Origin: Chloroflexi bacterium 44-23
GTDB taxonomy: Bacteria; Chloroflexota; Anaerolineae; Anaerolineales; Anaerolineaceae
DNA length: 64,000 bases
Assembly: GCA_001899005.1 (NCBI GenBank)
Contig: MKUW01000021.1
Location: 124,001 to 188,000 of the forward strand
Reading direction: 5' to 3'
Under the pieces are notes generated by a model that saw nothing but the letters and a program-made list of their open reading frames with translations, did not search any database and had not been told where the DNA came from. The position numbers were made by a program, and so were the translations under genes. This document shows, piece after piece, positions 1 through 64,000 of the stretch. Position 1 is the stretch's first letter; each line of letters opens with the position of its first letter.

Positions 1-653
1 ACGGCATGATGGGTAACAGTGGCTATGGCATGATGGGCAACAGCGGCTACGACATGATGGGCAACAGCGGCTACGGCATGATGGGTAACAGTGGCTATGG
101 CATGATGGGTGGAAACTGGTCAGAAAATAACCCGGATGTTGAACCTGTTACAATGAAACAGGCAGAGCAAGCTGTAGAAAAATACTTATCAACTTACTTT
201 GACTCAGATTTAGAGATCGCGGAAATCATGATCTTTAATAACAATGGATATGCAATTGTTGTTGAGAAAAGCACAGGGATCGGTGCAATGGAGTTGTTGA
301 TCGACCCTACCAATCTAGATGTCTTTCCGGAGTTTGGGCCAAATATGATGTGGAATTTAAAATATGGCTCAATGGGAACACGCGGCATGATGGGAAATTC
401 GTTTAATAGAACGTATGATAATGAAATAAATATGTCCATATCCAAAGAAGAGGCTAGTGACATTGCCCAAAGTTATTTAAATGATCAATTTCCTGGATAC
501 CAGGTCTCAGAAGATATTACAACTTTCTATGGTTATTATACGATTGATATCCTGAAAGATGGATCACCAACAGGAATGCTCAGCATTAATGGTATTAATG
601 GTCAAGTTTTCTTACACACCTGGCATGGCACATTTATAGAAATGTCCGAGTAA
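1..653 (+). CDS. Met-rich repeat, PepSY-like protein (5' end outside window)
   Basis: The reading frame is open from the window edge, so the N-terminus and signal peptide are missing. The visible part begins with tandem GMMGNSGY octapeptides. Two domains of about 65 residues follow, each opening with a phrase typical of PepSY-like folds ('MKQAEQAVEKYL' and 'SKEEASDIAQSYLND'). The Met-Met pairs suggest soft-metal (Cu+) binding, but that is inference. It lies just upstream of a two-component system and a copper-rich region and ends in a strong hairpin terminator. Catalytic function is unknown; an extracytoplasmic metal-binding or regulatory role is most plausible. Confidence 0.7.
   Translation, partial: GMMGNSGYGMMGNSGYDMMGNSGYGMMGNSGYGMMGGNWSENNPDVEPVTMKQAEQAVEKYLSTYFDSDLEIAEIMIFNNNGYAIVVEKSTGIGAMELLIDPTNLDVFPEFGPNMMWNLKYGSMGTRGMMGNSFNRTYDNEINMSISKEEASDIAQSYLNDQFPGYQVSEDITTFYGYYTIDILKDGSPTGMLSINGINGQVFLHTWHGTFIEMSE
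3..113 (+). repeat. 24-bp tandem coding repeat (GMMGNSGY)n
   Basis: Four complete 24-bp units (3-26, 27-50, 51-74, 75-98) and a partial fifth encode GMMGNSGY, with one G-to-D change in unit 3. Synonymous differences (ggt/ggc, agt/agc, tat/tac) separate the units, so the array is not brand-new. It continues past the left edge, so its true copy number is unknown. Confidence 0.9.
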
Positions 654-677
654 TCGCATTTGTTCTCCAGGTTGTAT

Positions 678-712
678 AGGGATCGGTTTTTTCGCCGATC
701 CCTTATTTTATA
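678..712 (+). terminator. Rho-independent terminator
   Basis: A 9-bp perfect stem (agggatcgg / ccgatccct) encloses an 8-nt loop and is followed by a T-rich tail. It sits 25 bp after the PepSY-like gene and ahead of the response-regulator gene. Confidence 0.85.
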
Positions 713-758
713 AACTATAGGTAAAGATATTAACCATTAGGAATAGGAGGATAGAAAT

Positions 759-1442
759 TTGACAAATGCAAAGATACTTTTAATTGACGATGAACCTTCC
801 GTTCATAATGTAGTCACTGCCTATTTAAAAGCAGAGGGTTATGCGTTTAAATCAGCGATGGATGGCAATGAGGGTCTGAAACTCGCCAATTCATTTAAAC
901 CGGATTTGATTTTGCTTGATGTGATGCTGCCTGGTATGGATGGTATTCAATTATTATCCACCCTTCGCCGTGATTCCTCTGTTTATGTCATCATGCTGTC
1001 GGCCCGTTCTGAAGAAACCGATAAAATTGTTGGTCTTTCGATTGGTGCAGACGACTACCTTACAAAACCATTCAGCCCGCGTGAACTGATGGCAAGGATA
1101 AAAGCAGGGTTAAGACGAATCCAAAACATCACTTCAAACTCGGAGGCAGCCTCCCCACTAATATTTCCCCATATTCGTATTGAGCCGGCAGAACGCAGAG
1201 TTTGGGTAGAAGATGAACTGATTGATCTTACAACCATAGAGTTTGAGATCTTGTTAATATTGGCACAACATCAAAGAAATGTTTTATCCAGAGAGCAATT
1301 GCTTGAAAAGGCCTGGGGATTTGATTATTACGGTGACACTCGGGTTGTGGATGTCCACATCGGTCATATAAGACAAAAATTGGGTGACGATCGTTTCATT
1401 GAAACCATCCGAGGTGTAGGTTATCGATTTGAAGATAAATAG
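759..1442 (+). CDS. OmpR/PhoB-family response regulator
   Basis: A cytoplasmic DNA-binding regulator of 227 aa. The receiver domain (about 1-120) shows the acidic pair 'LLIDDEPS', the phospho-acceptor Asp in 'DLILLDVMLPGMDG' and the Lys in 'LTKPFSPREL'. A winged-helix Trans_reg_C domain (about 130-225) ends 'IETIRGVGYRFE'. The start is TTG, chosen because AGGAGG lies 8 bp upstream. The kinase gene follows 8 bp later, so the two form a two-component operon. It is the only OmpR-type regulator in the window and so the natural candidate for the tandem 11-bp repeats at four promoters (inference). Metal or envelope stress is a guess for the signal. Confidence 0.95.
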   Translation: MTNAKILLIDDEPSVHNVVTAYLKAEGYAFKSAMDGNEGLKLANSFKPDLILLDVMLPGMDGIQLLSTLRRDSSVYVIMLSARSEETDKIVGLSIGADDYLTKPFSPRELMARIKAGLRRIQNITSNSEAASPLIFPHIRIEPAERRVWVEDELIDLTTIEFEILLILAQHQRNVLSREQLLEKAWGFDYYGDTRVVDVHIGHIRQKLGDDRFIETIRGVGYRFEDK

Positions 1443-1450
1443 GTGATGAA

Positions 1451-2602
1451 ATGTTAAAATTTATTCGCAGTCGACTTTCATGGAAAGTTTTCCTCTCTTA
1501 TCTTGCTGTCATTTTCGTAGGTGCAATTGTGCTTGCAACTGCCACAAATTTATCTGTTCCAACAACCTTTGATCGACATATGGCTTGGATGAGTGCTGCA
1601 ATGTCTTCAAATGCTAGCGAAGGAAATGTACGTGCTATGGAACAAGAATTGTTTTCAAGTTACCGGGCTGCGGTTTTTGAAGCGCTTTCCTTGGCAACCA
1701 TTGCTGCGTCGATAGCAGGGTTGGTTGCCAGTTACTTTATCAGTCGCCAGGTGGTAAGCCCTATTCAACGCATGATGACAATTAGTCTCCAAGTTAGTGA
1801 AGGTCAATATGAACAAAGGTTAAATGTTTCAGGAAGGCTGGAAGATGACCAGTTAGATGAGCTGGATCGATTGGCTTTAGCCTTTAATCAAATGACCGAC
1901 AAGTTAGAAAAAACCGAACTCATGCGCGGTCAGTTAATTGGAGATGTAACGCACGAGTTACGTACCCCCCTAACGGCTATAAAAGGATACATGGAGGGCA
2001 TGCGAGATGGGGTTATTCCAACCACGCCAGATACATTTCAACAAATTTACTTGGAAGCTGAACGTTTACAAGGATTGGTGAATGACCTCCAGGAACTGAG
2101 CCGCGTAGAAGCGGGGGCATATCAGTTAAACTTTGAATTAATTTCTCCCCTCACCTTAGTAAATTCAGTTATTCCCCAATTCCAACAGCAGTTTACCAAT
2201 AAGGGAGTACACCTGGAAATAAATGTAGAGGAAAACCTGCCCGACATCTCCGTGGATAAAGACCGCATCCAGCAAGTCCTTACCAATCTCTTAGGAAATG
2301 CATTACAGTATACTCCCGCTGGGGGCACCGTAATCATAACGGCCTTGTTAGATAAAGATCAGATCGTTTTCAGCATCGCAGATACAGGGATTGGAATTTC
2401 AGCGGAACACCTTCCTTTTGTATTTAATCGTTTTTATCGAACCGATAAATCTCGTGCTCGTGCGAGCGGTGGTACAGGGATCGGATTAACGATAGCACAA
2501 GCTTTAGTAAAGGCACATCAGGGGCGTATATGGGTCAAAAGCCCTGGTGATGAAAAAGGAAGCACGTTCTTTTTTTCACTGCCAATTGAAGTAAAGCGCT
2601 GA
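1451..2602 (+). CDS. Membrane sensor histidine kinase
   Basis: A 383-aa kinase. TM1 is around residues 10-32 and TM2 around 78-98, bracketing a short periplasmic loop of about 45 residues. A HAMP domain follows ('ISRQVVSPIQRMM'). The HisKA box is 'GDVTHELRTPLTAIKGY', with its phospho-acceptor His. The HATPase N box is 'NLLGNALQYTP', with G boxes 'DTGIGI' and 'GGTGIGL'. The small loop resembles kinases that sense envelope signals or metals. It starts 8 bp after the regulator and is its cognate kinase. No terminator follows; a repeat-containing promoter for the next gene lies 18 bp past its stop. Confidence 0.95.
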   Translation: MLKFIRSRLSWKVFLSYLAVIFVGAIVLATATNLSVPTTFDRHMAWMSAAMSSNASEGNVRAMEQELFSSYRAAVFEALSLATIAASIAGLVASYFISRQVVSPIQRMMTISLQVSEGQYEQRLNVSGRLEDDQLDELDRLALAFNQMTDKLEKTELMRGQLIGDVTHELRTPLTAIKGYMEGMRDGVIPTTPDTFQQIYLEAERLQGLVNDLQELSRVEAGAYQLNFELISPLTLVNSVIPQFQQQFTNKGVHLEINVEENLPDISVDKDRIQQVLTNLLGNALQYTPAGGTVIITALLDKDQIVFSIADTGIGISAEHLPFVFNRFYRTDKSRARASGGTGIGLTIAQALVKAHQGRIWVKSPGDEKGSTFFFSLPIEVKR

Positions 2603-2619
2603 AATTATTATTTCCCTTC

Positions 2620-2673
2620 TTTATCGTATCTTTACAAACTCTTTAATCCGACTTCATACCCATTTGTTATGAT
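2620..2673 (+). promoter_or_regulatory. Promoter with four tandem 11-bp repeats (regulon site A)
   Basis: Four head-to-tail 11-mers begin TTTAT, TTTAC, TTTAA and TTCAT at 2620, 2631, 2642 and 2653. A 4-bp gap and a TATGAT -10 (2668-2673) follow. The same layout recurs at 14958-15011 (minus), 39800-39853 and 43018-43071. The 11-bp direct repeats replacing a -35 box are typical of OmpR/PhoP-family activator sites. Confidence 0.8.
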
Positions 2674-2719
2674 TTAAACAACAAGAAAATAAACTTAATA
2701 CGAAAGGATGTATTTTATT

Positions 2720-2965
2720 ATGATGTACGGATATGGCAATGGCTGGATTGGAATGATTGTAGGGTTGATCGTAACACTACTAATTATCGGTGGCTTAATC
2801 GTTTTTGCAATATGGGCGGTTCGTCGAATGAGTGGACGCTCGGAAACGACACATCAAGCTAGAAGACCCAGTGAATCGGCTCGTGAAATAGCGCAAGCAC
2901 GGTACGCCAAAGGTGAGATCACGCGGGAAGAATATCAAATGATTTTATCAGACCTGGATAAATAA
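2720..2965 (+). CDS. SHOCT-domain membrane mini-protein
   Basis: A small protein with one TM helix (about residues 8-30, 'IGMIVGLIVTLLIIGGLIV') and a C-terminal SHOCT motif 'AQARYAKGEITREEYQMILSDL'. The track start at 2708 abuts the Shine-Dalgarno sequence (gaaagg), so ATG 2720 or 2723 is the likelier start. SHOCT motifs are short oligomerisation elements and no enzyme activity is implied. A second SHOCT gene follows 12 bp later. Expression is probably driven by the 11-bp-repeat promoter just upstream, which links it to a SHOCT pseudogene at 43112, BON and DUF302 genes. Confidence 0.85.
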   Translation: MMYGYGNGWIGMIVGLIVTLLIIGGLIVFAIWAVRRMSGRSETTHQARRPSESAREIAQARYAKGEITREEYQMILSDLDK

Positions 2966-2977
2966 GGCAGGTAAATT

Positions 2978-3205
2978 ATGACTGGGATTGGCATGATGAG
3001 CGGGATGATCCTATTTTGGATCATTACAATTGTTTTGGCAGTATTTCTTGTGCATAGTTTATTTCAACAACGTAATCGGTCAATAGACAAACGTTCATCT
3101 GACACAAAACCGACTGCACAGCAAATCCTTGAGGAACGTTATGCCAGAGGTGAAATAAACCAGGAACAATTTCGCTTAATGCAGGAAGATATTAAACAAA
3201 GTTAA
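2978..3205 (+). CDS. SHOCT-domain membrane mini-protein (second copy)
   Basis: A 75-aa paralog of the preceding gene: one TM helix (about 8-28, 'MILFWIITIVLAVFLVHSLF') and a C-terminal SHOCT motif 'EERYARGEINQEQFRLMQEDI'. It is co-transcribed with the first copy (12-bp gap) and closed by a perfect hairpin terminator. The pair may hetero-oligomerise (inference). Function is unknown; Gly/Met-rich N-termini and proximity to metal genes fit an envelope stress role. Confidence 0.85.
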   Translation: MTGIGMMSGMILFWIITIVLAVFLVHSLFQQRNRSIDKRSSDTKPTAQQILEERYARGEINQEQFRLMQEDIKQS

Positions 3206-3214
3206 CATTAACGA

Positions 3215-3256
3215 ATGAAGGTGTCATTGGTTTTGCCGAGACACCTTCATTTTTCA
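3215..3256 (+). terminator. Rho-independent terminator
   Basis: An 11-bp perfect stem (atgaaggtgtc / gacaccttcat) is followed directly by TTTTT. It ends the two-gene SHOCT operon. Confidence 0.9.
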
Positions 3257-3409
3257 TTTAAATAGCTCATTACTTCCAAATTCCACAATTTACTAATCTT
3301 TTACAATCCATCTGTGAGCAATTTTACATATCAAATAACAAGCAATTTTGCTTATATCTTTTAATTACCATTGGGGCTTAGAATGAGTAAAAGTATAGGA
3401 ACTTGAACG

Positions 3410-4006
3410 ATGAAGATAAACTCAAGTAACCACCAGCGTTTTCACCTTTTACCTATTGTTATATTTGCAGGATTAATTATAGGCATCGTATTTAGTTGGA
3501 GTAGATTAACTAAACAAGATTCCTCACAATCATTACCTATCCCAACGGAAATCACATTATACGAGACGCTTCCTACAAGTACACAGACAGCAACGATCGA
3601 TCAAAGCATAACTGCCAGTCTTGATGAGCAAAGTTATTCCGTTCCCAGCATCGGAAAAGCAGTGTTTATCAATCTGTGGGCAAGTTGGTGCCCACCTTGT
3701 CGATTGGAAATGCCTGATATTCAAGCGGCGTATGAAAAATATCAAACCCAGGATCTGGTTGTATTAGGTATAAATATTACCAATCAGGATCATTTGGCCG
3801 ATGCCAAGGCATTTGTTGAAGAATTTAAACTTACTATCCCCATACTTTTGGATGAGAGCGGAGAAGTTAGCGCGGGTTTATTCCGTCTGCTTGCCTTGCC
3901 TACCAGCTTTTTCATTGATAGTGAGAGCATTCTCCAACGGGTTCAAATTGGAGCAATTCCAACAAAAAACCTGGAAATGTATATTTCCGAAATCCTTCCG
4001 GAGTAA
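3410..4006 (+). CDS. TlpA/ResA-like thiol-disulfide oxidoreductase
   Basis: A 198-aa membrane-anchored thioredoxin. One N-terminal TM helix (about 14-32) is followed by a linker and a TlpA-type fold with the active site 'WASWCPPCRLEMP'. The cis-Pro region is 'LLALPTSFFID'. It acts outside the membrane, typically reducing apo-cytochrome c or copper-protein cysteines. The protein at 17130 is a close paralog (both share 'VLGINITNQD / VLAVNVTNQD'). Its stop lies 2 bp from the convergent NRPS stop, with no terminator between them. Confidence 0.93.
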   Translation: MKINSSNHQRFHLLPIVIFAGLIIGIVFSWSRLTKQDSSQSLPIPTEITLYETLPTSTQTATIDQSITASLDEQSYSVPSIGKAVFINLWASWCPPCRLEMPDIQAAYEKYQTQDLVVLGINITNQDHLADAKAFVEEFKLTIPILLDESGEVSAGLFRLLALPTSFFIDSESILQRVQIGAIPTKNLEMYISEILPE

Positions 4007-4008
4007 GA

Positions 4009-7000
4009 TCAGGTCTCAGTTAGATCGTTAATTCTTTGACTCTGAACGGCATTTTGGTCAAGGCATTCGCTTAATTCTTGCGCCAGGGTCTTTACAGTTG
4101 GTTTTACAAGAAAGGCCACGTGATTGGCTTGAATCGGATGGACAGTCATTTGACCCTCGACAAGCTGCTGCCAGCCCAAAGCCGAAACTTGTTTCTCATT
4201 TCCATCCGAATCAAAATCTACAGCGCGAAACAATGTGATATTACCACGATATGGCTGGGCAGTGTATTGTTGGACAATTTGCTGGTGTTTGCGGATCAGT
4301 TTTAGAATTCGCCGGACACCGGGCATTTTTATGAGCAGCAAGCTCTCTTCCTGTGACACGGTTTGCGCTATTTCTGCTTCCTGAAGCAACCGCGTTCGCC
4401 ATGTATCCAATACTGCCCAACCAAGCAGATCTTTTAATTTTGGCTTCCGCTGTCCTGATCCATTCTTACGATTGCCATAGCTTGATAACAAAAATAGTCC
4501 GCTGCGCATGTAGTTTAAAATGGGATCAATTGCAAACCATTTTTTTTGAATCTGGTTGGGTATAGATAAGCCCCATTCTTTCACCTGTTTGAGTTTTTCG
4601 ATAATGGATGTCTCTGAATGATGATCATTGGCGAGATGGGGCGCATTTGTGTCTAGCATAATCAAATTGTTAACCAACTGACCCTGTTTGGTTAATTGTT
4701 GGGCCATCTCGTACGCCACCACGCCGCCAACCGACCACCCCAAGAGGTTATAAGGGCCTTCCGGCTGAATGGTTTTGAGTACTTCTACATAGTGGGCAGC
4801 CATTGTTTCGATACTTTTTGATTCATGTTGTGAATCAAAAAGCTGTGGATCCTGAATTCCGTATACAGGCTGTTCCTTTCCCATATAAGCTGCAAGGGTA
4901 TAGTATGGAAAAACAACCCCTCCCGCCGGGTGAATACAAAACAGCGGTGGTTTACTTCCTTTGGGTTGAATCGGCACGAGTGAGGTAGGAAGCTTAGTCC
5001 GCTCTACCCTTTCCGAATGGTTTATTTCGATACCCAGGAATTCGGAGACACCTTTTGGATGGTGCTGGATGAGATAGTTTGATAAAGCAAAAACCGTGGG
5101 TGCTTCAAATATTGCAGTAAGAGAGACCGACTCATTTAGCGCATCTTGAAGCTGGGAAACACAGATCGCCCCACTTAAAGAATCGCCGCCAAGCTCAAAA
5201 AAATTATCGTATCGTTTCACTTCTTTTATGTTTAACAATTCACCCCACAGTTGGGAAAGGTAGCGTTCAAGTGATTTATTGCTTATATCAAAGCCTGTAT
5301 TTTGGTGAGTTGTATCTTTTTCTGCCATGCCACCCGTTTGATTTTTTGATTTAACTTCATTTGGTGATACTCCATCCTTTAAATGCAGGTGAAAATCAGG
5401 CTCATTCAACGAGAGAAGATTAAAAAGTGGTTGGTTTGATCCGGTTACTATAAGTTCCAGTATCTGAATCAACTCATCGATTAATTGCTGGACAAAGTTC
5501 GCTTTAAACTTATCCAGATCGTAGAGAATTCGCAGATTGATCTTTTCACCTGGCGTAATGGCAACGGTTAAAGGATAGGTCGTTTTTTCAACGGATCGAA
5601 TATCTCGAATCGCTAACCCATCAAAAGATTCCAGCATTTCATGAAAAGCAGGATAGTTTTCAAAAACCAGAATACTCTCGAAGAGAAATGTGTTGTGAGG
5701 AATGCCTACCCAACCAGGAATTTTCAAGAGGGGCGTATAACCGTACTGTTGGATATTCAGTGCTGTTTTTTGAATCTGTTGCAGCCATTCAATTAATAAA
5801 ATATTAGGGGAAACCGTTATTTTTAAGGGAAGGGTGTTAATGAACAATCCCACCATTGATTCAACACCTTTGAGTTCGTATGGGCGTCCTCCAATGGTAA
5901 TACCGAATAAAATTTCATCCCGTTGAAAGGCACGACTCAAGAGAATTGCCCAAGCACCTTGCATAATGGTGCCCAGGGTAAGCTGTTGTTTCCGTGCAAA
6001 TGTCTTTAATTTTGAAGTGGTATGGACAGAGAGGTTTTTCTTCAGTTCAGCTGTGCTTAATTTGCCCACCCCGGGGGAAGAAGTTTCGCGAACGGGCGAC
6101 AGTGGCGTTTTTGAAATTCCGGATAAAGCATTCTGCCAAAAAGCTTCTGCCTTGGAAAGGTCTTGCGATTGAAGCCAAGAAATATAATCCCGATAAGGCT
6201 TAACAGGGGGTAAAGAGATTTCCTTGTGTTGGGTAAGGCCTTCATAAGCAGTAAACAATTCTTTAAAAAGAGTCGGCAAAGACCATCCGTCTAATAGGGC
6301 GTGGTGATGTGTAAACAGGATGCGGTAGACTCCATCGGATACTCTAAGAACGAATAATCGAAACAAAGGGGGAGAAGACAGGTCAAAACCGCGTTTTCGT
6401 TCGACTTGTATTCGTTTATCAAACCGTTCAGTTTGTTTTAATGGCGGGAAGTTTTCCCAATCTTGCAATTCTATTTCAAGGGGAAGGTGTTTATGCACCA
6501 CTTGAACGAGATCCTTTGCTCCTTGCCAAATAAAGGAAGTTCGTAGGATGGCATGGCGATTGAGCATAAATTGCCATGCTTTTTGGAAAGCAGGCATATC
6601 CAGCGTACCGAGAAATGTAAAAATGATCTGTTGAACATAGACATCCGATTCGGGCGTAAATAAAGTTGGCAAGACCATACTTCGCTGCATGGATGAAAGC
6701 GGATAGATTGCTTCCAGATTTCTTTTGTGAGGAGAAGTTTGGACGAGGCTGGCGGCATCTACCAGGGCATCTAAATCAGACTGCGTTCGTTTAATATCCG
6801 GGAAATCCGAAGGTGTATACCCCCATATTTTTGGATTCTGAGCATAAGTGATCAAAGAGCGTAATTCGTTAAGAAAGAAGGTTGCAAAGCGTTCCATGGT
6901 AATTTTTTTGTGCAGCCGGTCACTATAAGTCCAATTTACTTGAAGTTTCCCCTGATAGATCGAGGCATCTATCTCGATCAGATGGGGCCGGTGGTTAGCA

Positions 7001-10000
7001 GCACTGCGCTGGAATTCGGCTGCTTCTGGTGCGAATCCCAGAAGATTACTTTCCGAATCTTTCTCAGGGAGCTGGCCTAAATAATTAAAACGAATACCCG
7101 GCGTAGCCTGCTTAAGTTGGTCAAGTTTTTTTGCAAATGGGCTGAGATAACGAAAAACACCATAGCCCACACCATGACGAGGAACAAGACGTAATTGTTC
7201 TTTAATTAGTTTGATTGCCTCTCCCTGATCCGGGTTCCTCGAAAGTGATAAATAAATTGGGTAAAGCGTTGTAAACCAACCCACACTTCGGGTTAGATGA
7301 ATGCCTTTAACAATATTTTCCCGCCCGTGGGCTTCCAAATCAATAGCCAGCGTGTCCTCTCCCGTCCAATTTTTAAAAGCACGTGCCATCGCTGTAAGTA
7401 AAAAATCTAAAATCTCCGCCCCAAAAGCGGCAGGGGCTTCCCTTAACAGGATCCGGGTCTCTTCTTCTGAGAGAGACCGGGTCACCTGCCGGGCTGTAGA
7501 TTCTTTATTAAGATCCGATAAGGACTGGTCTGTAAAATCAAAATCTATTGGCAGTGACGGTGTGTCCATTACCAGTGTTTTTTCCCAGAAATTTGTTTCC
7601 TTTAAAAATTGTGGTGAATTAGCATACGTTTTTAATTGCTGTGCCCAGGCTTTATAAGAGGCAGTGGTGGGGGAAACAGTAACCGGATTACCCTTTTCAG
7701 ATTGCAGGTATGCCTTTTGAAGATCAGGCAGCAAAATATGCCAGGAAACTGCGTCTATGGCAAGATGATGAACGACGATTAGAAGGCGGCCTGGACGGTC
7801 TTTTCCTACATTAAAATACACCAAACGAATCAGAGGCCCTGTAGCTATATTAAGACTTTGCTGCTGCGTTTCGATTTGTTTTTTAAGCGCATCATCTTGT
7901 TGTAAAGGGGGAAAATTTGAAAAATCAAACAAATCACAGGGCACTTCTACTTTATCGAGAATTTCTGGTCGCCAACCGGAATTCGCCGGATAGTAACGCA
8001 TCCGAAACACATCATGCTGATTGATAACGACTGCGGCTGCCGCACTTAAGTGATGGATCTGGAGCGGTTTCTCCGCCACAAACAGAATTGATTGGTTCCA
8101 ATGATGTGGATTCGCAAAATTTTGTTCAAAGAACCAGTGTTGAATCGGCGTGAAATAAATCGGCCCTGAATCATCATTTAGCTCCGGTGGATTGTGTGCT
8201 GGCGTCACTTGTTCGGCTAAGGCTGCTAATTGTTTGATCGTTGGCGCTTGAAAAATGTGCTGCGGATTGATTTTTAATCCGGCTTCTTCGGCATGGATAA
8301 CCACTAAAATGCTCATGATCGAATCGCCCCCCAGTTCAAAAAAATTATCCTCGACACTTACCTTGTCGATTCCCAAAACTTTTTGCCAAATTAAAACGAA
8401 AATTTGCTCCTTTTCATTATTTGGAACATCTAATGACTCACTTTGCTTGGACAATACGTAATCCATTTTAAGAAGTACCTGGCGATCAATCTTCGCAGAA
8501 GGAGTAAGTGGAAATGATTCTAACGGTACAAAAGCGGTAGGCACCATGCTGCGCGGTAATTGCTGGCTCATAAATTGAGAAAGTTTTGTGGGTGAAATAA
8601 ATTTGCCTTTTTTGGGAACAATATAAGCCACCAGTTGTTTTACATGGGATTGAGGATGATTTAACAACAAAACCACAGCTTGTTTAACGTCCTTGTGTTG
8701 GGATAAAACCATCTCAATTTCACCCAATTCAATCCGCATGCCATGAAATTTCACCTGAGAATCGGCTCTGCCCATAAACAATAAGTTGCCATCCGGGAGG
8801 TATCGGGCTACATCGCCGGTTCGGTATAAAGTCTCTCCTTTTATAAAAGGAGACGAAATAAAACGTTCAACGGTTAAATCAGGTTGGTGGATATACCCAC
8901 TCGATATACCGACTCCCCCAATCAGTATTTCTCCCGGCATTCCCTGCGGTACCACTTGCAAGGTTTCGTTTAATAAATATATTTTTGTATTGGCAACGGG
9001 TTTCCCAATGGGTGTATTACCATTGTGAGGGGCAGCAGGATCCACCTGATATAGTGTGCTGCAAATGGTCGTCTCGGTCGGCCCATACCCATTCAGCAAA
9101 CACAAACCAGGGATCTGGTTGCAAATAGTCCTTAGCAGGCGGTCAGGGATTGGCTCTACCCCCACCAACAGCCGACGGAGCGAGGACGCATTAGGATGGT
9201 TTATTGCCCATTTCGAAAAATCTTCCATTAAAAAAGGGGGTAAATAGGCACTGTGAATTTGATTCTCGACCATCCAGGTAAAAAGCTTGGAAGCAATTAA
9301 GCGGATTTTTTCAGGGATAACAAAAAGGACCCCGCCCGCCAACAAAGGGGAAAATATTTCGTAAACGGAAACATCAAAACTAGGACTGGTCCACCAACTA
9401 CATTGCTCTCCTGGCTGAATCGATTGTCGCCGCTGAAAATCCGCCAATAGATTAACAACACCTCGATGAGCCAACATTACCCCTTTTGGACGACCACTGG
9501 AGCCTGAAGTATAAATTACATACGCCAATTGATCGGGGGCATGGTTAAGCATAAGGTTGGGTCGCTTTTTAATATTTTGCTTATTAAGCGCTGAATCCAG
9601 ACAAATCACAGAGTCTTGGAAGTCTGGCATTATTGCGTGTTGTTCCTGTGTTGTAATAATAAAAATAGGCTTTGCTTCCGCGATGATGAAGTCCAGCCGT
9701 TGGTTCGGAAAGCCCGGGTCCAGAGGCAAATATGCGCCTCCAGCTTTTAAGACCCCCAAGATGGCTACAACCATCGAAACAGAAGATTCTAAGTAGATCC
9801 CCACGATACCATTCTTATCAACGCCCTTTTCTCGGAGCAAATAGGCCAACTGATTGGCTTTTTGGTTAAGTTCTTTGTACGTTAATTGGTCTTCACCATG
9901 TACCACAGCGAGCGCATGGGGTGATCTTTGCACTTGTTTTTCAAAAAGTTCATGCAGGCATACTGAGTCAGGATAGGCGGATTCTGTATCATTCCACTGA

Positions 10001-11436
10001 TTAATTAGTAATTCCTGCTCGGATTCCGGCAAGATTTGGAGAAGGGAGACTGGTTTTTGCGGATCGTGTGTTATTTCTTCAAGCAGCGTGCAATAACTTT
10101 GTGCTAAACGAGCGATCATATCTCTGTCAAAAAGGTCTGTCGCATATTCCAGGGAGATGATTATTTCATCATTTGTCTCAGCAGCCATCATCATCAATTC
10201 AAATGGCGCAGTACGGTGGGCAATATGCACAGAACGAATCGAGAGACCTTCCAGATCAATTTGCTGGCTGCCTTGTCCTAACATAAATGGACCAGCATTT
10301 TTTTTGGGAATGATAGGGGGCGCTTGTTGCCATGAAAAAACCGTCTGAATCAGCGGAGAACGACTGAGTTCCCGGTTTGGCTGAAGGTTTTGTACCAACT
10401 CAGCAAAAGGATACCAATCATATTGACTGCCTTCTTCGATGGATTGGTGTACTTTGTTTAATAATTCCAGAAAATTCATCTCATCCGAAAAAGCAGTTCG
10501 GACGATCATTTGATTGACAAAATACCCGACAACACGAATGGTAGAAAGATTCCTGCCAGCTTTTGGGAAACCCACCAAGATATCCTTCTGACCCGTGTAA
10601 CGATATAAAAGGGCTTGGTAGGCAGCGAATAGAACTGTATAGAAGGGTACTTTTTGTTTTTCTGCCAAGTTGCGGAGTTTGTGTGTTCGTTCCCTATTAA
10701 GATGGAAAAAATGAACAGCACCTTGGCCGGTTAATTCCGTTGGCCGGGGCAAGCTGGTAGAGAGGTTAAGGGTGGGAAGTTCACCTGACAAATTATTGCG
10801 CCAATAATTCCAGGCTGCTTCCCCTTGTTTGCCCCCTAATTTATCTTTTTCTCGGATCATATTATCTTGATAGGTTTTATGGAGCGTCCGTAAGGAGGCC
10901 GGAATCCCGCTTGTCTCCTCACGATAAATACCGGCTACTTCCGACATAATGATCGCACTTGACCATAGGTCAGCTACTATATGATGAAATACAAAAAGAA
11001 TTAAAGGCTGCCTTTTTATTTTTTTCATCTCATCATCAAAAAAAAGAGGGGCGTTCAAAATCACCGTCACGCGCCAGGTTGGCCCCTTTTCTAAATCAAA
11101 GGGGCGGTATGCTTCTTCCTTTATAAACTCGTCCAGTTGATCTGGATGCCATATAGCCCCCTTCTGCAAGCTATAAGAGATCTCCATGGCAGGTTGTACA
11201 CGTTGAACCGGTTCTCCCTGTTCGATTGTAAACAAGGTTCGCAGCATAGGATGCCGCTCTGCAAGTTTTTGTAGGGATTTTTTTAAAGCTTCCAGATCCG
11301 TATCATCTGGCACTGCAACCGCCGCGGCAATATGATAGGCAACATTGGTAGGGGCCAATTTATAATGAAACCACAATGCGGATTGTCCACGTGAAAGCGG
11401 ATAACTTTGAAATTGAGTTGATTTATTGGTTTGCAT
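4009..11436 (-). CDS. Nonribosomal peptide synthetase, C-A-PCP-E-C-PCP-TE
   Basis: A 2475-aa assembly-line enzyme. Domains by motif position: C1 (His motif 'HHIVADLWS', about 154); A ('YTSGSSGRPKG' about 642, 'NGYGPTETT', 'YRTGDVARY', A10 'SAKIDRQ'); PCP1 ('FFELGGDSIMS', about 1032); E ('HHLAIDAVSW' about 1225, 'EAHGREN', 'RFNYLGQ'); C2 ('HHHALLDGWS', about 1712); PCP2 ('FFELGGDSLSG', about 2082); TE ('GWSVGG', about 2233). Only one A domain is present, so PCP2 must be charged in trans or not at all. Aligning the pocket by eye to the PheA frame gives D-V-Y-Y-L-G-G-I-C-K, a non-charged pocket with no confident substrate. E makes a D-residue and C2 would then be of the D-L type. No MbtH, transporter or phosphopantetheinyl transferase gene is nearby. 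Confidence 0.93.
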   Translation of the reverse strand: MQTNKSTQFQSYPLSRGQSALWFHYKLAPTNVAYHIAAAVAVPDDTDLEALKKSLQKLAERHPMLRTLFTIEQGEPVQRVQPAMEISYSLQKGAIWHPDQLDEFIKEEAYRPFDLEKGPTWRVTVILNAPLFFDDEMKKIKRQPLILFVFHHIVADLWSSAIIMSEVAGIYREETSGIPASLRTLHKTYQDNMIREKDKLGGKQGEAAWNYWRNNLSGELPTLNLSTSLPRPTELTGQGAVHFFHLNRERTHKLRNLAEKQKVPFYTVLFAAYQALLYRYTGQKDILVGFPKAGRNLSTIRVVGYFVNQMIVRTAFSDEMNFLELLNKVHQSIEEGSQYDWYPFAELVQNLQPNRELSRSPLIQTVFSWQQAPPIIPKKNAGPFMLGQGSQQIDLEGLSIRSVHIAHRTAPFELMMMAAETNDEIIISLEYATDLFDRDMIARLAQSYCTLLEEITHDPQKPVSLLQILPESEQELLINQWNDTESAYPDSVCLHELFEKQVQRSPHALAVVHGEDQLTYKELNQKANQLAYLLREKGVDKNGIVGIYLESSVSMVVAILGVLKAGGAYLPLDPGFPNQRLDFIIAEAKPIFIITTQEQHAIMPDFQDSVICLDSALNKQNIKKRPNLMLNHAPDQLAYVIYTSGSSGRPKGVMLAHRGVVNLLADFQRRQSIQPGEQCSWWTSPSFDVSVYEIFSPLLAGGVLFVIPEKIRLIASKLFTWMVENQIHSAYLPPFLMEDFSKWAINHPNASSLRRLLVGVEPIPDRLLRTICNQIPGLCLLNGYGPTETTICSTLYQVDPAAPHNGNTPIGKPVANTKIYLLNETLQVVPQGMPGEILIGGVGISSGYIHQPDLTVERFISSPFIKGETLYRTGDVARYLPDGNLLFMGRADSQVKFHGMRIELGEIEMVLSQHKDVKQAVVLLLNHPQSHVKQLVAYIVPKKGKFISPTKLSQFMSQQLPRSMVPTAFVPLESFPLTPSAKIDRQVLLKMDYVLSKQSESLDVPNNEKEQIFVLIWQKVLGIDKVSVEDNFFELGGDSIMSILVVIHAEEAGLKINPQHIFQAPTIKQLAALAEQVTPAHNPPELNDDSGPIYFTPIQHWFFEQNFANPHHWNQSILFVAEKPLQIHHLSAAAAVVINQHDVFRMRYYPANSGWRPEILDKVEVPCDLFDFSNFPPLQQDDALKKQIETQQQSLNIATGPLIRLVYFNVGKDRPGRLLIVVHHLAIDAVSWHILLPDLQKAYLQSEKGNPVTVSPTTASYKAWAQQLKTYANSPQFLKETNFWEKTLVMDTPSLPIDFDFTDQSLSDLNKESTARQVTRSLSEEETRILLREAPAAFGAEILDFLLTAMARAFKNWTGEDTLAIDLEAHGRENIVKGIHLTRSVGWFTTLYPIYLSLSRNPDQGEAIKLIKEQLRLVPRHGVGYGVFRYLSPFAKKLDQLKQATPGIRFNYLGQLPEKDSESNLLGFAPEAAEFQRSAANHRPHLIEIDASIYQGKLQVNWTYSDRLHKKITMERFATFFLNELRSLITYAQNPKIWGYTPSDFPDIKRTQSDLDALVDAASLVQTSPHKRNLEAIYPLSSMQRSMVLPTLFTPESDVYVQQIIFTFLGTLDMPAFQKAWQFMLNRHAILRTSFIWQGAKDLVQVVHKHLPLEIELQDWENFPPLKQTERFDKRIQVERKRGFDLSSPPLFRLFVLRVSDGVYRILFTHHHALLDGWSLPTLFKELFTAYEGLTQHKEISLPPVKPYRDYISWLQSQDLSKAEAFWQNALSGISKTPLSPVRETSSPGVGKLSTAELKKNLSVHTTSKLKTFARKQQLTLGTIMQGAWAILLSRAFQRDEILFGITIGGRPYELKGVESMVGLFINTLPLKITVSPNILLIEWLQQIQKTALNIQQYGYTPLLKIPGWVGIPHNTFLFESILVFENYPAFHEMLESFDGLAIRDIRSVEKTTYPLTVAITPGEKINLRILYDLDKFKANFVQQLIDELIQILELIVTGSNQPLFNLLSLNEPDFHLHLKDGVSPNEVKSKNQTGGMAEKDTTHQNTGFDISNKSLERYLSQLWGELLNIKEVKRYDNFFELGGDSLSGAICVSQLQDALNESVSLTAIFEAPTVFALSNYLIQHHPKGVSEFLGIEINHSERVERTKLPTSLVPIQPKGSKPPLFCIHPAGGVVFPYYTLAAYMGKEQPVYGIQDPQLFDSQHESKSIETMAAHYVEVLKTIQPEGPYNLLGWSVGGVVAYEMAQQLTKQGQLVNNLIMLDTNAPHLANDHHSETSIIEKLKQVKEWGLSIPNQIQKKWFAIDPILNYMRSGLFLLSSYGNRKNGSGQRKPKLKDLLGWAVLDTWRTRLLQEAEIAQTVSQEESLLLIKMPGVRRILKLIRKHQQIVQQYTAQPYRGNITLFRAVDFDSDGNEKQVSALGWQQLVEGQMTVHPIQANHVAFLVKPTVKTLAQELSECLDQNAVQSQRINDLTET

Positions 11437-11578
11437 AATTTGTGGGTTGTATGACTTGTTTTAACAATTACGATGTTCCTCCACGCTCTTTCATATCACC
11501 GGTTCGTTTTGATCTGTATTATTTGAATGGGGAGAAAAAACCGACTTAACTTGACCTATATTTGTTTATTAATCCAAA

Positions 11579-12577
11579 TTAATACGATTGATACCAATTT
11601 TGGTTAACTTCAGCCAAATCTGCCAGGGAGTCTGACCATTTCTTCCACCAGGGTTTTCCATATTTTCCTGCAATATCATGCAAAATTCGCAATCGTTCGC
11701 GACCAACGCTGGATAACCACTCACGTCGTTCTCTCGCATCAGGTTTGTACATCGCCTCTTCCCAAATGGCCCTACCACCAAGAAAGCCGGAGGCACCGGC
11801 CTGGCAGGCGATTTTAACCTGCCTGGCAAATGTTTCAAAATCGACGCCCGCACTGAGTAATATCCAAGGAGACAACGAAGCGGCATCAAGTCGCGCACAT
11901 GCTTCTCGGATCACTCCTTCGTCCTGCTCGAACGCCATATCCACAGGAAATTCAGCCTTTAACACATCAATACCCAACGGTGTGAGATCCCGTGCGGATT
12001 GAACAACCAATTCTGATTTTTTCATCGCAAAACGAGCAGCATCATTTCTTTCTACTGACAGTGGGTACGCAATGGGTTCGATTAAAAAAGGTATATCGGC
12101 ACGAACGCAATCTTCGCCTACCTGTTGTGTAACCGCCCTTTGTTTGGCAGCATTCTCCTTCAGATCAGGGCGATAATAAAGCAAAATTTTTACCGCGGAA
12201 GCGCCCGTTCGTTTTATTTTTTCGATGCTCCAATCTTGCAGCAAGGTGGTAGTCCTCCCCTGTGCATCTACTTCATACCCGGATTCCTCCAGACTTACCA
12301 GCAAACCAACATTTCCGGGGAGAACTCCAGCGATGATCGATTGAGCAGCACCGTAGACAGGATCGAGAAGAACCGCTGTTGATTCCGGAGCAAGTTCTTC
12401 TGTAAGATCTGTTTTATATTCCACCAGTGTGCTGGCAGGCACTTGTTCAGGTTCGGTTATGTCAATCATGCGCTGCATCGAACCGCGATGATCCATCGCG
12501 CACATCGCAAAGATGCCGGCCTGGTCGGAGATTTGTTGTAACCCGCGTATCTTTCCCATCGTAAATTGTTTCGCCAT
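11579..12577 (-). CDS. lacD: Tagatose 1,6-diphosphate aldolase-like (LacD family)
   Basis: About 332 aa, resembling class I LacD aldolases: N-terminal 'GIFAMCAMDHRGSMQRMI', a Lys-containing 'SAVKILLYYRPD' strand as Schiff-base candidate, and C-terminal 'LLSAGVDFETFARQVKIAC'. It would cleave a ketose bisphosphate into DHAP and glyceraldehyde 3-phosphate. The start was moved from 12592 to ATG 12577, where GGAG lies 7 bp upstream inside the end of the GAPDH gene; the 4-bp gap implies translational coupling. Pairing with GAPDH fits a glycolytic aldolase role rather than lactose breakdown, since no lac genes are present. Confidence 0.85.
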   Translation of the reverse strand: MAKQFTMGKIRGLQQISDQAGIFAMCAMDHRGSMQRMIDITEPEQVPASTLVEYKTDLTEELAPESTAVLLDPVYGAAQSIIAGVLPGNVGLLVSLEESGYEVDAQGRTTTLLQDWSIEKIKRTGASAVKILLYYRPDLKENAAKQRAVTQQVGEDCVRADIPFLIEPIAYPLSVERNDAARFAMKKSELVVQSARDLTPLGIDVLKAEFPVDMAFEQDEGVIREACARLDAASLSPWILLSAGVDFETFARQVKIACQAGASGFLGGRAIWEEAMYKPDARERREWLSSVGRERLRILHDIAGKYGKPWWKKWSDSLADLAEVNQNWYQSY

Positions 12578-12581
12578 TGAG

Positions 12582-13649
12582 TTACTCCACATCTTTCTTT
12601 AACTTTTGTTCTCCCACAAAATCGCTCATAATACCAAACGCCTTGTTTGTCTTGGCAATCGATTTTTTTCCGTCTTGCTCAATACCGGTTAAGGCACGGA
12701 TGGCATCAATCGTTTCAGGCACAACAATGGCTTGGTTATAAACCTGGTAATTGTAAAATAACTCGTTTCCCTTCACCGTGAGACTATCTTCCCAAAGACC
12801 TACTTCCCACATATCCCCCCGGGAGCGTCCGAGATCAGTCATCAATTCAATGGTACTGTTAAGTGCCACCAGACCATCCGAGGCATTTAAGAAAGCGATC
12901 CGGGAATCGTTCCGAAACGCCTTTAAAACCTCTTCTTTTGTGGCTTCACGGGTAAGTTCTACACTCCAGGCATGGAGATGGCTGTTGGTGTGGGCCGCTT
13001 TTACCGCAATCGTCACGACATCCAAATCCGGGTCTACTTTTTGGGCATCCGGCCCCTGATGAGAGGGAATTTCTTTTTCCGGGACAACTGTATTCATAAT
13101 GCCGGAATGATCTGATTCCCACGGGTCAGTCGCCCGGCGAACGAGTACGCCACGCGCTTTCTTGAGCAAGCCTGCCCTTTTTAGGGCGCCTAGCGTACGG
13201 ACAATGCTGGTGGTATTACATGAAACCACCCGGGTTGTATCCCTGCCTACTGCGGAAGCATAGTTTGACCGCGCCACAAAGGAGTGTCCGGTGAGTTCGT
13301 GTTTTTCTCCTCCCTGAAAAATGGATTTTACGCCGTGTTTTTGGTACAACGCCAGATTCTTGGCTCCAATGCCTTTTGGGGTAGCATCTGCAACAATATC
13401 AATTTGATCCAGTATTTTCTCCATCGTCCCCCGCAAATGAATGCCGTCTTGGCGCATTTCATCCGCTGCTTGCTTGGTGGATGCATAAATAGGGTATCCT
13501 TTCTCCACCGCTACTTTAATACGCCAATCGCTAACGACATCCGCCACACCGACCAATTCCATATCGTCTTGAAGGGACACAGCATCGGCGATCCGTTTTC
13601 CGATGACGCCATACCCATTTACCAATACTTTTACTTTTTTAGTAGACAT
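12582..13649 (-). CDS. Type II (archaeal-type) glyceraldehyde-3-phosphate dehydrogenase
   Basis: 355 aa. The N-terminal Rossmann motif is 'VLVNGYGVIGKRIADAV'. The catalytic Cys lies in 'VVSCNTTSIVRTLGAL', the hallmark of the archaeal class II enzyme rather than the usual bacterial 'ASCTTN'. A C-terminal domain follows ('GDMWEVGLWEDSLTV'). It oxidises glyceraldehyde 3-phosphate to 1,3-bisphosphoglycerate. It is followed immediately by the LacD-type aldolase, so two successive glycolytic steps share an operon. Archaeal-type GAPDH occurs in a limited set of bacteria, so ancient transfer is likely. Confidence 0.93.
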   Translation of the reverse strand: MSTKKVKVLVNGYGVIGKRIADAVSLQDDMELVGVADVVSDWRIKVAVEKGYPIYASTKQAADEMRQDGIHLRGTMEKILDQIDIVADATPKGIGAKNLALYQKHGVKSIFQGGEKHELTGHSFVARSNYASAVGRDTTRVVSCNTTSIVRTLGALKRAGLLKKARGVLVRRATDPWESDHSGIMNTVVPEKEIPSHQGPDAQKVDPDLDVVTIAVKAAHTNSHLHAWSVELTREATKEEVLKAFRNDSRIAFLNASDGLVALNSTIELMTDLGRSRGDMWEVGLWEDSLTVKGNELFYNYQVYNQAIVVPETIDAIRALTGIEQDGKKSIAKTNKAFGIMSDFVGEQKLKKDVE

Positions 13650-13836
13650 TTTCTCTCCTTTAATCTATTTTATAAAATAACCTTTCCTGGTATTTACTTA
13701 GAAAAATAACGTAGTGCCGAGCCCCCACAGGTTAATTCGTGTAAATACCTTGGAGTCGTTCGACCAGCCAGATAATTAATTCAGTCCAGAAAGGGAAAAC
13801 GAAACCAAGGGTCATAATCGCGGATTTACAGGGTTA

Positions 13837-14313
13837 TTAACCCTCCTTTTCCACTGAAGAAGGCACTCTCACCGGAAATCCCAATGTAAGCCAGTCATGC
13901 ATACCTCCCCGGTAGTACATTAACTTTTCTGCCGGATATCCCGCTTCCAATAATGCCCGGATTGCCCAGGGAGACTGCGGACATTGTGGGCCGTTACAAA
14001 ATAAGATCGTCATTTGATCTCTATTTAGTTCACTTATTCTTTCCCCTGCTTCTGTAAAGGGGATATTTTTTGCACCAGGCAAAGTAGCTTCCTGGAAAAA
14101 GTTTTCAGTTCGCCCATCAATAACAGGCAGCCCGTTTTCGATATGTTTGATTACTTCTAACTCACCCACGGTTTGTACCCCTTCTGCTGCCTGAATTGAT
14201 TGAATCTCACCCCAGGTGCTATCTACGATAACCATACCATCTTGTTGAGGTACCGGCTGTGGAATACTGGGAGATCGTTCGCCAAAATCTTTACGTTTAA
14301 TTTCTTTATGCAT
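13837..14313 (-). CDS. Rhodanese-like domain protein
   Basis: About 158 aa from the preferred ATG 14313, which has AAAGGA 7 bp upstream; the track start at 14379 lacks one. It has no signal peptide. A single rhodanese domain has the active-site loop 'LFCNGPQCPQSPWAIRALL', with a CxxxxC pair, and the closing 'YYRGGMHDWLTLGFPV'. Such loops occur in sulfur-relay or thiol-sensing rhodaneses; the substrate is unknown. Compare the selenocysteine-type rhodanese at 54777. A bidirectional hairpin separates it from the BON gene upstream. Confidence 0.85.
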   Translation of the reverse strand: MHKEIKRKDFGERSPSIPQPVPQQDGMVIVDSTWGEIQSIQAAEGVQTVGELEVIKHIENGLPVIDGRTENFFQEATLPGAKNIPFTEAGERISELNRDQMTILFCNGPQCPQSPWAIRALLEAGYPAEKLMYYRGGMHDWLTLGFPVRVPSSVEKEG

Positions 14314-14410
14314 AATTATTTCCTTTTGTTTATCTATTTGATTATCTGTTCCTTTTCTTATTTTAAAAAATTTCATCATTTAATATTTTTGATCGCATAC
14401 ATTTATTGGA

Positions 14411-14468
14411 AAGAACAGGGGTAACTTGCTATATTTGTCAAGTCTGTATCCCCTGTTCTTTTTTTATG
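14411..14468. terminator. Strong hairpin between BON and rhodanese genes
   Basis: An 11-bp perfect stem (aagaacagggg / cccctgttctt) with a 28-nt loop. A seven-T run follows on the plus strand and a weaker TTCTTT on the minus strand. It probably ends the minus-strand BON transcript; plus-strand use would block antisense reading. Confidence 0.7.
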
Positions 14469-14475
14469 CTCTTTA

Positions 14476-14892
14476 TCAACTTTCTTGTCTTTTAACAGTT
14501 AGTTTGTTCATTACGTCATTAACTCCCATTACCGGAAGAGCTAAATCTTCTGCCCGGCGCTTCGAATTCCAATCATCCACTGTACCCACGAGCGTGACAA
14601 TGCCATTCTCAGAACTAACATGAATACTAGAAGCATCGAGCCAAGAATCTACGGTTAAGACCCTTTCTATCTCTGCTTTGATCTGCTCGTCGTTGGGTTG
14701 TGCCGGTCCTTTGCCACGATGTGGCCCCATTTTTCCTTTGTGTTTACTTCCACACATGGGACAGCGACCTTTTTTACCCATTCCCCTCTTTTTCATAGAT
14801 CGCATATGTTCTTTTTTTTCCATCATTCCCATTCCAGTATGTTTTTCCCCTTGTGATTTTTCTTGAGTCTGTTGCATGTTTTGTTTTTTCAT
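14476..14892 (-). CDS. BON-domain protein with Met/Lys/Gly-rich N-terminus
   Basis: 138 aa from ATG 14892. The track start at 14967 lies upstream of the -10 box, so it is not usable. The first 70 residues are rich in Met, Lys and Gly and contain a CxxC ('GRCPMCGSKHKGKMGPHR'), suggesting metal or nucleic-acid binding. A BON domain follows ('EIERVLTVDSWLDASSIHVSSENGIVTLVGTVDDW'). BON domains bind lipid or periplasmic partners, but no signal peptide is seen. It is driven by the minus-strand 11-bp-repeat promoter, which puts it in the same regulon as the SHOCT and DUF302 genes. Confidence 0.85.
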   Translation of the reverse strand: MKKQNMQQTQEKSQGEKHTGMGMMEKKEHMRSMKKRGMGKKGRCPMCGSKHKGKMGPHRGKGPAQPNDEQIKAEIERVLTVDSWLDASSIHVSSENGIVTLVGTVDDWNSKRRAEDLALPVMGVNDVMNKLTVKRQES

Positions 14893-14957
14893 TATATTTT
14901 TTCTTCCAGTGATCCTTTCGTTCCTTCTTGAGATAAATTCTCTTGTTTCATAATTTA

Positions 14958-15011
14958 ATAGTAACAAGGTAAATTAAAGTTTATTTGAATTATTCTTAAA
15001 GATTGTGTAAA
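14958..15011 (-). promoter_or_regulatory. Promoter with four tandem 11-bp repeats (regulon site D)
   Basis: Read on the minus strand, TTTACACAATC, TTTAAGAATAA, TTCAAATAAAC and TTTAATTTACC are head to tail, then a 4-bp gap and TACTAT as -10. The first five bases of all four units (TTTAC, TTTAA, TTCAA, TTTAA) match site C at 43018 position by position, and the spacing to the -10 (48 bp from the first T) is the same. Confidence 0.85.
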
Positions 15012-15047
15012 GATTAATCTATGAGACTAACCACGTTCTCATGGTTA

Positions 15048-15557
15048 CTACGGTATTGTCTTTAAGAAAGCCAAAAGATCTTCCAGATCTTGATCATTAA
15101 TCGCCCAACGTGGCATATCTGTGTTGAGTGTGTCACCATCCGGGTGTTTACCCTCAACAACTGCGCTGCGGAAGCTATCAATGCTATAACCACCAGGCTG
15201 GGGCGTTTCCCCAGATTCTTCGTTCATCATCTCGATGAGTGCATCTCCGTTAATCGGTGGTGCATACATAACCTGCATTGGCATCGTATGCTGACCTCCG
15301 CTGCCTGTAGGACCATGACAAGTTGCACAAGTCAGATAAGAGCCCATCATCATGCCACTAAAGTCCGGACCATCGGAATAGGGAATTTGTTCTCCCTTCC
15401 CGTCCAATCCGGTAAAATAAATTCGTTCGCCGTTCGCCACACCAGAAAGTTCAGTTCCAGTCTGATCAGCTGATTGGCGCGATAAACCAGTACAACCGGT
15501 AATGACAATACCGATCAAAACCAGCATTGCTCCCAGAGTAATCATTTTTACTTTCAT
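15048..15557 (-). CDS. c-type cytochrome lipoprotein
   Basis: 169 aa. A lipoprotein signal ('LVLIGIVITGC', lipobox Cys about residue 22) anchors it outside the membrane. One heme-binding CxxCH is present ('YLTCATCHGPTGSGG'). The distal Met is probably in the region around 'MPRWAINDQDLEDLLAFLKT'. It carries one electron in a periplasmic or surface chain. AGGAGA precedes ATG 15557. A second, unrelated-looking cytochrome lipoprotein lies upstream on the same strand, separated by a 227-bp gap that may hold its own promoter. Confidence 0.92.
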   Translation of the reverse strand: MKVKMITLGAMLVLIGIVITGCTGLSRQSADQTGTELSGVANGERIYFTGLDGKGEQIPYSDGPDFSGMMMGSYLTCATCHGPTGSGGQHTMPMQVMYAPPINGDALIEMMNEESGETPQPGGYSIDSFRSAVVEGKHPDGDTLNTDMPRWAINDQDLEDLLAFLKTIP

Positions 15558-15784
15558 TCGTTTTCTCCTAATTTCTTAACAAAATTTCGTGAATTTCCCC
15601 TATCATTATTTATAATTTCCTCCTTCTTAACTATATACTGCATTACGATCAAATAATAGTGGGAATTTCCCTATATGAAATCAGGGCTTTCCCCAAACAT
15701 GTTCTTTATCCCTTTTTGTAAATCAGATATTTTTTTGCATAAGAATGAGTAAACATTAAAATATAAAGAGCATTACAGTTGAGC

Positions 15785-16288
15785 TTACTTATTTTCAGTT
15801 ACGGTTATCCACCATTGATATTCACGTTCATCCTTTCCCCATTGGCTCTTAAAATAATCAAGGATCATTGCCGCTTGTTCCTGAGTCAATTGATCATCAA
15901 ATGCCGGCATCGTTCCACCATACAGTTTAGCACCACCTTCTAAAACAATTCTTTGAAGAATTGCATCTGAATGATGCCACGTATGACCGCTATTATCTTG
16001 CGGGGGCGGCGGAAGTGTGCCGTCTTCTAAAGGTATCTTCCAATTTAACGCTCCCTCCAAATTAATCCCATGGCAGCTTGCGCAGTACTCCATGTAAAGC
16101 TGCTCTCCTTCGCTTATGTTTTCTGGTATGAGATCTGCCACAGGAGGAACTTCGGTACCATTGATAATTACACCATTGTTATTTACTGTTTTATTGCCGG
16201 GAGAATCCGGCACACAGGCATTAAGCAGCAGCGCCAGAATGCTAAAGGAAATAGTGCTTAATTTTAACCGTCCAAAAAATCGTTTCAT
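15785..16288 (-). CDS. c-type cytochrome lipoprotein
   Basis: 167 aa from ATG 16288 (GGAAGTGG upstream; the track's TTG at 16303 overlaps this site). A lipobox ends the signal peptide ('ILALLLNAC'). The heme site is 'YMEYCASCHGINLEG', and a Met ligand is likely in 'GGTMPAFDDQLTQEQAAMILDYF'. This is the usual mono-heme cytochrome c class I layout. It is followed by the lgt-like/tlpA/ccdA operon upstream, which provides thiol reduction for cytochrome maturation. Confidence 0.92.
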   Translation of the reverse strand: MKRFFGRLKLSTISFSILALLLNACVPDSPGNKTVNNNGVIINGTEVPPVADLIPENISEGEQLYMEYCASCHGINLEGALNWKIPLEDGTLPPPPQDNSGHTWHHSDAILQRIVLEGGAKLYGGTMPAFDDQLTQEQAAMILDYFKSQWGKDEREYQWWITVTENK

Positions 16289-16381
16289 AATATCCACTTC
16301 CAACTTTACAAAATTGCTTTTAAGAAAAAAGAAGGATTAAGAACTCCAATTGATACGAGCAGACAATAAACAGCCTCCTCT

Positions 16382-17128
16382 TTATAATGAAACTCCTTTT
16401 TTTTCTTCATCAGTAGAATCAATCCAGGTATATAACATCCAAAGTGAAGCAGCTAAAACCATTAGCGCAATAATCTGAGATACCCGAAAACCACTCCAGA
16501 TTGTGCTGTCACCTCTAAAGGCTTCTATGAATAAACGCGAAGCGGATGAGAGGGCAATTACCAGCCAGAAACTACGTCCGCTGCCCGGTTTCAAAGGATA
16601 TTTCAAAATAATGAACAGAATAATTATCGCAAGCAGGGTTTCATAGATTTGAGTAGGATGACGATATTCGTTCCAGAGATAAATTGACCACAGTGTATCG
16701 GATGGTATCCCAAAAGCATCTCCGCTTAGTAAATGAGCCAGACCCTGAAACACCAAAAATACTGCCAAAGCTGGCGCCAGGGCATCCAAAGCGAGGCGAA
16801 CACCTAGTTTTTTGCGTTGCCCATAGAGGAATGCAGCAAACAACCCAATCATCAATCCTTCAGGGATAGAGAGTGTTTCCGGGGTAAGTGCAAAAAGACT
16901 TAATGGATTAGAGATGTAAGCGTTTATAAACCTGGCAGCATAAGCTGCCCTTGCCCCGATCAGACCAGCAATTAAACCGATAAAGATCAAATTGGAAATT
17001 AGATCGGATTTGATACCTATTCTCAACGCGCGTTTTTCCGCAATCCAAGAACCGAACCACACTCCTATTAATAAGGATAGACTGGCCAGTGGTAATAAGA
17101 ACGGTCCTAAACGTAGATAAGGTAACAT
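16382..17128 (-). CDS. Divergent Lgt-like membrane protein
   Basis: 248 aa, about seven TM helices. It keeps Lgt landmarks 'GLIGARAAY', 'HPTQIYETLLAI' and 'RLFIEAFRGDS'. It lacks the (H/E)GGL motif seen in true Lgt enzymes (compare 'WEGGLAIWGG' at 30967); here the stretch reads 'SIPEGLMIGL'. It is fused to the ccdA-tlpA operon: its ATG lies 1 bp after the tlpA stop. A specialised diacylglyceryl transferase or a non-catalytic paralog supporting cytochrome/thioredoxin maturation are both possible. Confidence 0.8.
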   Translation of the reverse strand: MLPYLRLGPFLLPLASLSLLIGVWFGSWIAEKRALRIGIKSDLISNLIFIGLIAGLIGARAAYAARFINAYISNPLSLFALTPETLSIPEGLMIGLFAAFLYGQRKKLGVRLALDALAPALAVFLVFQGLAHLLSGDAFGIPSDTLWSIYLWNEYRHPTQIYETLLAIIILFIILKYPLKPGSGRSFWLVIALSSASRLFIEAFRGDSTIWSGFRVSQIIALMVLAASLWMLYTWIDSTDEEKKGVSL

Positions 17129-17129
17129 A

Positions 17130-17705
17130 TCACTCAGACTCTTTTAATAAATTTTCGATTTTAGATTGGATCAATGCTTCAGCCATTGGACCTCCCACCA
17201 CTACAGAATGGATCGTGCCGTTCCGGTCAATAAAATATGAACTGGGTAAACCACGCAATTGATAACGCGCACCTACATCTCCCTTACGATCTAAAGGAAT
17301 AGGAAATGTTAAGCCAAATACTTTGGCAAATGCGATTGCGGCTGCTTCGCTATCCTGATTGGTCACATTAACTGCCAGGACAACCAACCCCAAGGGTTCA
17401 AATGCGTTGTAAATTTTTTCGATGGCTGGCATTTCTTCTCGGCACGGTGGACACCAACTAGCCCAAAAATTTACTAATACCACCTTACCGCGTAACTCAG
17501 ACAAAGTAACTTCCCCCCCTCCAGCCAGATCTAACGTGAAATCAGGAGCAATAAATCCTTCCCGAGGAGCCGAAGGCGGAACGGCTTCTACAGAATTTCC
17601 AACAGGAACACGTGAAACGAAAATCCACATAATTCCAACCACCAATATGATCACTGAATAGACGATCCAGCGGCGGCTATCTCGCGATAAATTAATTGTG
17701 GCCAT
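17130..17705 (-). CDS. TlpA/ResA-like thioredoxin
   Basis: 191 aa from ATG 17705; the longer track start is inside ccdA in another frame. N-terminal TM anchor (about 14-33), then a TlpA fold with 'NFWASWCPPCREEMPAIEK' and cis-Pro 'LRGLPSSYFIDRNG'. It overlaps the end of ccdA by 14 bp, so it is translationally coupled. CcdA passes electrons across the membrane to TlpA-type proteins, which reduce apocytochrome CxxCH thiols. The two cytochromes downstream are plausible clients. Confidence 0.93.
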   Translation of the reverse strand: MATINLSRDSRRWIVYSVIILVVGIMWIFVSRVPVGNSVEAVPPSAPREGFIAPDFTLDLAGGGEVTLSELRGKVVLVNFWASWCPPCREEMPAIEKIYNAFEPLGLVVLAVNVTNQDSEAAAIAFAKVFGLTFPIPLDRKGDVGARYQLRGLPSSYFIDRNGTIHSVVVGGPMAEALIQSKIENLLKESE

Positions 17706-18468
17706 TATGATATTCCCCAAAAGCATGACCGCTAAGATAACCAACATAAGCTGGCACAAGCGGCAGAACACACGGTGAAAGGAAAGAGATTAAACCAGCC
17801 ACAACAGCAATAAGGTATGTAGGAGCAGCTGCTCCAAACGGCAGGTCAAGAAACAGTCCATTCTTCTGTGCCCAAATCGCGAGAAAGCTAATTTGATTTG
17901 TGAGTAACATAACCCCAATTAAAAGTAAGAATATCCCGCTAGCGATTTGTATACTGCGCATATGCCGTTGAAATCTACGCACGAAACGGGTAGCGCGTTC
18001 CATGCCCCAGCCAATTATCAAAAAAGGTATACCCAATCCCAGCGAGTAACCAGACGACAAAATTATTCCTTGTCCAACAGTTTCCTGGGAAAAACCAAGC
18101 GTGAGTATTGTGCCCAAGGTAGTGCCTACGCAAGGAGTCCAGCCTGCTGCGAAAAATATACCAATCAATCCGGATGCAAACAGCCCGCCTCTCGCTTGGT
18201 TTTTCCATTGCGGGCGGGTATCGTAATAAAGCCAGGGGATTTTAACAACACCCAAAGTGGAGAGCCCAAACAAAATCACAACAGCACCACCTACCCGGCC
18301 AAGGAAAGATTTATACTCTCCGAAAACCTGCCCCAATAAAGTTGCAGCCCCGCCCCACCCAACGATAAAAACCAAAGAAAATCCCAATACAAATGCCAAG
18401 GCATGTGTAAAAACGATGAGCCTACGGCTTAAAACGTTTGGAAATGGAATATCTGACCGCTTCTCCAT
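17692..18468 (-). CDS. ccdA: CcdA-type thiol-disulfide transmembrane transporter
   Basis: 258 aa from ATG 18468, with AAAGGA upstream. Six TM helices. The two conserved cysteines are in 'FLSPCVLPLVPAYVGYLSG' (near the C-terminal end of the track ORF) and 'FAAGWTPCVGTTLG'. Order matters: translation gives 'LIVFTHALAFVLGFSLVF' first, then the 'TPC' and later the 'SPC' segment, so the halves appear swapped relative to the usual CcdA order. The protein carries cytosolic thioredoxin electrons to TlpA. It begins the ccdA-tlpA-lgt-like operon. Confidence 0.88.
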   Translation of the reverse strand: MEKRSDIPFPNVLSRRLIVFTHALAFVLGFSLVFIVGWGGAATLLGQVFGEYKSFLGRVGGAVVILFGLSTLGVVKIPWLYYDTRPQWKNQARGGLFASGLIGIFFAAGWTPCVGTTLGTILTLGFSQETVGQGIILSSGYSLGLGIPFLIIGWGMERATRFVRRFQRHMRSIQIASGIFLLLIGVMLLTNQISFLAIWAQKNGLFLDLPFGAAAPTYLIAVVAGLISFLSPCVLPLVPAYVGYLSGHAFGEYHNGHN

Positions 18469-18658
18469 ATAGTTAATTCCTTTTATTTGGAGGTGTTTTG
18501 AACTCAATAATTTCCGATAAAATTTACTTTATTATTTAATTCTGTCTCCTTGCCGCATCAGAAATGGGCAAAAATACCTGCATTTTAGATCCATCAAAGC
18601 TTTTTTTCAAAATCTTCAGGTTACACCCTGAATAAAATGGGTCAAGACCAGATCATTT

Positions 18659-18838
18659 TCATCTCGATTTCTTTTTTATTGGAACACCCATGTCGGGTTT
18701 CGCAAAGTGTTTAGGGTCTTGTTCAAATTGTGCCTGGCAGATGGGACAGCATAAAAAATACTGGGTATGCTCATATTCAACAACTGCGAACGCTTTACCA
18801 CGATTTAATTTTTTTCCGCACACGGGATCTTTTATCAT
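18659..18838 (-). CDS. YHS-domain mini-protein (59 aa, not in ORF track)
   Basis: Found by reading the minus strand. It starts 'MIKDPVCGKKLNRGKAF' and continues with 'YFLCCPICQAQFEQDP', the YHS-domain pattern with paired cysteines that bind metal. AGGAGG lies 4 bp before the ATG, one of the best ribosome sites here. The ORF track shows only its opposite-strand shadow (18690-18899). YHS proteins often accompany copper ATPases; others here are at 30728 and the N-terminus of CopA. Confidence 0.9.
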   Translation of the reverse strand: MIKDPVCGKKLNRGKAFAVVEYEHTQYFLCCPICQAQFEQDPKHFAKPDMGVPIKKKSR

Positions 18839-19074
18839 AAAACCTCCTGAATTAAAAAATTTCGATATCCTAGCTCAAAGACATGTCCTAATAGGTTAAT
18901 ATAATAAATTAAAATTCTAATCATCTAAAGCGCCATTACACTCAAAGGAAGATAAGCATAATGGCTACCCTCCCTCCAAAAATATATTATTCTATAAGGA
19001 CTAAATGGGGTTTAACGTGTTCACTCTATAAGAGAATGACGAATCAACTTTGCAACAACAGACAATTATGCCTA

Positions 19075-19103
19075 TTGTGAAATATTTTTTGACTATTTAC
19101 AAT
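19075..19103 (+). promoter_or_regulatory. Promoter TTGTGA-17-TACAAT (copy 1)
   Basis: -35 TTGTGA at 19075-19080, a 17-bp spacer and -10 TACAAT at 19098-19103. A 16-bp string around the -35 (tatgcctattgtgaaa) is identical to that at 22922-22937, and the downstream ttacaatt lies at the same distance. Confidence 0.65.
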
Positions 19104-19327
19104 TTGAGCAATTTGAAATTTCATTCACAGAAGGAATAATTTATGCCTAAAAATAAAAAAACTGTCAAAACGAAACCTTAAGTTAGCTGAAGTTGAAGGG
19201 TGAAACATCTCCGGTAAGTTTGTATACTGCCCTCATTATAAAGCACATAGATGATCAGAGGCGCAGAGAGGAAAAGATTTTTTCGCTGCGTTGCTGTTTC
19301 CTGTGGTATGCGGATTTAATAATTTTT

Positions 19328-19381
19328 CCTCCCGTTGGGCTGGCTTTAATTGGGGTTTCATTCAACTTCACCAACGGGAGG
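19328..19381. repeat. 11-bp inverted repeat with 32-nt loop
   Basis: cctcccgttgg and ccaacgggagg are perfect complements. Neither side carries a clear T tract (tgctttt on plus, A-rich on minus), so I do not call it an intrinsic terminator. It lies 20 bp past the stop of the minus-strand gene at 19401 and may protect that mRNA's 3' end. Confidence 0.6.
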
Positions 19382-19400
19382 TGCTTTTCCAATGATTAAA

Positions 19401-19745
19401 TTACTCAATCAAAACATCGGGTGGGGTGACCGCCATCCTGATCAGGCCGCCGGTGATCAACCCCAAGGCTAACCCCACCACTCCCCAAAAGACGTGGAAG
19501 GTAAACGGGGTCATCGAGAATAACCCTTCCCATCCGGGAATTGTGATGATCCCTTGAAACATCAATACCCCAAAAATGAGACCAATCCCAGTGCCGACCA
19601 AAATCCCCAACCATGTTGCAGACCATATCCCATCGGGAAAGGATTGAAAGTGAATTGCCTCTGGTCTGGATTTATCATAATACAGGACTTCTTCTTGGCT
19701 GACCTTTTGCATTTCAGAAATTTGCGTGTTTTTTGAATTATCCAT
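19401..19745 (-). CDS. Two-TM membrane protein of unknown function
   Basis: 114 aa with two long hydrophobic segments (about 45-67 and 83-107, the first Gly-rich: 'GILVGTGIGLIFGVLMF') and a polar N-terminal 35 residues. AAGGAGG lies well placed before ATG 19745. It ends a three-gene minus-strand operon with two large envelope proteins (15-bp and 13-bp gaps). No family recognised; an accessory subunit of that envelope complex is a reasonable guess. Confidence 0.75.
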   Translation of the reverse strand: MDNSKNTQISEMQKVSQEEVLYYDKSRPEAIHFQSFPDGIWSATWLGILVGTGIGLIFGVLMFQGIITIPGWEGLFSMTPFTFHVFWGVVGLALGLITGGLIRMAVTPPDVLIE

Positions 19746-19759
19746 CTTATTTTTCCTCC

Positions 19760-20977
19760 TTACTCTTCAAACGGATAGGCTTCTAAAAGAGTATCCAATT
19801 CGACCTGGGTTTGCCAACTGATGGTTTCTTCACCACCAATGATCCAGCCGTGGTTTAACAGTTGCTGTTGGGCATCGGTTGGATAAGGTTTCAGTACCAT
19901 CAGGTAGTTTCTTACACTATCCGGGACACCGTCCCCATCTAATATCAATACAGGGGCGTGTTTCCCCATGTGGCTTAAGGTGGTGGCGGTCACTGCGTTT
20001 TGCCAGCCCGTCGGTCCATCGAGGTTTACAAACACGGCGTTATGGCCTGCTTCCGAAATCCCCCAGCCAAAATCACGCGCTTTTTGCCAGAACCAGGCGC
20101 CCCAGTCCGCTCCAATATCCTTAAACCCGGAAAAATAAGCACTGATTGCGGATGGATCATTGCGCGGCATACGGGTCACCTGTCCATATTGGGCCAGCTC
20201 ACGTACCACATGCTCTGGCACGATGCTTTCATCCCCAAATACATAGATCCAGGCCCCATTGGCACGTCGTTTTAAGATTTCTTTGGTGGCTTCCGGTACA
20301 CCCTCGGATGTGACATACGCAAACCCTTGCCCCATGTGGGCATTCCAATAGGCTGCCGGGATCGCCATTTCGGGGTGTTCGATATTGGCAATCGCGACCT
20401 CATTCGGATGGTCACCATGTTGGGTGGAGGTCCAATTATCCACCACTTCTGCCAGTTGAATGGGATCAGGTGCGGTGAAGACGCGGGTTTTAAACCCCAA
20501 TTGGTTGACCGCATCATTGACGGAAGCATCAATGGTTCCCACAAGATAAACTTGTACATTACCATCCGCCGGCACACCTTCCGGGTTGAGTCGCAGCAAT
20601 TCGTTGCGGGTGATTTGCGGCAGGTTAGACTGTTCCACGTACAACAACGGCGCGTTTACCGGAAAATGTTGAATCCGGTTTGCAGCCACTAGCAGTTCCG
20701 GCAGGTTGTTAATGTTAACCAATATGACAGCGCCCGGTGTGTTTTCTTCTTCTGTCGCCGGATAAATGACCTGTGCCACGGCAACCGCCGTTTCAAACGC
20801 ATCATCAGAGCCAATGCGGGTGGTGTTAACCGTCAGCAGTTCACTGTTGGATGGCAAGGAAGCGATATCCGCCGGTTTTTGATCGGCAAGATAGGCTTTG
20901 GCAATTAAGTTCGTGCCTGTGAAAATTAAAATCGCTGTAACAAGAACGATGAGTATACTTATTAATCCTTTTTTCAT
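19760..20977 (-). CDS. Envelope protein resembling cell-wall-binding repeat 2 (CWB2)
   Basis: 405 aa with an N-terminal anchor or signal helix (about 5-27). The rest resembles CWB2-type folds: 'TTRIGSDDAFETAVAVAQVIYP', then 'PLLYVEQSNLPQITRNELLRL' and 'VYLVGTIDASVNDAVNQL', i.e. the successive 'opening, gap, ID-label' pattern of that family, and again in the second half. CWB2 repeats usually hold Gram-positive surface proteins to wall polymers; in this setting a different ligand is possible. GGAGG precedes the ATG. Its neighbour at 20990 shares the same fold in its N-terminal half, so the two probably arose by duplication and may form one complex. Confidence 0.7.
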   Translation of the reverse strand: MKKGLISILIVLVTAILIFTGTNLIAKAYLADQKPADIASLPSNSELLTVNTTRIGSDDAFETAVAVAQVIYPATEEENTPGAVILVNINNLPELLVAANRIQHFPVNAPLLYVEQSNLPQITRNELLRLNPEGVPADGNVQVYLVGTIDASVNDAVNQLGFKTRVFTAPDPIQLAEVVDNWTSTQHGDHPNEVAIANIEHPEMAIPAAYWNAHMGQGFAYVTSEGVPEATKEILKRRANGAWIYVFGDESIVPEHVVRELAQYGQVTRMPRNDPSAISAYFSGFKDIGADWGAWFWQKARDFGWGISEAGHNAVFVNLDGPTGWQNAVTATTLSHMGKHAPVLILDGDGVPDSVRNYLMVLKPYPTDAQQQLLNHGWIIGGEETISWQTQVELDTLLEAYPFEE

Positions 20978-20989
20978 TAAAATAGCCTC

Positions 20990-22741
20990 CTACATCAATC
21001 CGCTTTTATTTTGTTTGCGGATCAAAACATAATTGAGCGGCCAGGCTACCAACAAAGCAGTAAAGGCGGTGAAAAACATCACCCCAAACCAAAGGATAGA
21101 TTCTTCGGTTGGCATCATGGGGATCTTTGACATCATTAAGTACCACATGAGGGGGTTCATTCCGATGGCAGCAAATGTCATCGAAATTAATACCATTGGT
21201 AGTGATTTCCCCAGCGTTTCGCGATAGGGTTTGTTGGTATACATAGCCATCATTGGGGTTTGGAAAACCAGCCACGAGACCAATACTGCGACCACAAAGT
21301 TAATGATCATCAGTAAGATCATAGGTGTACCTAATAAAAATGCACCGGTCAACCGGTTGGGAATCAGCGGCATGCCAAAAAATGTGGTCAGATAACCGCT
21401 GGTGATCATGATCGAGGCCCCAAACCCAACCGCTGAAACGGTAGCGGCCAACCCTTGCAGCCAGAGCGGGCGATCCCAGACGATCATCCCGTTTGGTAAA
21501 CGGATAATGGGACGCCGATAGGCGAGATAATACAGTAACAAACCAAAGGGGCCGATCAGCAAGGCTAATAATGGCCAGGCCAGACTCATAACCCAGTTTT
21601 GTTTTGGCAAAAACTTAAATTGGTGGAGTAAGATCCATATCGCGGAAGCCATACCCATCAGTACCCAAAAAACGGCGATCAGGTCGATGCCGCTCATGCC
21701 TACGCCTTTCCCAAAGTATGGTCCAATCTCAACAGCATAATCAACTTGACCTTGTGCTTTAAAGGAAATTTGGTTTTCGTCTCCAATGATCCAGAAATGA
21801 TGGAAAGGGCCTTCTGCGGGTGTAACCCAAAAAGCTGCTCGTTGTGACCAGAAATAATTATTCACCCCCGCTGGCAATTTTTCGGTTCCAGACCACATCA
21901 GCGGGCCTGGTTTGCCGTGGATCGCCAGGTTGGCAGCAGTTAACGCCATTGCAGGGTTATTCGGATTTGCGACAATATAGGCGCGGTATCCTGCGAGGGT
22001 GTTAGCGTTAAAAGCCCACCCAAACAAAGTGTTTTGGGGGTCTTCGTATTTGGCAAAGGTAACTGCCAGCGCATCCGGGGTTTTAGCGGTGATGCTGGTA
22101 AAACCATCGGTCTGGATCCCCAGACTATAGCGGTTCAGCCCAGCAGGGGCATCAGCCGCATCAAAAATGATCAGATCGCCGCTGTACGCTGCCCAGGGGG
22201 CGGCCAACAAGGCCGTTTCGGGGGTATCTTTATCTACCAGAATGACATTCTGGGGAGCGAGGCCATATCGTTGACGCAAACCGAGAATATCATCCAGCAT
22301 CAGGTTTTCACCTGTTAGCCCATCGGCCTGTACCCCATCTAACAACACCACCCCATTATTGGTAAAGTCATTCCGGGTGGGGTTTAACCGCGCCACCTCT
22401 TCCCGCACGTTTTCCGTTACAGGCAGCAGGACCCCTTTCATCGGACGTAACAAAGGGGTGGCTGCCAATCCGGCCTGCCAGTTTTGCGGATCAAATAAAA
22501 AAACGGTTTCTGGTTGGCTGTCCGGGTAAACAGCAGTACTGATCCTTGTACTGACCTCTTCCAAGGATGATCCCGCAAACCGGGTTGAATTTTTCGTGTT
22601 TAAGTGAAGCCGCGCTTCACTCTTGGTAGGTGGCTGCATGGATCGATACGGGACACCAATCATCCCGCTGATTAAAATCGCCGCAAGTAAGGCAGCAACC
22701 ACCACAGCCAACGGTTGTAGAGTTTTGGAATTTGATTGCAT
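20990..22741 (-). CDS. CWB2-like extracellular domain fused to DUF4396-like membrane domain
   Basis: 583 aa. TM anchor about 9-29, then an extracellular half with CWB2-like phrases ('SSLEEVSTRISTAVYPDSQ', 'NGVVLLDGVQADGL'). Around residue 345 it re-enters the membrane: about seven helices, ending 'SILWFGVMFFTAFTALLVAWPLNYVLIRK', which resembles DUF4396. AGGAGG precedes ATG 22741. It heads the minus-strand operon and is divergent from the selenoprotein/CuA operon across 250 bp. The fusion suggests a sensor or receptor linked to a channel-like module; biochemical role unknown. Confidence 0.7.
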   Translation of the reverse strand: MQSNSKTLQPLAVVVAALLAAILISGMIGVPYRSMQPPTKSEARLHLNTKNSTRFAGSSLEEVSTRISTAVYPDSQPETVFLFDPQNWQAGLAATPLLRPMKGVLLPVTENVREEVARLNPTRNDFTNNGVVLLDGVQADGLTGENLMLDDILGLRQRYGLAPQNVILVDKDTPETALLAAPWAAYSGDLIIFDAADAPAGLNRYSLGIQTDGFTSITAKTPDALAVTFAKYEDPQNTLFGWAFNANTLAGYRAYIVANPNNPAMALTAANLAIHGKPGPLMWSGTEKLPAGVNNYFWSQRAAFWVTPAEGPFHHFWIIGDENQISFKAQGQVDYAVEIGPYFGKGVGMSGIDLIAVFWVLMGMASAIWILLHQFKFLPKQNWVMSLAWPLLALLIGPFGLLLYYLAYRRPIIRLPNGMIVWDRPLWLQGLAATVSAVGFGASIMITSGYLTTFFGMPLIPNRLTGAFLLGTPMILLMIINFVVAVLVSWLVFQTPMMAMYTNKPYRETLGKSLPMVLISMTFAAIGMNPLMWYLMMSKIPMMPTEESILWFGVMFFTAFTALLVAWPLNYVLIRKQNKSGLM

Positions 22742-22914
22742 TTTTCCTCCTGAAGTTAATATTAAGAGGGTATCTTCGTTAAGAAAGAGTTCCCCTTAAT
22801 TAACGTACCGCAGGGAAGAGGGAGAAGCAATGCGGATTTTGCCTGATGCATATAAGGAAATTCCCTATTGTAAACAATTCAGATACTTTTTTAAAGCTGT
22901 GTGAAGAAATTAAC

Positions 22915-22928
22915 AGGCATATATGCCT
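22915..22928. promoter_or_regulatory. Perfect 14-bp palindrome next to -35 box
   Basis: AGGCATATATGCCT is a perfect palindrome ending 1 bp before the -35 hexamer of the selenoprotein operon promoter. The position fits a repressor or activator operator. The copy at 19068 keeps only the right half, so the palindrome is specific to this promoter. Confidence 0.6.
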
Positions 22929-22929
22929 A

Positions 22930-22958
22930 TTGTGAAAAAAAATCCTGCCCTTTACAAT
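22930..22958 (+). promoter_or_regulatory. Promoter TTGTGA-17-TACAAT of selenoprotein/CuA operon
   Basis: -35 TTGTGA at 22930-22935, 17-bp spacer, -10 TACAAT at 22953-22958. Transcription would begin near 22965, which rules out the track start at 22923 and supports ATG 22992 behind AAGGAGG. It matches the orphan promoter at 19075. Confidence 0.7.
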
Positions 22959-22991
22959 TATTTTAATTTATCCTATTTGAAGGAGGCCATG

Positions 22992-23489
22992 ATGGCTGCC
23001 CAAAAAAAATATTCGTCAAAATCAAAAAAGGTTCAAAAGAAAAAAGAGACAAAAACCCCGCTATTTCTTATCGCGGGTGGTGTTATTATTTTACTGATTG
23101 CTTCGTTATTTGTTTTCGGGAAAAAACCGGAACGATTCACGCCCGAGGTTGTTGGCTCTCCTAAATTACAAGTGGATGATTCGCTAGTAGATTTGGGAGA
23201 TGTTCAGTTGGGGAAAACTGTTCAGACTTCATTTAAGGTCCACAATGTTGGAGATCAGGATCTGCACTTCACCCAAAAGCCTTATGTGGAAGTTAAGGAG
23301 GGGTGTTGACCACCCACTCCCGTCATCGGTTCGATGACTCTCAAACCAGGTGAATCTACCACCATTTCCATGCAATTTATGATGCATGGTGATATGGGTG
23401 GCCCCCATGACTTCCGCCTTCATTTACCAAATGACGACCCTGCCCAGCAAGATCTATCTTTGACCGTGCTTTCCAATTGGGTGCCGTAA
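22992..23489 (+). CDS. Predicted selenoprotein, DUF1573-like, UGA at codon 106
   Basis: 165 aa if the in-frame TGA at 23307-23309 is read as selenocysteine. N-terminal Lys-rich tail, one TM helix ('PLFLIAGGVIILLIASLFVFG'), then a DUF1573/ASH-like beta domain ('VDLGDVQLGKTVQTSFKVHN'). The reading frame continues past TGA with clearly coding sequence: 'EVKEGC-U-PPTPVIGSMTL', 'KPGESTTISMQFMMH' and 'MGGPHDFRLHLPNDDP', up to TAA 23487. From memory of this family, relatives carry Cys-Cys-Pro-Pro at this spot, so U replaces Cys. A 7-bp hairpin with a GUU loop lies 12 nt after the UGA (see 23322). Start ATG 22992 (or 22989) follows AAGGAGG. It opens a redox operon with PCYCGC and CuA proteins. The track lists only the first 128 codons as a complete ORF. 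Confidence 0.85.
23322..23338 (+). promoter_or_regulatory. Candidate bacterial SECIS hairpin
   Basis: gtcatcg-gtt-cgatgac: a perfect 7-bp stem with loop GUU starting with G. Nineteen nt separate the UGA from the loop, within the 16-37 nt usual for bacterial SECIS elements bound by SelB. It lies inside the coding sequence, as expected. Confidence 0.75.
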
Positions 23490-23603
23490 CAATCGGAAAA
23501 CCAAATCCGATTGGATGGATAAAAGATCAAGGGTAAATGAAAAACTTGCTCTTGGTTTTTTATCCAAATAAGATGTCAGCCATCAAATTTATTTCAGGTA
23601 AAT

Positions 23604-24080
23604 ATGAAAAATAACCAATTTATAAATTTCTCTTTTCGTGCTCGTGCTTCTCTCTTGTTTTTATTTGTACTGCTGCTTGGTTCCCTTTCATCTTGCAGCG
23701 GTAACAACACAACCGAGGAAAACACATTGGATTTAGCCCCGCTCTCCGTCTTACCAATGGCAATGCAGCAGTCGCCTGTCACAGTGCGGGAATCGTATCA
23801 ATTTGCAGTTGCCAATTCGGAAGCGTTAAAAAATGTGCCATGTTATTGTGGCTGCAATGCGATGGGGCATACCTCTAACTATGATTGTTATATTCAAGAA
23901 ATCCAACCCTCCGGGGATATTGTCTTTGATGAGCACGCCTTGGGTTGTTCGATTTGTGTTGATATCTCTCAGGATGTGATGAAAATGACCCGTGATGGAA
24001 AACCTGCCCTGGAGATCCGAGAATTCATTGATCTGACCTATGCTCAATATGGGCCATCCAACATGCCGCCGGTGGAATAG
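23604..24080 (+). CDS. PCYCGC-motif lipoprotein
   Basis: 158 aa. Lipoprotein signal ending 'LLGSLSSC'. The family-defining 'NVPCYCGCNAMGHTSNYDCY' is followed by a second Cys pair 'ALGCSICVDISQDV'. Five or six conserved cysteines suggest Cu or other soft-metal binding or thiol redox on the cell surface. PCYCGC proteins are known in Firmicutes and related Gram-positives, with no established function. It follows the selenoprotein by 114 bp and precedes the CuA protein by 4 bp, so it belongs to this operon. Confidence 0.88.
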   Translation: MKNNQFINFSFRARASLLFLFVLLLGSLSSCSGNNTTEENTLDLAPLSVLPMAMQQSPVTVRESYQFAVANSEALKNVPCYCGCNAMGHTSNYDCYIQEIQPSGDIVFDEHALGCSICVDISQDVMKMTRDGKPALEIREFIDLTYAQYGPSNMPPVE

Positions 24081-24084
24081 GTTT

Positions 24085-24591
24085 ATGAAATTACAGGTTA
24101 CAGGCAGTGATTTGATAAACCGTATTAAAAACAAATGGTGGTTTTTTGTGCTCCTTATTGCGGCCGTACTGATCATTTTTGTCCCGCTGCCACAAGCACA
24201 AGCAGCCGCGGTGGACCGGCATCTTCGTATCGAAGCCAGCATGTATCAGTTTACCCCAGGGGTGATCAAGGTCAATCGGGGAGATAAGATCACGCTTGAT
24301 CTGGTTTCGATGGATGTGGTACATGGACTTTCAGTGGATGGATATGATTTTGAATTAATAGCCGATCCGGGACAAACGCAAACTGCCGCTTTTATTGCCG
24401 AAAAAACGGGTGTGTTTCGCTTTCGGTGTTCGGTGGCCTGTGGCAATTTACACCCCTTTATGATTGGAAAACTTCAAGTCGGCCCGAATTTGATGTTTAT
24501 CCGTGCTATGCTGCTCGGATTATTGGCGATGGCGGCGGCGTTTTGGTCTTTGCGTAAACCATTCCCCAATCTGAAAGAGGTCAACCATTGA
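24085..24591 (+). CDS. Membrane-anchored CuA cupredoxin (Cox2-like)
   Basis: 168 aa from ATG 24085. One N-terminal TM helix ('WWFFVLLIAAVLIIFVPL'), a cupredoxin domain and a second TM helix at the C-terminus. All CuA ligands are visible: His in 'MDVVHGLSVDGYDFEL' and C-x3-C-x3-H-x2-M in 'RCSVACGNLHPFM'. CuA is the binuclear copper electron entry site of cytochrome oxidase subunit II and nitrous oxide reductase. No oxidase subunit I is nearby. It is 4 bp after the PCYCGC gene and overlaps the Fe-S gene start. Confidence 0.9.
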   Translation: MKLQVTGSDLINRIKNKWWFFVLLIAAVLIIFVPLPQAQAAAVDRHLRIEASMYQFTPGVIKVNRGDKITLDLVSMDVVHGLSVDGYDFELIADPGQTQTAAFIAEKTGVFRFRCSVACGNLHPFMIGKLQVGPNLMFIRAMLLGLLAMAAAFWSLRKPFPNLKEVNH

Positions 24592-25913
24592 ATCGGATTG
24601 ATCTGACCCGTTTTCCAACGACAAATTTATTACTGCGCAGCCGCTGGCCCCAATTCCTTATCCGCGCCATCACCCTGGCGGGATTTGTTTTCACGATTTT
24701 AGCCGGGTTGTTTGGTTCCGTGGTGGGCAGCCATAATTTTGCAATTATTTTTGTGTGGATCGCCTGGTGGAGTGCGCTGAAGTTATTTTTCATTCCCTTT
24801 GGCGGGCGTTCCTGGTGTAGTATTTGCCCGATTCCCATGCCCGGCGAATGGATGCAAAAGCGAGGGGTTTTTTCTCCAACGGGAAAGGGTTTTGGTTTGG
24901 GTAAACGATGGCCTAAAAAACTACGTGGTAACTGGCTGCAGGCTGGTGGTTTTCTTCTGATCGGATTATTTGGGGCTGTCACCCTCACTTCTGCAAAAGT
25001 AACAGCAATCATCTTGTTCTTTATTATTGCGTTGGCTTTTATCCTGAGTCTTATTTTTGAACGGCGCTCCTTTTGTAACTACTTGTGCCCGATCGGCGGC
25101 TTTACCGGTTTATATGCCCAGGCTGGCCCGGTGGAGGTACGGGTGAAAGATAAGCAGGTTTGCGCAGAACACAGTGAAAAAACTTGTTACACAGCCTGTC
25201 CCTGGGGGCAGTATCCGCTGGCATTAAAATCCAGTGCAGATTGCGGGTTATGTATGGAATGCCTGCGAGTCTGCCCATCCGACAATATTGCAGTGAATCT
25301 GCGTCCTTGGGGCAGTGACCTGGGCCAAAACACAAAACACAATCCGGGAGAAGTTTTCCTGGGGTTGGTGATGCTGGCAAGCGTGCTGGTTGATTCGGTT
25401 GTCTTTTTAGGTCCGTGGGGGCAGCTAAAGACCGCGGCATATGAAGTTGGCAGCCTACCCTGGCTGATTTTTGCTGGCGTGTTTTTAGTTGTTTCTTTGG
25501 GTGTGCTGCCAGGGCTCTATTCAGCCGCCATGTGGGGTGCAGTCAGGTTGGGTTCTGCCAAAACCACTTTCCGAAAAACATTGTCCAAGTACGGGCAGGT
25601 TTTGGTGCCGCTGGGTCTGATGGCATGGATCGCCTTTACTGTTTCATTCGCGTTTGTAAAATTTTCTTATGTGTTGCCCGTTATTTCCGATCCTTTTGGT
25701 TGGGGGTGGAATCTGATCGGTATGTCCGGTACGGCAAGTATTGGGCAATCAACTTCATGGAGTGGATGGATTCAAATCCTCCTTTTGGTCATCGGGTTGT
25801 TTTGGGCCAGCAGGGTAACACAGCAGATCAGCGAGAGCAAAAGACAGGCGCTGCCCATCATTGCGTTTTCCGGTGTTTTTACGGTGAGCATGTTATGGTT
25901 GTTGATTGGATGA
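24588..25913 (+). CDS. NapH/NosR-like membrane iron-sulfur protein
   Basis: 441 aa with about seven to eight TM helices. Cys groups: 'SWCSICPIPMPGEW', 'FCNYLCPIGGFTGLY', 'CYTACPWGQYP', and a ferredoxin motif 'CGLCMECLRVCP' for a 4Fe-4S cluster. This layout resembles NapH/YccM/NosR C-terminal parts that move electrons from quinol or flavin across the membrane. TTG start at 24588 overlaps the previous stop (TTGA), implying coupling. Sandwiched between two CuA proteins, it is likely the membrane step feeding them. Confidence 0.87.
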   Translation: MNRIDLTRFPTTNLLLRSRWPQFLIRAITLAGFVFTILAGLFGSVVGSHNFAIIFVWIAWWSALKLFFIPFGGRSWCSICPIPMPGEWMQKRGVFSPTGKGFGLGKRWPKKLRGNWLQAGGFLLIGLFGAVTLTSAKVTAIILFFIIALAFILSLIFERRSFCNYLCPIGGFTGLYAQAGPVEVRVKDKQVCAEHSEKTCYTACPWGQYPLALKSSADCGLCMECLRVCPSDNIAVNLRPWGSDLGQNTKHNPGEVFLGLVMLASVLVDSVVFLGPWGQLKTAAYEVGSLPWLIFAGVFLVVSLGVLPGLYSAAMWGAVRLGSAKTTFRKTLSKYGQVLVPLGLMAWIAFTVSFAFVKFSYVLPVISDPFGWGWNLIGMSGTASIGQSTSWSGWIQILLLVIGLFWASRVTQQISESKRQALPIIAFSGVFTVSMLWLLIG

Positions 25914-25920
25914 TTGTTTT

Positions 25921-26925
25921 ATGAAAAAAGAAGTGTTAGCCCGTTTTTTGGTTGTCTTTTTTGTAACACTTGTGATCCTGATTTTTGTACTTGGGTGGCA
26001 GAAAAATCGAAGTCAACACACAGGCACCATTTTAATCCATGCCCGCATGCCGGAAAATGGCGGGTGGAGTGTCACCTCGATCACTGGGGAAACGAATCAA
26101 CCGATCAACCTGAGATTAACTAGCGATGATGTCGTACATGGTTTTGCCGTTGGGAAATCTGACCAGCCAACAGTCGAACTTATACCGGGAGAATTTGTAG
26201 AGACCACCCTCTTATTTGATGAACCGGGCACATACACCTATTATTGTACGCGCTGGTGTGGGCCAAATCATTGGCGGATGCGCGGCACGATTGACGTGCA
26301 GGGGGAGGAGGCAGCTGTCACCAATCCCCCGCCCTTGTATCTCCAATTGGGCATTGATATTGACGCGCCACACGAAGCTGATGTTATTCCAAGTGAACCG
26401 GTGCTGCTCCAAAAGGGCGCTGCCTTTGCAGAAGACTTGCCAGCGTATGTTTTCGAGCAAGAGATTTACTTAACAAACAGCCCGGCAAACGTATGGTCAC
26501 GTTTACGGGCGGAACCCGACTTGTCCGCATTAAGTGATGAGGATGTATGGAATGTGGTAGGTTGGGTCTGGCAGGAAAACACCTCACCAGCCGCCATTAA
26601 AACCGGTGAAAGCCTGTATGCCGAAAATTGTGCGGCCTGTCATGGCGAAACAGGCGAGGGGGATGGTGTGATGGTGCGTGATCTTCCCAAACCAGAGGCA
26701 GAAGCGCATGATATGGATGATCCGCATTCAGAATCAACAACAGCGGGTCTAACCCGTCCACATGATCTGACTGATCCGGATCATCTACTGGGTGCCAGCC
26801 CGGCCTTACTGTCCGGAAAGATCATCCGCGGGGGGATGGGCACGGGTATGCCCTATTGGGGACCCATTTTTACCAGCCAGCAAATTGATGCCCTGGTGAG
26901 TTATTTATATACTTTTGCGTGGTGA
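25921..26925 (+). CDS. CuA cupredoxin-cytochrome c fusion
   Basis: 334 aa from ATG 25921. N-terminal TM anchor, then a cupredoxin domain with the CuA set: His in 'DVVHGFAVGKSDQPTVEL' and C-x3-C-x3-H-x2-M in 'YCTRWCGPNHWRM'. A C-terminal cytochrome c has 'ENCAACHGETGEGDG' and a likely Met ligand 'GGMGTGMPYWG'. The CTRWC spacing recalls the NosZ CuA site. CuA/cyt c fusions occur in some oxidase subunit II proteins, but there is no oxidase here. It closes the operon, 7 bp after the Fe-S gene. Confidence 0.9.
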   Translation: MKKEVLARFLVVFFVTLVILIFVLGWQKNRSQHTGTILIHARMPENGGWSVTSITGETNQPINLRLTSDDVVHGFAVGKSDQPTVELIPGEFVETTLLFDEPGTYTYYCTRWCGPNHWRMRGTIDVQGEEAAVTNPPPLYLQLGIDIDAPHEADVIPSEPVLLQKGAAFAEDLPAYVFEQEIYLTNSPANVWSRLRAEPDLSALSDEDVWNVVGWVWQENTSPAAIKTGESLYAENCAACHGETGEGDGVMVRDLPKPEAEAHDMDDPHSESTTAGLTRPHDLTDPDHLLGASPALLSGKIIRGGMGTGMPYWGPIFTSQQIDALVSYLYTFAW

Positions 26926-26973
26926 GTTTCGGCGATGATTGTGGTTTTTATTGGATTTGCTGTTTACCTTCTG

Positions 26974-27003
26974 TTGTTATGCCGCCGCCCGAATGGGTAT
27001 AAT
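26974..27003 (+). promoter_or_regulatory. Promoter with TATAAT -10 suggesting a leaderless mRNA
   Basis: TATAAT ends at 27003, with TTGTTA about 18 bp upstream. Transcription would begin within a base or two of ATG 27011, and no Shine-Dalgarno lies upstream. A leaderless start is therefore likely for the response regulator. Confidence 0.6.
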
Positions 27004-27010
27004 ACATAGT

Positions 27011-27682
27011 ATGGAACCTCATTCAATTATAACTACCCTCTTAGCCGATGACCATGCTGTTGTCCGTGCCGGCATCCGTCAATTTCTGGAACAGAGCGCT
27101 GATATCAAAGTAATCGCTGAAGCATCTAATGGGCAAGAAGCACGCGAATTTCTAGAAAAAAATATTGTTGATGTCGCTGTACTTGATATTCAAATGCCTT
27201 TAATGAGTGGAATCGAACTTACCCGTTGGGTTCGTTCAAGTAACCTCTCAACTGGCATATTGATCTTGACTGCTTATGAAGAAGAGCCTTACGTTCGTGC
27301 AGTTCTCCAAGCAGGAGCGAACGGCTATGTTCTAAAAAGTGCAGATCCCGATGAAATCATACAAGCAGTCCATGATGTATTTCAAGGTAAATCTGTATTG
27401 GATCCTAATCTGACCCAAAAACTTTTTACACAACTTGCTGCTCCTGATGATCCACCTATTAGTGAAGCACTTACCACTCGAGAACTGCAGGTGTTAGCCC
27501 TCACTGCTAAGGGTTATACCAATAAAGCAATAGGGATGCAGTTAGGGATTAGTGACAGAACTGTGCAAAACCATTTGGCAAACATCTTCCAAAAAATGGA
27601 TGCAGAAAGCAGAACGGAAGCTGTCATGAAGGCTGTTTCTCAAGGATTAATTTCTGCAAGCCTAGATGAACCAACTTTATGA
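27011..27682 (+). CDS. NarL/FixJ-family response regulator
   Basis: 223 aa from ATG 27011; the track's upstream extension contains the promoter. Receiver domain: 'LLADDHAVVRAGIRQFLEQ', phospho-Asp in 'VAVLDIQMPLMSG', Lys in 'GYVLKSADPDE'. C-terminal LuxR-type HTH: 'TTRELQVLALTAKGYTNKAIGMQLGISDRTVQNHL'. The kinase gene overlaps its 3' end. A close paralog lies at 35476; the first 30 residues match almost throughout, so a duplication is likely. Confidence 0.95.
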   Translation: MEPHSIITTLLADDHAVVRAGIRQFLEQSADIKVIAEASNGQEAREFLEKNIVDVAVLDIQMPLMSGIELTRWVRSSNLSTGILILTAYEEEPYVRAVLQAGANGYVLKSADPDEIIQAVHDVFQGKSVLDPNLTQKLFTQLAAPDDPPISEALTTRELQVLALTAKGYTNKAIGMQLGISDRTVQNHLANIFQKMDAESRTEAVMKAVSQGLISASLDEPTL

Positions 27683-29453
27683 CTGTCCGGAAACTAAATC
27701 GACCCAAACAGAATATAATCTCATGTTTTCAAAACTAAAAAATAAATTCACTAATAAATTCAATTGGAGAGGTTTCACTCTCCAATTGTTTGTAATTACA
27801 ATAATTCCTTTAACAGTTCTTCTCTTAATCGTTGTTTTTGGCAGCCAATCTTTACATCGGGAAGCTATGCGCAATCTTGTGGGTGACCGCGATTTGAGAA
27901 CAGCACGGGCAGCAGCAAGCTCCATAGAACAAGAAATTGATCGATCAATCAACACCCTGGATTTACTATCACGCAGCCTGGATGTACAATCCGATTTTTC
28001 TTCGTTTATTTTCAAACCTGAGGAAATCAATTCGATTTTTGATGGGGGGTTGGCAATATTTTCACAGAATGGTCATTTTATTAAATCTTCTTCTACCCAA
28101 ATAGACTGGCAAAAAATCTCTCCGCAAATTCTGAAATCATTTAATTCGCTAACAAAAGAAATTACACCTTCTGTCGTTTTAGGACAACCAGTTACTTCCA
28201 AAAACTCTGAAGCTTACCTTTTGATTGTAACCATTACAGATAATCATGAAATATTAGTTGGCGCATTTTCTGCCAACCGACTGATAAAAAACGCGATCGG
28301 TGATTTGGTTCAAAGGAGTCAAACAACAACAGTTGTGATTAGTCCGGGTGAAATAGATGAAAAGTATGAAATACTTTTTCAAACAGGTACTCTCCCTTTA
28401 GGGAAAGAAGGCGTCTTTCACCCGGGAATTAGAGATTCATTAAATGGAGAAAGTGGAATCAATTATTATCAAGGGCAAGAAGGTGAACACGTTATTGCTT
28501 TTGCACCAATTCCATCGGCAGGGTGGGGTTTGGTAAGTGAAGAAGCTTGGGAAAATATTGCCAGTCCCTATTTAAATACGACCCAGTATGCCCCATTAAC
28601 AATTGTTCCTGTTTTTTTATTTACATTAATGGCTGTATGGTTTGGGGCCAGGCGAATTGTGCAACCCCTTCAAAAACTGGAAAAACAAGCTGCTAACTTA
28701 GCAAATGGTGACTTTGCAGCCATTCAAATACCTGTTGGCGGGATTGCAGAGATCCGAAACCTTCAACTTGAGTTGATCGAAATGGCTGCAAAATTAAAAG
28801 CTGCCCAACAAAATTTACATAGTTATATTGGAGCAATTACAGAGGGTATTGAAAACGAACGTCGTAGTCTGGCACGCGAGATCCATGACGACACGATACA
28901 ATCACTTATCGCATTGAATCAGCGTATTCAATTGCTCATGATGAAAGCTGCTGATCCCCAAAAAAAAGAATTGCAGGAATTACTTGCTTTGATGAGGCAG
29001 ACAATGGAAAATTTAAGACGCATGATCCGTGGATTAAGACCAATATACCTTGAGGATTTAGGCTTATCCGCTTCTTTGGAAATGTTAGTGAACGAAATGG
29101 AGCAAGCTGCTAATATTCCTATTAAATTTCTATTGCATGGCATGGAACGCCGCCTCGATCCAAATACTGAAATGCTCCTTTATCGAATGGTACAGGAATC
29201 ACTAAACAATGTAGTTCACCATGCTGAAGCCAGTCATTCCTGGGTAGAACTGGGGTTTTCTGAAACGGAATTATTTATTAAAATTCGGGACGATGGAAAG
29301 GGATTTGATGTGCCTGCCAGTCCCACCGATTTCGCAAAACAAGGTCATTTTGGTTTGGTAGGAATGAAAGAAAGGGCAGAAATAATTAATGCTGATTTCC
29401 GCATTTCTTCAACCCCAAAAGATGGAACGGAGATTACGATCAAGATAATATAA
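27666..29453 (+). CDS. NarX-type sensor histidine kinase
   Basis: 595 aa (576 if ATG 27723 is used). TM1 'FVITIIPLTVLLLIVVFG', an extracytoplasmic Cache-like sensor of about 240 residues, TM2 near 'FTLMAVWFGARRIVQPL', then HAMP. HisKA_3 box 'SLAREIHDDTIQSLIALNQR' with the phospho-His; HATPase 'GHFGLVGMKERAEII'. This is the class that pairs with NarL/FixJ regulators, and the gene overlaps the regulator just upstream. It may also serve the paralogous orphan regulator at 35476. Confidence 0.93.
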   Translation: MNQLYDCPETKSTQTEYNLMFSKLKNKFTNKFNWRGFTLQLFVITIIPLTVLLLIVVFGSQSLHREAMRNLVGDRDLRTARAAASSIEQEIDRSINTLDLLSRSLDVQSDFSSFIFKPEEINSIFDGGLAIFSQNGHFIKSSSTQIDWQKISPQILKSFNSLTKEITPSVVLGQPVTSKNSEAYLLIVTITDNHEILVGAFSANRLIKNAIGDLVQRSQTTTVVISPGEIDEKYEILFQTGTLPLGKEGVFHPGIRDSLNGESGINYYQGQEGEHVIAFAPIPSAGWGLVSEEAWENIASPYLNTTQYAPLTIVPVFLFTLMAVWFGARRIVQPLQKLEKQAANLANGDFAAIQIPVGGIAEIRNLQLELIEMAAKLKAAQQNLHSYIGAITEGIENERRSLAREIHDDTIQSLIALNQRIQLLMMKAADPQKKELQELLALMRQTMENLRRMIRGLRPIYLEDLGLSASLEMLVNEMEQAANIPIKFLLHGMERRLDPNTEMLLYRMVQESLNNVVHHAEASHSWVELGFSETELFIKIRDDGKGFDVPASPTDFAKQGHFGLVGMKERAEIINADFRISSTPKDGTEITIKII

Positions 29454-29528
29454 TGATTCTCTTGTTATATTGGTTAAGAAGAAGTCTACATAAACTTAAA
29501 TGTTACAACCATTGGAAAATAATTTGAT

Positions 29529-30593
29529 ATGCAAATAAAAAATTTAAATCCGTATCTTCAAGCAATTTTAGCTGCAATTCTTTTTGGCATAAGTACACCA
29601 TTATCAAAGTTGCTACTTGGCGAGATAGATTCTATTGTTTTAGCTTCATTGTTATATTTAGGCAGTGGCTTGGGTATAACTACACTATTGTTATTTCAAA
29701 AAAGCTTCTCGAATACATTTTTAAATGAAGCCAAAATCGGTCGACCAGATATACCATGGCTATTTGGAGCCGTTTTAGCAGGGGGTGTAGCTGCTCCCAT
29801 TCTATTATTATACAGTTTGAGAAATACGAGTGCGGCGAGCGCATCACTTCTTCTAAACTTCGAAGGTGTTGCAACCACGTTAATTGCTGCGCTTATTTTC
29901 AAAGAAGAAATAGGAAAACGAGTTTTTTTTGCGATGATTTCGATTACGGTAGGCAGTATCCTGCTTTCATGGATGCCTACTTCAAATTTTCAATTTTCTC
30001 TGGCTGCTTTTGGTATTATAGGTGCTTGTATTCTATGGGGTTTCGATAACAATTTTATACGAAATATATCTGCAAAAAACCCTTTAACTATTGTTGCCAT
30101 CAAAGGTATTAGCTCAGGTACATTTTCTTTGGTTTTGGCTTTTTTACTTAAAAAATCATTACCAACAAATAATCAAATAATATTTGCTTTATTGCTTGGA
30201 TTTGTATGCTACGGACTAAGTATAGCGTTATTTATATTGGCAATGCGGAATTTAGGTGCAGTTCGGACCAGCACCATGTTTGGTGCAGCACCTTTTGTGG
30301 GTATGATTTCCTCAATAGTTATATTTAAGAATATTCCTCAAGGTTTATTTTATTATTCATTACCCTTCATGTTTATTGGGGCATGGCTGATGCTCGGAGA
30401 ACACCACGAACACACCCATATTCATGAAATAATTGAACATGAACACTCGCATTCACATCCAGAAATTCATCACGAGCATATGCATAAGGAAGATTTGAGT
30501 TCAATTGGTAAACACTCTCATAAACATATTCATGAACTTATTGAACATAACCACACGCACACACCTGATATACACCATCGTCATCAACACTAG
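29529..30593 (+). CDS. EamA/DMT transporter with His-rich cytoplasmic tail
   Basis: 354 aa. Ten TM helices from two EamA halves ('AILFGISTPLSKLLLGEID', 'ACILWGFDNNFIRNIS'). From about residue 290 a tail of about 65 residues is packed with His ('EHHEHTHIHEIIEHEHSHSH', 'HHEHMHKED'), likely binding Zn, Ni or Cu. EamA members export small metabolites, so the metal-binding tail makes a metal or metal-chelate export or sensing role likely. No Shine-Dalgarno is evident. A YHS protein follows 134 bp later. Confidence 0.88.
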   Translation: MQIKNLNPYLQAILAAILFGISTPLSKLLLGEIDSIVLASLLYLGSGLGITTLLLFQKSFSNTFLNEAKIGRPDIPWLFGAVLAGGVAAPILLLYSLRNTSAASASLLLNFEGVATTLIAALIFKEEIGKRVFFAMISITVGSILLSWMPTSNFQFSLAAFGIIGACILWGFDNNFIRNISAKNPLTIVAIKGISSGTFSLVLAFLLKKSLPTNNQIIFALLLGFVCYGLSIALFILAMRNLGAVRTSTMFGAAPFVGMISSIVIFKNIPQGLFYYSLPFMFIGAWLMLGEHHEHTHIHEIIEHEHSHSHPEIHHEHMHKEDLSSIGKHSHKHIHELIEHNHTHTPDIHHRHQH

Positions 30594-30727
30594 TTTTTGC
30601 ATCTCCTTTCACTCTATAGGCGAAAATACTTAGTATGATGCCTATCATTTGGCGCTATTGTTTCCATAATAATGCCAATATACTTATTTTTAACGCAAAA
30701 ATTTATTAGTGAAAAAGGAGATAAATA

Positions 30728-30904
30728 ATGCATAAAGATTTAGTATGTGGAATGGATGTAGATCCAAAAACGGCAGCAGGGAAAGCAGAATTTCAGGGAG
30801 AAATGTACTATTTTTGTTCTCAGGGGTGTAAAAAAGCATTCGAAAAAGAACCTGAAAAATATATTAAACAATCAACAACCACTCATTCCGGACACCATCA
30901 TTAA
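30728..30904 (+). CDS. YHS-domain mini-protein (58 aa, not in ORF track)
   Basis: Starts 'MHKDLVCGMDVDPKTAAG', followed by 'YYFCSQGCKKAFEKEP' and a short His tail. VCGM and FCSxxC are the YHS signature and resemble the CopA N-terminus at 36401. AAGGAG lies 7 bp before the ATG. It is under the 60-codon cut-off of the ORF track. Role: small cytosolic metal-binding protein, probably copper. Confidence 0.92.
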   Translation: MHKDLVCGMDVDPKTAAGKAEFQGEMYYFCSQGCKKAFEKEPEKYIKQSTTTHSGHHH

Positions 30905-30966
30905 AATCATTAATTGTTCTTACCCGTTTGCTCATGTTGCAAACGGGTAAATTATTAGAGGTATGT

Positions 30967-31770
30967 ATGATCACAATTTCAATCAATCCGATATTATTTT
31001 CAATTGGACATTTTCATATTCGCTGGTACAGCTTAATTGTCACTGCTGCTATTTTTATTGGCGGATGGTTAGCAATTCGGGAAGCCGGTAGAAAAGGGTT
31101 TACCACAGAAAGTGTGACCAATGGATCCTTATGGATTATTATTGCCGGATTAGTTGGTGCCAGACTTTTTCACGTGATAGACCATTGGTCGGATGTCTTT
31201 GCAATGAATCCCGTCCGTGCTTTTTATATTTGGGAAGGCGGTCTAGCCATTTGGGGTGGTGTCGTCGGTGGGTTGATTGCGGCTGTCATCCTTGCCCGTG
31301 CCCAACATTGGAAATTACCACGCTTTTTGGATGCCTTGGTTCCAGGTGTTGTTTTGGGACAAGCTGTTGGGAGGTTAGCCTGCGTAATCACTGGTGACTC
31401 AATTGGAAAGGTTACAAGCGGGCCTTTTGGGTTTGCATATACAAGCCCAAATGCTATGGTTCCGCAACTCGGTGTATATTATACACCTACCCCTGTCTAT
31501 GAAATATTCATGAACTTGGCAATCTTTGCTCTTTTGTGGAACTTGCGCAAGAAAAACTTGCCGGATGGAATTTTAACACTGATTTATTTGCTTACGTATG
31601 CTGTAATTCGGTTTTTTATTGCTTTTACCAGCGCATACAAAATTATCGCTTTTGGTCTTAATCAAGCCCAAATTGTTAGTATTCTTGTTTTTACCATAAG
31701 TGCACCATTATTGATTTTCCTAACAACGCAGAAAAGAAAACTTTCTGTTAGAAGTAAGTCAATGTCATAA
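30967..31770 (+). CDS. lgt: Prolipoprotein diacylglyceryl transferase
   Basis: 267 aa from ATG 30967 (GAGG upstream). Seven TM helices. Lgt landmarks: 'FHIRWYSLIV', 'WIIIAGLVGARLFHV', 'WEGGLAIWGGVVGGLI', 'GQAVGRLACVITGDSIG' and 'PTPVYEIFMN'. It transfers diacylglycerol to lipobox cysteines, giving the lipoproteins seen here their anchor. This copy keeps the (H/E)GGL loop that the operon copy at 16382 lacks, so it is the probable housekeeping enzyme. Confidence 0.93.
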   Translation: MITISINPILFSIGHFHIRWYSLIVTAAIFIGGWLAIREAGRKGFTTESVTNGSLWIIIAGLVGARLFHVIDHWSDVFAMNPVRAFYIWEGGLAIWGGVVGGLIAAVILARAQHWKLPRFLDALVPGVVLGQAVGRLACVITGDSIGKVTSGPFGFAYTSPNAMVPQLGVYYTPTPVYEIFMNLAIFALLWNLRKKNLPDGILTLIYLLTYAVIRFFIAFTSAYKIIAFGLNQAQIVSILVFTISAPLLIFLTTQKRKLSVRSKSMS

Positions 31771-31891
31771 GACACTGATTTAAATCACAGTAAAGAAAGT
31801 ATTACTCACTTTTCTTTTTATTGTTTTTAATTCGTTAGATCCACCGTTTTCCCGCCAAAGCTCAATGAAATCAAAGGAGCGACAAAACGAT

Positions 31892-32944
31892 ATGATAAAT
31901 AAACCAAATAGTCAATCCTCCCCTGATCTTGAATTACTCTTGATCGAAGAAACCATAAATCAGCTTGAAGTAGGTCATTCTGGTTACATACGCAACTTGG
32001 TTATCAATTTCCTCATTGCCTTAAAATCCAAACCTTTCATCATTTTGACAGGACCTCCTGAGTCAGCAAAAGAGAAATTGGTAGAAGATTTTAATAATAT
32101 TTTGATCGGTAAAGATACCCATCAGTATCAAACAATGATAGGACACCCTTGGTGGGCAGCAAAAAGTATTAATGTGATAGAGAACATACGGTTTCAATCC
32201 AGATTCAATACCTTCAAACTGGAATTGTTACTGGAAGAGGCAGTACTATTTCATAATAAAAATCGGATATTTATTGCAACGATGACTAAAATCAGCCGAG
32301 GTGAATTGCTTGAATACTTTACGGAAACAGCGTTTCAATTAAGACATGGGCAAATAATGCGACTGCCTGGTTCACATTTTTTTGAGCCGATTCCTTTTCC
32401 GACAAACCTCTCTATCATAGGCACACTGGATTCATCTGATTTTTCTTGGGTTGATTCTGATTTACTGCCACAAACTACAATTTTACCCTGCTTGTTCATT
32501 TCTAATTCATCATCTCGTAATTTAAAAGCCACTATGAATCAGACCTCATTTCAAAAGGTCTTACTACAATCCTCTATTCGTTCTCCCCAACAGGCATTTA
32601 AAAAAATTTTAAAGGTAACCAATACACTTTCTCAAGCTCTATTACCGTTTTTACAGATAACTCAAATATTACGGAAAGAACTTTCCCGATATGCTGGTAA
32701 TTTTTTGACAGAAGGAATGATTTATTTGGCTAATTCTTGGTCACAAACTGGGAATGGTTTATTTTCTAAAGACCCAAGAGAGAATTTACAGTTTGCTTTA
32801 GATTTGGCGATTATCCAATCACTCTTTTTGCCCTGTACAGATAAAATTTCCCAATCGAAAAATCTGCAAGACAATTTACACAAAATTCTTGGAAATAAAT
32901 TTCCCAATGCTGCAGCTTATCTTCATCAATTGAATCCATTATAA
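31892..32944 (+). CDS. McrB/MoxR-like AAA protein with degenerate Walker A
   Basis: 350 aa from ATG 31892, which follows AAAGGAG; ATG 31865 has no such site. The P-loop region reads 'PFIILTGPPESAKEKLVEDF', where family members have GxxxxGK(S/T): the Gly before Lys is Ala and the Ser/Thr is Glu. Later segments ('FEPIPFPTNLSIIGTLDSSD') fit the sensor-1 part of McrB/MoxR AAA proteins. ATP hydrolysis is doubtful, suggesting a scaffold or regulatory pseudo-ATPase. No restriction partner is adjacent. It stands alone between lgt and the multicopper oxidase. Confidence 0.6.
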   Translation: MINKPNSQSSPDLELLLIEETINQLEVGHSGYIRNLVINFLIALKSKPFIILTGPPESAKEKLVEDFNNILIGKDTHQYQTMIGHPWWAAKSINVIENIRFQSRFNTFKLELLLEEAVLFHNKNRIFIATMTKISRGELLEYFTETAFQLRHGQIMRLPGSHFFEPIPFPTNLSIIGTLDSSDFSWVDSDLLPQTTILPCLFISNSSSRNLKATMNQTSFQKVLLQSSIRSPQQAFKKILKVTNTLSQALLPFLQITQILRKELSRYAGNFLTEGMIYLANSWSQTGNGLFSKDPRENLQFALDLAIIQSLFLPCTDKISQSKNLQDNLHKILGNKFPNAAAYLHQLNPL

Positions 32945-33073
32945 GATCTTCGTCTGCTTGTAAATAGGCATTATTACTTACCTGACATTCCGCAATTTAG
33001 CGCTTCTATTAACACTGTCAATAATCTACTCTTGTAACAATAAAGGACCTAATACTATACAGGAGAAATTCCA

Positions 33074-34147
33074 TTGAGAAAAATTCACTACCTTTTCCCG
33101 ATTATCATTGCGAGTTTATTTCTTTTAACTGCTTGTTCCACCCAAAATAAATCTGAGATTTTGAATGTTATGGAATCTGAAGATAAATTAAGTGCAACCG
33201 TTACACCCGGTACTATGACGACTTCTTCCGATAATAACCACATGATGCAACCGATCAGTGTGGAGAATATTCAAAACGCCTCAGAGGAAATCGGCGGTCA
33301 ACCCCTTGATTTTCGTTTAGAAGGTAATGTAAAAGTGTTTGAATTAGTTACGAAACCGGTTACGTGGCAAATTATTCAAGATGTTTTCGCAACTGCCTGG
33401 ACGTATAACGGTACTGTTCCCGGACCAATGATTCGGGTGACCGAAGGTGATGTTGTTCGAATTCTGATTAAGAACGAATTGCCAGAACCAACCACAATCC
33501 ATTGGCATGGCATAGCTGTACCAAATGCAATGGATGGCATTCCCGATATTACCCAGAAACCAATTCTCCCAGGAGAGACCTTTACTTATGAGTTTATCGC
33601 TCAGCCTGCGGGAACATACATGTATCATTCACATTACGAAGGAGATGTTCAAGTTTCTGCTGGGTTATATGCCCCCTTCATCGTTGATCCGAAAGAACCA
33701 ACTTCTCCTGCACCAAGTGTTGACGTTAATTTGATGATTTCCGAATGGCTACTTAGAGATGGAGAAACCTTTGCAGCCATGCCGATGGCGGGCATGGAGC
33801 CTAATTATTTCACTATCAATGGCAAAGCTTTTCCGGATACGGAAACTATCAATGTAAAGAAAGGACAACTCGTTCGCTTACGCCTGGCAGGGATTGGTCA
33901 ATTAGTTCATCCAATTCATTTGCACGGTGTTCCTTTTACAATTGTGGCAACTGATGGGCATCCTGTTCCAAAAGCAGCCCAACTAACCAAAGACACCGTC
34001 TTAGTTTCGCCGGGTGAACGTTATGATATTGAATTCATTGCTACAGAATCAGGTCAGTGGCTATTGCACTGCCATATTCTTCATCATACAACCAACAACA
34101 ATGTTGAACCAGGGGGTCTAATGTTGATAATTAATGTTACAGATTAA
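33074..34147 (+). CDS. Multicopper oxidase lipoprotein (copper resistance/laccase-like)
   Basis: 357 aa with TTG start 8 bp after AGGAG. Lipobox 'LFLLTAC'. Copper motifs in order: 'TIHWHGIAVPN', 'YMYHSHYEGDVQ', 'HPIHLHGVPF' and 'WLLHCHILHHTTNN', giving the trinuclear and type 1 sites. Only two cupredoxin domains fit this length, so it belongs to the short class related to Cu-type nitrite reductase and small laccases. The wider setting suggests Cu+ oxidation. The YtkA-like lipoprotein follows 14 bp later. Confidence 0.93.
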   Translation: MRKIHYLFPIIIASLFLLTACSTQNKSEILNVMESEDKLSATVTPGTMTTSSDNNHMMQPISVENIQNASEEIGGQPLDFRLEGNVKVFELVTKPVTWQIIQDVFATAWTYNGTVPGPMIRVTEGDVVRILIKNELPEPTTIHWHGIAVPNAMDGIPDITQKPILPGETFTYEFIAQPAGTYMYHSHYEGDVQVSAGLYAPFIVDPKEPTSPAPSVDVNLMISEWLLRDGETFAAMPMAGMEPNYFTINGKAFPDTETINVKKGQLVRLRLAGIGQLVHPIHLHGVPFTIVATDGHPVPKAAQLTKDTVLVSPGERYDIEFIATESGQWLLHCHILHHTTNNNVEPGGLMLIINVTD

Positions 34148-34161
34148 ACCAGGAGTAAAAA

Positions 34162-34557
34162 ATGAACTTCATGTGGAAATTGACAGGAGTCTTACTAATT
34201 TTTGCACTTTTGCTGGCTGGTTGCAGTAATACTATTGTGCAACCGCAGGAATCGACCTCAAAGACCGTAGAAATTACGATGGAGACCAACTCTCCCACAC
34301 CAACGGTTGGGCTAAATGAGCTAATCATAAATCTTAGAAATGAAAAAAATCAACCAATAACAGGCGCCAATGTAGATATTAGCGCGGACCACAGTGAAAT
34401 GAGCGGCATGACTATGAACGGAGTGGCAACTGAACAAGAAAATGGCAATTATGCAATTACAGCAGATTTTAGCATGTCTGGGATGTGGAAAATAACTATT
34501 GTTGTTCAGAAGGAAGGGATTGAATACAAAAAAGTTTTAGACCTAAAAATTCAATAG
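34162..34557 (+). CDS. YtkA-like lipoprotein
   Basis: 131 aa. Lipobox 'LLIFALLLAGC'. The C-terminal 80 residues form a YtkA-type beta domain ('LIINLRNEKNQPITGANVDI', with Met-rich 'HSEMSGMTMNG' and 'FSMSGMWKITI'). Such domains are associated with copper delivery proteins. It is co-transcribed with the multicopper oxidase. Met and His residues could carry Cu+ at the surface (inference). Confidence 0.85.
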   Translation: MNFMWKLTGVLLIFALLLAGCSNTIVQPQESTSKTVEITMETNSPTPTVGLNELIINLRNEKNQPITGANVDISADHSEMSGMTMNGVATEQENGNYAITADFSMSGMWKITIVVQKEGIEYKKVLDLKIQ

Positions 34558-34573
34558 CTTCATATTTAATAAA

Positions 34574-34610
34574 TGTTAATAAGCGCCTAACCACTTGGCA
34601 CTTATTAACA
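34574..34610. repeat. 14-bp imperfect inverted repeat
   Basis: tgttaataagcgcc and ggcacttattaaca pair with one mismatch around a 9-nt loop. It lies 17 bp past the YtkA-like stop and 20 bp before the next start. There is no T tract, so it may be a processing hairpin or operator rather than a terminator. Confidence 0.55.
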
Positions 34611-34629
34611 GGAATTCGAGTAACTCAGT

Positions 34630-35412
34630 ATGGCTTCCCTTATAAATGGTTCTTCATTAACTTTAAAAAAATCCGATCAATTTGTACATTGGTTGGGCCG
34701 TCATTGGGTTTTGGTATTTAGTTTGTTATTTGGACTTTACGTTTTGACACCTTTCCTTGCACCAGTGTTTATGGCTGCTGGTTTTTCTATTCCCGCAAAA
34801 GCAATCTATTGGTTTTATTCTTTCTTTTGCCATCAATTACCGCAAAGGTCCTATTTTTTATTTGGCAATAATATTTCTTATAGCCTTTCGGAAATACGTA
34901 CTGTTTGGCAAGATAGCGGTAATATCATCTTATTGAGACAATTTACAGGCAATTCACAAATGGGTTGGAAAGTGGCTTGGTCGGATCGAATGGTATCAAT
35001 GTATACCAGTATTTGGATTTTCATCATCGTATGGGGCTTATTAAAGAAAAAAATAAAACCTATACCTTGGTGGGGTCTGGCCTTATTCATATTACCAATG
35101 GCGATTGATGGAACATCACACATGATCAGTGATTTTGCGGGTATAGGTCAGGGATTCAGAGATTCAAATGCTTGGTTAGCAGCAATAACAAATCATAAAT
35201 TTGCACTCTCCTTTTATGTAGGTGATGCCTGGGGATCCTTTAATGCCTGGATGAGACTGATCAGTGGTGTTTTGTTCGGTCTGGGAATCGTCTGGTTTAG
35301 TTTCCCTTACCTTGAAGAGTCTTTTATAAATTCAACCAAAATAGTGGAGTATAAAACTCAATATCAGTCTCTACTAAACAAAGAAAAAGAACGCCTGACT
35401 GATGGAGCATAA
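34630..35412 (+). CDS. DUF2085 membrane protein
   Basis: 260 aa, about five TM helices. DUF2085 landmarks: 'YSFFCHQLPQRSYFLFG', 'GWKVAWSDRMVSMYTSI' and 'PMAIDGTSHM'. Members are membrane proteins with conserved Cys-His and Asp residues; function unknown. The longer length comes from an insert around 'HMISDFAGIGQGFRDSNAW'. It lies between the copper oxidase genes and the second NarL regulator. No obvious Shine-Dalgarno before ATG 34630. Confidence 0.8.
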   Translation: MASLINGSSLTLKKSDQFVHWLGRHWVLVFSLLFGLYVLTPFLAPVFMAAGFSIPAKAIYWFYSFFCHQLPQRSYFLFGNNISYSLSEIRTVWQDSGNIILLRQFTGNSQMGWKVAWSDRMVSMYTSIWIFIIVWGLLKKKIKPIPWWGLALFILPMAIDGTSHMISDFAGIGQGFRDSNAWLAAITNHKFALSFYVGDAWGSFNAWMRLISGVLFGLGIVWFSFPYLEESFINSTKIVEYKTQYQSLLNKEKERLTDGA

Positions 35413-35475
35413 ACAATAGCGTTTTCACTGAGATGTATCAAGTTTTACATGGCATTCAGAATTAGAAGGAAAATA

Positions 35476-36159
35476 ATGGATATAGAAAATCGATCATTAA
35501 ACTCAGTGATTAAAGTTATTTTAGCAGACGATCATGCTGTTGTGAGGTCAGGGACTCATCAATTTTTAGAGCAAGCCAGAGATATTCAGGTTATCGGAGA
35601 AGCATCCGATGGCGAAATGGCTTTGACGATGGTTGAACGGATGAAGCCCGATGTCGCTGTTTTGGATATTCAGATGCCCAAAATGAGTGGGATTCAAGTT
35701 TCAAGGGAGATTCAAGCCAGGAAGCTGCCGGTTGCTGTGCTAATTCTTACGTCATATGACGATGCCCCATATATAACTGCGGTAATGAAAACCGGTGCGA
35801 ATGGCTATGTTCTTAAAACAGCTTCGCCTGAAGAGATCATCAACGCTGTTCGGAAAGTTTATCGGGGAAAGTCCGTTTTAGATGGTACGATCTTATCCAA
35901 AATAGTCGCCAACATTGCAGAAACAAATGAAACCCCGGTTTATGAAAATTTGACTGAACGAGAAATGGAAGTTTTAGCGTTGGTCGCAAAAGGATTGACC
36001 AACCGTTTAATTGGTTTTGAATTACAGATCAGTGATCGTACAGTTCAAGGGCATATTTCGCGTATCTTCGCGAAACTGCAAGTCAACAGTCGAACAGAAG
36101 CTGTAATTCGTGGTTTATCCCTTGGGTGGATCGAGCTTCCTGAAACATTCAATGAATAA
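35476..36159 (+). CDS. NarL/FixJ-family response regulator (orphan paralog)
   Basis: 227 aa from ATG 35476, behind AAGGA; the track start at 35449 has none. Receiver: 'VILADDHAVVRSGTHQFLEQ', Asp in 'VAVLDIQMPKMSG', Lys in 'YVLKTASPEE'. HTH: 'LTEREMEVLALVAKGLTNRLIGFELQISDRTVQGHI'. It is a paralog of the regulator at 27011 but has no kinase beside it, so it may share the kinase at 27666. Its position just before the CopA gene makes copper control possible. Confidence 0.93.
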   Translation: MDIENRSLNSVIKVILADDHAVVRSGTHQFLEQARDIQVIGEASDGEMALTMVERMKPDVAVLDIQMPKMSGIQVSREIQARKLPVAVLILTSYDDAPYITAVMKTGANGYVLKTASPEEIINAVRKVYRGKSVLDGTILSKIVANIAETNETPVYENLTEREMEVLALVAKGLTNRLIGFELQISDRTVQGHISRIFAKLQVNSRTEAVIRGLSLGWIELPETFNE

Positions 36160-36323
36160 ACCTACAAAATCGGAATTCTTCCCCTCCTTTCATTGCCGAA
36201 TTACTTCTATTTCATAATAAGCATAACCGCCTATTTTCAGCAAGCTGATTGACTTAGCAATACCCTCGCAATTTTGCGCTGTTCAATCATCTTTTCATAC
36301 GCTACGATTAAATAAATATTTTG

Positions 36324-36345
36324 TACCCCTTCCTTAATTTGGGGG
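36324..36345. promoter_or_regulatory. Possible metalloregulator operator upstream of copA
   Basis: tacccc, 11 bp, ggggg forms a GC-rich dyad in an AT-rich 241-bp gap, 56 bp before the copA ATG. GC-rich dyads of this kind precede copper genes controlled by CsoR- or MerR-type repressors. No such regulator is encoded nearby. The rest of the gap shows nothing else firm. Confidence 0.35.
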
Positions 36346-36400
36346 CTCCTCGAATTATTAAATTGGTACAAAAAATCTTTTTCATGCAAGAGGTGATTTC

Positions 36401-39061
36401 ATGGTACGAGATCCGGTTTGTGGTATGGAAATTAAACCCGAAGAGGCTATTGCAACTCGCAAATTAGATGGTAAGGAGTTTTACTTCTGTTCAGAAAGTT
36501 GTATAAAGAAATATGATGCAAATCCGCACCAATACATACAAAATTCAAGCAAACCTGCCGGTTCCGCGAATACTGGCTTTAATCCAAACTCTGCTTCACT
36601 GCAAATCGAATTGCCCATAATTGGGTTCGCGAAAGAAGGGCAACCGGGCAGAGCTTTGATCCATTCTGCTTTTAATAAAATGGCAGGAATTGAGCGAGTT
36701 GTCGCAAATCCGATTGAAGAAGTTGTTATGGTGGAATATGATCCCAAAGCTATTCAAATTATGGATATTGTCAATACGATCAAGAAAACCGGATATCAGG
36801 TCGGCGGTGCGCAAAAAAGAATTGGCATTGAAAGTATTCGTTGTTCTTCCTGCGTGGGATTTATCGAAAATGAACTTAAGATAACCCCAGGTGTGTTAAA
36901 TGCCTCAATCAATCTCGCTACTCAGGAAGCGACTGTTGACTACTTGCCCGAACAAACTTCATTGGAAAAGCTAAATTCTGCCATCGAAAGTTGGGGTTAT
37001 AAAACTCAATCTGCGGTAAGTGATATGCCGGTTGACCAACAAGAAGCCGCTCATGACAAAGAATATCGACGTTTGATGAAGAAATTTTGGTTCGCAGCAC
37101 TCATTTCCATTCCCGTACTGATCACAGCCTATCCTCAATTTATTCCAATCGTACGAGATTGGTCAATGGAAACACTACGATTGACTTGGTTTGGAACAGC
37201 ATTGTTGACGTTACCCGTTTTATTCTGGTCAGGCAGCGATTTTTTCAGCGGGGCCTGGGTTGCATTAAAACACAGGGCTGCCAATATGAACACACTGATT
37301 GCATTAGGTACAGGGGCAGCCTGGTTGTACTCAACTTTTGCAATCCTTTTTCCTCAAATTTTTCCTGAAGGTACATCTGAACCTTTTTTCGATGTGGTTT
37401 CAGTTGTTATCGCGCTGGTGGTTCTCGGACAGGCATTGGAGCTGCGTGCAAAAGGTAGAACAAGCGAGGCGATCAAAAAACTGATGGGATTACAAGCCAA
37501 GACCGCTCGCGTAATACGTAATGACGTAGAAATGGATATTCCGGTAGAAGAAGTGCTAGTTGGGGATATCGTGCAGGTACGTCCGGGTGAAAAAGTGCCG
37601 GTTGACGGAATTATCATAGAAGGTAGTTCAGCAGTAGATGAATCAATGTTAACTGGCGAAAGCTTGCCAGTCTCAAAGAAGACAGGTGATGAAGTTATCG
37701 GGGCTACATTAAATAAAACCGGTGCGTTCAAATTCCGAACAACCAAGGTTGGAAAAGACACTGCCCTGGCTCAAATCGTCAAAATGGTTCAGGACGCCCA
37801 AAACAGCAAGGCACCCATAGCGCGTCTGGCAGATACCATTTCAGGCTTCTTTGTGCCTATTGTAATGATTTTGGCAATTATTACTTTCGTAATCTGGTTT
37901 GATTTTGGACCTCAACCACAACTCGTTTACGCTCTTGTCACCGCTGTATCCGTGCTGATAATTGCCTGTCCTTGCGCACTTGGACTGGCTACTCCAATGA
38001 GTCTGATGGTGGGAATAGGAAAAGGTGCTGAAAATGGTATTCTAATTCGTTCCGGGGAGGCATTGCAAACTGCCCAGGCTATCAAGACTGTTGTATTGGA
38101 CAAAACCGGAACAATTACCAAAGGCAAACCGGAACTGACTGATATTGTAATCGTTCCCCAACAAACTACTATTCAGAAAAATGAACTTCTGAAATTAGCC
38201 GCTTCAGTAGAAACTGTGAGTGAGCACCCATTAGCTGAAGCTATTGTGGAAGGAGCAAAAAACGAAGGTATTTCACTTAGCAAGCCGGAAAATTTTGAGG
38301 CGATTCCGGGATATGGTGTGATTGCTTCTGTTGATCGACGACAGGTAGCCCTTGGGAACTTAAAAATGATGAACCGCCAGAACGTTGTTTTAGGAGATCT
38401 AGAATCTTTATCTGAAATACTTGCCAATAATGGTAAAACTCCTATGTTTGTTGCAATAGACGGGTTGGCTGCCGGCATCATTGCAGTAGCAGATACCGTC
38501 AAAGAAGATTCAAAAGAAGCCATAGCTGCTCTGCATCAAATGGGAATTGAAGTTGTGATGATTACCGGTGATAATCGCCGTACTGCGGAAGCAATTGCAC
38601 GGCAGGTCGGCGTTGATCGGGTACTGGCTGAGGTATTACCGGAGGATAAAGCACATAATGTCCACCTGTTGCAAGCTGAAGGTAAAAAAGTGGCTATGGT
38701 TGGTGATGGAATTAATGATGCTCCTGCTTTGGCACAGGCGGATGTTGGTCTGGCAATTGGTACAGGAACCGATGTTGCCATTGAGGCATCGGATATTACC
38801 CTAATTAAGGGAAGCCTAAAAGGTGTCGCTACTGCCATTGAGGTCAGCCGAGCAACCATGCGAAATATCAAACAAAATCTGGTGGGTGCATTTATTTATA
38901 ATGCTTTAGGCGTCCCGATTGCAATGGGAGTATTGTTCCCCTTCTTTGGCGTACTGCTTAGCCCTTTACTGGCAGGTGCAGCGATGGCATTTTCATCCGT
39001 TACAGTCGTTAGTAACGCCAATCGACTGCGCAGTTTCCGCCCAAAATTACATACGAAATGA
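36401..39061 (+). CDS. copA: Copper-exporting P1B-1 ATPase with N-terminal YHS domain
   Basis: 886 aa. Domains: YHS (1-45, 'RDPVCGMEI', 'FYFCSESC'); a HMA fold without Cys (about 65-130); a HMA with CxxC ('[13 protein letters not shown]', about 147); eight TM helices. Ion site '[10 protein letters not shown]' in TM6, TM7 'YNALGVP' and TM8 '[14 protein letters not shown]' define Cu+ (P1B-1). Catalytic 'DKTGTITKG', 'TGES' and '[10 protein letters not shown]' are intact. It pumps Cu+ out of the cytosol. The Cys-less HMA repeat is degenerate. A thioredoxin-fold protein and a cupredoxin follow in the operon (7-bp gap, then 4-bp overlap). Confidence 0.96.
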
Positions 39062-39068
39062 GGTAAAA

Positions 39069-39395
39069 ATGGAAATTCAATTACTTTACTTTGAGGACTG
39101 TCCTTCATGGCAAAACGCACTATCGAACCTGCGTACAGTGCTGAAAGAAATTGATTTGAATATTGAAATCAATCTACGTGAAGTGAAATCAGATAAAGAA
39201 GCGCAGGAGACAAAATTCCTCGGATCGCCCTCTTTCCAATTAAATGGTCAGGATTTCTGGCATGAAGAAAGACAATCTTATTGGATGAACTGCCGGGTTT
39301 ATATAACTCCTGAGGGCTTGAAAGGTTGGCCTACCATAGAAATACTTCGTCAAAAATTGGTGGAACTAATCACAGATAAGGAAAATATAAAATGA
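39069..39395 (+). CDS. Thioredoxin-fold small protein
   Basis: 108 aa. ATG 39069 has a gaggt site overlapping the copA stop; the track's longer frame (38919) lies inside copA. 'LLYFEDCPSWQNALSNL' begins a thioredoxin-like fold with a single Cys where CxxC is usual; 'SPSFQLNGQDFWHEER' and 'CRVYITPEGLKGWPTIEIL' follow. Similar short proteins turn up near metal-resistance genes, and Cys or Sec variants of such folds are known. Likely a metal- or thiol-binding helper for CopA; reaction unknown. Confidence 0.72.
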   Translation: MEIQLLYFEDCPSWQNALSNLRTVLKEIDLNIEINLREVKSDKEAQETKFLGSPSFQLNGQDFWHEERQSYWMNCRVYITPEGLKGWPTIEILRQKLVELITDKENIK

Positions 39396-39769
39396 ACACA
39401 ATTCAAATTGCAGTTAGCCTTGGAGGACTTGTCCTAAGTTTATTTATCGTTTGGTTTTTTTGGTTAGCACCAAAAGGGCAAATGCGGGTTTCAGCCAGTT
39501 CCAGCGGTGTTCAGGAAGTAGCCATCTCAGTAAAAGGCGGTTATACCCCTGATATTATCGTGGTCAAAGCCGGTCAGCCGCTTCGAATGCGTTTTACGCG
39601 CCAAGAGAGTTCTTCCTGTTCTGAAATGGTGCTTTTACCGGACTTTAACCAAAGTGCAAAATTGCCGGAAGGTGAGGAAGTATCCATTGAATTTACCCCT
39701 GAAAAACCCGGCGAGTATGGGTTTCAATGCCAGATGGGAATGCTGCGCGGAAAGTTGATCGTAGAGTAA
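39392..39769 (+). CDS. Membrane-anchored cupredoxin-like protein
   Basis: 125 aa. N-terminal TM helix ('VSLGGLVLSLFIVWFFWL'), then a single cupredoxin-type domain: 'GYTPDIIVVKAGQPLRMRFTR', 'CSEMVLLPDF', 'EKPGEYGFQCQMGMLRGKL'. Copper ligands may be Cys in 'SSCSEM', Cys in 'FQCQMGM' and nearby Met. Its start overlaps the preceding stop (ATGA), so it is coupled. Its likely role is to accept the Cu+ exported by CopA. Confidence 0.85.
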   Translation: MNTIQIAVSLGGLVLSLFIVWFFWLAPKGQMRVSASSSGVQEVAISVKGGYTPDIIVVKAGQPLRMRFTRQESSSCSEMVLLPDFNQSAKLPEGEEVSIEFTPEKPGEYGFQCQMGMLRGKLIVE

Positions 39770-39799
39770 GCATATTTAATAAATAATTTGGCAATCATC

Positions 39800-39853
39800 T
39801 TTACAATAACTTCACATATCCTTTATAAGGTGTTTGAACTTAATGGGTAAGAT
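39800..39853 (+). promoter_or_regulatory. Promoter with four tandem 11-bp repeats (regulon site B)
   Basis: TTTACAATAAC, TTCACATATCC, TTTATAAGGTG and TTTGAACTTAA are head to tail; 4 bp later comes TAAGAT as -10 (39848-39853). First repeat to -10 is 48 bp, as in sites A, C and D. It drives the DUF302 gene at 39981. Confidence 0.8.
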
Positions 39854-39980
39854 GAAGATGTAACAGGCATCTTTTTAATAAATATAGAATTGGTGTTTTC
39901 GGATGGTCACATACCTTAACACACCACCTTTATTGAGAAGATACGCAAACCATGTACTAATCGAACAGGAGAAATTAATT

Positions 39981-40388
39981 ATGAAAAAAACATCAGAAAA
40001 TTTTGCTTACTACACAGTACTTAATATGGATCACGAACAAGCCGTAGAAAAAGTCACTGCAGCACTTAAGGAAGAAGGCTTTGGTGTATTAACTAATATT
40101 GATATGCAAGCAACCCTTAAACAGAAGTTGGACGTCGATTTCAGAAAGTATGCTATTCTAGGCGCCTGTAATCCACCACTGGCTCACCAATCACTCAAAA
40201 CCCAATTAAACATAGGGCTTCTGCTGCCATGCAATGTGATCGTATATGAGGAAGACAACGGCAGTGTCGTCGAAATACTAGACCCGATAAAAATGATGAA
40301 AGTGGCTGAAAACCCAGACTTAGAGCCTGTTGCTCAGGATGCACAAAGCCGATTGCAGCGTGTGATCAAAACTTTGAAAAATGAGTAA
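39981..40388 (+). CDS. DUF302 protein
   Basis: 135 aa from ATG 39981 (AGGAG 9 bp upstream). DUF302 landmarks: 'KVTAALKEEGFGVLTNIDM', 'YAILGACNPPLAHQSLKTQ', 'IGLLLPCNVIVYEED'. Two Cys sit in those last phrases. Members are small cytosolic dimers found beside metal and sulfur genes; activity is unknown. It is transcribed from a four-repeat promoter shared with the SHOCT and BON genes and lies between the two copper ATPases. Confidence 0.9.
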   Translation: MKKTSENFAYYTVLNMDHEQAVEKVTAALKEEGFGVLTNIDMQATLKQKLDVDFRKYAILGACNPPLAHQSLKTQLNIGLLLPCNVIVYEEDNGSVVEILDPIKMMKVAENPDLEPVAQDAQSRLQRVIKTLKNE

Positions 40389-40651
40389 AAAAGACAAATT
40401 TATCTTTTCAGACGAAACTATTATCAAAAAAAACTAAACACTAAATTTTATTGGGATTCCAATTTGCCTGTCTAAGCAAAAAACTTCAGGCTTGCGGATA
40501 CCGATTTAGAGCAGCAATAATTTTTTTACAAATGTAAGAGGTGAAAAATCCTATATAGAGGGTTTAAATCAGAAAGTAAAAGGTATAAAATGAACTTAAT
40601 GGGATTAATAATTTATAAAATTTCGTAATCTAATCTTTTCAGGAGGAAAAA

Positions 40652-42805
40652 ATGGATGAAACACACAATCATAAACACGGTAACCATAACAATACCGATG
40701 TGGGTTTAAATAATACAAAAGAAATACCTTCACATCAACTGAATCACAATACTCATTCCGAAGGTCATGAAAATCTCGAATCACATAAGAAGCATGATGG
40801 TGGTCAGGACCACAGCGCCCATGTGGATCATAGTGGGCATGAGCAAATGTTCCGTAAGAAGTTTTGGGTCTCACTCATACTTTCGATCCCCGTATTAATT
40901 TTCAGCTCTTCAATTCAGACCTGGTTGGGTTACAGCGTGCCGGAATTTCCAGGCAGCACCTGGATCACCCCAGTCTTTGCAGTTATTGTCTTCTTATATG
41001 GCGGAATGCCCTTCTTACAAATGGCAGTTCCCGAAATAAAAAATCGCCAACCTGGTATGATGACCCTGATTTCACTGGCAATCAGTGTGGCTTTCGTTTA
41101 CAGCGTAGCGGCGCTGTTCCTACCTACCAGTGTCACTTTCTTTTGGGAACTGGTCACCCTGATCGACATTATGCTCTTAGGGCATTGGATCGAAATGCGC
41201 AGTATACGACAGGCTTCCGGAGCTTTGAATGAATTAGCACGCTTAATGCCAGACACAGCCGAAAGGATTCTGTCAGATGGCAAAACTGAAACCATCTCGG
41301 TAAATCAATTAAAGAATGATGATGTAGTTCTTGTCCGCCCAGGCACGAACGTACCGGCAGATGGTAAGGTGCAAGAAGGTGAATCGGATGTCAATGAAGC
41401 CATGCTTACCGGGGAATCTATGCCCGTGAAAAAGCAGAATGGGGATAAGGTAATCGCCGGGACAATTAATGGAGATGGCAGCCTGCGGGTAAAAATAACT
41501 GCCACCGGCGACGAAACGGCTCTGGCAGGTATTATGCGCCTGGTAGAGCAGGCACAACAAAGTAAATCCAATACCCAGATTTTGGCAGACAAAGCTGCCG
41601 GATGGTTATTCTATATAGCTTTGGGTGTGGCCGCATTAACCACAGTTGCATGGACGATCGCCGTCGGGTTTAATGTGGAAGTTATTGCCCGTGTTGCAAC
41701 TGTCCTTGTTATCGCCTGTCCGCATGCCTTGGGGCTTGCAGTACCTCTGGTTGTAGCAATTACAACTGCAATGGGTGCCCGAAATGGTATTTTAGTTAGG
41801 GATCGTCTAGCGCTTGAAAAAGCCCGCAAGATTAACATGATCGTTTTTGATAAAACCGGCACGCTCACCGAAGGCGAGTTTGGCGTTGTCGCGATTAAAA
41901 CTGTTGAGGATGTAACTAATGCAGAAGCATTAGCATTGACAGCCGCAATTGAGGGCGACTCAGAACACACTATCGCCCGTGGAATTCGCAAATCTGCTAA
42001 TGAAAGGCAGCTTTCTATACCGGACATCTCAGGTTTTGAAGCTATCAAGGGACGTGGTGTAAAAGCTGTTTATGAAGGTCATCCTGTATACGTCGGTGGT
42101 CCCCGCTTGTTAGAAATGCTCAAAATTGAACTTCCCAAAGATATTGCTGAATTCGAACATCAAGCCAGTCTAAAAGGTCAAAGCGTTATAAACCTGGTTG
42201 AAGAAGGTACAAAGGGACCGCGTGTACTGGCTGCTTTCGCCTTGGCAGATGTTATCCGGACAGAAAGCAAGGCTGCCATTCAAAAACTACACGAGATGAA
42301 TATTGAAGTAGCTATGTTGACTGGTGACAGCCAGGCAGTAGCAAAAGCCGTTGCAGATGAGCTTGGTATTGACACATATTTCGCTGAAGTTTTGCCGGAA
42401 CATAAAGATCAGAAGATCATGGAACTTCAAAAACAGGGAAAAAGTGTTGCAATGGTTGGCGATGGCGTTAACGATGCGCCGGCACTCACGCGTGCAGATG
42501 TTGGTATTGCCATTGGCAGTGGAACGGATGTAGCCATTGAATCAGCAGGCATTATCCTGGTAAAGAGTAATCCCATGGATGTGGTTAAGATATTCGACCT
42601 TAGTCGGGCTAGTTACAGAAAAATGATTCAGAACCTGATCTGGGCAGCGGGATACAATATTGTTGCCTTACCATTGGCTGCCGGCGTTTTAGCGCCAATT
42701 GGTATCCTTCTCTCTCCCGCTATGGGCGCTGTACTGATGTCGTTGAGCACAGTGATTGTTGCCATCAATGCACAATTGCTGCGAGGGCATAAATTAGCAG
42801 CATGA
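40652..42805 (+). CDS. copB: Copper/silver P1B-3 ATPase with His-rich N-terminus
   Basis: 717 aa. The first 75 residues are rich in His, Asn, Glu and Ser ('[11 protein letters not shown]', '[20 protein letters not shown]') and have no CxxC. '[10 protein letters not shown]' in TM6, '[11 protein letters not shown]' and '[13 protein letters not shown]' define the CopB class (P1B-3). 'DKTGTLTEG', 'TGES' and '[10 protein letters not shown]' are intact. It exports Cu or Ag. GGAGG precedes the ATG. A clean terminator follows. It is transcribed separately from CopA and DUF302. Confidence 0.95.
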
Positions 42806-42813
42806 GAATACTA

Positions 42814-42856
42814 AAAGTGAGTGGGATTTAGTTACTATATTCCACTCACTTTATCC
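42814..42856 (+). terminator. Hairpin terminator after copB
   Basis: An 11-bp stem (aaagtgagtgg / ccactcacttt) with a 17-nt loop, 8 bp past the copB stop. The T-rich tail is short. The remaining gap to 43018 shows no feature. Confidence 0.75.
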
Positions 42857-43017
42857 GGTAAATAAAGATTTCAGTTAAAAACTAATCACCGATATTTCGC
42901 CTGAAATCAACTGGAAAAACTGTAAGAATATTATATTTCAAATTTTAACCAATAAATTAGATTTAAGAAAATTGCTGTGTCTATCGCAGGGTTTTATGAT
43001 TATTTTCAACTGAATTA

Positions 43018-43071
43018 TTTACATATTCTTTAAGCAGTCTTCAAATTAGCTTTAAGTTGGAAGCTTATAAT
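43018..43071 (+). promoter_or_regulatory. Promoter with four tandem 11-bp repeats (regulon site C)
   Basis: TTTACATATTC, TTTAAGCAGTC, TTCAAATTAGC and TTTAAGTTGGA, then a 4-bp gap and a perfect TATAAT -10 (43066-43071). The first five bases of each repeat equal those of site D on the minus strand. The downstream gene is a broken SHOCT ORF, yet the promoter is intact. Confidence 0.85.
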
Positions 43072-43111
43072 GAAGTTACAAAAATAGATATATTCATAAA
43101 GGAGAAATAAC

Positions 43112-43308
43112 ATGAGGGGTTTTGACTTGATTTTTACGTTACTTTTTAGTGCCCCGACTTCCTATGCAATAGGTTGGAAATTGGAGATTCTTTTTAAAGA
43201 AAAGTCGTACGGTTATTCTAAAACATTAAAGATTTACTAATAAATCGTTATGAGCGTGGTGAAATTAGTAAAGAAGAATTACAATAATTATTAAGAGATC
43301 TGGAATAA
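43112..43308 (+). pseudogene. Broken SHOCT mini-protein gene
   Basis: AAAGGAG precedes ATG 43112. The first frame ends early (TAA near 43240). Another frame then encodes 'NRYERGEISKEELQ', a stop (TAA), and 'LLRDLE', i.e. a clear SHOCT motif split by a frameshift and a nonsense codon. Compare the intact copies at 2720 and 2978. Its promoter still carries all four regulatory repeats, so decay is probably recent. Sequencing error is an alternative, but two lesions argue against it. Confidence 0.75.
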
Positions 43309-43317
43309 CAAAACAAT

Positions 43318-43980
43318 ATGACAAGCAAACAAAATCAAACATCCGAAATAAATTCTGACAAGCTCAAAAGAAAAACAAATCCAACAGAACGACGTTATGA
43401 TCGGATTGCACCATTTTACGATCTAATGGAATGGATAACCGAACGATCAGTATTTCAGGATTGGCGTAATAAGCTTTGGTCACGTATATCTCCCGGAAAA
43501 ATCATGGAAGTTGGTGTTGGGACAGGAAAGAATATCCCATATTACCCAAAAGGCGCTGAAGTGACAGCTATCGACCTTAGTAAAGGTATGCTAATAAAAG
43601 CTAAAGAAAGGGCGATAACACTAAATATAAAGGTTGATTTGCAACATATGGACGTTCAAAGGATATCCTTCCCTGATAATACTTTTGATACCGCCGTAGC
43701 AACATTTGTATTCTGTTCCGTTCCAAATCCAATCAAAGGGCTCCAGGAATTAAAGAGGGTTATAAAAAAGGATGGAGATATCTGGCTTCTTGAACACGTA
43801 CGGGTTAATAAACCTGTTATCGGCCCCTTAATGGATATAGCAAATCCACTCGTTGTACGTATAATGGGAGCGAATATTAATCGCCAGACTGTGGAAAATG
43901 TAAAAAAGGCGGGTTTACAAATTTTATCTGTAGAAAAATTAAAAGGTAATTTAGTTAAACTTATTCATTGTAAAGTGTAA
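43318..43980 (+). CDS. Class I SAM-dependent methyltransferase
   Basis: 220 aa. SAM motif I 'IMEVGVGTGKNIPYYP', acidic motif II 'AIDLSKGMLIKAKER', then 'DVQRISFPDNTFDTAVATFVFCSVPNP'. The C-terminal 'MDIANPLVVRIMGANIN' recalls UbiE/phospholipid methyltransferases. Substrate unknown. It begins 9 bp after the SHOCT pseudogene and may share its four-repeat promoter. Two more small methyltransferases lie near metal-ATPase genes (44292 and 60001), which may reflect a common task such as membrane lipid modification. Confidence 0.9.
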   Translation: MTSKQNQTSEINSDKLKRKTNPTERRYDRIAPFYDLMEWITERSVFQDWRNKLWSRISPGKIMEVGVGTGKNIPYYPKGAEVTAIDLSKGMLIKAKERAITLNIKVDLQHMDVQRISFPDNTFDTAVATFVFCSVPNPIKGLQELKRVIKKDGDIWLLEHVRVNKPVIGPLMDIANPLVVRIMGANINRQTVENVKKAGLQILSVEKLKGNLVKLIHCKV

Positions 43981-44291
43981 TATCAATAACAATGACCTCA
44001 CACCTGGAACATATTATAAACACTTGTTTAAAAAATTTTCCGAAGAGGGATAATAAAAATTAATAATTGAGACAAGGGGCAAAATTGCCCACTTTGAAAC
44101 AAGCAATTCAGCTCTGTTCGATATTGGAAAACCACTTTAATATATTAACATGAGAAGCAAGAAATACATTGTCTGGCTCTCCGATAATCAGAGATATGTT
44201 TTCAATATGAAAAACGCGAATAACAGAAGACGCTGGATATTTCGAGAGAGGATACTTGTAAAATAACGATTGTTTCTTTCACGAGGTGAAA
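43981..44291. other. 311-bp intergenic gap
   Basis: No gene seen. A small hairpin (gggcaa / ttgccc) is near 44076-44091. A Shine-Dalgarno-like gaggtg precedes the ATG at 44292. No promoter was recognised with confidence. Confidence 0.5.
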
Positions 44292-45152
44292 ATGAACAAA
44301 ATTGTGCGCCGTTTGATCGGTGCAATCCTTATTGTAGATGGCTTGTTAACATTTGTCTTTGGTAAAAAATATATACATATATTCTTGTCTGAAAAGTAAA
44401 AAAACTTTTACCAGAAATTTATAAAGCAATTACTTGTTCTTCCCGCCTGGCAACTTCGCGCAGCAGCTGCAATTGAAACAGGAATAGGATTAAACCTTTT
44501 AGGAAAATCATCCCTCAAAGTTCCAACTTTTTATAAACTTGTTGCCAAGGGCTATGCCGCTATCGATCCTGGCTGGCGGGAGTGGTTTTATGGACAAGCT
44601 CATCAGCAATTTGACCAGGCAATATCAATTGCTCAACCCCAAAACGGAAAAATTCTTGATTTGGGTTGTGGTGTTGGTGCTAACGTATCCCGATTAATTG
44701 CCCTTGAAATACCTTATAGTTCGTATACTGGTGTAGACCTTACCCCAGAAATGCTTCATTATGCAATAAATCGATACAATCATCTTCCAAATGTATCTTT
44801 TCAGCAGTTGAATCTTATTAGCGATCCTCTTCCTGAGGGCCCTTATGATTTGATCATTTCTACCTGGGTTTTAGAACATCTTCCACATCCAGCACAGGTA
44901 GTAGAAAAGGCATGGGAACATTTACAGCCGGGAGGACATATGGTCTTGTTGTTTGAAGCCCAGGCTGATTCACTCTTGAGTCGGATAATCAACCAAATAT
45001 ATCCATTATTTAGTGCAAAGTTGGTTGCTAAAAGCGAATACAGGAATTTTCCGGGAGAAATTATCTTGGAAAAGCACTTTTCTGGGCCGCTTGGTGATCT
45101 GGCGCTTCTTGTTTTAGAAAAGCCTGAAGTGATAAACGAGCAACGGATATAA
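44292..45152 (+). pseudogene. SAM-dependent methyltransferase interrupted by in-frame TAA
   Basis: ATG 44292 (gaggtg upstream) opens 35 codons ('MNKIVRRLIGAILIVDGLL') ending in TAA 44397. The same frame then continues without any other stop through 'NFYQKFIKQLLVLPAWQLRA' to the methyltransferase core 'KILDLGCGVGANVSRLIALE', 'GVDLTPEMLHYAI' and 'LEHLPHPAQVVEKAWEHLQ'. No ATG or GTG is available between TAA and the core, so the track's TTG 44661 lies inside motif I and cannot yield a full enzyme. One nonsense mutation, or a single base error, explains this. UAA is not a recoded codon here. Confidence 0.75.
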
Positions 45153-45428
45153 GCATTCTGGTAAACCTGGTAAATTTTTACGGAAAGATTTCGTTTGGAA
45201 AAATCACCTTCGAGAAGCGATTAATTTGCAATTATTCTTTAACTTTATAGAATTTCTTTACCTTCAGGGGAGAAATTTCTAACTGATTGGTGACACTGAC
45301 AGCACAAATAACATCCCAATTGCAAGGATGGTTCTTTACATGATGTCATATAAAAAAGATTTAGGTGACATATGCCGCGCTTTTTAAGGAAACCTCCTGG
45401 TTGCTGAAAACATACCAACTAAACAACT

Positions 45429-46349
45429 ATGAAACTTGATATTAAGCCAACCACATTAAAGCTGGGTGCATTGTTAAAATTGTTGCCTATTCTAGGAATT
45501 AGTGTTACTTATGCCATTTGCTACACAGCAATCAAGTTTGGCTTGAAATATTCCCCACCTCTCATTTTTGGTGGAATGAGAGCATTCATCGGGGGATTAA
45601 CCTTATTATCAATTCTAATTGTCTTGAGACGACCGTTTTTACCGGAACGACAGGAATGGAGAGTTATTCTTCTGATGGGTTTAATTTCCACTACCTTAAA
45701 TTTCGGTGCAATGTTTCTCAGCCCAGATTTTATTGGAGCTGGTATTGCATCTGTTTTGGGAAATCTACAGCCACTAATAGCCCTAATGTTGGCTGTAATA
45801 TTTCTAGGCGAGCGAATAACGGTTCCGAAAATCACAGCAATGTTTTTTGGATTAGCAGGGGTGATCTTGATTACTTTTCCTGCTTTTTCCGGAACACCAC
45901 GCTATGGAATTGGTGGCAGTCTGCTGGCATTGTCTATCTCTTTCAGTTCAGCTATAGGAACAATCCTTGCCAAACACTTAATTCAAAAATCCAAAATTCT
46001 ACTTTATGCGGCCTGGCAACTAATTATTGGTAGCCTACCACTTTTGGCTATTTCCATCCTGGTTGAACCAGTAAAAAAGATAGCTTGGACCCCGAATTTC
46101 ATTGGCATTCTGCTCTTTTTAGCTTTGGTAGGAACATCTCTTGTAACCGCTGCTTGGTATTGGCTACTTCAAAATCAAGAGGTGGGTTTTCTGAGCCTAT
46201 TCCTCTTCCTGACACCATTATTTGGGTTAGGAATAGCAGCTTATGCTTTCGATGAACGATTGGATTTGATGGCAAGTATTGGGGTTGTCTGTATCCTTGT
46301 TGGTATTACGATTATTTCAAGAAGTCCTGAAAAAGCATTCCCAGGCTGA
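45429..46349 (+). CDS. EamA/DMT family transporter
   Basis: 306 aa, ten TM helices in two EamA halves ('YAICYTAIKFGLKYSPPLIF', 'IGGSLLALSISFSSAIGTIL'). Unlike the paralog at 29529 it has no His tail. The family exports amino acids, nucleosides or other metabolites; this substrate is unknown. No Shine-Dalgarno is obvious before the ATG. It is flanked by the broken methyltransferase and a minus-strand small membrane gene, probably a monocistron. Confidence 0.88.
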   Translation: MKLDIKPTTLKLGALLKLLPILGISVTYAICYTAIKFGLKYSPPLIFGGMRAFIGGLTLLSILIVLRRPFLPERQEWRVILLMGLISTTLNFGAMFLSPDFIGAGIASVLGNLQPLIALMLAVIFLGERITVPKITAMFFGLAGVILITFPAFSGTPRYGIGGSLLALSISFSSAIGTILAKHLIQKSKILLYAAWQLIIGSLPLLAISILVEPVKKIAWTPNFIGILLFLALVGTSLVTAAWYWLLQNQEVGFLSLFLFLTPLFGLGIAAYAFDERLDLMASIGVVCILVGITIISRSPEKAFPG

Positions 46350-46481
46350 TCAGCAGAAGCATTTTTGACAATTGAGGACCATTTACATTTCTCAGCTCAG
46401 CAATTGTTGGAAGGACTTTCGAACAAGAACCAACAACAATTTTTCGGAAGGATAATCAATCGGTTTGGATTTTTTTATTAA

Positions 46482-46727
46482 CTACAATACATCGCCTTTC
46501 AATCGGTACCATAACCATCCAATCGCACAACCCAGCAAACTTCCAACCAATCCCGACAACCAATGAACAGGGTGTGGCAAGGCATCAAATGCTATTCTAC
46601 CGAAGACATAACCTAGAAGCCCTAATCCGATCATCCAAATGAATACCACTAGCGACCATTCTGCACTTGGATTAGCTTTTCGTCCTCGATCAGATCGTTT
46701 ATTGGATTTCTTAATCGTCCTTTTCAT
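46482..46727 (-). CDS. Two-TM mini-protein of unknown function
   Basis: 81 aa. Strongly basic N-terminus ('KRTIKKSNKRSDRGRK'), then two TM helices, the first Gly-rich ('FIWMIGLGLLGYVFGRIAF') and the second 'WLSGLVGSLLGCAIGWLWY'. The start is preceded by AAGGTG. The composition resembles small AtpZ/AtpI-like membrane proteins, but no ATP synthase genes are nearby and I do not assign it. Confidence 0.6.
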   Translation of the reverse strand: MKRTIKKSNKRSDRGRKANPSAEWSLVVFIWMIGLGLLGYVFGRIAFDALPHPVHWLSGLVGSLLGCAIGWLWYRLKGDVL

Positions 46728-47262
46728 TTTTTCACCTTCCTGGGTATAAGAAATTTTTGCAAGACAAATAAATTGATTATTTAAAAAACTGCCACAGTGG
46801 CATACTATAAACCATTCTACGAGGTATCAGAGAGCCTGATAAGCGCGAATTTGCCCCCTGCATTATATGCTAAATCGCCTGAATTTTACTCTTCATAAAT
46901 TTGATTCGAAGAAAAGTTTGGAGACAATTTTTCCCATATTCCAATCATTTATTAAATAATCAGATTTATGAATTTTTTTATAAGAAAAACTCTTCTTAAC
47001 TTTCATGCTCGAAAGTCAAACCTACCCATTTCGATAGGTTTTTACTGCAATACATACCGATATTGGTATATTGTTTATATACAATTACAGTGTTATTCTT
47101 TGATTGAAATTATTAATCCTACTTTGTCTTTGAATTCCCAATTATGGGTTTCCCACAATCTAATTAAGTCTGCATATAGTAAGGGTCAATTCTATTTCCC
47201 TTACCATCTATTAGCGCACCTATTTGCTGGCATTGTTTATAAGGTTTGGAGAGTAATTGAAA
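46728..47262. other. 535-bp intergenic region at the left border of the plasmid-like block
   Basis: AT-rich with no convincing gene; the 101-codon ORF at 46968 has no ribosome site and Tyr/Leu-rich junk composition. A short dyad TGCCACAGTGGCA is at 46790-46802. No tRNA, integrase or direct repeat was found to mark an insertion edge. Confidence 0.5.
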
Positions 47263-47853
47263 ATGGTAGATAAGAATTTTGATTATTTATTCCCCCAAGC
47301 AAAAGTTAAACCAGCTGAGCTTAGAGGATATGTTTGGAAAGTCATTATAGATCCAACCAGGGTCGATGATGATCCTGGAATGTTCTTTGGGAGGTTGTTT
47401 CGAATGATCGATATTCGCCTCAACCGGGACGAGAAATCAACCTGGCCGGATGGAATCATGTTTGAAAACATTACCTCAGGATGCCGACTTACGTATAAAG
47501 ATGGCTTGTTGATGGATCTGACAAATTCCAAAGTCATTCAAAAAAAGCCAAGAATCCGAGATCGCAGCCGGCGGTCAGGTTGCCAAAACCAAACTAAAGG
47601 TGAAAGCAAGGCTAGAAAACCAAATCTCATTTCATCAAACAGTCAGATGCGCCGGTTTGTATTGATTCGGGTGGAAGATCTCACCGGTGTATCAGGGACT
47701 GGCGAAGTTGCAGAAGGAACTGTGTTTAGCAGTGGTTTGGCAGTCATTCACTGGCTCAGGGAACCTTTTGCCATGGGAGTTTATCAGACTCTCGAAGATG
47801 TCATTTCAGTTCATAGTCATGAAGGTCGAACACAGCTGCAATTTATCGATTAA
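47263..47853 (+). CDS. Hypothetical protein of plasmid-like block
   Basis: 196 aa from ATG 47263 (GGAGAG upstream). A basic linker ('KKPRIRDRSRRSGCQNQTK') separates an N-terminal part ('VWKVIIDPTRVDDDPGMFFG') from a C-terminal part ('SGTGEVAEGTVFSSGLAVIHW' with 'GVYQTLEDVISVHSHEGRTQ'). No family recognised for the first part; the last resembles small domains found on bacterial mobile elements. It is 11 bp ahead of parA, so it is a member of that operon. Confidence 0.7.
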   Translation: MVDKNFDYLFPQAKVKPAELRGYVWKVIIDPTRVDDDPGMFFGRLFRMIDIRLNRDEKSTWPDGIMFENITSGCRLTYKDGLLMDLTNSKVIQKKPRIRDRSRRSGCQNQTKGESKARKPNLISSNSQMRRFVLIRVEDLTGVSGTGEVAEGTVFSSGLAVIHWLREPFAMGVYQTLEDVISVHSHEGRTQLQFID

Positions 47854-47864
47854 GGAGAAATCAA

Positions 47865-48635
47865 ATGACCACAAAAATTATCACTATCTCGAACCAGAAA
47901 GGTGGGGTAGGAAAGACAACCACCGCCGTAAATCTGGGACATGCTCTCACTCTGAAAAATAAACAAGTGTTGTTGGTTGACCTTGATCCACAAGGGCAGT
48001 GCGCATCCAAGTTGGGCATGGATAGCCAAATGGGAACATATTATTTCCTGACGACTCAGCCAGACTCTCCAAGTGAAATAACATTTATCCGCCAATGGGT
48101 CCGTGATACAGGCCGCGATTTCTTGCAGTTGATTCCAGGCAACTCAATGACCTCCGCTGCGCAAATGATGTTGGGTGTTCAGGACCAACCGATCTCGTAC
48201 ATAAAAGGGCTGCTCAAAACATTCACTAAAGACCGTTTTGATTACATCATTTTCGATACCTCCCCATCTGTGGGTGGCTTGCAGGAACGCGCAATTTGGG
48301 CAGCAGACCTGGTGATTGTTCCTACTGCAACAGAATTCGCATCATTAGATTCATTAGCAAAGACAGTCACGACCATCCAGACATTGAGGGTCAAAAAGAA
48401 TTGGCAAGGGGGATTGCTGGGGATATTACCTACCTTTTTTGATAGTACCAACGAGTCACGCAACTCGCTGCAGGATCTGCAGGTAACATTCAGCGACAAG
48501 GTGCTTTCTCCCATTCATCGGGCGACTGTTTTGCGTGAATGTTGGTCTGAGGCAAAGACCATTTTTGAGTATGCGCCAGAAACGCGGGCTGCCGAGGAAT
48601 ATAAAGCTTTATCAGCTCTCGTATTGAAATATTAG
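47865..48635 (+). CDS. parA: ParA/Soj-family partition ATPase
   Basis: 256 aa. Deviant Walker A 'SNQKGGVGKTTTAVNLGHAL', Walker A' 'LLVDLDPQGQCASKLG' and Walker B 'YIIFDTSPSVGG'. AAGGAG precedes the ATG. ParA ATPases position plasmids or chromosomes. The next gene is a small basic protein with ribbon-helix-helix-like repeats, the usual form of a CenBP partner in type Ib partition systems, rather than ParB. This supports a replicon of its own or one integrated here. Confidence 0.95.
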   Translation: MTTKIITISNQKGGVGKTTTAVNLGHALTLKNKQVLLVDLDPQGQCASKLGMDSQMGTYYFLTTQPDSPSEITFIRQWVRDTGRDFLQLIPGNSMTSAAQMMLGVQDQPISYIKGLLKTFTKDRFDYIIFDTSPSVGGLQERAIWAADLVIVPTATEFASLDSLAKTVTTIQTLRVKKNWQGGLLGILPTFFDSTNESRNSLQDLQVTFSDKVLSPIHRATVLRECWSEAKTIFEYAPETRAAEEYKALSALVLKY

Positions 48636-48640
48636 AGGTC

Positions 48641-49345
48641 ATGATGGTCAGACGCGACGCATTTATAGGATTTCACAATCCTAATCCGATGATCGAGGTT
48701 GAGGAGAATCAACAGCAAGAATCCACGATAATCCAACGACAGCCCTTGGATTTAATTCCCACAGCAGATCGCAAGAAGAAAAGATCTCGCAAATGGGAAC
48801 AGGTTCATCGGTTTGAAACCGTGACCTACCGGGGAATTCCACGGCAAGTTGTGGAGCAGATTGTTGAAATTGCTCAGCGTCTTTCGGTTCCCAGGGATGA
48901 AGTCATCAGGGCATTCCTTGAGTATGGAGTAGATCTATACCGAACTAGAAAAATCAGTCTTTTTGCGTACCCCAAAGCCCAACGGATGACGCTGTTTCCG
49001 GAAGGAGGTCAAGGGAATCCTGTTTTGCCTTCTCAAAAAAATACAGACCAGAATTGGTTGTCGGAAGCATTTCCTGTTCCCAAAAAGAAATCAATAGCAA
49101 GCAAAAAGAAAAAATCCACGAAAGACCAAGACATCATCCCCCATTGGGAGATGCGAGTAACTTTCCGGATTCCAGCTCTATTAAAGGAAGACGTTCGAGC
49201 TATTTCAAGGGAGCACACCTTACCAGTTGGAGAGGTTGTTTGGTTCTTCGTTATGGAAGGTGTGAAAGCCTATCAGAATGGCAACTTACAACTTCAACCA
49301 TCACCGAAGACTATTGGGAAGACTTTGTTTCAGGAAGGATGTTGA
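48641..49345 (+). CDS. Protein with two RHH-like repeats (ParA partner)
   Basis: 234 aa. Two similar halves: 'VTYRGIPRQVVEQIVEIAQR...EVIRAFLEYGVDLY' (about 55-105) and 'VTFRIPALLKEDVRAISREH...EVVWFFVMEGVKAY' (about 170-215), each strand plus two helices as in ribbon-helix-helix proteins; each is followed by a similar 'Q..TLFPEGG / KTLFQEGC' tail. A Lys-rich linker ('KKKSIASKKKKSTK') joins them. Having two RHH units in one chain would mimic a dimer. It follows parA by 5 bp and is the likely centromere-binding partner (inference). Confidence 0.7.
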   Translation: MMVRRDAFIGFHNPNPMIEVEENQQQESTIIQRQPLDLIPTADRKKKRSRKWEQVHRFETVTYRGIPRQVVEQIVEIAQRLSVPRDEVIRAFLEYGVDLYRTRKISLFAYPKAQRMTLFPEGGQGNPVLPSQKNTDQNWLSEAFPVPKKKSIASKKKKSTKDQDIIPHWEMRVTFRIPALLKEDVRAISREHTLPVGEVVWFFVMEGVKAYQNGNLQLQPSPKTIGKTLFQEGC

Positions 49346-49399
49346 TGGCCTCCCTGCGTTCCTGGAAAATCTACCAATATTTTTTCAAGCCAAAAAATA

Positions 49400-49430
49400 C
49401 GTCTGCGTCCATACTGACGTGCCGCAGACG
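49400..49430. repeat. 8-bp GC-rich inverted repeat in gap before initiator-like gene
   Basis: cgtctgcg and cgcagacg flank 15 nt in the 233-bp gap between the RHH gene and the DnaA_N-containing gene. It could be a terminator for the parA operon, a partition site or part of an origin. No iteron array or DnaA box was found. Confidence 0.4.
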
Positions 49431-49578
49431 ATGCCGCTGACGTTGAATAAACAGGAAGCACGTAGAGGGGTCTTTCCTGGAGGAAGTGGGATAAACACCA
49501 TTCTTCTGGAAAAAGCCGAAATCTTGCCATTTTTTTGCATTTTTCGAAATTGGTATTTTTATCGATAGGGATTCTTTT

Positions 49579-51789
49579 ATGAATGCAGTTATTGAATTTT
49601 CACCGGAAAAAGCCTGGCAAGCAGCCGTCGCTTACCTCGAATCGGAAATGTCGACGGCGATTTTTAGCACCTGGGTAAAACCAACCCATCTGGTGGGATT
49701 TTCAGACGACACTTTTGTGATCAGCTGCAGCAATGCTTATAGCCGCGATTGGTTAACGAATCGACTGACCACCACCTTACAACGGTTCCTTACAGGTGTT
49801 TTAAACAAAGAAGCTGAAGTTCGTTTTATGGTTTGTGAGCAGGAAGTTGATGATGAGGAAGATCTCGCTCAGGAAGAAAATCAAGACCAAGAGGAAGACG
49901 AGGAAAATCCCGTAGAACTGGATATTCACTATAGCTCTATCCGGAATATCATGCTGGAACCCGGGCGGGTGGTTCGCTTACCGGTATATAACCTGCGTTG
50001 GCTGCCGTATGTCGGTTCGCAAGTTATTTTCCTGGTGATGGCATTGTGGCAGGAATATTATCTGGCGAGTGGAGGAAAAGGGCGAAAAGGAGGTTATAAA
50101 GTATCCGTACGGGCTGAACGGATTTGTCAGTGGGCTGGGATCAGCCGGGCTCAGTTTTTTCGCTTACTACAACCTGGTAGCAGCTTGGGATGGTTTACGC
50201 GAAAAATTGACAGCGATCATGAAGTAGATAAGCGATCAGGAAGGGCCAAAAAGTCCTCCAACAAATATGAACTATTCGAATCCCCGCTGACACCTGGGGA
50301 CGCCGAAGACTTGAAGACTTTTTTGCTTTCTCATGGGATACAAGAGTCTCCTGAGGTAGCGTTGAAATTGGCGATCAGCACAAATCCCAAAGAAATATTC
50401 CAATATCCGGTTCGACGACCTTCGGAAGACTTCACCAAAATGATTCCACGTTATCAGACCGTTCAGTATGTCATTAGAGAACTGGTTGGGCACCGGCTTA
50501 TTGGAAAGCTTGGCAACCTGGCAGACCAGCTTGCTGACCGCCTGGTAACACAGGGAGATTTCATTCTGGTCAGTTGGTACTTCCTGAAACATTGGTTACC
50601 CGTTCTAGGTGCAGATGCAGCCATGTTTGTTCTGGTTTTGCGTAACATGTGCTACTTCAATGATGAGACTGGAGAGGTCCGAGATGAGGTCTGGATGAAT
50701 GGCGGCTATGAAGCCATCGCTAACCGGTTAGGAATCAACAACCCTCGAGTAGTGGCGAACTGGCTGCCTGTCAGGATAGATCGAGGGAAACGAAAAGACA
50801 AATTGAGTGAACGCACAGTTGAAGAACTTTCTCGCCGGCAACGACTACAAGACTTGCTGAGCTTGTTTGTTGAACGCACCGATCACCGGATCAATTCTGA
50901 GGGCAATTACAGTTGGAAATTCAAGGTGCAGCGGGTCGATCCTCTCACGCCACAACACCAAACAATCCAACAGGCTGCTTCGTGTCTTTTTGTGAAATCA
51001 GAAAGTCTTTGTGTTCAGGACGAACTTGGTTCCTGGATAAGTTACTTGGGCAATGATTGCGCGCAGCGTCCCCAAGCGCAGGGAGTGGGATTTGAGACTG
51101 TCAAAACGGAGCCACTGGAACGTCCCCAAACAAAGTGCAGGGGAATGGTTGCGTGTAACGTCCCCGACCAAAGGGAGTGGGATTTGAGACTCTCAGATCT
51201 AACCAATGATTGTTCTGAGACTCTCAAGAGCATCCTCAATGATTGTCTTGAGACGCTCGACCTGCAAGCCAACGATTGTTTTGAGACCCTTTTAAAGATT
51301 CTCAAAAGCTTTAAAGATTCCCTAAAAGATAAAGATACCTCCTCAACCCAAGATTCTTCGATTTCGCGAAACGATCCTTCGAGCCAATCGGTGGCGGTGG
51401 TGACTGATTCGGAGGGAAATTGGTCTTTGGACAAACTTTTAGCTCGCGCAGACAAGAAAAATCAGTCTGTTCTGATCGAGCAAGAAAAGAGCGCAATACC
51501 CTTCGTATCCTGGATGATACATGGCGCTTCCCAACCGGGCATTCAGAATCCGTATAGTCTGGCCATCGCCAAGTTGAAAGAAGCTCCTGGGATCAGTGCC
51601 GGCGGAGCCAGTGATCGCCTGGCTTCCATACCGCCTCGAGAACTTGTTCGTCTGATTGAGCATTCATTCTCGTTTTATTCTCCATCCGATCAGAACTGGC
51701 GGATGCTTTTTGCGGAGGCGAAAAGGGATCGTATACGGCTCCTGGCAGATTCTTTGGGATTGGTTCTGGACATCGAGGACACAGGTTGA
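49579..51789 (+). CDS. Initiator-like protein with DnaA_N domain and winged-helix repeats
   Basis: 736 aa. Residues about 8-85 match the DnaA N-terminal domain ('AWQAAVAYLESEMSTAIFSTW', 'TFVISCSNAYSRDWLTNRL'). An acidic spacer follows. Two related segments ('YNLRWLPYVGSQVIFLVMAL' with 'ICQWAGISRAQFFRLL', and 'FLKHWLPVLGADAAMFVLVL' with 'IANRLGINNPRVVANWL') look like winged-helix pairs found in plasmid initiators. The C-terminal third is Ser/Asp-rich with direct repeats 'NDCSETL / NDCLETL / NDCFETL'. No AAA+ module is present, so it is not DnaA. It probably starts replication of the parental element (inference). Confidence 0.7.
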   Translation: MNAVIEFSPEKAWQAAVAYLESEMSTAIFSTWVKPTHLVGFSDDTFVISCSNAYSRDWLTNRLTTTLQRFLTGVLNKEAEVRFMVCEQEVDDEEDLAQEENQDQEEDEENPVELDIHYSSIRNIMLEPGRVVRLPVYNLRWLPYVGSQVIFLVMALWQEYYLASGGKGRKGGYKVSVRAERICQWAGISRAQFFRLLQPGSSLGWFTRKIDSDHEVDKRSGRAKKSSNKYELFESPLTPGDAEDLKTFLLSHGIQESPEVALKLAISTNPKEIFQYPVRRPSEDFTKMIPRYQTVQYVIRELVGHRLIGKLGNLADQLADRLVTQGDFILVSWYFLKHWLPVLGADAAMFVLVLRNMCYFNDETGEVRDEVWMNGGYEAIANRLGINNPRVVANWLPVRIDRGKRKDKLSERTVEELSRRQRLQDLLSLFVERTDHRINSEGNYSWKFKVQRVDPLTPQHQTIQQAASCLFVKSESLCVQDELGSWISYLGNDCAQRPQAQGVGFETVKTEPLERPQTKCRGMVACNVPDQREWDLRLSDLTNDCSETLKSILNDCLETLDLQANDCFETLLKILKSFKDSLKDKDTSSTQDSSISRNDPSSQSVAVVTDSEGNWSLDKLLARADKKNQSVLIEQEKSAIPFVSWMIHGASQPGIQNPYSLAIAKLKEAPGISAGGASDRLASIPPRELVRLIEHSFSFYSPSDQNWRMLFAEAKRDRIRLLADSLGLVLDIEDTG

Positions 51790-51866
51790 ATAAGTAATTA
51801 AGTTGAGCATAGCCTTCGAAGGCTTTCGAATTCAAACAAACATTCATGAAGAGGAGAGTACAAATT

Positions 51867-52310
51867 ATGGCACAAGGCAACCTAACATGGCAGCGTGGCG
51901 ACATCACCGGGGATATCTATTTTGATTATTTGCGTCCCCAGAATCAAGATCCCATCCCCTATGTTCGCCTATATCTGATGATCGATGGCAGCCCTGAATC
52001 GAAACCGGTGAAGGGATTACGGGTATTGATTTATGGCACCCTAGCTGAGTTGGTATATGGACATGTTCAAAAAGGCAGCCGGATTGGGGTGGAAGGGCAT
52101 ATTCAGCTGCGTTACCGACCTAATATAACCACTCCTGTTTTCGAAGTCGTTGCTGAAAGAATTGAGTTTATCCGCAATATCGATTACGAACGCGGCAAAC
52201 AGGTGATTGCGGATTTGAAACAAAGGGGAAAACGAAACTCTGCTGCTTCCGACCTGGAAGTCATCACACAGATTCTTGAAACTGGAGAATTTAGTCATGA
52301 CAGTGAATAA
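51867..52310 (+). CDS. Single-stranded-DNA-binding-like OB-fold protein
   Basis: 147 aa from ATG 51867 (GAGGAG 10 bp upstream; the track start lacks this). N-terminal OB-fold resembling SSB: 'NLTWQRGDITGDIYFDYLRP', 'VKGLRVLIYGTLAELVYGHV' and 'GSRIGVEGHIQLRYR'. The acidic SSB tail is weak ('EFSHDSE'). Role: protection of ssDNA during replication or transfer of the element. It overlaps the start of the next gene. Confidence 0.75.
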   Translation: MAQGNLTWQRGDITGDIYFDYLRPQNQDPIPYVRLYLMIDGSPESKPVKGLRVLIYGTLAELVYGHVQKGSRIGVEGHIQLRYRPNITTPVFEVVAERIEFIRNIDYERGKQVIADLKQRGKRNSAASDLEVITQILETGEFSHDSE

Positions 52311-52839
52311 TCAAAGCGATCCAGAAATCCATATTTCAGAAGAAAAGCTGCAAAAGTTAGGCTGGATACTTTTGAGTCTTGCTGTGATTTTCACGATTAT
52401 CGGTGCCCTTGTTTCCCCATTGGATGAACAGGGGAAGCCAGTTCTCTTGCTGCCCGAGGTTAAGGCTGTTGAGGATTACCGGAGATCTGCTCAAACATGG
52501 ATATCTGAACTGACTGTTTTGGACGGTGAGATCGCTAATGTGATCGCTGCTGAACAGCAAGGGGATCTCTTTTCACAGTCCAGGTCTGCGCAGCAGACAC
52601 TCCAGCACGCTGTTGAACTTACTCAAAAGGTTGACCGCACCCGAGTTCCTCCAATCGGTATGGGATTGCATGAGCAAATCCTCTCGACCACGCTGAGCTA
52701 CCTTGAGGCTGCCCGCAGCGCTTTACAGTGGATCAGCGCGCCTGAACAGAAAAACCAGGACCAGGCATCCTATATTTTGAAGGATGCGCGCCAGTTGAAA
52801 TCTGAATTGGAGAAAAATAAGTGGTTGATTTCACGTTAG
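52297..52839 (+). CDS. One-TM protein of plasmid-like block
   Basis: 180 aa from ATG 52297 (GGAG, 8 bp). One TM helix ('LGWILLSLAVIFTIIGALV'), then a helical extracytoplasmic part of about 130 residues ('SRSAQQTLQHAVELTQKVDR', 'LEAARSALQWISAPEQK'). Overlaps both the SSB-like gene upstream and the next gene downstream (GTG 52821), so the three are coupled. Function unknown; a mobilisation accessory is possible. Confidence 0.65.
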   Translation: MTVNNQSDPEIHISEEKLQKLGWILLSLAVIFTIIGALVSPLDEQGKPVLLLPEVKAVEDYRRSAQTWISELTVLDGEIANVIAAEQQGDLFSQSRSAQQTLQHAVELTQKVDRTRVPPIGMGLHEQILSTTLSYLEAARSALQWISAPEQKNQDQASYILKDARQLKSELEKNKWLISR

Positions 52840-54128
52840 AAGAATTCCAACGGAACCAGTCAATTCGGATCTCCAGAGACATTATTGGGCAAAGTGAGGA
52901 GCACGAGCAAAAAATGCAAACTAACGCTCAGAAATTATGGGAAAATGCCCATAAGCAACTTGTCGCCCTTTTGAGGTTTCTGGATCAGGATTACGATGAA
53001 TCCTGCGAAAAAGCGACCCGTCCGTTGGAATCGTTTAGCGATGATGATCTGGCATACCTGATCCATATCCGGCTGCGAGCTATGCAGGGTAATGCTTCAA
53101 TAAAGAGAATACCAGGTGAGGTCATTCAACTCAAACATAGTTTGAATGACCTCAGTCAAAAGTATGCTGATCTGGAACAAACGTTATTGGCCACACAAGA
53201 AATGAACAAGAAATTACTGGCTGAGAAATCTGCCTTAGAAGCCCACCTATCTGCTCTTCGACAGGTTCAAAAAGATGTAGCGTCTCTGGACGTTCAATCG
53301 CCAAACATGGTCACTGATAATCCAGGAACACTCACAACTATTCCTGATTGGATAAAAACCTGGAAAGAGTCGAAGATCTTTGAAAAAACGTCGACCGCAA
53401 TTCTTGTGATGGGCGAAATGGGGATCGCTTTACGACCGACTATCATAAAATCGATGGCAAAAAGACTTTCATTATCGGCAGCGAATAAAAATCTGGACGA
53501 AGCCTTGAATTGGCTGATTACAACAGAGGATAAATCATGCCCAATCTTAATTGAACAGATTGGGGGTGTTTTGGAGCAAGGATCAAGTTCTGGCGGAAAT
53601 CAACCCGCGGTGTTACATCTGACTCAGGATGGTCAAGTTGCATATCAAGTATTAAGTGGTAAACCCCCGAAGGAAAATGAATTTGATGTGCTTATAAAAC
53701 ACCATTCTTCACCAGAACACACCATTCTGAATATTCAGGCTGGGGAAATTCTGGTAGACGAGGGTTACCAAATTCGAGGACGGGCACAGTCTATCAATCT
53801 ATCCAATGGTGAAACTTATATCCCTGATATTATTGCCGTCGATCCCAAAACAGGTGAAGTTATTTTTATTGAGGTGGAGCGGGATGTGAGTAAAGATCAA
53901 GTTTCCAGAAAACAGAAATGGATGAAATTTTACGAAGCTTCTAATGGAAACTTGTATATGTTTTGTGATAATCTGAACTGCCAAAGAACAATCCAGGGAG
54001 AGATCAACTTAGCTTTAGGCGGGTTGATTTACAATTCCTTTTTAACGAACCTGCACGGATTACGAAATGGAAAACGAGCAGAAAAAGATGGAAGTATTTG
54101 GTTTTCTCAAAGACGAGGAAAAAAATAA
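52821..54128 (+). CDS. Coiled-coil protein with nuclease-like C-terminus
   Basis: 435 aa with GTG start behind GGAG. The first half is helical coiled coil ('SLNDLSQKYADLEQTLLATQ'). The C-terminal 130 residues read 'ETYIPDIIAVDPKTGEVIFIEVERD...QKWMKFYEAS', a pattern similar to PD-(D/E)XK nucleases (Asp, then E-V-E; the Lys is replaced). Such modules occur in mobile-element proteins of unknown function. The gene closes the plasmid-like block and is followed by a palindromic hairpin. Confidence 0.6.
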   Translation: MVDFTLEEFQRNQSIRISRDIIGQSEEHEQKMQTNAQKLWENAHKQLVALLRFLDQDYDESCEKATRPLESFSDDDLAYLIHIRLRAMQGNASIKRIPGEVIQLKHSLNDLSQKYADLEQTLLATQEMNKKLLAEKSALEAHLSALRQVQKDVASLDVQSPNMVTDNPGTLTTIPDWIKTWKESKIFEKTSTAILVMGEMGIALRPTIIKSMAKRLSLSAANKNLDEALNWLITTEDKSCPILIEQIGGVLEQGSSSGGNQPAVLHLTQDGQVAYQVLSGKPPKENEFDVLIKHHSSPEHTILNIQAGEILVDEGYQIRGRAQSINLSNGETYIPDIIAVDPKTGEVIFIEVERDVSKDQVSRKQKWMKFYEASNGNLYMFCDNLNCQRTIQGEINLALGGLIYNSFLTNLHGLRNGKRAEKDGSIWFSQRRGKK

Positions 54129-54129
54129 T

Positions 54130-54151
54130 AGAACGGTGTGCACATCGTTCT
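54130..54151 (+). terminator. 22-bp near-perfect palindromic hairpin
   Basis: agaacggtgtgcacatcgttct folds on itself with two G-U wobbles, 1 bp after the preceding stop codon. The following 'tacaac' is not T-rich, so it is a terminator candidate of moderate strength. The rest of the gap to 54347 shows nothing definite. Confidence 0.5.
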
Positions 54152-54347
54152 TACAACATTGTTCCTCTAGAGTATTAAGGGAGAACAGTGTGATTGGTCA
54201 AACATTTCGAGGCTATATACTTAGTAATTTGAACTGCATTAGTTATCGAATAATAGAAAAATAAGATCTCGGATAATACTGAATGAACCACAGCAGACTG
54301 TTACTTATTTGACAGTCCAATAAAACCAAGGTACACTTCTTCATTAA

Positions 54348-54629
54348 ATGGTAACAACAATCCAGCGATCACTCTTAGTTTTAATCTTAATCTTAATGGC
54401 TATTAATTTGGCTGGGCATATCACCGCACCTACACAATGCTGTACTGTACAGGAAAACACGAACTCTGCAGGGGATACCGATTGCCTGGCGTGCACACTT
54501 CAAGTGGGCACATGGGTACCCTATTCTTTGATAATCGAAACGGCTTCAAAGCCAAGTTGTTCTTCGCCAGGTAATCTGTCTTTGGTACTTAGTCTTGTTT
54601 TTGATATTCCACACCCCCCAATTGCTTAA
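54348..54629 (+). CDS. Small secreted Cys-containing protein
   Basis: 93 aa. A signal peptide or TM helix ('SLLVLILILMAINLAGHI') is followed by 'QCCTVQ', 'TDCLACTLQVG' and 'SKPSCSS'; five cysteines in about 65 residues. A redox or metal role fits the next operon, but no family is recognised. No strong Shine-Dalgarno. It may be the first gene of the operon, 147 bp before the rhodanese. Confidence 0.5.
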   Translation: MVTTIQRSLLVLILILMAINLAGHITAPTQCCTVQENTNSAGDTDCLACTLQVGTWVPYSLIIETASKPSCSSPGNLSLVLSLVFDIPHPPIA

Positions 54630-54776
54630 TACAACTGAATAGTTAACGTTTAAAAACCTCATTTAAATTTTCATAGAGGCTTGTAGTTTCGTTAACATAC
54701 CCCGCCATTTACCAGAACCTTTGTTGTTCGATACTGGCGACTGTGCATTTGGATTCTCAATCTGGAAAAAGATCTT

Positions 54777-55241
54777 ATGAAAAAACGACCTGTTTTACCA
54801 CTTTTATTAATAGGGATAGGTACTGTGCTCTTTTTAACAGCAATATATATCAGCACCGATCTTAGAACTGTACCCCAAGCTCCTCAGCCATTGACTTCCG
54901 AGGAGGAGACTTTCCCCGAAATTCCAAGGGTTAACCCAAAAGAAGCCTTCACAGCTTTCCAGGATGGGTCAGCTGTGTTCATTGACGTACGTGATGCTGA
55001 TTCTTACACAAACTCACACATTCCAGGAGCACAATCCTTTCCCCTAGCTCAGCTAGAAGAAAAATTGAAAAAACTTAGCACTGAGACCTGGATTATTACC
55101 TACTGCACCTGACCGGCCGAAGAATCGAGCGCCCGTGCGGCGCGCATCCTGTTGGATAACGGTTTCAAGAATGTAACACCTATTTTGGGCGGTTTACGCG
55201 CCTGGGAAGAAGCGGGCTATCCGGTGGAAACCGGACCGTAG
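54777..55241 (+). CDS. Predicted selenocysteine rhodanese, UGA at codon 112
   Basis: 154 aa if the in-frame TGA at 55110-55112 is Sec. TM anchor near the N-terminus ('PLLLIGIGTVLFLTAIYIS'), then a rhodanese fold: 'FQDGSAVFIDVRDADSYTNSH', 'IPGAQSFPLAQLEEKL', then 'TWIITYCT-U-PAEESSARAA', 'RILLDNGFKNVTPILGGLRA' and 'WEEAGYPVETGP', ending TAG 55239. From memory, extracytoplasmic relatives have 'YCxCPxExxSARAA', so U sits on their conserved Cys. A GC-rich stem with loop CGUGC lies 16 nt after the UGA (55129). The track cuts the gene at codon 111. Neighbours (DUF1573, CCG protein, FAD/FeS proteins, CcdA, DsbA) all act in thiol or sulfur redox. Confidence 0.85.
55129..55143 (+). promoter_or_regulatory. 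Candidate bacterial SECIS hairpin
   Basis: gcgcc-cgtgc-ggcgc: a 5-bp GC stem with loop CGUGC whose second base is G. Twenty-one nt separate the UGA from the loop, close to the 19 nt in the gene at 22992. The outer stem is interrupted by an A-G mismatch. Confidence 0.6.
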
Positions 55242-55264
55242 CAAATTTAATGAAGGACCACCAC

Positions 55265-55687
55265 ATGACTGTTTTGCAGACGAATCACACTCGACAACGA
55301 CTCTTCCTGATCTTACTGGGATTGATATTCCTAGGGGTGCTTGCAGCTTGCACTAATAGGGCACCCGTTATCATGATCGAACCAGCCTTGCAAGACTTGG
55401 GAAATCAACCGCAGCAATTGATTGATCTCGCTTACACCGTCAAGAACACCGGAACCGCAGATCTGATCATTGAAAAAGTCAGCGTTTCGTGTGCGTGTAC
55501 GACAGCGGAGTTGGAAAAGAACACCATATCGCCCGGTGAATCGACTGAATTACGAGTGAAGTTTGACCCAACTGAAGACAACCTATATGGTGAGATCCAG
55601 CGCATCATCTATCTGCGCAGTAATGACCCGGATAAACCCGAAGCGGAAGCGGAATTTCGGGTCACTATCCAAAAACCAGGAGATTAG
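55265..55687 (+). CDS. DUF1573 lipoprotein
   Basis: 140 aa from ATG 55265 (AAGGA). Lipobox 'LGLIFLGVLAAC'. DUF1573 domain with 'DLGNQPQQLIDLAYTVKNTG', the Cys motif 'VSCACTTAELEKNTISPGES' and 'LRSNDPDKPEAEAEF'. It resembles the selenoprotein at 22992 in fold, but its Cys positions are all Cys. Acts outside the membrane; partner unknown. It lies 23 bp after the Sec rhodanese and 4 bp before the CCG gene. Confidence 0.88.
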   Translation: MTVLQTNHTRQRLFLILLGLIFLGVLAACTNRAPVIMIEPALQDLGNQPQQLIDLAYTVKNTGTADLIIEKVSVSCACTTAELEKNTISPGESTELRVKFDPTEDNLYGEIQRIIYLRSNDPDKPEAEAEFRVTIQKPGD

Positions 55688-55691
55688 CCCG

Positions 55692-56408
55692 ATGTTTAAA
55701 AAGTGGTTGAAAAAATTGGGCGGTGGAAATACCCTGTACTATCCGGGGTGCGTCACCCGCTACGCTCTACCCGAAGTGCAGGAGCGGTACGAACGTTTGC
55801 TGAAGAGAGCTAATATTGACTTCATTATCTTGCCTGGTGAGCTTCAATGTTGTGGCAGTCCCGTCAAGCGGGCAGGGTACCACCAGGATTTCGAACGGTT
55901 GAAAGCAAAGAATCTAGAAACCTTTGCTCGCTTCAGCATCGGGAAGATAATCACCAACTGTCCGGGCTGCTACCACACCTTGAAAAACGAATACCAGCTC
56001 GAGGTGTATCACACCACACAAGTGCTGTCCGAAAAGATATTGACCTCTCGCTCAAAACTCGAGTGGGATGTGAAGCTTCCCATAACCTATCATGATCCAT
56101 GTCATCTTGGCCGCTGGTCGGATATTTATGAAGAGCCGCGGCGTCTCCTAGATCATGCAGGTTGGCAAGTAGTCGAACTGCCAGATAACCGAGCAATGAG
56201 CCTGTGCTGTGGCGCAGGGGGCGGCGTCAAATCGAACTATCCCGACTTGGCAAATGCAATCGCTCAAGCGCGCCTAGCCCAGGTGAATAATGGTCGGTTG
56301 TGCACGGCCTGCCCTCTGTGTTATGCACATTTCAAGGAAAATGCCGGCGATATCCAGGTGATGGAATTTAGTGAAACCCTATTACAAGATGGGGACGAGA
56401 GGCGCTAA
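55692..56408 (+). CDS. CCG-domain Fe-S protein (HdrB/GlcF C-terminal-like)
   Basis: 238 aa from ATG 55692; the track's longer frame lies inside the DUF1573 gene. Two CCG motifs: 'PGELQCCGSPVKRAGYHQDF' and 'MSLCCGAGGGVKSNYPDL', plus 'NCPGCYHTL', 'YHDPCHLGRW' and 'CTACPLCYAHF'. This pattern binds a noncubane or 4Fe-4S cluster in HdrB and GlcF. It is probably a subunit of an oxidoreductase with the next two genes. Acts in the cytosol on a disulfide or 2-hydroxy acid (inference). Confidence 0.9.
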   Translation: MFKKWLKKLGGGNTLYYPGCVTRYALPEVQERYERLLKRANIDFIILPGELQCCGSPVKRAGYHQDFERLKAKNLETFARFSIGKIITNCPGCYHTLKNEYQLEVYHTTQVLSEKILTSRSKLEWDVKLPITYHDPCHLGRWSDIYEEPRRLLDHAGWQVVELPDNRAMSLCCGAGGGVKSNYPDLANAIAQARLAQVNNGRLCTACPLCYAHFKENAGDIQVMEFSETLLQDGDERR

Positions 56409-56410
56409 TT

Positions 56411-57580
56411 ATGGATCAGCTTGAATCCTTATTCCACCCAACCCAGGTGTCCAATCGCGAAGAAACAAGGATTGCCTACAACCGGGATGCCTCTCGAATT
56501 CAAGGAGAATGCCGGGCGGTCGTCTGGCCAGAAACAGTTACCGATGTTGTTCGTTTGGCTCAATGGGCTGCAGAAACTGGAATTGACTTGGTACCACGAG
56601 GTGCCGGTACAGGCTTGTGTGGTGGAGCAACACCGCAAAACTCGGTTGTCGTCGATTCCGCACGTCTGCGGGAAATCGATGTTTTAAACATTCAATCAAA
56701 GCAAGTGGTTGTCGAGTCCGGCGTTCCATTGGATCAATTAAACCTTAATCTTCGCTCGGCTGGGTTGTTTTTACCGGTCATACCTGGGAGTCACCGCTCA
56801 GCAACGATTGGTGGAATGATCGCGACAAATGCTGCAGGACTGCATGCAGTTCGCTATGGCAGGATGGCTGATTGGGTTGAGGATGTTGTTATAGTAAATG
56901 GGAAAGGGCAGGTTCAATGCTTGTCTGGCAGCGCACGGAGCAATTCTACAGGATGGGAAGGCATAACGGGGATGATCGTGCAAGCGACACTCCGCCTGAC
57001 AGAACGCCCTGGCAACCGCTCGCTCACCTTACTGCCACTTGAAAACCTTAGGGAATTGTTAGATCAAATTGACTCTCTGAAAACCAATCCAGCTCTTTCC
57101 GCAATGGAATATATCAATCCGAATGCAGCGGTCAAGGTTGGTTGGGCGGCAAAACACACTTTATTGGTTGAGTATCACAGCGCAGATGGGGAGATCAAAG
57201 ATCCGAAAGAGATGGCAATTATCTGGGGAGCGCGGGAAAGTTTATCTGCACGCTTAACCCAAGCCGGTTACCCGATCTCTGAAGATCCTCAAATCCCTCC
57301 CGAAGCCCAAGAAAACATATTGAGCTGGCTGACTGCTCAGAATATTCCCGTCTTTGGCCATATAGGAGTTGGAATCCTGCACCCCCGATTTTTACCGGAT
57401 GATCCGCGAATTCCTCAACTTTACCGACGAGTATTTGCGGCAAGAGGTCGGATCAGTGGCGAACATGGAATAGGATTGAAAAAGCGACAATGGATTAGTG
57501 ATGAAATGAAGGCCGAAGTTCAGATATTGAAAAAACGTTTCGATCCAGATTGCGTTTTTAACCGAGGCAAATTATGCTAA
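56411..57580 (+). CDS. GlcD/FAD-linked oxidase-like subunit
   Basis: 389 aa, shorter than typical GlcD (about 450-500). FAD_binding_4 N-terminus: 'VVWPETVTDVVRLAQWAAE', 'VPRGAGTGLCGGATP', 'GSHRSATIGGMIATNAAGL'. C-terminal 'GRISGEHGIGLKKRQW', and no obvious N-terminal membrane helix. It oxidises a 2-hydroxy acid or similar substrate. It starts 2 bp after the CCG gene and overlaps the Fe-S gene by 7 bp, so the three form a split GlcD-GlcF complex. Confidence 0.9.
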   Translation: MDQLESLFHPTQVSNREETRIAYNRDASRIQGECRAVVWPETVTDVVRLAQWAAETGIDLVPRGAGTGLCGGATPQNSVVVDSARLREIDVLNIQSKQVVVESGVPLDQLNLNLRSAGLFLPVIPGSHRSATIGGMIATNAAGLHAVRYGRMADWVEDVVIVNGKGQVQCLSGSARSNSTGWEGITGMIVQATLRLTERPGNRSLTLLPLENLRELLDQIDSLKTNPALSAMEYINPNAAVKVGWAAKHTLLVEYHSADGEIKDPKEMAIIWGARESLSARLTQAGYPISEDPQIPPEAQENILSWLTAQNIPVFGHIGVGILHPRFLPDDPRIPQLYRRVFAARGRISGEHGIGLKKRQWISDEMKAEVQILKKRFDPDCVFNRGKLC

Positions 57581-57927
57581 TCGGCCTTGCTGAAAACCCC
57601 ACCTGCATTGAATGCGGCCTTTGTCGTGAGGTTTGCCCTGTCTTCCAGATCCAGAGCCAGGAAGAATACAGTCCGCGTGGCCGTGCAATGCTGCATTCCG
57701 CCGGCCTACAGACGTTGGTCTTTTACCAATGCACCTTATGCCGGACCTGCCGGGTCGTGTGCCCGATTGGGCATGATCCTAATGGAGAAATATTGCGATC
57801 CGGATTAATTGAGGCTGGCATCGAAACGCCGGCCAATCAGACGATGATCATCAATATCCGGTTATATGGCAATCCCTTTGGACCACTCGCCGACGGCGAG
57901 TTGCCTAAAGTGTTAACTTGCTGCTAA
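57574..57927 (+). CDS. Two-cluster 4Fe-4S protein (GlcF N-terminal-like)
   Basis: 117 aa. Two CxxCxxCxxxCP motifs: 'CIECGLCREVCPVFQIQ' and 'CTLCRTCRVVCPIG', matching the N-terminal half of GlcF or HdrC. It ends with 'LTCC', a terminal Cys pair. It overlaps the preceding gene by 7 bp. It probably passes electrons from the FAD subunit to the CCG subunit, which is on a separate polypeptide. Confidence 0.9.
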   Translation: MLIGLAENPTCIECGLCREVCPVFQIQSQEEYSPRGRAMLHSAGLQTLVFYQCTLCRTCRVVCPIGHDPNGEILRSGLIEAGIETPANQTMIINIRLYGNPFGPLADGELPKVLTCC

Positions 57928-57952
57928 TGATCACCCATTGGAGTAATTAAAA

Positions 57953-59155
57953 ATGAAAAAAATCATCATATTTACGTTAACAATATTCACCCTCATCTTT
58001 TCTGTGTTTCCTGTGAATGCTGAGAATACCAGGCGACAGGCTGTGGTCTATTACAACGAAGCTTGTGATGAATGCGCCACCTATATCAATGGGGAATTGC
58101 AGGAAATCTTCCTTGTCAATAATGTGGAGATGATTCGAAAGGACTACATCAACCAGCGCGAAAACAGGGCTGAATTGAATCAAAAGAACGATTCCCTGGG
58201 AGTGCCACTTGAGCTACAAAGTCACCTGGTCACCTTCATCGACAATGGTCAAATAATTTTGCAGGGTGAGCCACCCCGTAAAGTGGTCGAGGACTTATTG
58301 TCTGCTCAAGGTATGCCCGAGAAAATTTTGATTTACAGCGAAGAGGGCGAGAGCGATGGATACAAGGTTTGGGCGTTTGCTGGACCCGTGCAGACTTATG
58401 GAGTCAATGAACCTATCATTACCTACTTGACCTGGTTTGAGGCAAACCAAGCGTCTTTTGATAGCGCAAGCATCGTTGGGGTCAAAAGCAAGCTGCTTCC
58501 GGCTGTTCTATTAACCGGGCTTGTGGACGGGATCAACCCCTGTGCGATGGCGATTCTGCTCTTTTTTATCACGTTTTTATTTACGATCCGAAAAAGACGG
58601 GCAGCCATTGCCCGCATGGGGCTGGTTTATATTGCCTGCGTCTATATCGTTTATTTTCTGGTAGGTCTGGGATTACTTCGCGCGACAACTCTTGTGCAAG
58701 GCCATTGGCTGGGTCAATTTGGGGCAGCCCTGCTTATCCTATTTGGAGTAACAAACCTACTTGGTGCTTTGTTTCCAAAATTCCCAATTCGGTTGGAAGT
58801 GCCAGAAATTGGCAAAGAGGGGCTTAAAAATTGGATGTATCGCGCGACATTGCCCGCTACTATTGTATTAGGCACCCTGATGGGACTGGAAAGTTTTCCT
58901 TGCTCGGGGGGACCGTATGTCGCTATTTTAGGGTTACTGGGCAGCCAGACGAGTTTCTGGGAAGGCTTTGGTTACCTGGCACTCTATAACCTGATGTTTA
59001 TTATGCCGCTGGTTATCATCTTGATTCTTGCCTTAAATCCGGTTATGGGGGCAAAGATTCAAGCGTGGGAAAGATCATCATCTCATAAGGTTCGCGGGAT
59101 CACGGGTGGGGTGATGGCGCTCATTGGGTTAGCACTTTTGATCTGGGTTCTTTAA
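57953..59155 (+). CDS. Thioredoxin-like domain fused to CcdA/DsbD-like membrane domain
   Basis: 400 aa. Signal peptide, then a thioredoxin-like domain with 'YYNEACDECATYINGE' (CxxC = CDEC), then six TM helices with CcdA-type cysteines: 'DGINPCAMAILLFFITFLF' and 'LESFPCSGGPYVAIL'. It would carry electrons across the membrane to extracytoplasmic thiols, here the rhodanese, DUF1573 and DsbA-like proteins. It lies 25 bp after the Fe-S gene; the DsbA-like gene follows 23 bp later. The domain order is the reverse of DsbD (thioredoxin at the N-terminus). Confidence 0.9.
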   Translation: MKKIIIFTLTIFTLIFSVFPVNAENTRRQAVVYYNEACDECATYINGELQEIFLVNNVEMIRKDYINQRENRAELNQKNDSLGVPLELQSHLVTFIDNGQIILQGEPPRKVVEDLLSAQGMPEKILIYSEEGESDGYKVWAFAGPVQTYGVNEPIITYLTWFEANQASFDSASIVGVKSKLLPAVLLTGLVDGINPCAMAILLFFITFLFTIRKRRAAIARMGLVYIACVYIVYFLVGLGLLRATTLVQGHWLGQFGAALLILFGVTNLLGALFPKFPIRLEVPEIGKEGLKNWMYRATLPATIVLGTLMGLESFPCSGGPYVAILGLLGSQTSFWEGFGYLALYNLMFIMPLVIILILALNPVMGAKIQAWERSSSHKVRGITGGVMALIGLALLIWVL

Positions 59156-59178
59156 AATTTACTGAAATAGGAGTTGTG

Positions 59179-59874
59179 ATGTCTAGAAAATATTTAAAAA
59201 CAACCAATCGTTCGAAAAAATCACCAAGGAGGGTTAACTGGTGGATTCTTGGTGTCTTGAGCATAATCCTTGTAGCGGCTATTGCTACAATAGTGATGCA
59301 ACAAAACCGGAATAATATCGATCCAGTAGCAATTGCACCAATTGAAATCAGCCAAGATAAAAGCCTAGGAAGTGCAGACGCTCCGGTTATTGTCGTTGAG
59401 TATGGGGACTACCAGTGCCCAGCATGCGGGCGGTTCGCAGAGACAGTCAAACCTCAAATTGTAGAAGAATTCGTAAATTCAGGGCAGGTTCGTTTCGTTT
59501 TCCGGAGTTTCCAGTTCATTGGGGAAGAATCACAGTGGGCGGCTGAGGCGGCGGAATGCGCTAATGAACAAGGAAAGTTCTGGGATTATTACGAAAAATT
59601 GTATTCGTCACAAGCTGGTGAGAACGCTGGAGCATTCAATAAGGAAAACCTGGAAGGATTTGCAGCCGAGTTAGGTTTGCAGACTGAGCAATTCAACCAA
59701 TGTCTGGCATCGGATAAATACACCGAAAAAGTAAAATCAGAAACCTTGGAGGCGCAAAACCTTGGACTTCGCGGGACGCCTGCGCTGCTAGTGAACGGAA
59801 TATTTGTGGAAGGCGGCAGTCAATATGATATTCTAAGCCAAAGTATAATAGAGGCGCTCTCTAAATCCAAGTAG
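59179..59874 (+). CDS. DsbA-like membrane-anchored thiol oxidoreductase
   Basis: 231 aa from ATG 59179 (AGGAGTTGTG upstream; the track adds a GTG). One N-terminal TM helix ('WWILGVLSIILVAAIATIVM') followed by a DsbA-type fold: active site 'YGDYQCPACGRFAETVKP', helical insert, cis-Pro 'GLRGTPALLVNG'. The class belongs to Thioredoxin_4. It probably oxidises or isomerises disulfides in the envelope with the preceding CcdA fusion. Confidence 0.93.
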   Translation: MSRKYLKTTNRSKKSPRRVNWWILGVLSIILVAAIATIVMQQNRNNIDPVAIAPIEISQDKSLGSADAPVIVVEYGDYQCPACGRFAETVKPQIVEEFVNSGQVRFVFRSFQFIGEESQWAAEAAECANEQGKFWDYYEKLYSSQAGENAGAFNKENLEGFAAELGLQTEQFNQCLASDKYTEKVKSETLEAQNLGLRGTPALLVNGIFVEGGSQYDILSQSIIEALSKSK

Positions 59875-59898
59875 ACATTGATTTACACCGGGTACTCT

Positions 59899-59979
59899 AG
59901 TCCTGGGTGGTTTTCAAGCCTTTGAGGTATCAAGCAGTTGGCAATTTTCTGCTTCAGAAGGTAGATTATACCCAGGACT
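59899..59979. repeat. 10-bp inverted repeat in convergent gap
   Basis: agtcctgggt and acccaggact are perfect complements 61 bp apart, between two convergent genes (stop to stop 126 bp). A nested smaller hairpin (aagcag / ctgctt) lies between them. It probably terminates both transcripts, though no strong T run was found. Confidence 0.5.
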
Positions 59980-60000
59980 GTTCTTTGTCATTTTTGTACT

Positions 60001-60618
60001 TTACAAGCTGATATTTGGTTTCTTCAGCAGGATTACTCGATATTGCCCATGAAGCATTGCGGATTCATCGATCACTATAATCGCTTCAGGGATAATCTTC
60101 GCCATTTCTCCGAATCTTCGGTTAGGATCGGTTCCCAATTGACGGATTAGCCCACCCAGCAAGCCGCGGGAGAATGTCAGCCTTGAGTGATCGGGAAGAA
60201 ATTTGTCGAATATAGCGATTCGTCCGCCTGGGCGCAGCACTCGCCAGGCCTCCTGCAGGCATTTTTTCCCATCCGGTACAACCGAGAGGATCAGGTTCAG
60301 CAGAACCGTATCAAAGGAACTGTCAGGAAATTGCAGCGTTTGAGCATCCATCTCCATCAATTTTAGCCCTTCGTACGATTTCCTTTTGGCTTCTGAAAGC
60401 ATCGCCGGACTGATTTCGGTACCGGTCACTTGTACGCCTGAAGGAATATACGCTAGATCCAACCCTGTTCCAATACCTGGAATAAGAAGATAATCCCCTG
60501 GCTGGAGACTAAGGAGGTCTACGGAACGTTGGCGGGCTTTCTTCATAACGTTACCAAATAAACGATCATATATCGGGGCGTATATTGGATACACGGATTG
60601 ATTGACTGGATTGCTCAT
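60001..60618 (-). CDS. Class I SAM-dependent methyltransferase
   Basis: 205 aa from ATG 60618 (AAGGGA upstream). 'LLIPGIGTGLDLAYIPSG' is motif I, with Pro in place of the usual acidic or Gly residue; 'GTEISPAMLSEAKRK', 'MDAQTLQFPDSSFDTVLLNLIL' and 'AWRVLRPGGRIAIFDKF' follow. The last 55 residues resemble UbiE-type phosphatidylethanolamine methyltransferases. It lies downstream of the P1B-4 ATPase gene (84 bp gap) on the same strand, but may be separate. Confidence 0.88.
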   Translation of the reverse strand: MSNPVNQSVYPIYAPIYDRLFGNVMKKARQRSVDLLSLQPGDYLLIPGIGTGLDLAYIPSGVQVTGTEISPAMLSEAKRKSYEGLKLMEMDAQTLQFPDSSFDTVLLNLILSVVPDGKKCLQEAWRVLRPGGRIAIFDKFLPDHSRLTFSRGLLGGLIRQLGTDPNRRFGEMAKIIPEAIIVIDESAMLHGQYRVILLKKPNISL

Positions 60619-60702
60619 GTCACTTCCCTTGGTTCGATGCAAAACTTATGAAAGGTCTTATCGTACATAGGTCACCTGTAAAAATCCGACTAATTTAATC
60701 TT

Positions 60703-63108
60703 TTAGTTGCGAATCTGGTATCTCAACAAGCGTAATGCGTTTATCACAACCAGGATCGTGCTTCCCTCATGCGCCACCACCGCCCAACTGAGCTGAACCA
60801 AACCGGATACCGAGGTCACTATCAGCAGAGCAATGACTCCCAACGAAATGACCAAATTCTGTTGGATTATCATCCGACTGGCACGGCTTAAGCCTACAGC
60901 AAATGGCAGCTTACCTAAATCGTCAGCCATCAATGCCACATCCGCCGTTTCAAGAGCTACGGCTGTCCCCGCTCCTCCCATGGCAATTCCAACTGTAGCT
61001 GTTGCGAGCGCGGGCGCATCATTTACCCCGTCTCCGATCATGGCAACTGCCCCATACTCTTTTTGCAAACGTTGAATAGTTCCCAACTTGTCTTCTGGCA
61101 GTAACTCTGCTTCAATGTCGGTGACTCCAACTTCTTGAGCAATTTGTTGTGCTACTTTTTGATTATCTCCGGTGAGCATAATTAAGTGCTTAACGCCCAG
61201 GTTACGCAACCGTGACAAAACCTCAGCAACGCCAGGCCGTGCAACATCTGATAATCCCAAAACCCCTAGAAATGTGCCATTCCGGCTAAGCGTCATCGTT
61301 GTCCGGCCTGAGTTTTCCAGTTGAGTCACTGTTTGCTGAATGGTAGTATCAATGACTATTCCATCGTTTTCTTCAAATAGTTTGAGTGAGCCAATCCATA
61401 CCGGCTGACCCTCCACTTGACTGCGTACGCCTCGACCTGGAATATTCTCTAAACCGTTCGCTAAAGGAAGCGTCAGATTTCGTTCTTTTGCTGCTTTCAC
61501 GATCGCTAATGCTAACGGATGGCTGGACTGTTGTTCAACAGCCCCTGCCAAACGCAGGACATCATCTGGTTGTGACCCATTGAAGGGAATGACATTGGTA
61601 ACCTGAAATTTGCCCATTGTGAGGGTTCCAGTTTTGTCAAAGGCTATTGCGTTCAGTCGCCCTAAGTTTTCAAGATGGACTCCACCTTTAATTAATACAC
61701 CGTTACGCGCTGCCTGCGCAATCCCGGCCAGCACTGTGGCTGGTGTACCGATAGCCAAAGCACAGGGTGAAGCCGCGACCAAAAGCAGCATAGCTCGATA
61801 AAAACTTTCGGAGAATGGCATCCAACCAACAATAGGTGGAAAAACTGCAACGAGCACAACCAAAACTAACACAATTGGAACAAAACGGGCGGTAAATCGA
61901 TCAGTGAACTGCTGCGTTGGGCTTTGCTGACCTTGCGCCTCTGATACCATTTTCATGACTCGGCTTAAAGTATTATCTTTCGCAAGCCGAGTGATTTTTA
62001 CTTCCAGCGCAGCTTCCTGGTTAATTGTCCCAGTAAAAACTTCATCACCAACGTTCTTCTGTACTGGGACTGATTCTCCAGTAATGGGGCTCTGATCAAC
62101 GGCACTCTCACCCAGAGAAACTACCCCGTCCACTGGAATACGGTCACCAGGTCGGACAACAACCATATCACCAATGATAAGTTGGTCGACAGGTTCTTCC
62201 ATGATTTGGTCTCCGCGCCTGACACGCGCAGTCTTGGGCATCAGTTCACCCAACGCGCTGATAGCATTACGCGCCCGGCCTAAAGCATAATGCTCGCCGG
62301 CATGCCCCAACCCAAATAGAAAGAGTAGGAAAGCGCCTTCTGCCCAGGCACCCAAGAAAGCTGCTCCTACTGCTGCCGCCAGCATTAAGACATCTGTATC
62401 AAACTTACCCCGAAGTAGTGCCGGGATGGCATGATGCGAGATATCGTAGCCACTGGCAGCATAAGAAAGAATAAACAAAATCAGTGCGGCGTTTGTTGGT
62501 AAGCCAAAAAATTGCTCCCCAGCCCAACCTATAAGGAGAAATAAACCGCCAGTTGCAATCAGAAATATTGTCCAGCGCTCCTGGAGCCAGTGAGGTAAGA
62601 AGGATGGTGCAGTACCGTGATCATGCTCATGCGCTTCCCCTTCTTCTTTGACCATTGCTTGGATTACAGGTCGGGCACCAAAGCGGCGCATGGTACGTTG
62701 GATCTGTTCCAGGGAAACGACTTTCGTATCAAAGGCGACAATTGCCAGTCCTGCAGCATAACTCACGCTGGCATGGAGCATCCCATCCATGCCTTCGAGC
62801 TCCTTGGCGATCATGGTTGCTGAATCAGCGCTGTCAAGTCCTGTAAGGGGAATTTGCTCGTGGTGGTAACCATTGCTCAATTCCGATCCAGCCTCCTCAG
62901 CAATACGTTTGATTGCTGCTAATGAAATCAAGTTTGGATCATAATGGATACATAGATCAATGGGATCATGATCCAAATGCAGGTGTGTTTGGAGAATGCC
63001 TCTTTGGGACTGCAAGCGGGTCTGCAACCGGTCCATACAGTGATTGCAAACATCCTGAATTTCTGGCAGCAACAAAGGCAGTGAGATTTCCACCGTTTTT
63101 TCTATCAT
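60703..63108 (-). CDS. P1B-4-type heavy-metal ATPase
   Basis: 801 aa from ATG 63108 (AAGGA 8 bp upstream); the 57-codon track extension has none. N-terminal HMA with CxxC 'DVCNHCMDRLQTRL', then a Cys-less HMA-like segment and a His stretch 'HEHDHG'. Ion motif is 'ASPCALAIGTPA' (SPC, not CPC) and TM8 has 'AHEGSTILVVINALRLLR'; SPC with HEGxT defines P1B-4 (Co, Zn, Ni or Cd). 'DKTGTLTMG', 'TGES' and '[10 protein letters not shown]' are intact. The N-terminal HMA is unusual for that class. Controlled by the adjacent ArsR gene. Confidence 0.93.
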   Translation of the reverse strand: MIEKTVEISLPLLLPEIQDVCNHCMDRLQTRLQSQRGILQTHLHLDHDPIDLCIHYDPNLISLAAIKRIAEEAGSELSNGYHHEQIPLTGLDSADSATMIAKELEGMDGMLHASVSYAAGLAIVAFDTKVVSLEQIQRTMRRFGARPVIQAMVKEEGEAHEHDHGTAPSFLPHWLQERWTIFLIATGGLFLLIGWAGEQFFGLPTNAALILFILSYAASGYDISHHAIPALLRGKFDTDVLMLAAAVGAAFLGAWAEGAFLLFLFGLGHAGEHYALGRARNAISALGELMPKTARVRRGDQIMEEPVDQLIIGDMVVVRPGDRIPVDGVVSLGESAVDQSPITGESVPVQKNVGDEVFTGTINQEAALEVKITRLAKDNTLSRVMKMVSEAQGQQSPTQQFTDRFTARFVPIVLVLVVLVAVFPPIVGWMPFSESFYRAMLLLVAASPCALAIGTPATVLAGIAQAARNGVLIKGGVHLENLGRLNAIAFDKTGTLTMGKFQVTNVIPFNGSQPDDVLRLAGAVEQQSSHPLALAIVKAAKERNLTLPLANGLENIPGRGVRSQVEGQPVWIGSLKLFEENDGIVIDTTIQQTVTQLENSGRTTMTLSRNGTFLGVLGLSDVARPGVAEVLSRLRNLGVKHLIMLTGDNQKVAQQIAQEVGVTDIEAELLPEDKLGTIQRLQKEYGAVAMIGDGVNDAPALATATVGIAMGGAGTAVALETADVALMADDLGKLPFAVGLSRASRMIIQQNLVISLGVIALLIVTSVSGLVQLSWAVVAHEGSTILVVINALRLLRYQIRN

Positions 63109-63208
63109 TGGTTTGTCCTTAATAAATCGTTCATCTTGAAAAGCGAAAGCACAATTAAAACCAGCCACGCTAAAAAATCGCCTGTTCATCACTAAATTGG
63201 GAGTTTTA

Positions 63209-63490
63209 CTATCGAATGGGAGGAGGAACGAAGACTGAAAGTTTACTTGTCCTGGGGAATTGCCAGTGGATAGGGTCAATCTTTACAAGTAATGCAATGA
63301 AAAACATTGTAGGGATTACACCCGAAATAATTCCGTAATGAATAGCTCCATTGCACGACCCCGAGTTTATTCCCAAGCTGTCCGAATGCCCAGGTTGTAA
63401 ATCGTGGAGAAAATGAAGACCTACGCTAAACATAATCAGTATTAATAGAAGGATAATAATGAGATTATGAGGAATCCGAATATTATTCAT
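63209..63490 (-). CDS. Small two-TM protein between arsR and ATPase genes
   Basis: 93 aa from ATG 63490, which overlaps the arsR stop by 8 bp; the track's upstream extension is in arsR. Hydrophobic segments 'LIIILLLILIMFSVGLHF' and 'IISGVIPTMFFIALLVK'; between them a loop with His and Cys ('HDLQPGHSDSLGINSGSCNG'). Coupled to arsR. A small metal-binding partner of the ATPase is plausible; no family recognised. Confidence 0.65.
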   Translation of the reverse strand: MNNIRIPHNLIIILLLILIMFSVGLHFLHDLQPGHSDSLGINSGSCNGAIHYGIISGVIPTMFFIALLVKIDPIHWQFPRTSKLSVFVPPPIR

Positions 63491-63794
63491 GACAGACGTG
63501 GTCCAGACCACGTTTGAACAACTCGCTGATATGTTCATCATCTAAGGAGATAAATACCTTCCTGCCCTTTTTCCTTGCGCGTATCACGCGTTTGTCGCGC
63601 AAACCCCGAAGTTGATGTGAAATAGCGGATTTGCTCAACCCCATGGCTTGGACGAGATCGCCTACATTGACCTCACCAGCAACCAGGGCTGAAATGATCC
63701 TTACACGTGTCGGATCGCTCAAAGACTCAAATAGGCTGGCTACCCGTCCTGCTGTTTGTTCATCCACGCTGGATATATCACATTTATCTATCAT
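63483..63794 (-). CDS. ArsR/SmtB-family metal-sensing repressor
   Basis: 103 aa. Winged helix with 'LFESLSDPTRVRIISALV' and 'GLSKSAISHQLRGLRDKRVI'. C-terminal helix 'DEHISELFKRGLDHVCH' gives Asp-x-His and His-x2-His eleven residues later, the spacing of the alpha-5 site in SmtB and CzrA, so Zn (or Co) is the likely inducer. AAGGT precedes ATG 63794. It heads the operon with the two-TM protein and the P1B-4 ATPase, and a matching operator lies just upstream. Confidence 0.93.
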   Translation of the reverse strand: MIDKCDISSVDEQTAGRVASLFESLSDPTRVRIISALVAGEVNVGDLVQAMGLSKSAISHQLRGLRDKRVIRARKKGRKVFISLDDEHISELFKRGLDHVCHE

Positions 63795-63806
63795 AATAAC
63801 CTTATT

Positions 63807-63824
63807 GTTGAATAATTGCTCAAC
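63807..63824 (-). promoter_or_regulatory. ArsR/SmtB-type operator
   Basis: On the minus strand, gttgagcaattattcaac carries TTGA and TCAA arms around 8 bp; the wider stretch TTGAGCAATTATTCAACAA fits the TGA..TATTCA type of SmtB/CzrA operators. It lies 13 bp upstream of the arsR ATG, so autorepression is expected. Confidence 0.8.
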
Positions 63825-63917
63825 TAATGTTTAGTTTATTACAAAAAAGGCCGAATGTCAAGATAGATATTGTGATGCAAAAAGCAAAGTCCTTGTCATC
63901 AATAATTCCAATTGCTC

Positions 63918-63946
63918 TTGACAAATAGAAATGGATCGAATAATAT
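63918..63946 (+). promoter_or_regulatory. Strong sigma-70-like promoter near right edge
   Basis: TTGACA (63918-63923), 17 bp, TAATAT (63941-63946): nearly consensus. It reads away from the arsR operon toward ATG 63993. Confidence 0.85.
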
Positions 63947-63966
63947 ATCATCGTATCATGATATAT
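63943..63966. promoter_or_regulatory. 9-bp-arm palindrome over the -10 box
   Basis: ATATATCAT and ATGATATAT are perfect complements around 6 bp, overlapping the -10 of the edge promoter. This placement fits a repressor operator, possibly of a second ArsR-type regulator encoded beyond the edge. Confidence 0.65.
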
Positions 63967-63992
63967 AAATATAAAACGTCAGGAGTATTGGA

Positions 63993-64000
63993 ATGCTAAA
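63993..64000 (+). CDS. Start of a gene cut by right edge
   Basis: ATG CTA AA follows CAGGAG (about 8 bp upstream) and the strong promoter at 63918. Only two codons are visible, so the product cannot be named. Confidence 0.6.

Follow-up and report, generated by a model that had tools for sequence, protein, structure and literature searches.

Copper-resistance systems of the Cop/Pco type (the multicopper oxidase (MCO) CopA/PcoA, CopB, CopC and CopD) are mobile envelope copper modules with histidine and methionine ligands and membrane partners. The CWB2 modules of C. difficile (SlpA SLPH, Cwp6 and Cwp8; PF04122) serve to anchor proteins to the cell wall, and anchoring is lost once PILL in just one repeat is replaced by AAAA (PMC4973711). 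In SlpH, the core bundle on the pseudo-threefold axis is made of one helix per CWB2, namely a3, a7 and a11 (PMC8881574). DUF4396 (PF14342) has been described as part of a gene cluster for heavy-metal and copper resistance (PMC7760498). This is the sole mention of the domain that we found, and the pairing of CWB2 with DUF4396, called unfamiliar in the first-pass annotation of this DNA, is undescribed as far as the literature could be searched. No paper tying CWB2 to copper handling was recognised from titles and abstracts, and many of the matches apparently concern another meaning of "CWB2".

Here we analyse a three-gene cassette in which both domains occur. We consider it probable, from sequence and gene context, that the cassette is a horizontally mobile copper-handling module at the outer face of the cytoplasmic membrane, made up of a CWB2 binder with a histidine site and a methionine-rich membrane partner.

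Gene layout, distribution and the divergent CuA operon

The window, the whole stretch of 64,000 nucleotides that was analysed, belongs to a genome of 4.18 Mb, for which the nearest match with a name is L008, an Anaerolineaceae MAG. The cassette occupies 19401-22741 on the minus strand and consists of three ORFs, with spacings of 12 and 14 bp that make it operon-like. P0001 (583 aa, 20990-22741) has an N-terminal TM segment (about residues 12-30), a CWB2-like outer part (about 45-340) and TM segments with DUF4396 (427-579). P0002 (405 aa, 19760-20977) has an N-terminal TM anchor followed by three tandem CWB2 repeats (about 46-165, 160-272 and 262-401). P0003 (114 aa, 19401-19745) is a small glycine-zipper membrane protein, and its two hydrophobic segments agree with the earlier description of a three-gene operon that includes a small TM protein.

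A scan of GTDB genomes gave matches in L008 (Anaerolineaceae NAT124, 96%) and in a Syntrophaceae genome (UBA6087, 51%; L009), and a search of plasmids added Halomicrobium urmianum, Halobaculum roseum and Pontibacter actiniarum, at 31-35% over 83-94% of P0001. In all five carriers (L008-L012) the DUF4396-CWB2 gene is followed by the CWB2 gene and then, always as the third, by a gene for a small TM protein of the P0003 type. Besides Chloroflexota, the cassette is therefore found in Desulfobacterota, Bacteroidota and haloarchaea, where the two large proteins are 31-54% identical to those of the window, and it is not a chance assembly, because the whole gene order is kept in such distant groups. 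Full-length P0001 turned up once among 396 genomes of the class, and the P0002 family once among 297 genomes from the phylum of L009, in the known carrier. Scans of IMG/VR with A1 and A2 as queries gave no relatives. This patchy spread, with archaeal and bacterial plasmids among the carriers, points to horizontal transfer.

The Pontibacter plasmid (NZ_CP021236.1, L012) has a second DUF4396 gene at 192600-193004, with a similar score and the same open-frame length, which is probably a second copy of the cassette. In the window, genes for a ParA-like ATPase, a replication-like protein and an ssb-like protein were recognised by eye at 47865-54128 (+), and on this basis the copper region may be part of an integrated mobile element. 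An ORF of 2475 aa resembling a nonribosomal peptide synthetase (by eye) lies at 4009-11436 (-).

Three further plasmids (together L013, L014 and L015), from Geobacillus, Paenibacillus and Alkalihalophilus, encode P0002-like proteins and have no DUF4396. These CWB2-His genes of Bacilli are lipoprotein-like, and their neighbours are CopZ-CopA in Alkalihalophilus, CopC/CopD-like and PCYCGC genes in Geobacillus, and a two-component system and MCO in Paenibacillus. In Chloroflexota, L076 encodes an intact single-repeat CWB2-His protein at 8135-8674 (+) (179 aa, LIHHPRNGPILF), near TlpA, LGT and HMA genes, and L075 has a disrupted single-repeat copy at about 2284-2852 (+). The L076 protein could form a homotrimer, and these single-repeat relatives may be remnants.

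The cassette shares a divergent intergenic region (22742-22988) with a CuA operon on the plus strand. The distance of about 250 bp given in the first-pass annotation holds if the first plus-strand gene starts at ATG 22989/22992, the ATG at 22989 being preceded by the Shine-Dalgarno sequence AAGGAGG at 22980-22986; measured from the longest ORF start, at 22923, it is 181 bp. The CuA operon is an adjacent, separate module. Its first gene encodes an OS_HP2-like selenoprotein (22989-23489, +), followed at 23604-26925 (+) by genes for a PCYCGC protein, a CuA-type cupredoxin, a NapH-like membrane ferredoxin and a cupredoxin-cytochrome c. The selenoprotein gene has an in-frame UGA at 23307-23309 (EGC-U-PPTP), where ordinary annotation would end it. 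SelB and tRNA-Sec score above cut-off in the genome, and UGA is found at the same site in the relatives L061, L066, L067, L068, L071-L073 and L008, with Cys in L064.

The two operons are adjacent and divergent both here and in L008, both are copper-themed, and on the Geobacillus plasmid the CWB2-His gene is near the PCYCGC gene. The cassette might on these grounds be a dedicated partner of the CuA operon, delivering copper to the CuA cupredoxins or to the Sec protein. This is improbable. Close relatives of the NapH-like gene, about 40-50% identical, number in the dozens across 298 genomes of the class, and all 14 that were inspected keep the cupredoxin and cupredoxin-cytochrome c neighbours, most of them also PCYCGC; the CuA operon is thus common without the cassette. 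Conversely, in the seven carriers of the cassette or the CWB2-His gene from outside Chloroflexota (searched as the Syntrophaceae genome and, for the others, six plasmids) no close NapH-like protein was found, the best score being 24 bits. The L008 locus is nearly the same as that in the window and hence no independent case. The operons therefore occur apart, which is the outcome that the first-pass annotation had named as refuting its reading; it counts against a conserved partnership and leaves the cassette itself intact. Here the two copper-themed modules appear to have come together locally, and although they may cooperate in this lineage, conservation gives no indication of it.

An exact 13-mer, TGCCTATTGTGAA, is found at 19069-19081 and 22924-22936 (+), in two intergenic or leader regions, and is a candidate operator. 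A palindrome, ATTGTAAACAAT, at 22867 is a possible operator. As a shared operator of the two divergent operons these were the only candidates, and they are too weak for a claim of co-regulation.

CWB2 repeats and conserved histidines

P0002 is matched by CW_binding_2 (PF04122) in Pfam with E 1.3e-8, as are eight of the nine members of its family (best E 4.9e-13), and it is homologous to the CWB2 regions of SlpH, Cwp6 and Cwp8 (E 3.6e-13 to 5e-10). The profiles of its repeats R1, R2 and R3 are mutually homologous, with hhalign probabilities of 96.8-98.4%. Pfam did not detect CWB2 in P0001 of the window itself; it did so in 3 of the 6 members of the P0001 alignment (best E 2e-9), and blastp aligns the outer part of P0001 with P0002 (E 2e-13, 23% over 403 aa), which makes the two homologous. 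The Pfam and blastp results together uphold the initial assignment of a CWB2-like outer domain to both large proteins.

Given that the homology with the C. difficile proteins is genuine, and that the three tandem repeats required for anchoring (PMC4973711) are present, the CWB2 parts might be thought to attach to an anionic polymer of the wall, like their C. difficile counterparts, and so to hold the DUF4396 protein near the wall. We regard this as highly improbable. The proteins are already anchored in the membrane, by a TM segment here and, as judged by eye, by lipobox-like sequences in Pontibacter and the Bacilli and Tat-like sequences in the haloarchaea. The carriers include haloarchaea and Gram-negatives, hosts that are not known to have PSII. 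Anchoring needs PILL in all three repeats (PMC4973711), whereas in the P0002 family the motif reads APLL in R1 and APVL in R3, and in R2 it is replaced by GFAY, GFLW or GLAF outside Bacilli. The membrane tethering, the archaeal and Gram-negative hosts and the missing motif in repeat 2 all suggest that CWB2 here is a homologous fold; membership of the wall-anchoring group is not supported, and anchoring is unlikely. It would in addition leave the invariant histidines unexplained.

These histidines emerge from nine P0002 homologues, which are 32-96% identical to the window protein, in a set where two sequences are 96% identical. They share 34 invariant positions, of which five are histidine (104, 214, 312, 336 and 340; hypergeometric p 6e-4 for n=9 sequences with relatedness ignored). 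When the repeats are aligned with hhalign, H104 pairs with H214 and H214 with H336, R1 against R3 being off by one residue. H104, H214 and H336 each lie at the end of, or directly after, the second helix of their repeat, and the PILL strand comes next. At these positions typical CWB2 proteins from Chloroflexota show a gap or residues other than histidine. Counting helices, with a1 in the HID, suggests that a3, a7 and a11 of SlpH are the second helices of each repeat. From histidines at the ends of these presumed core helices, taken with the SlpH core bundle on the axis, we predict that the axis holds a tris-His site. AlphaFold models made with three sequences had a mean pLDDT of 44.0 for P0002 and 37.8 for P0001, too poor for judging the geometry of the site or for fold searches.

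DUF4396 and the copper neighbourhood

P0001 has a single N-terminal TM segment and a cluster of TM segments at the C-terminus. The latter is where Pfam places DUF4396 (E 2.1e-18, residues 427-579), in a full-length match (67.5 bits against a gathering score of 27, profile positions 2-141 of 141), so that the DUF4396-like membrane domain first described as fused in one of the proteins is confirmed. The CWB2 part of P0001 is without the conserved histidines of P0002. Among six cassette-type P0001 proteins, 10 of 39 invariant positions in DUF4396 are methionine, forming a ladder; as with histidine, the p-values for methionine enrichment were computed with relatedness ignored. Six of these, M474, M521, M528, M536, M537 and M555, are kept in 11-13 of 13 DUF4396 sequences, stand-alone and MCO-fused proteins included. 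Outside the cassette, DUF4396 is found beside CopA and an MCO, or fused to an MCO through a linker rich in His and Met.

The cassette mostly lies beside genes for copper resistance. In the window, an MCO (33074-34147, +) and two Cu-type P1B ATPases (36401-39061 and 40652-42805, +; TIGR01511 633 and 601 bits, cut-off 397) lie 10-20 kb from it, the nearest ATPase being about 13 kb off. In the haloarchaeal, Alkalihalophilus and Geobacillus loci a Cu-ATPase gene stands next to or close to the cassette or CWB2-His gene. At the Syntrophaceae and Pontibacter loci none is immediately adjacent, Cu-ATPases being found only elsewhere on the genome or plasmid; the Pontibacter plasmid carries several. Further neighbours at carrier loci are DUF326 four-helix copper-binding proteins, TRASH, CopZ-CopA, CopC/CopD-like proteins (by eye) and P-ATPases. 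On all six plasmids with the cassette or a P0002-like gene, a Cu-type P1B ATPase scores above the TIGR01511 cut-off. The same holds for the L008 and L009 genomes, but since it also holds for most control genomes, what is informative is limited to the plasmids and the local neighbourhoods. Two prolipoprotein diacylglyceryl transferase (LGT) genes are located within the copper region, at 16382-17128 (-) and 30928-31770 (+), the first of them having TlpA and CcdA-like genes as neighbours.

Histidine and methionine ligands suit Ag(I) as well as Cu(I), and Zn too would suit a tris-His site. The cassette might thus serve another soft or borderline metal (Ag, Zn or Hg), or be an envelope metal sensor instead of a carrier, and both the Zn/Cd-type ATPase at 60703-63279 in the window and the Metal_resist (PF13801) protein near the Syntrophaceae cassette would fit with another metal. 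We think this rather unlikely, since the ATPases near cassette members are of the copper type and the MCO and DUF326 neighbours point to copper. As for a sensor, Pfam found no signalling domain in the three cassette proteins.

Proposed mechanism and relation to known systems

In the copper-handling module that we favour, P0002 would be tethered to the membrane and would bind copper by the conserved histidines of its three CWB2 repeats. The main site is predicted to be a tris-His site to which the repeats contribute one residue each, H104, H214 and H336, on the pseudo-threefold axis at one end of the bundle of three central helices. P0001 would combine its His-less CWB2 part with a Met-rich DUF4396 membrane domain that would accept, relay or move Cu(I), and P0003 would be a small membrane partner. 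We infer that the proteins bind metal, that the metal is copper, that the site has this geometry and that the three proteins interact; as to the direction of transport, the neighbouring genes favour detoxification. The CWB2 fold would thereby be reused for metal handling in place of wall anchoring.

More tentatively, and with a good deal less confidence, we suggest that the CWB2 fold may have turned into a dedicated copper protein, in which a tris-His copper site with threefold symmetry takes one His from each of three repeats (or of three single-repeat chains) and feeds DUF4396, a Met-ladder domain that would be a new type of copper carrier in bacteria and archaea. A copper-handling role for the cassette would provide a function for DUF4396, a widespread membrane domain of unknown role, would identify archaeal and Gram-negative proteins annotated "cell wall-binding repeat" as metal proteins, and would add a cross-domain mobile module to the envelope copper-handling systems.

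The cassette can be compared with three known systems. With the C. difficile CWB2 modules it shares three tandem repeats, sequence homology and presumably the same pseudo-threefold fold. Unlike them, the cassette proteins are membrane-tethered, occur also in archaea and Gram-negatives, have an incomplete set of PILL motifs, carry invariant histidines at the ends of the presumed core helices and are encoded in an operon with DUF4396. To Cop/Pco copper resistance the cassette as proposed is similar in outline, whereas its three proteins have different folds, with no Pfam match to any Cop/Pco family. With the DUF4396 proteins that are fused to an MCO, or encoded next to one, beside CopA, it has in common the membrane domain, the Met ladder and the setting in copper islands. 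Their extracytoplasmic partner is a C-terminal MCO, whereas that of the cassette is an N-terminal CWB2-like part, and the cassette has two further members, another CWB2 protein and the small TM protein.
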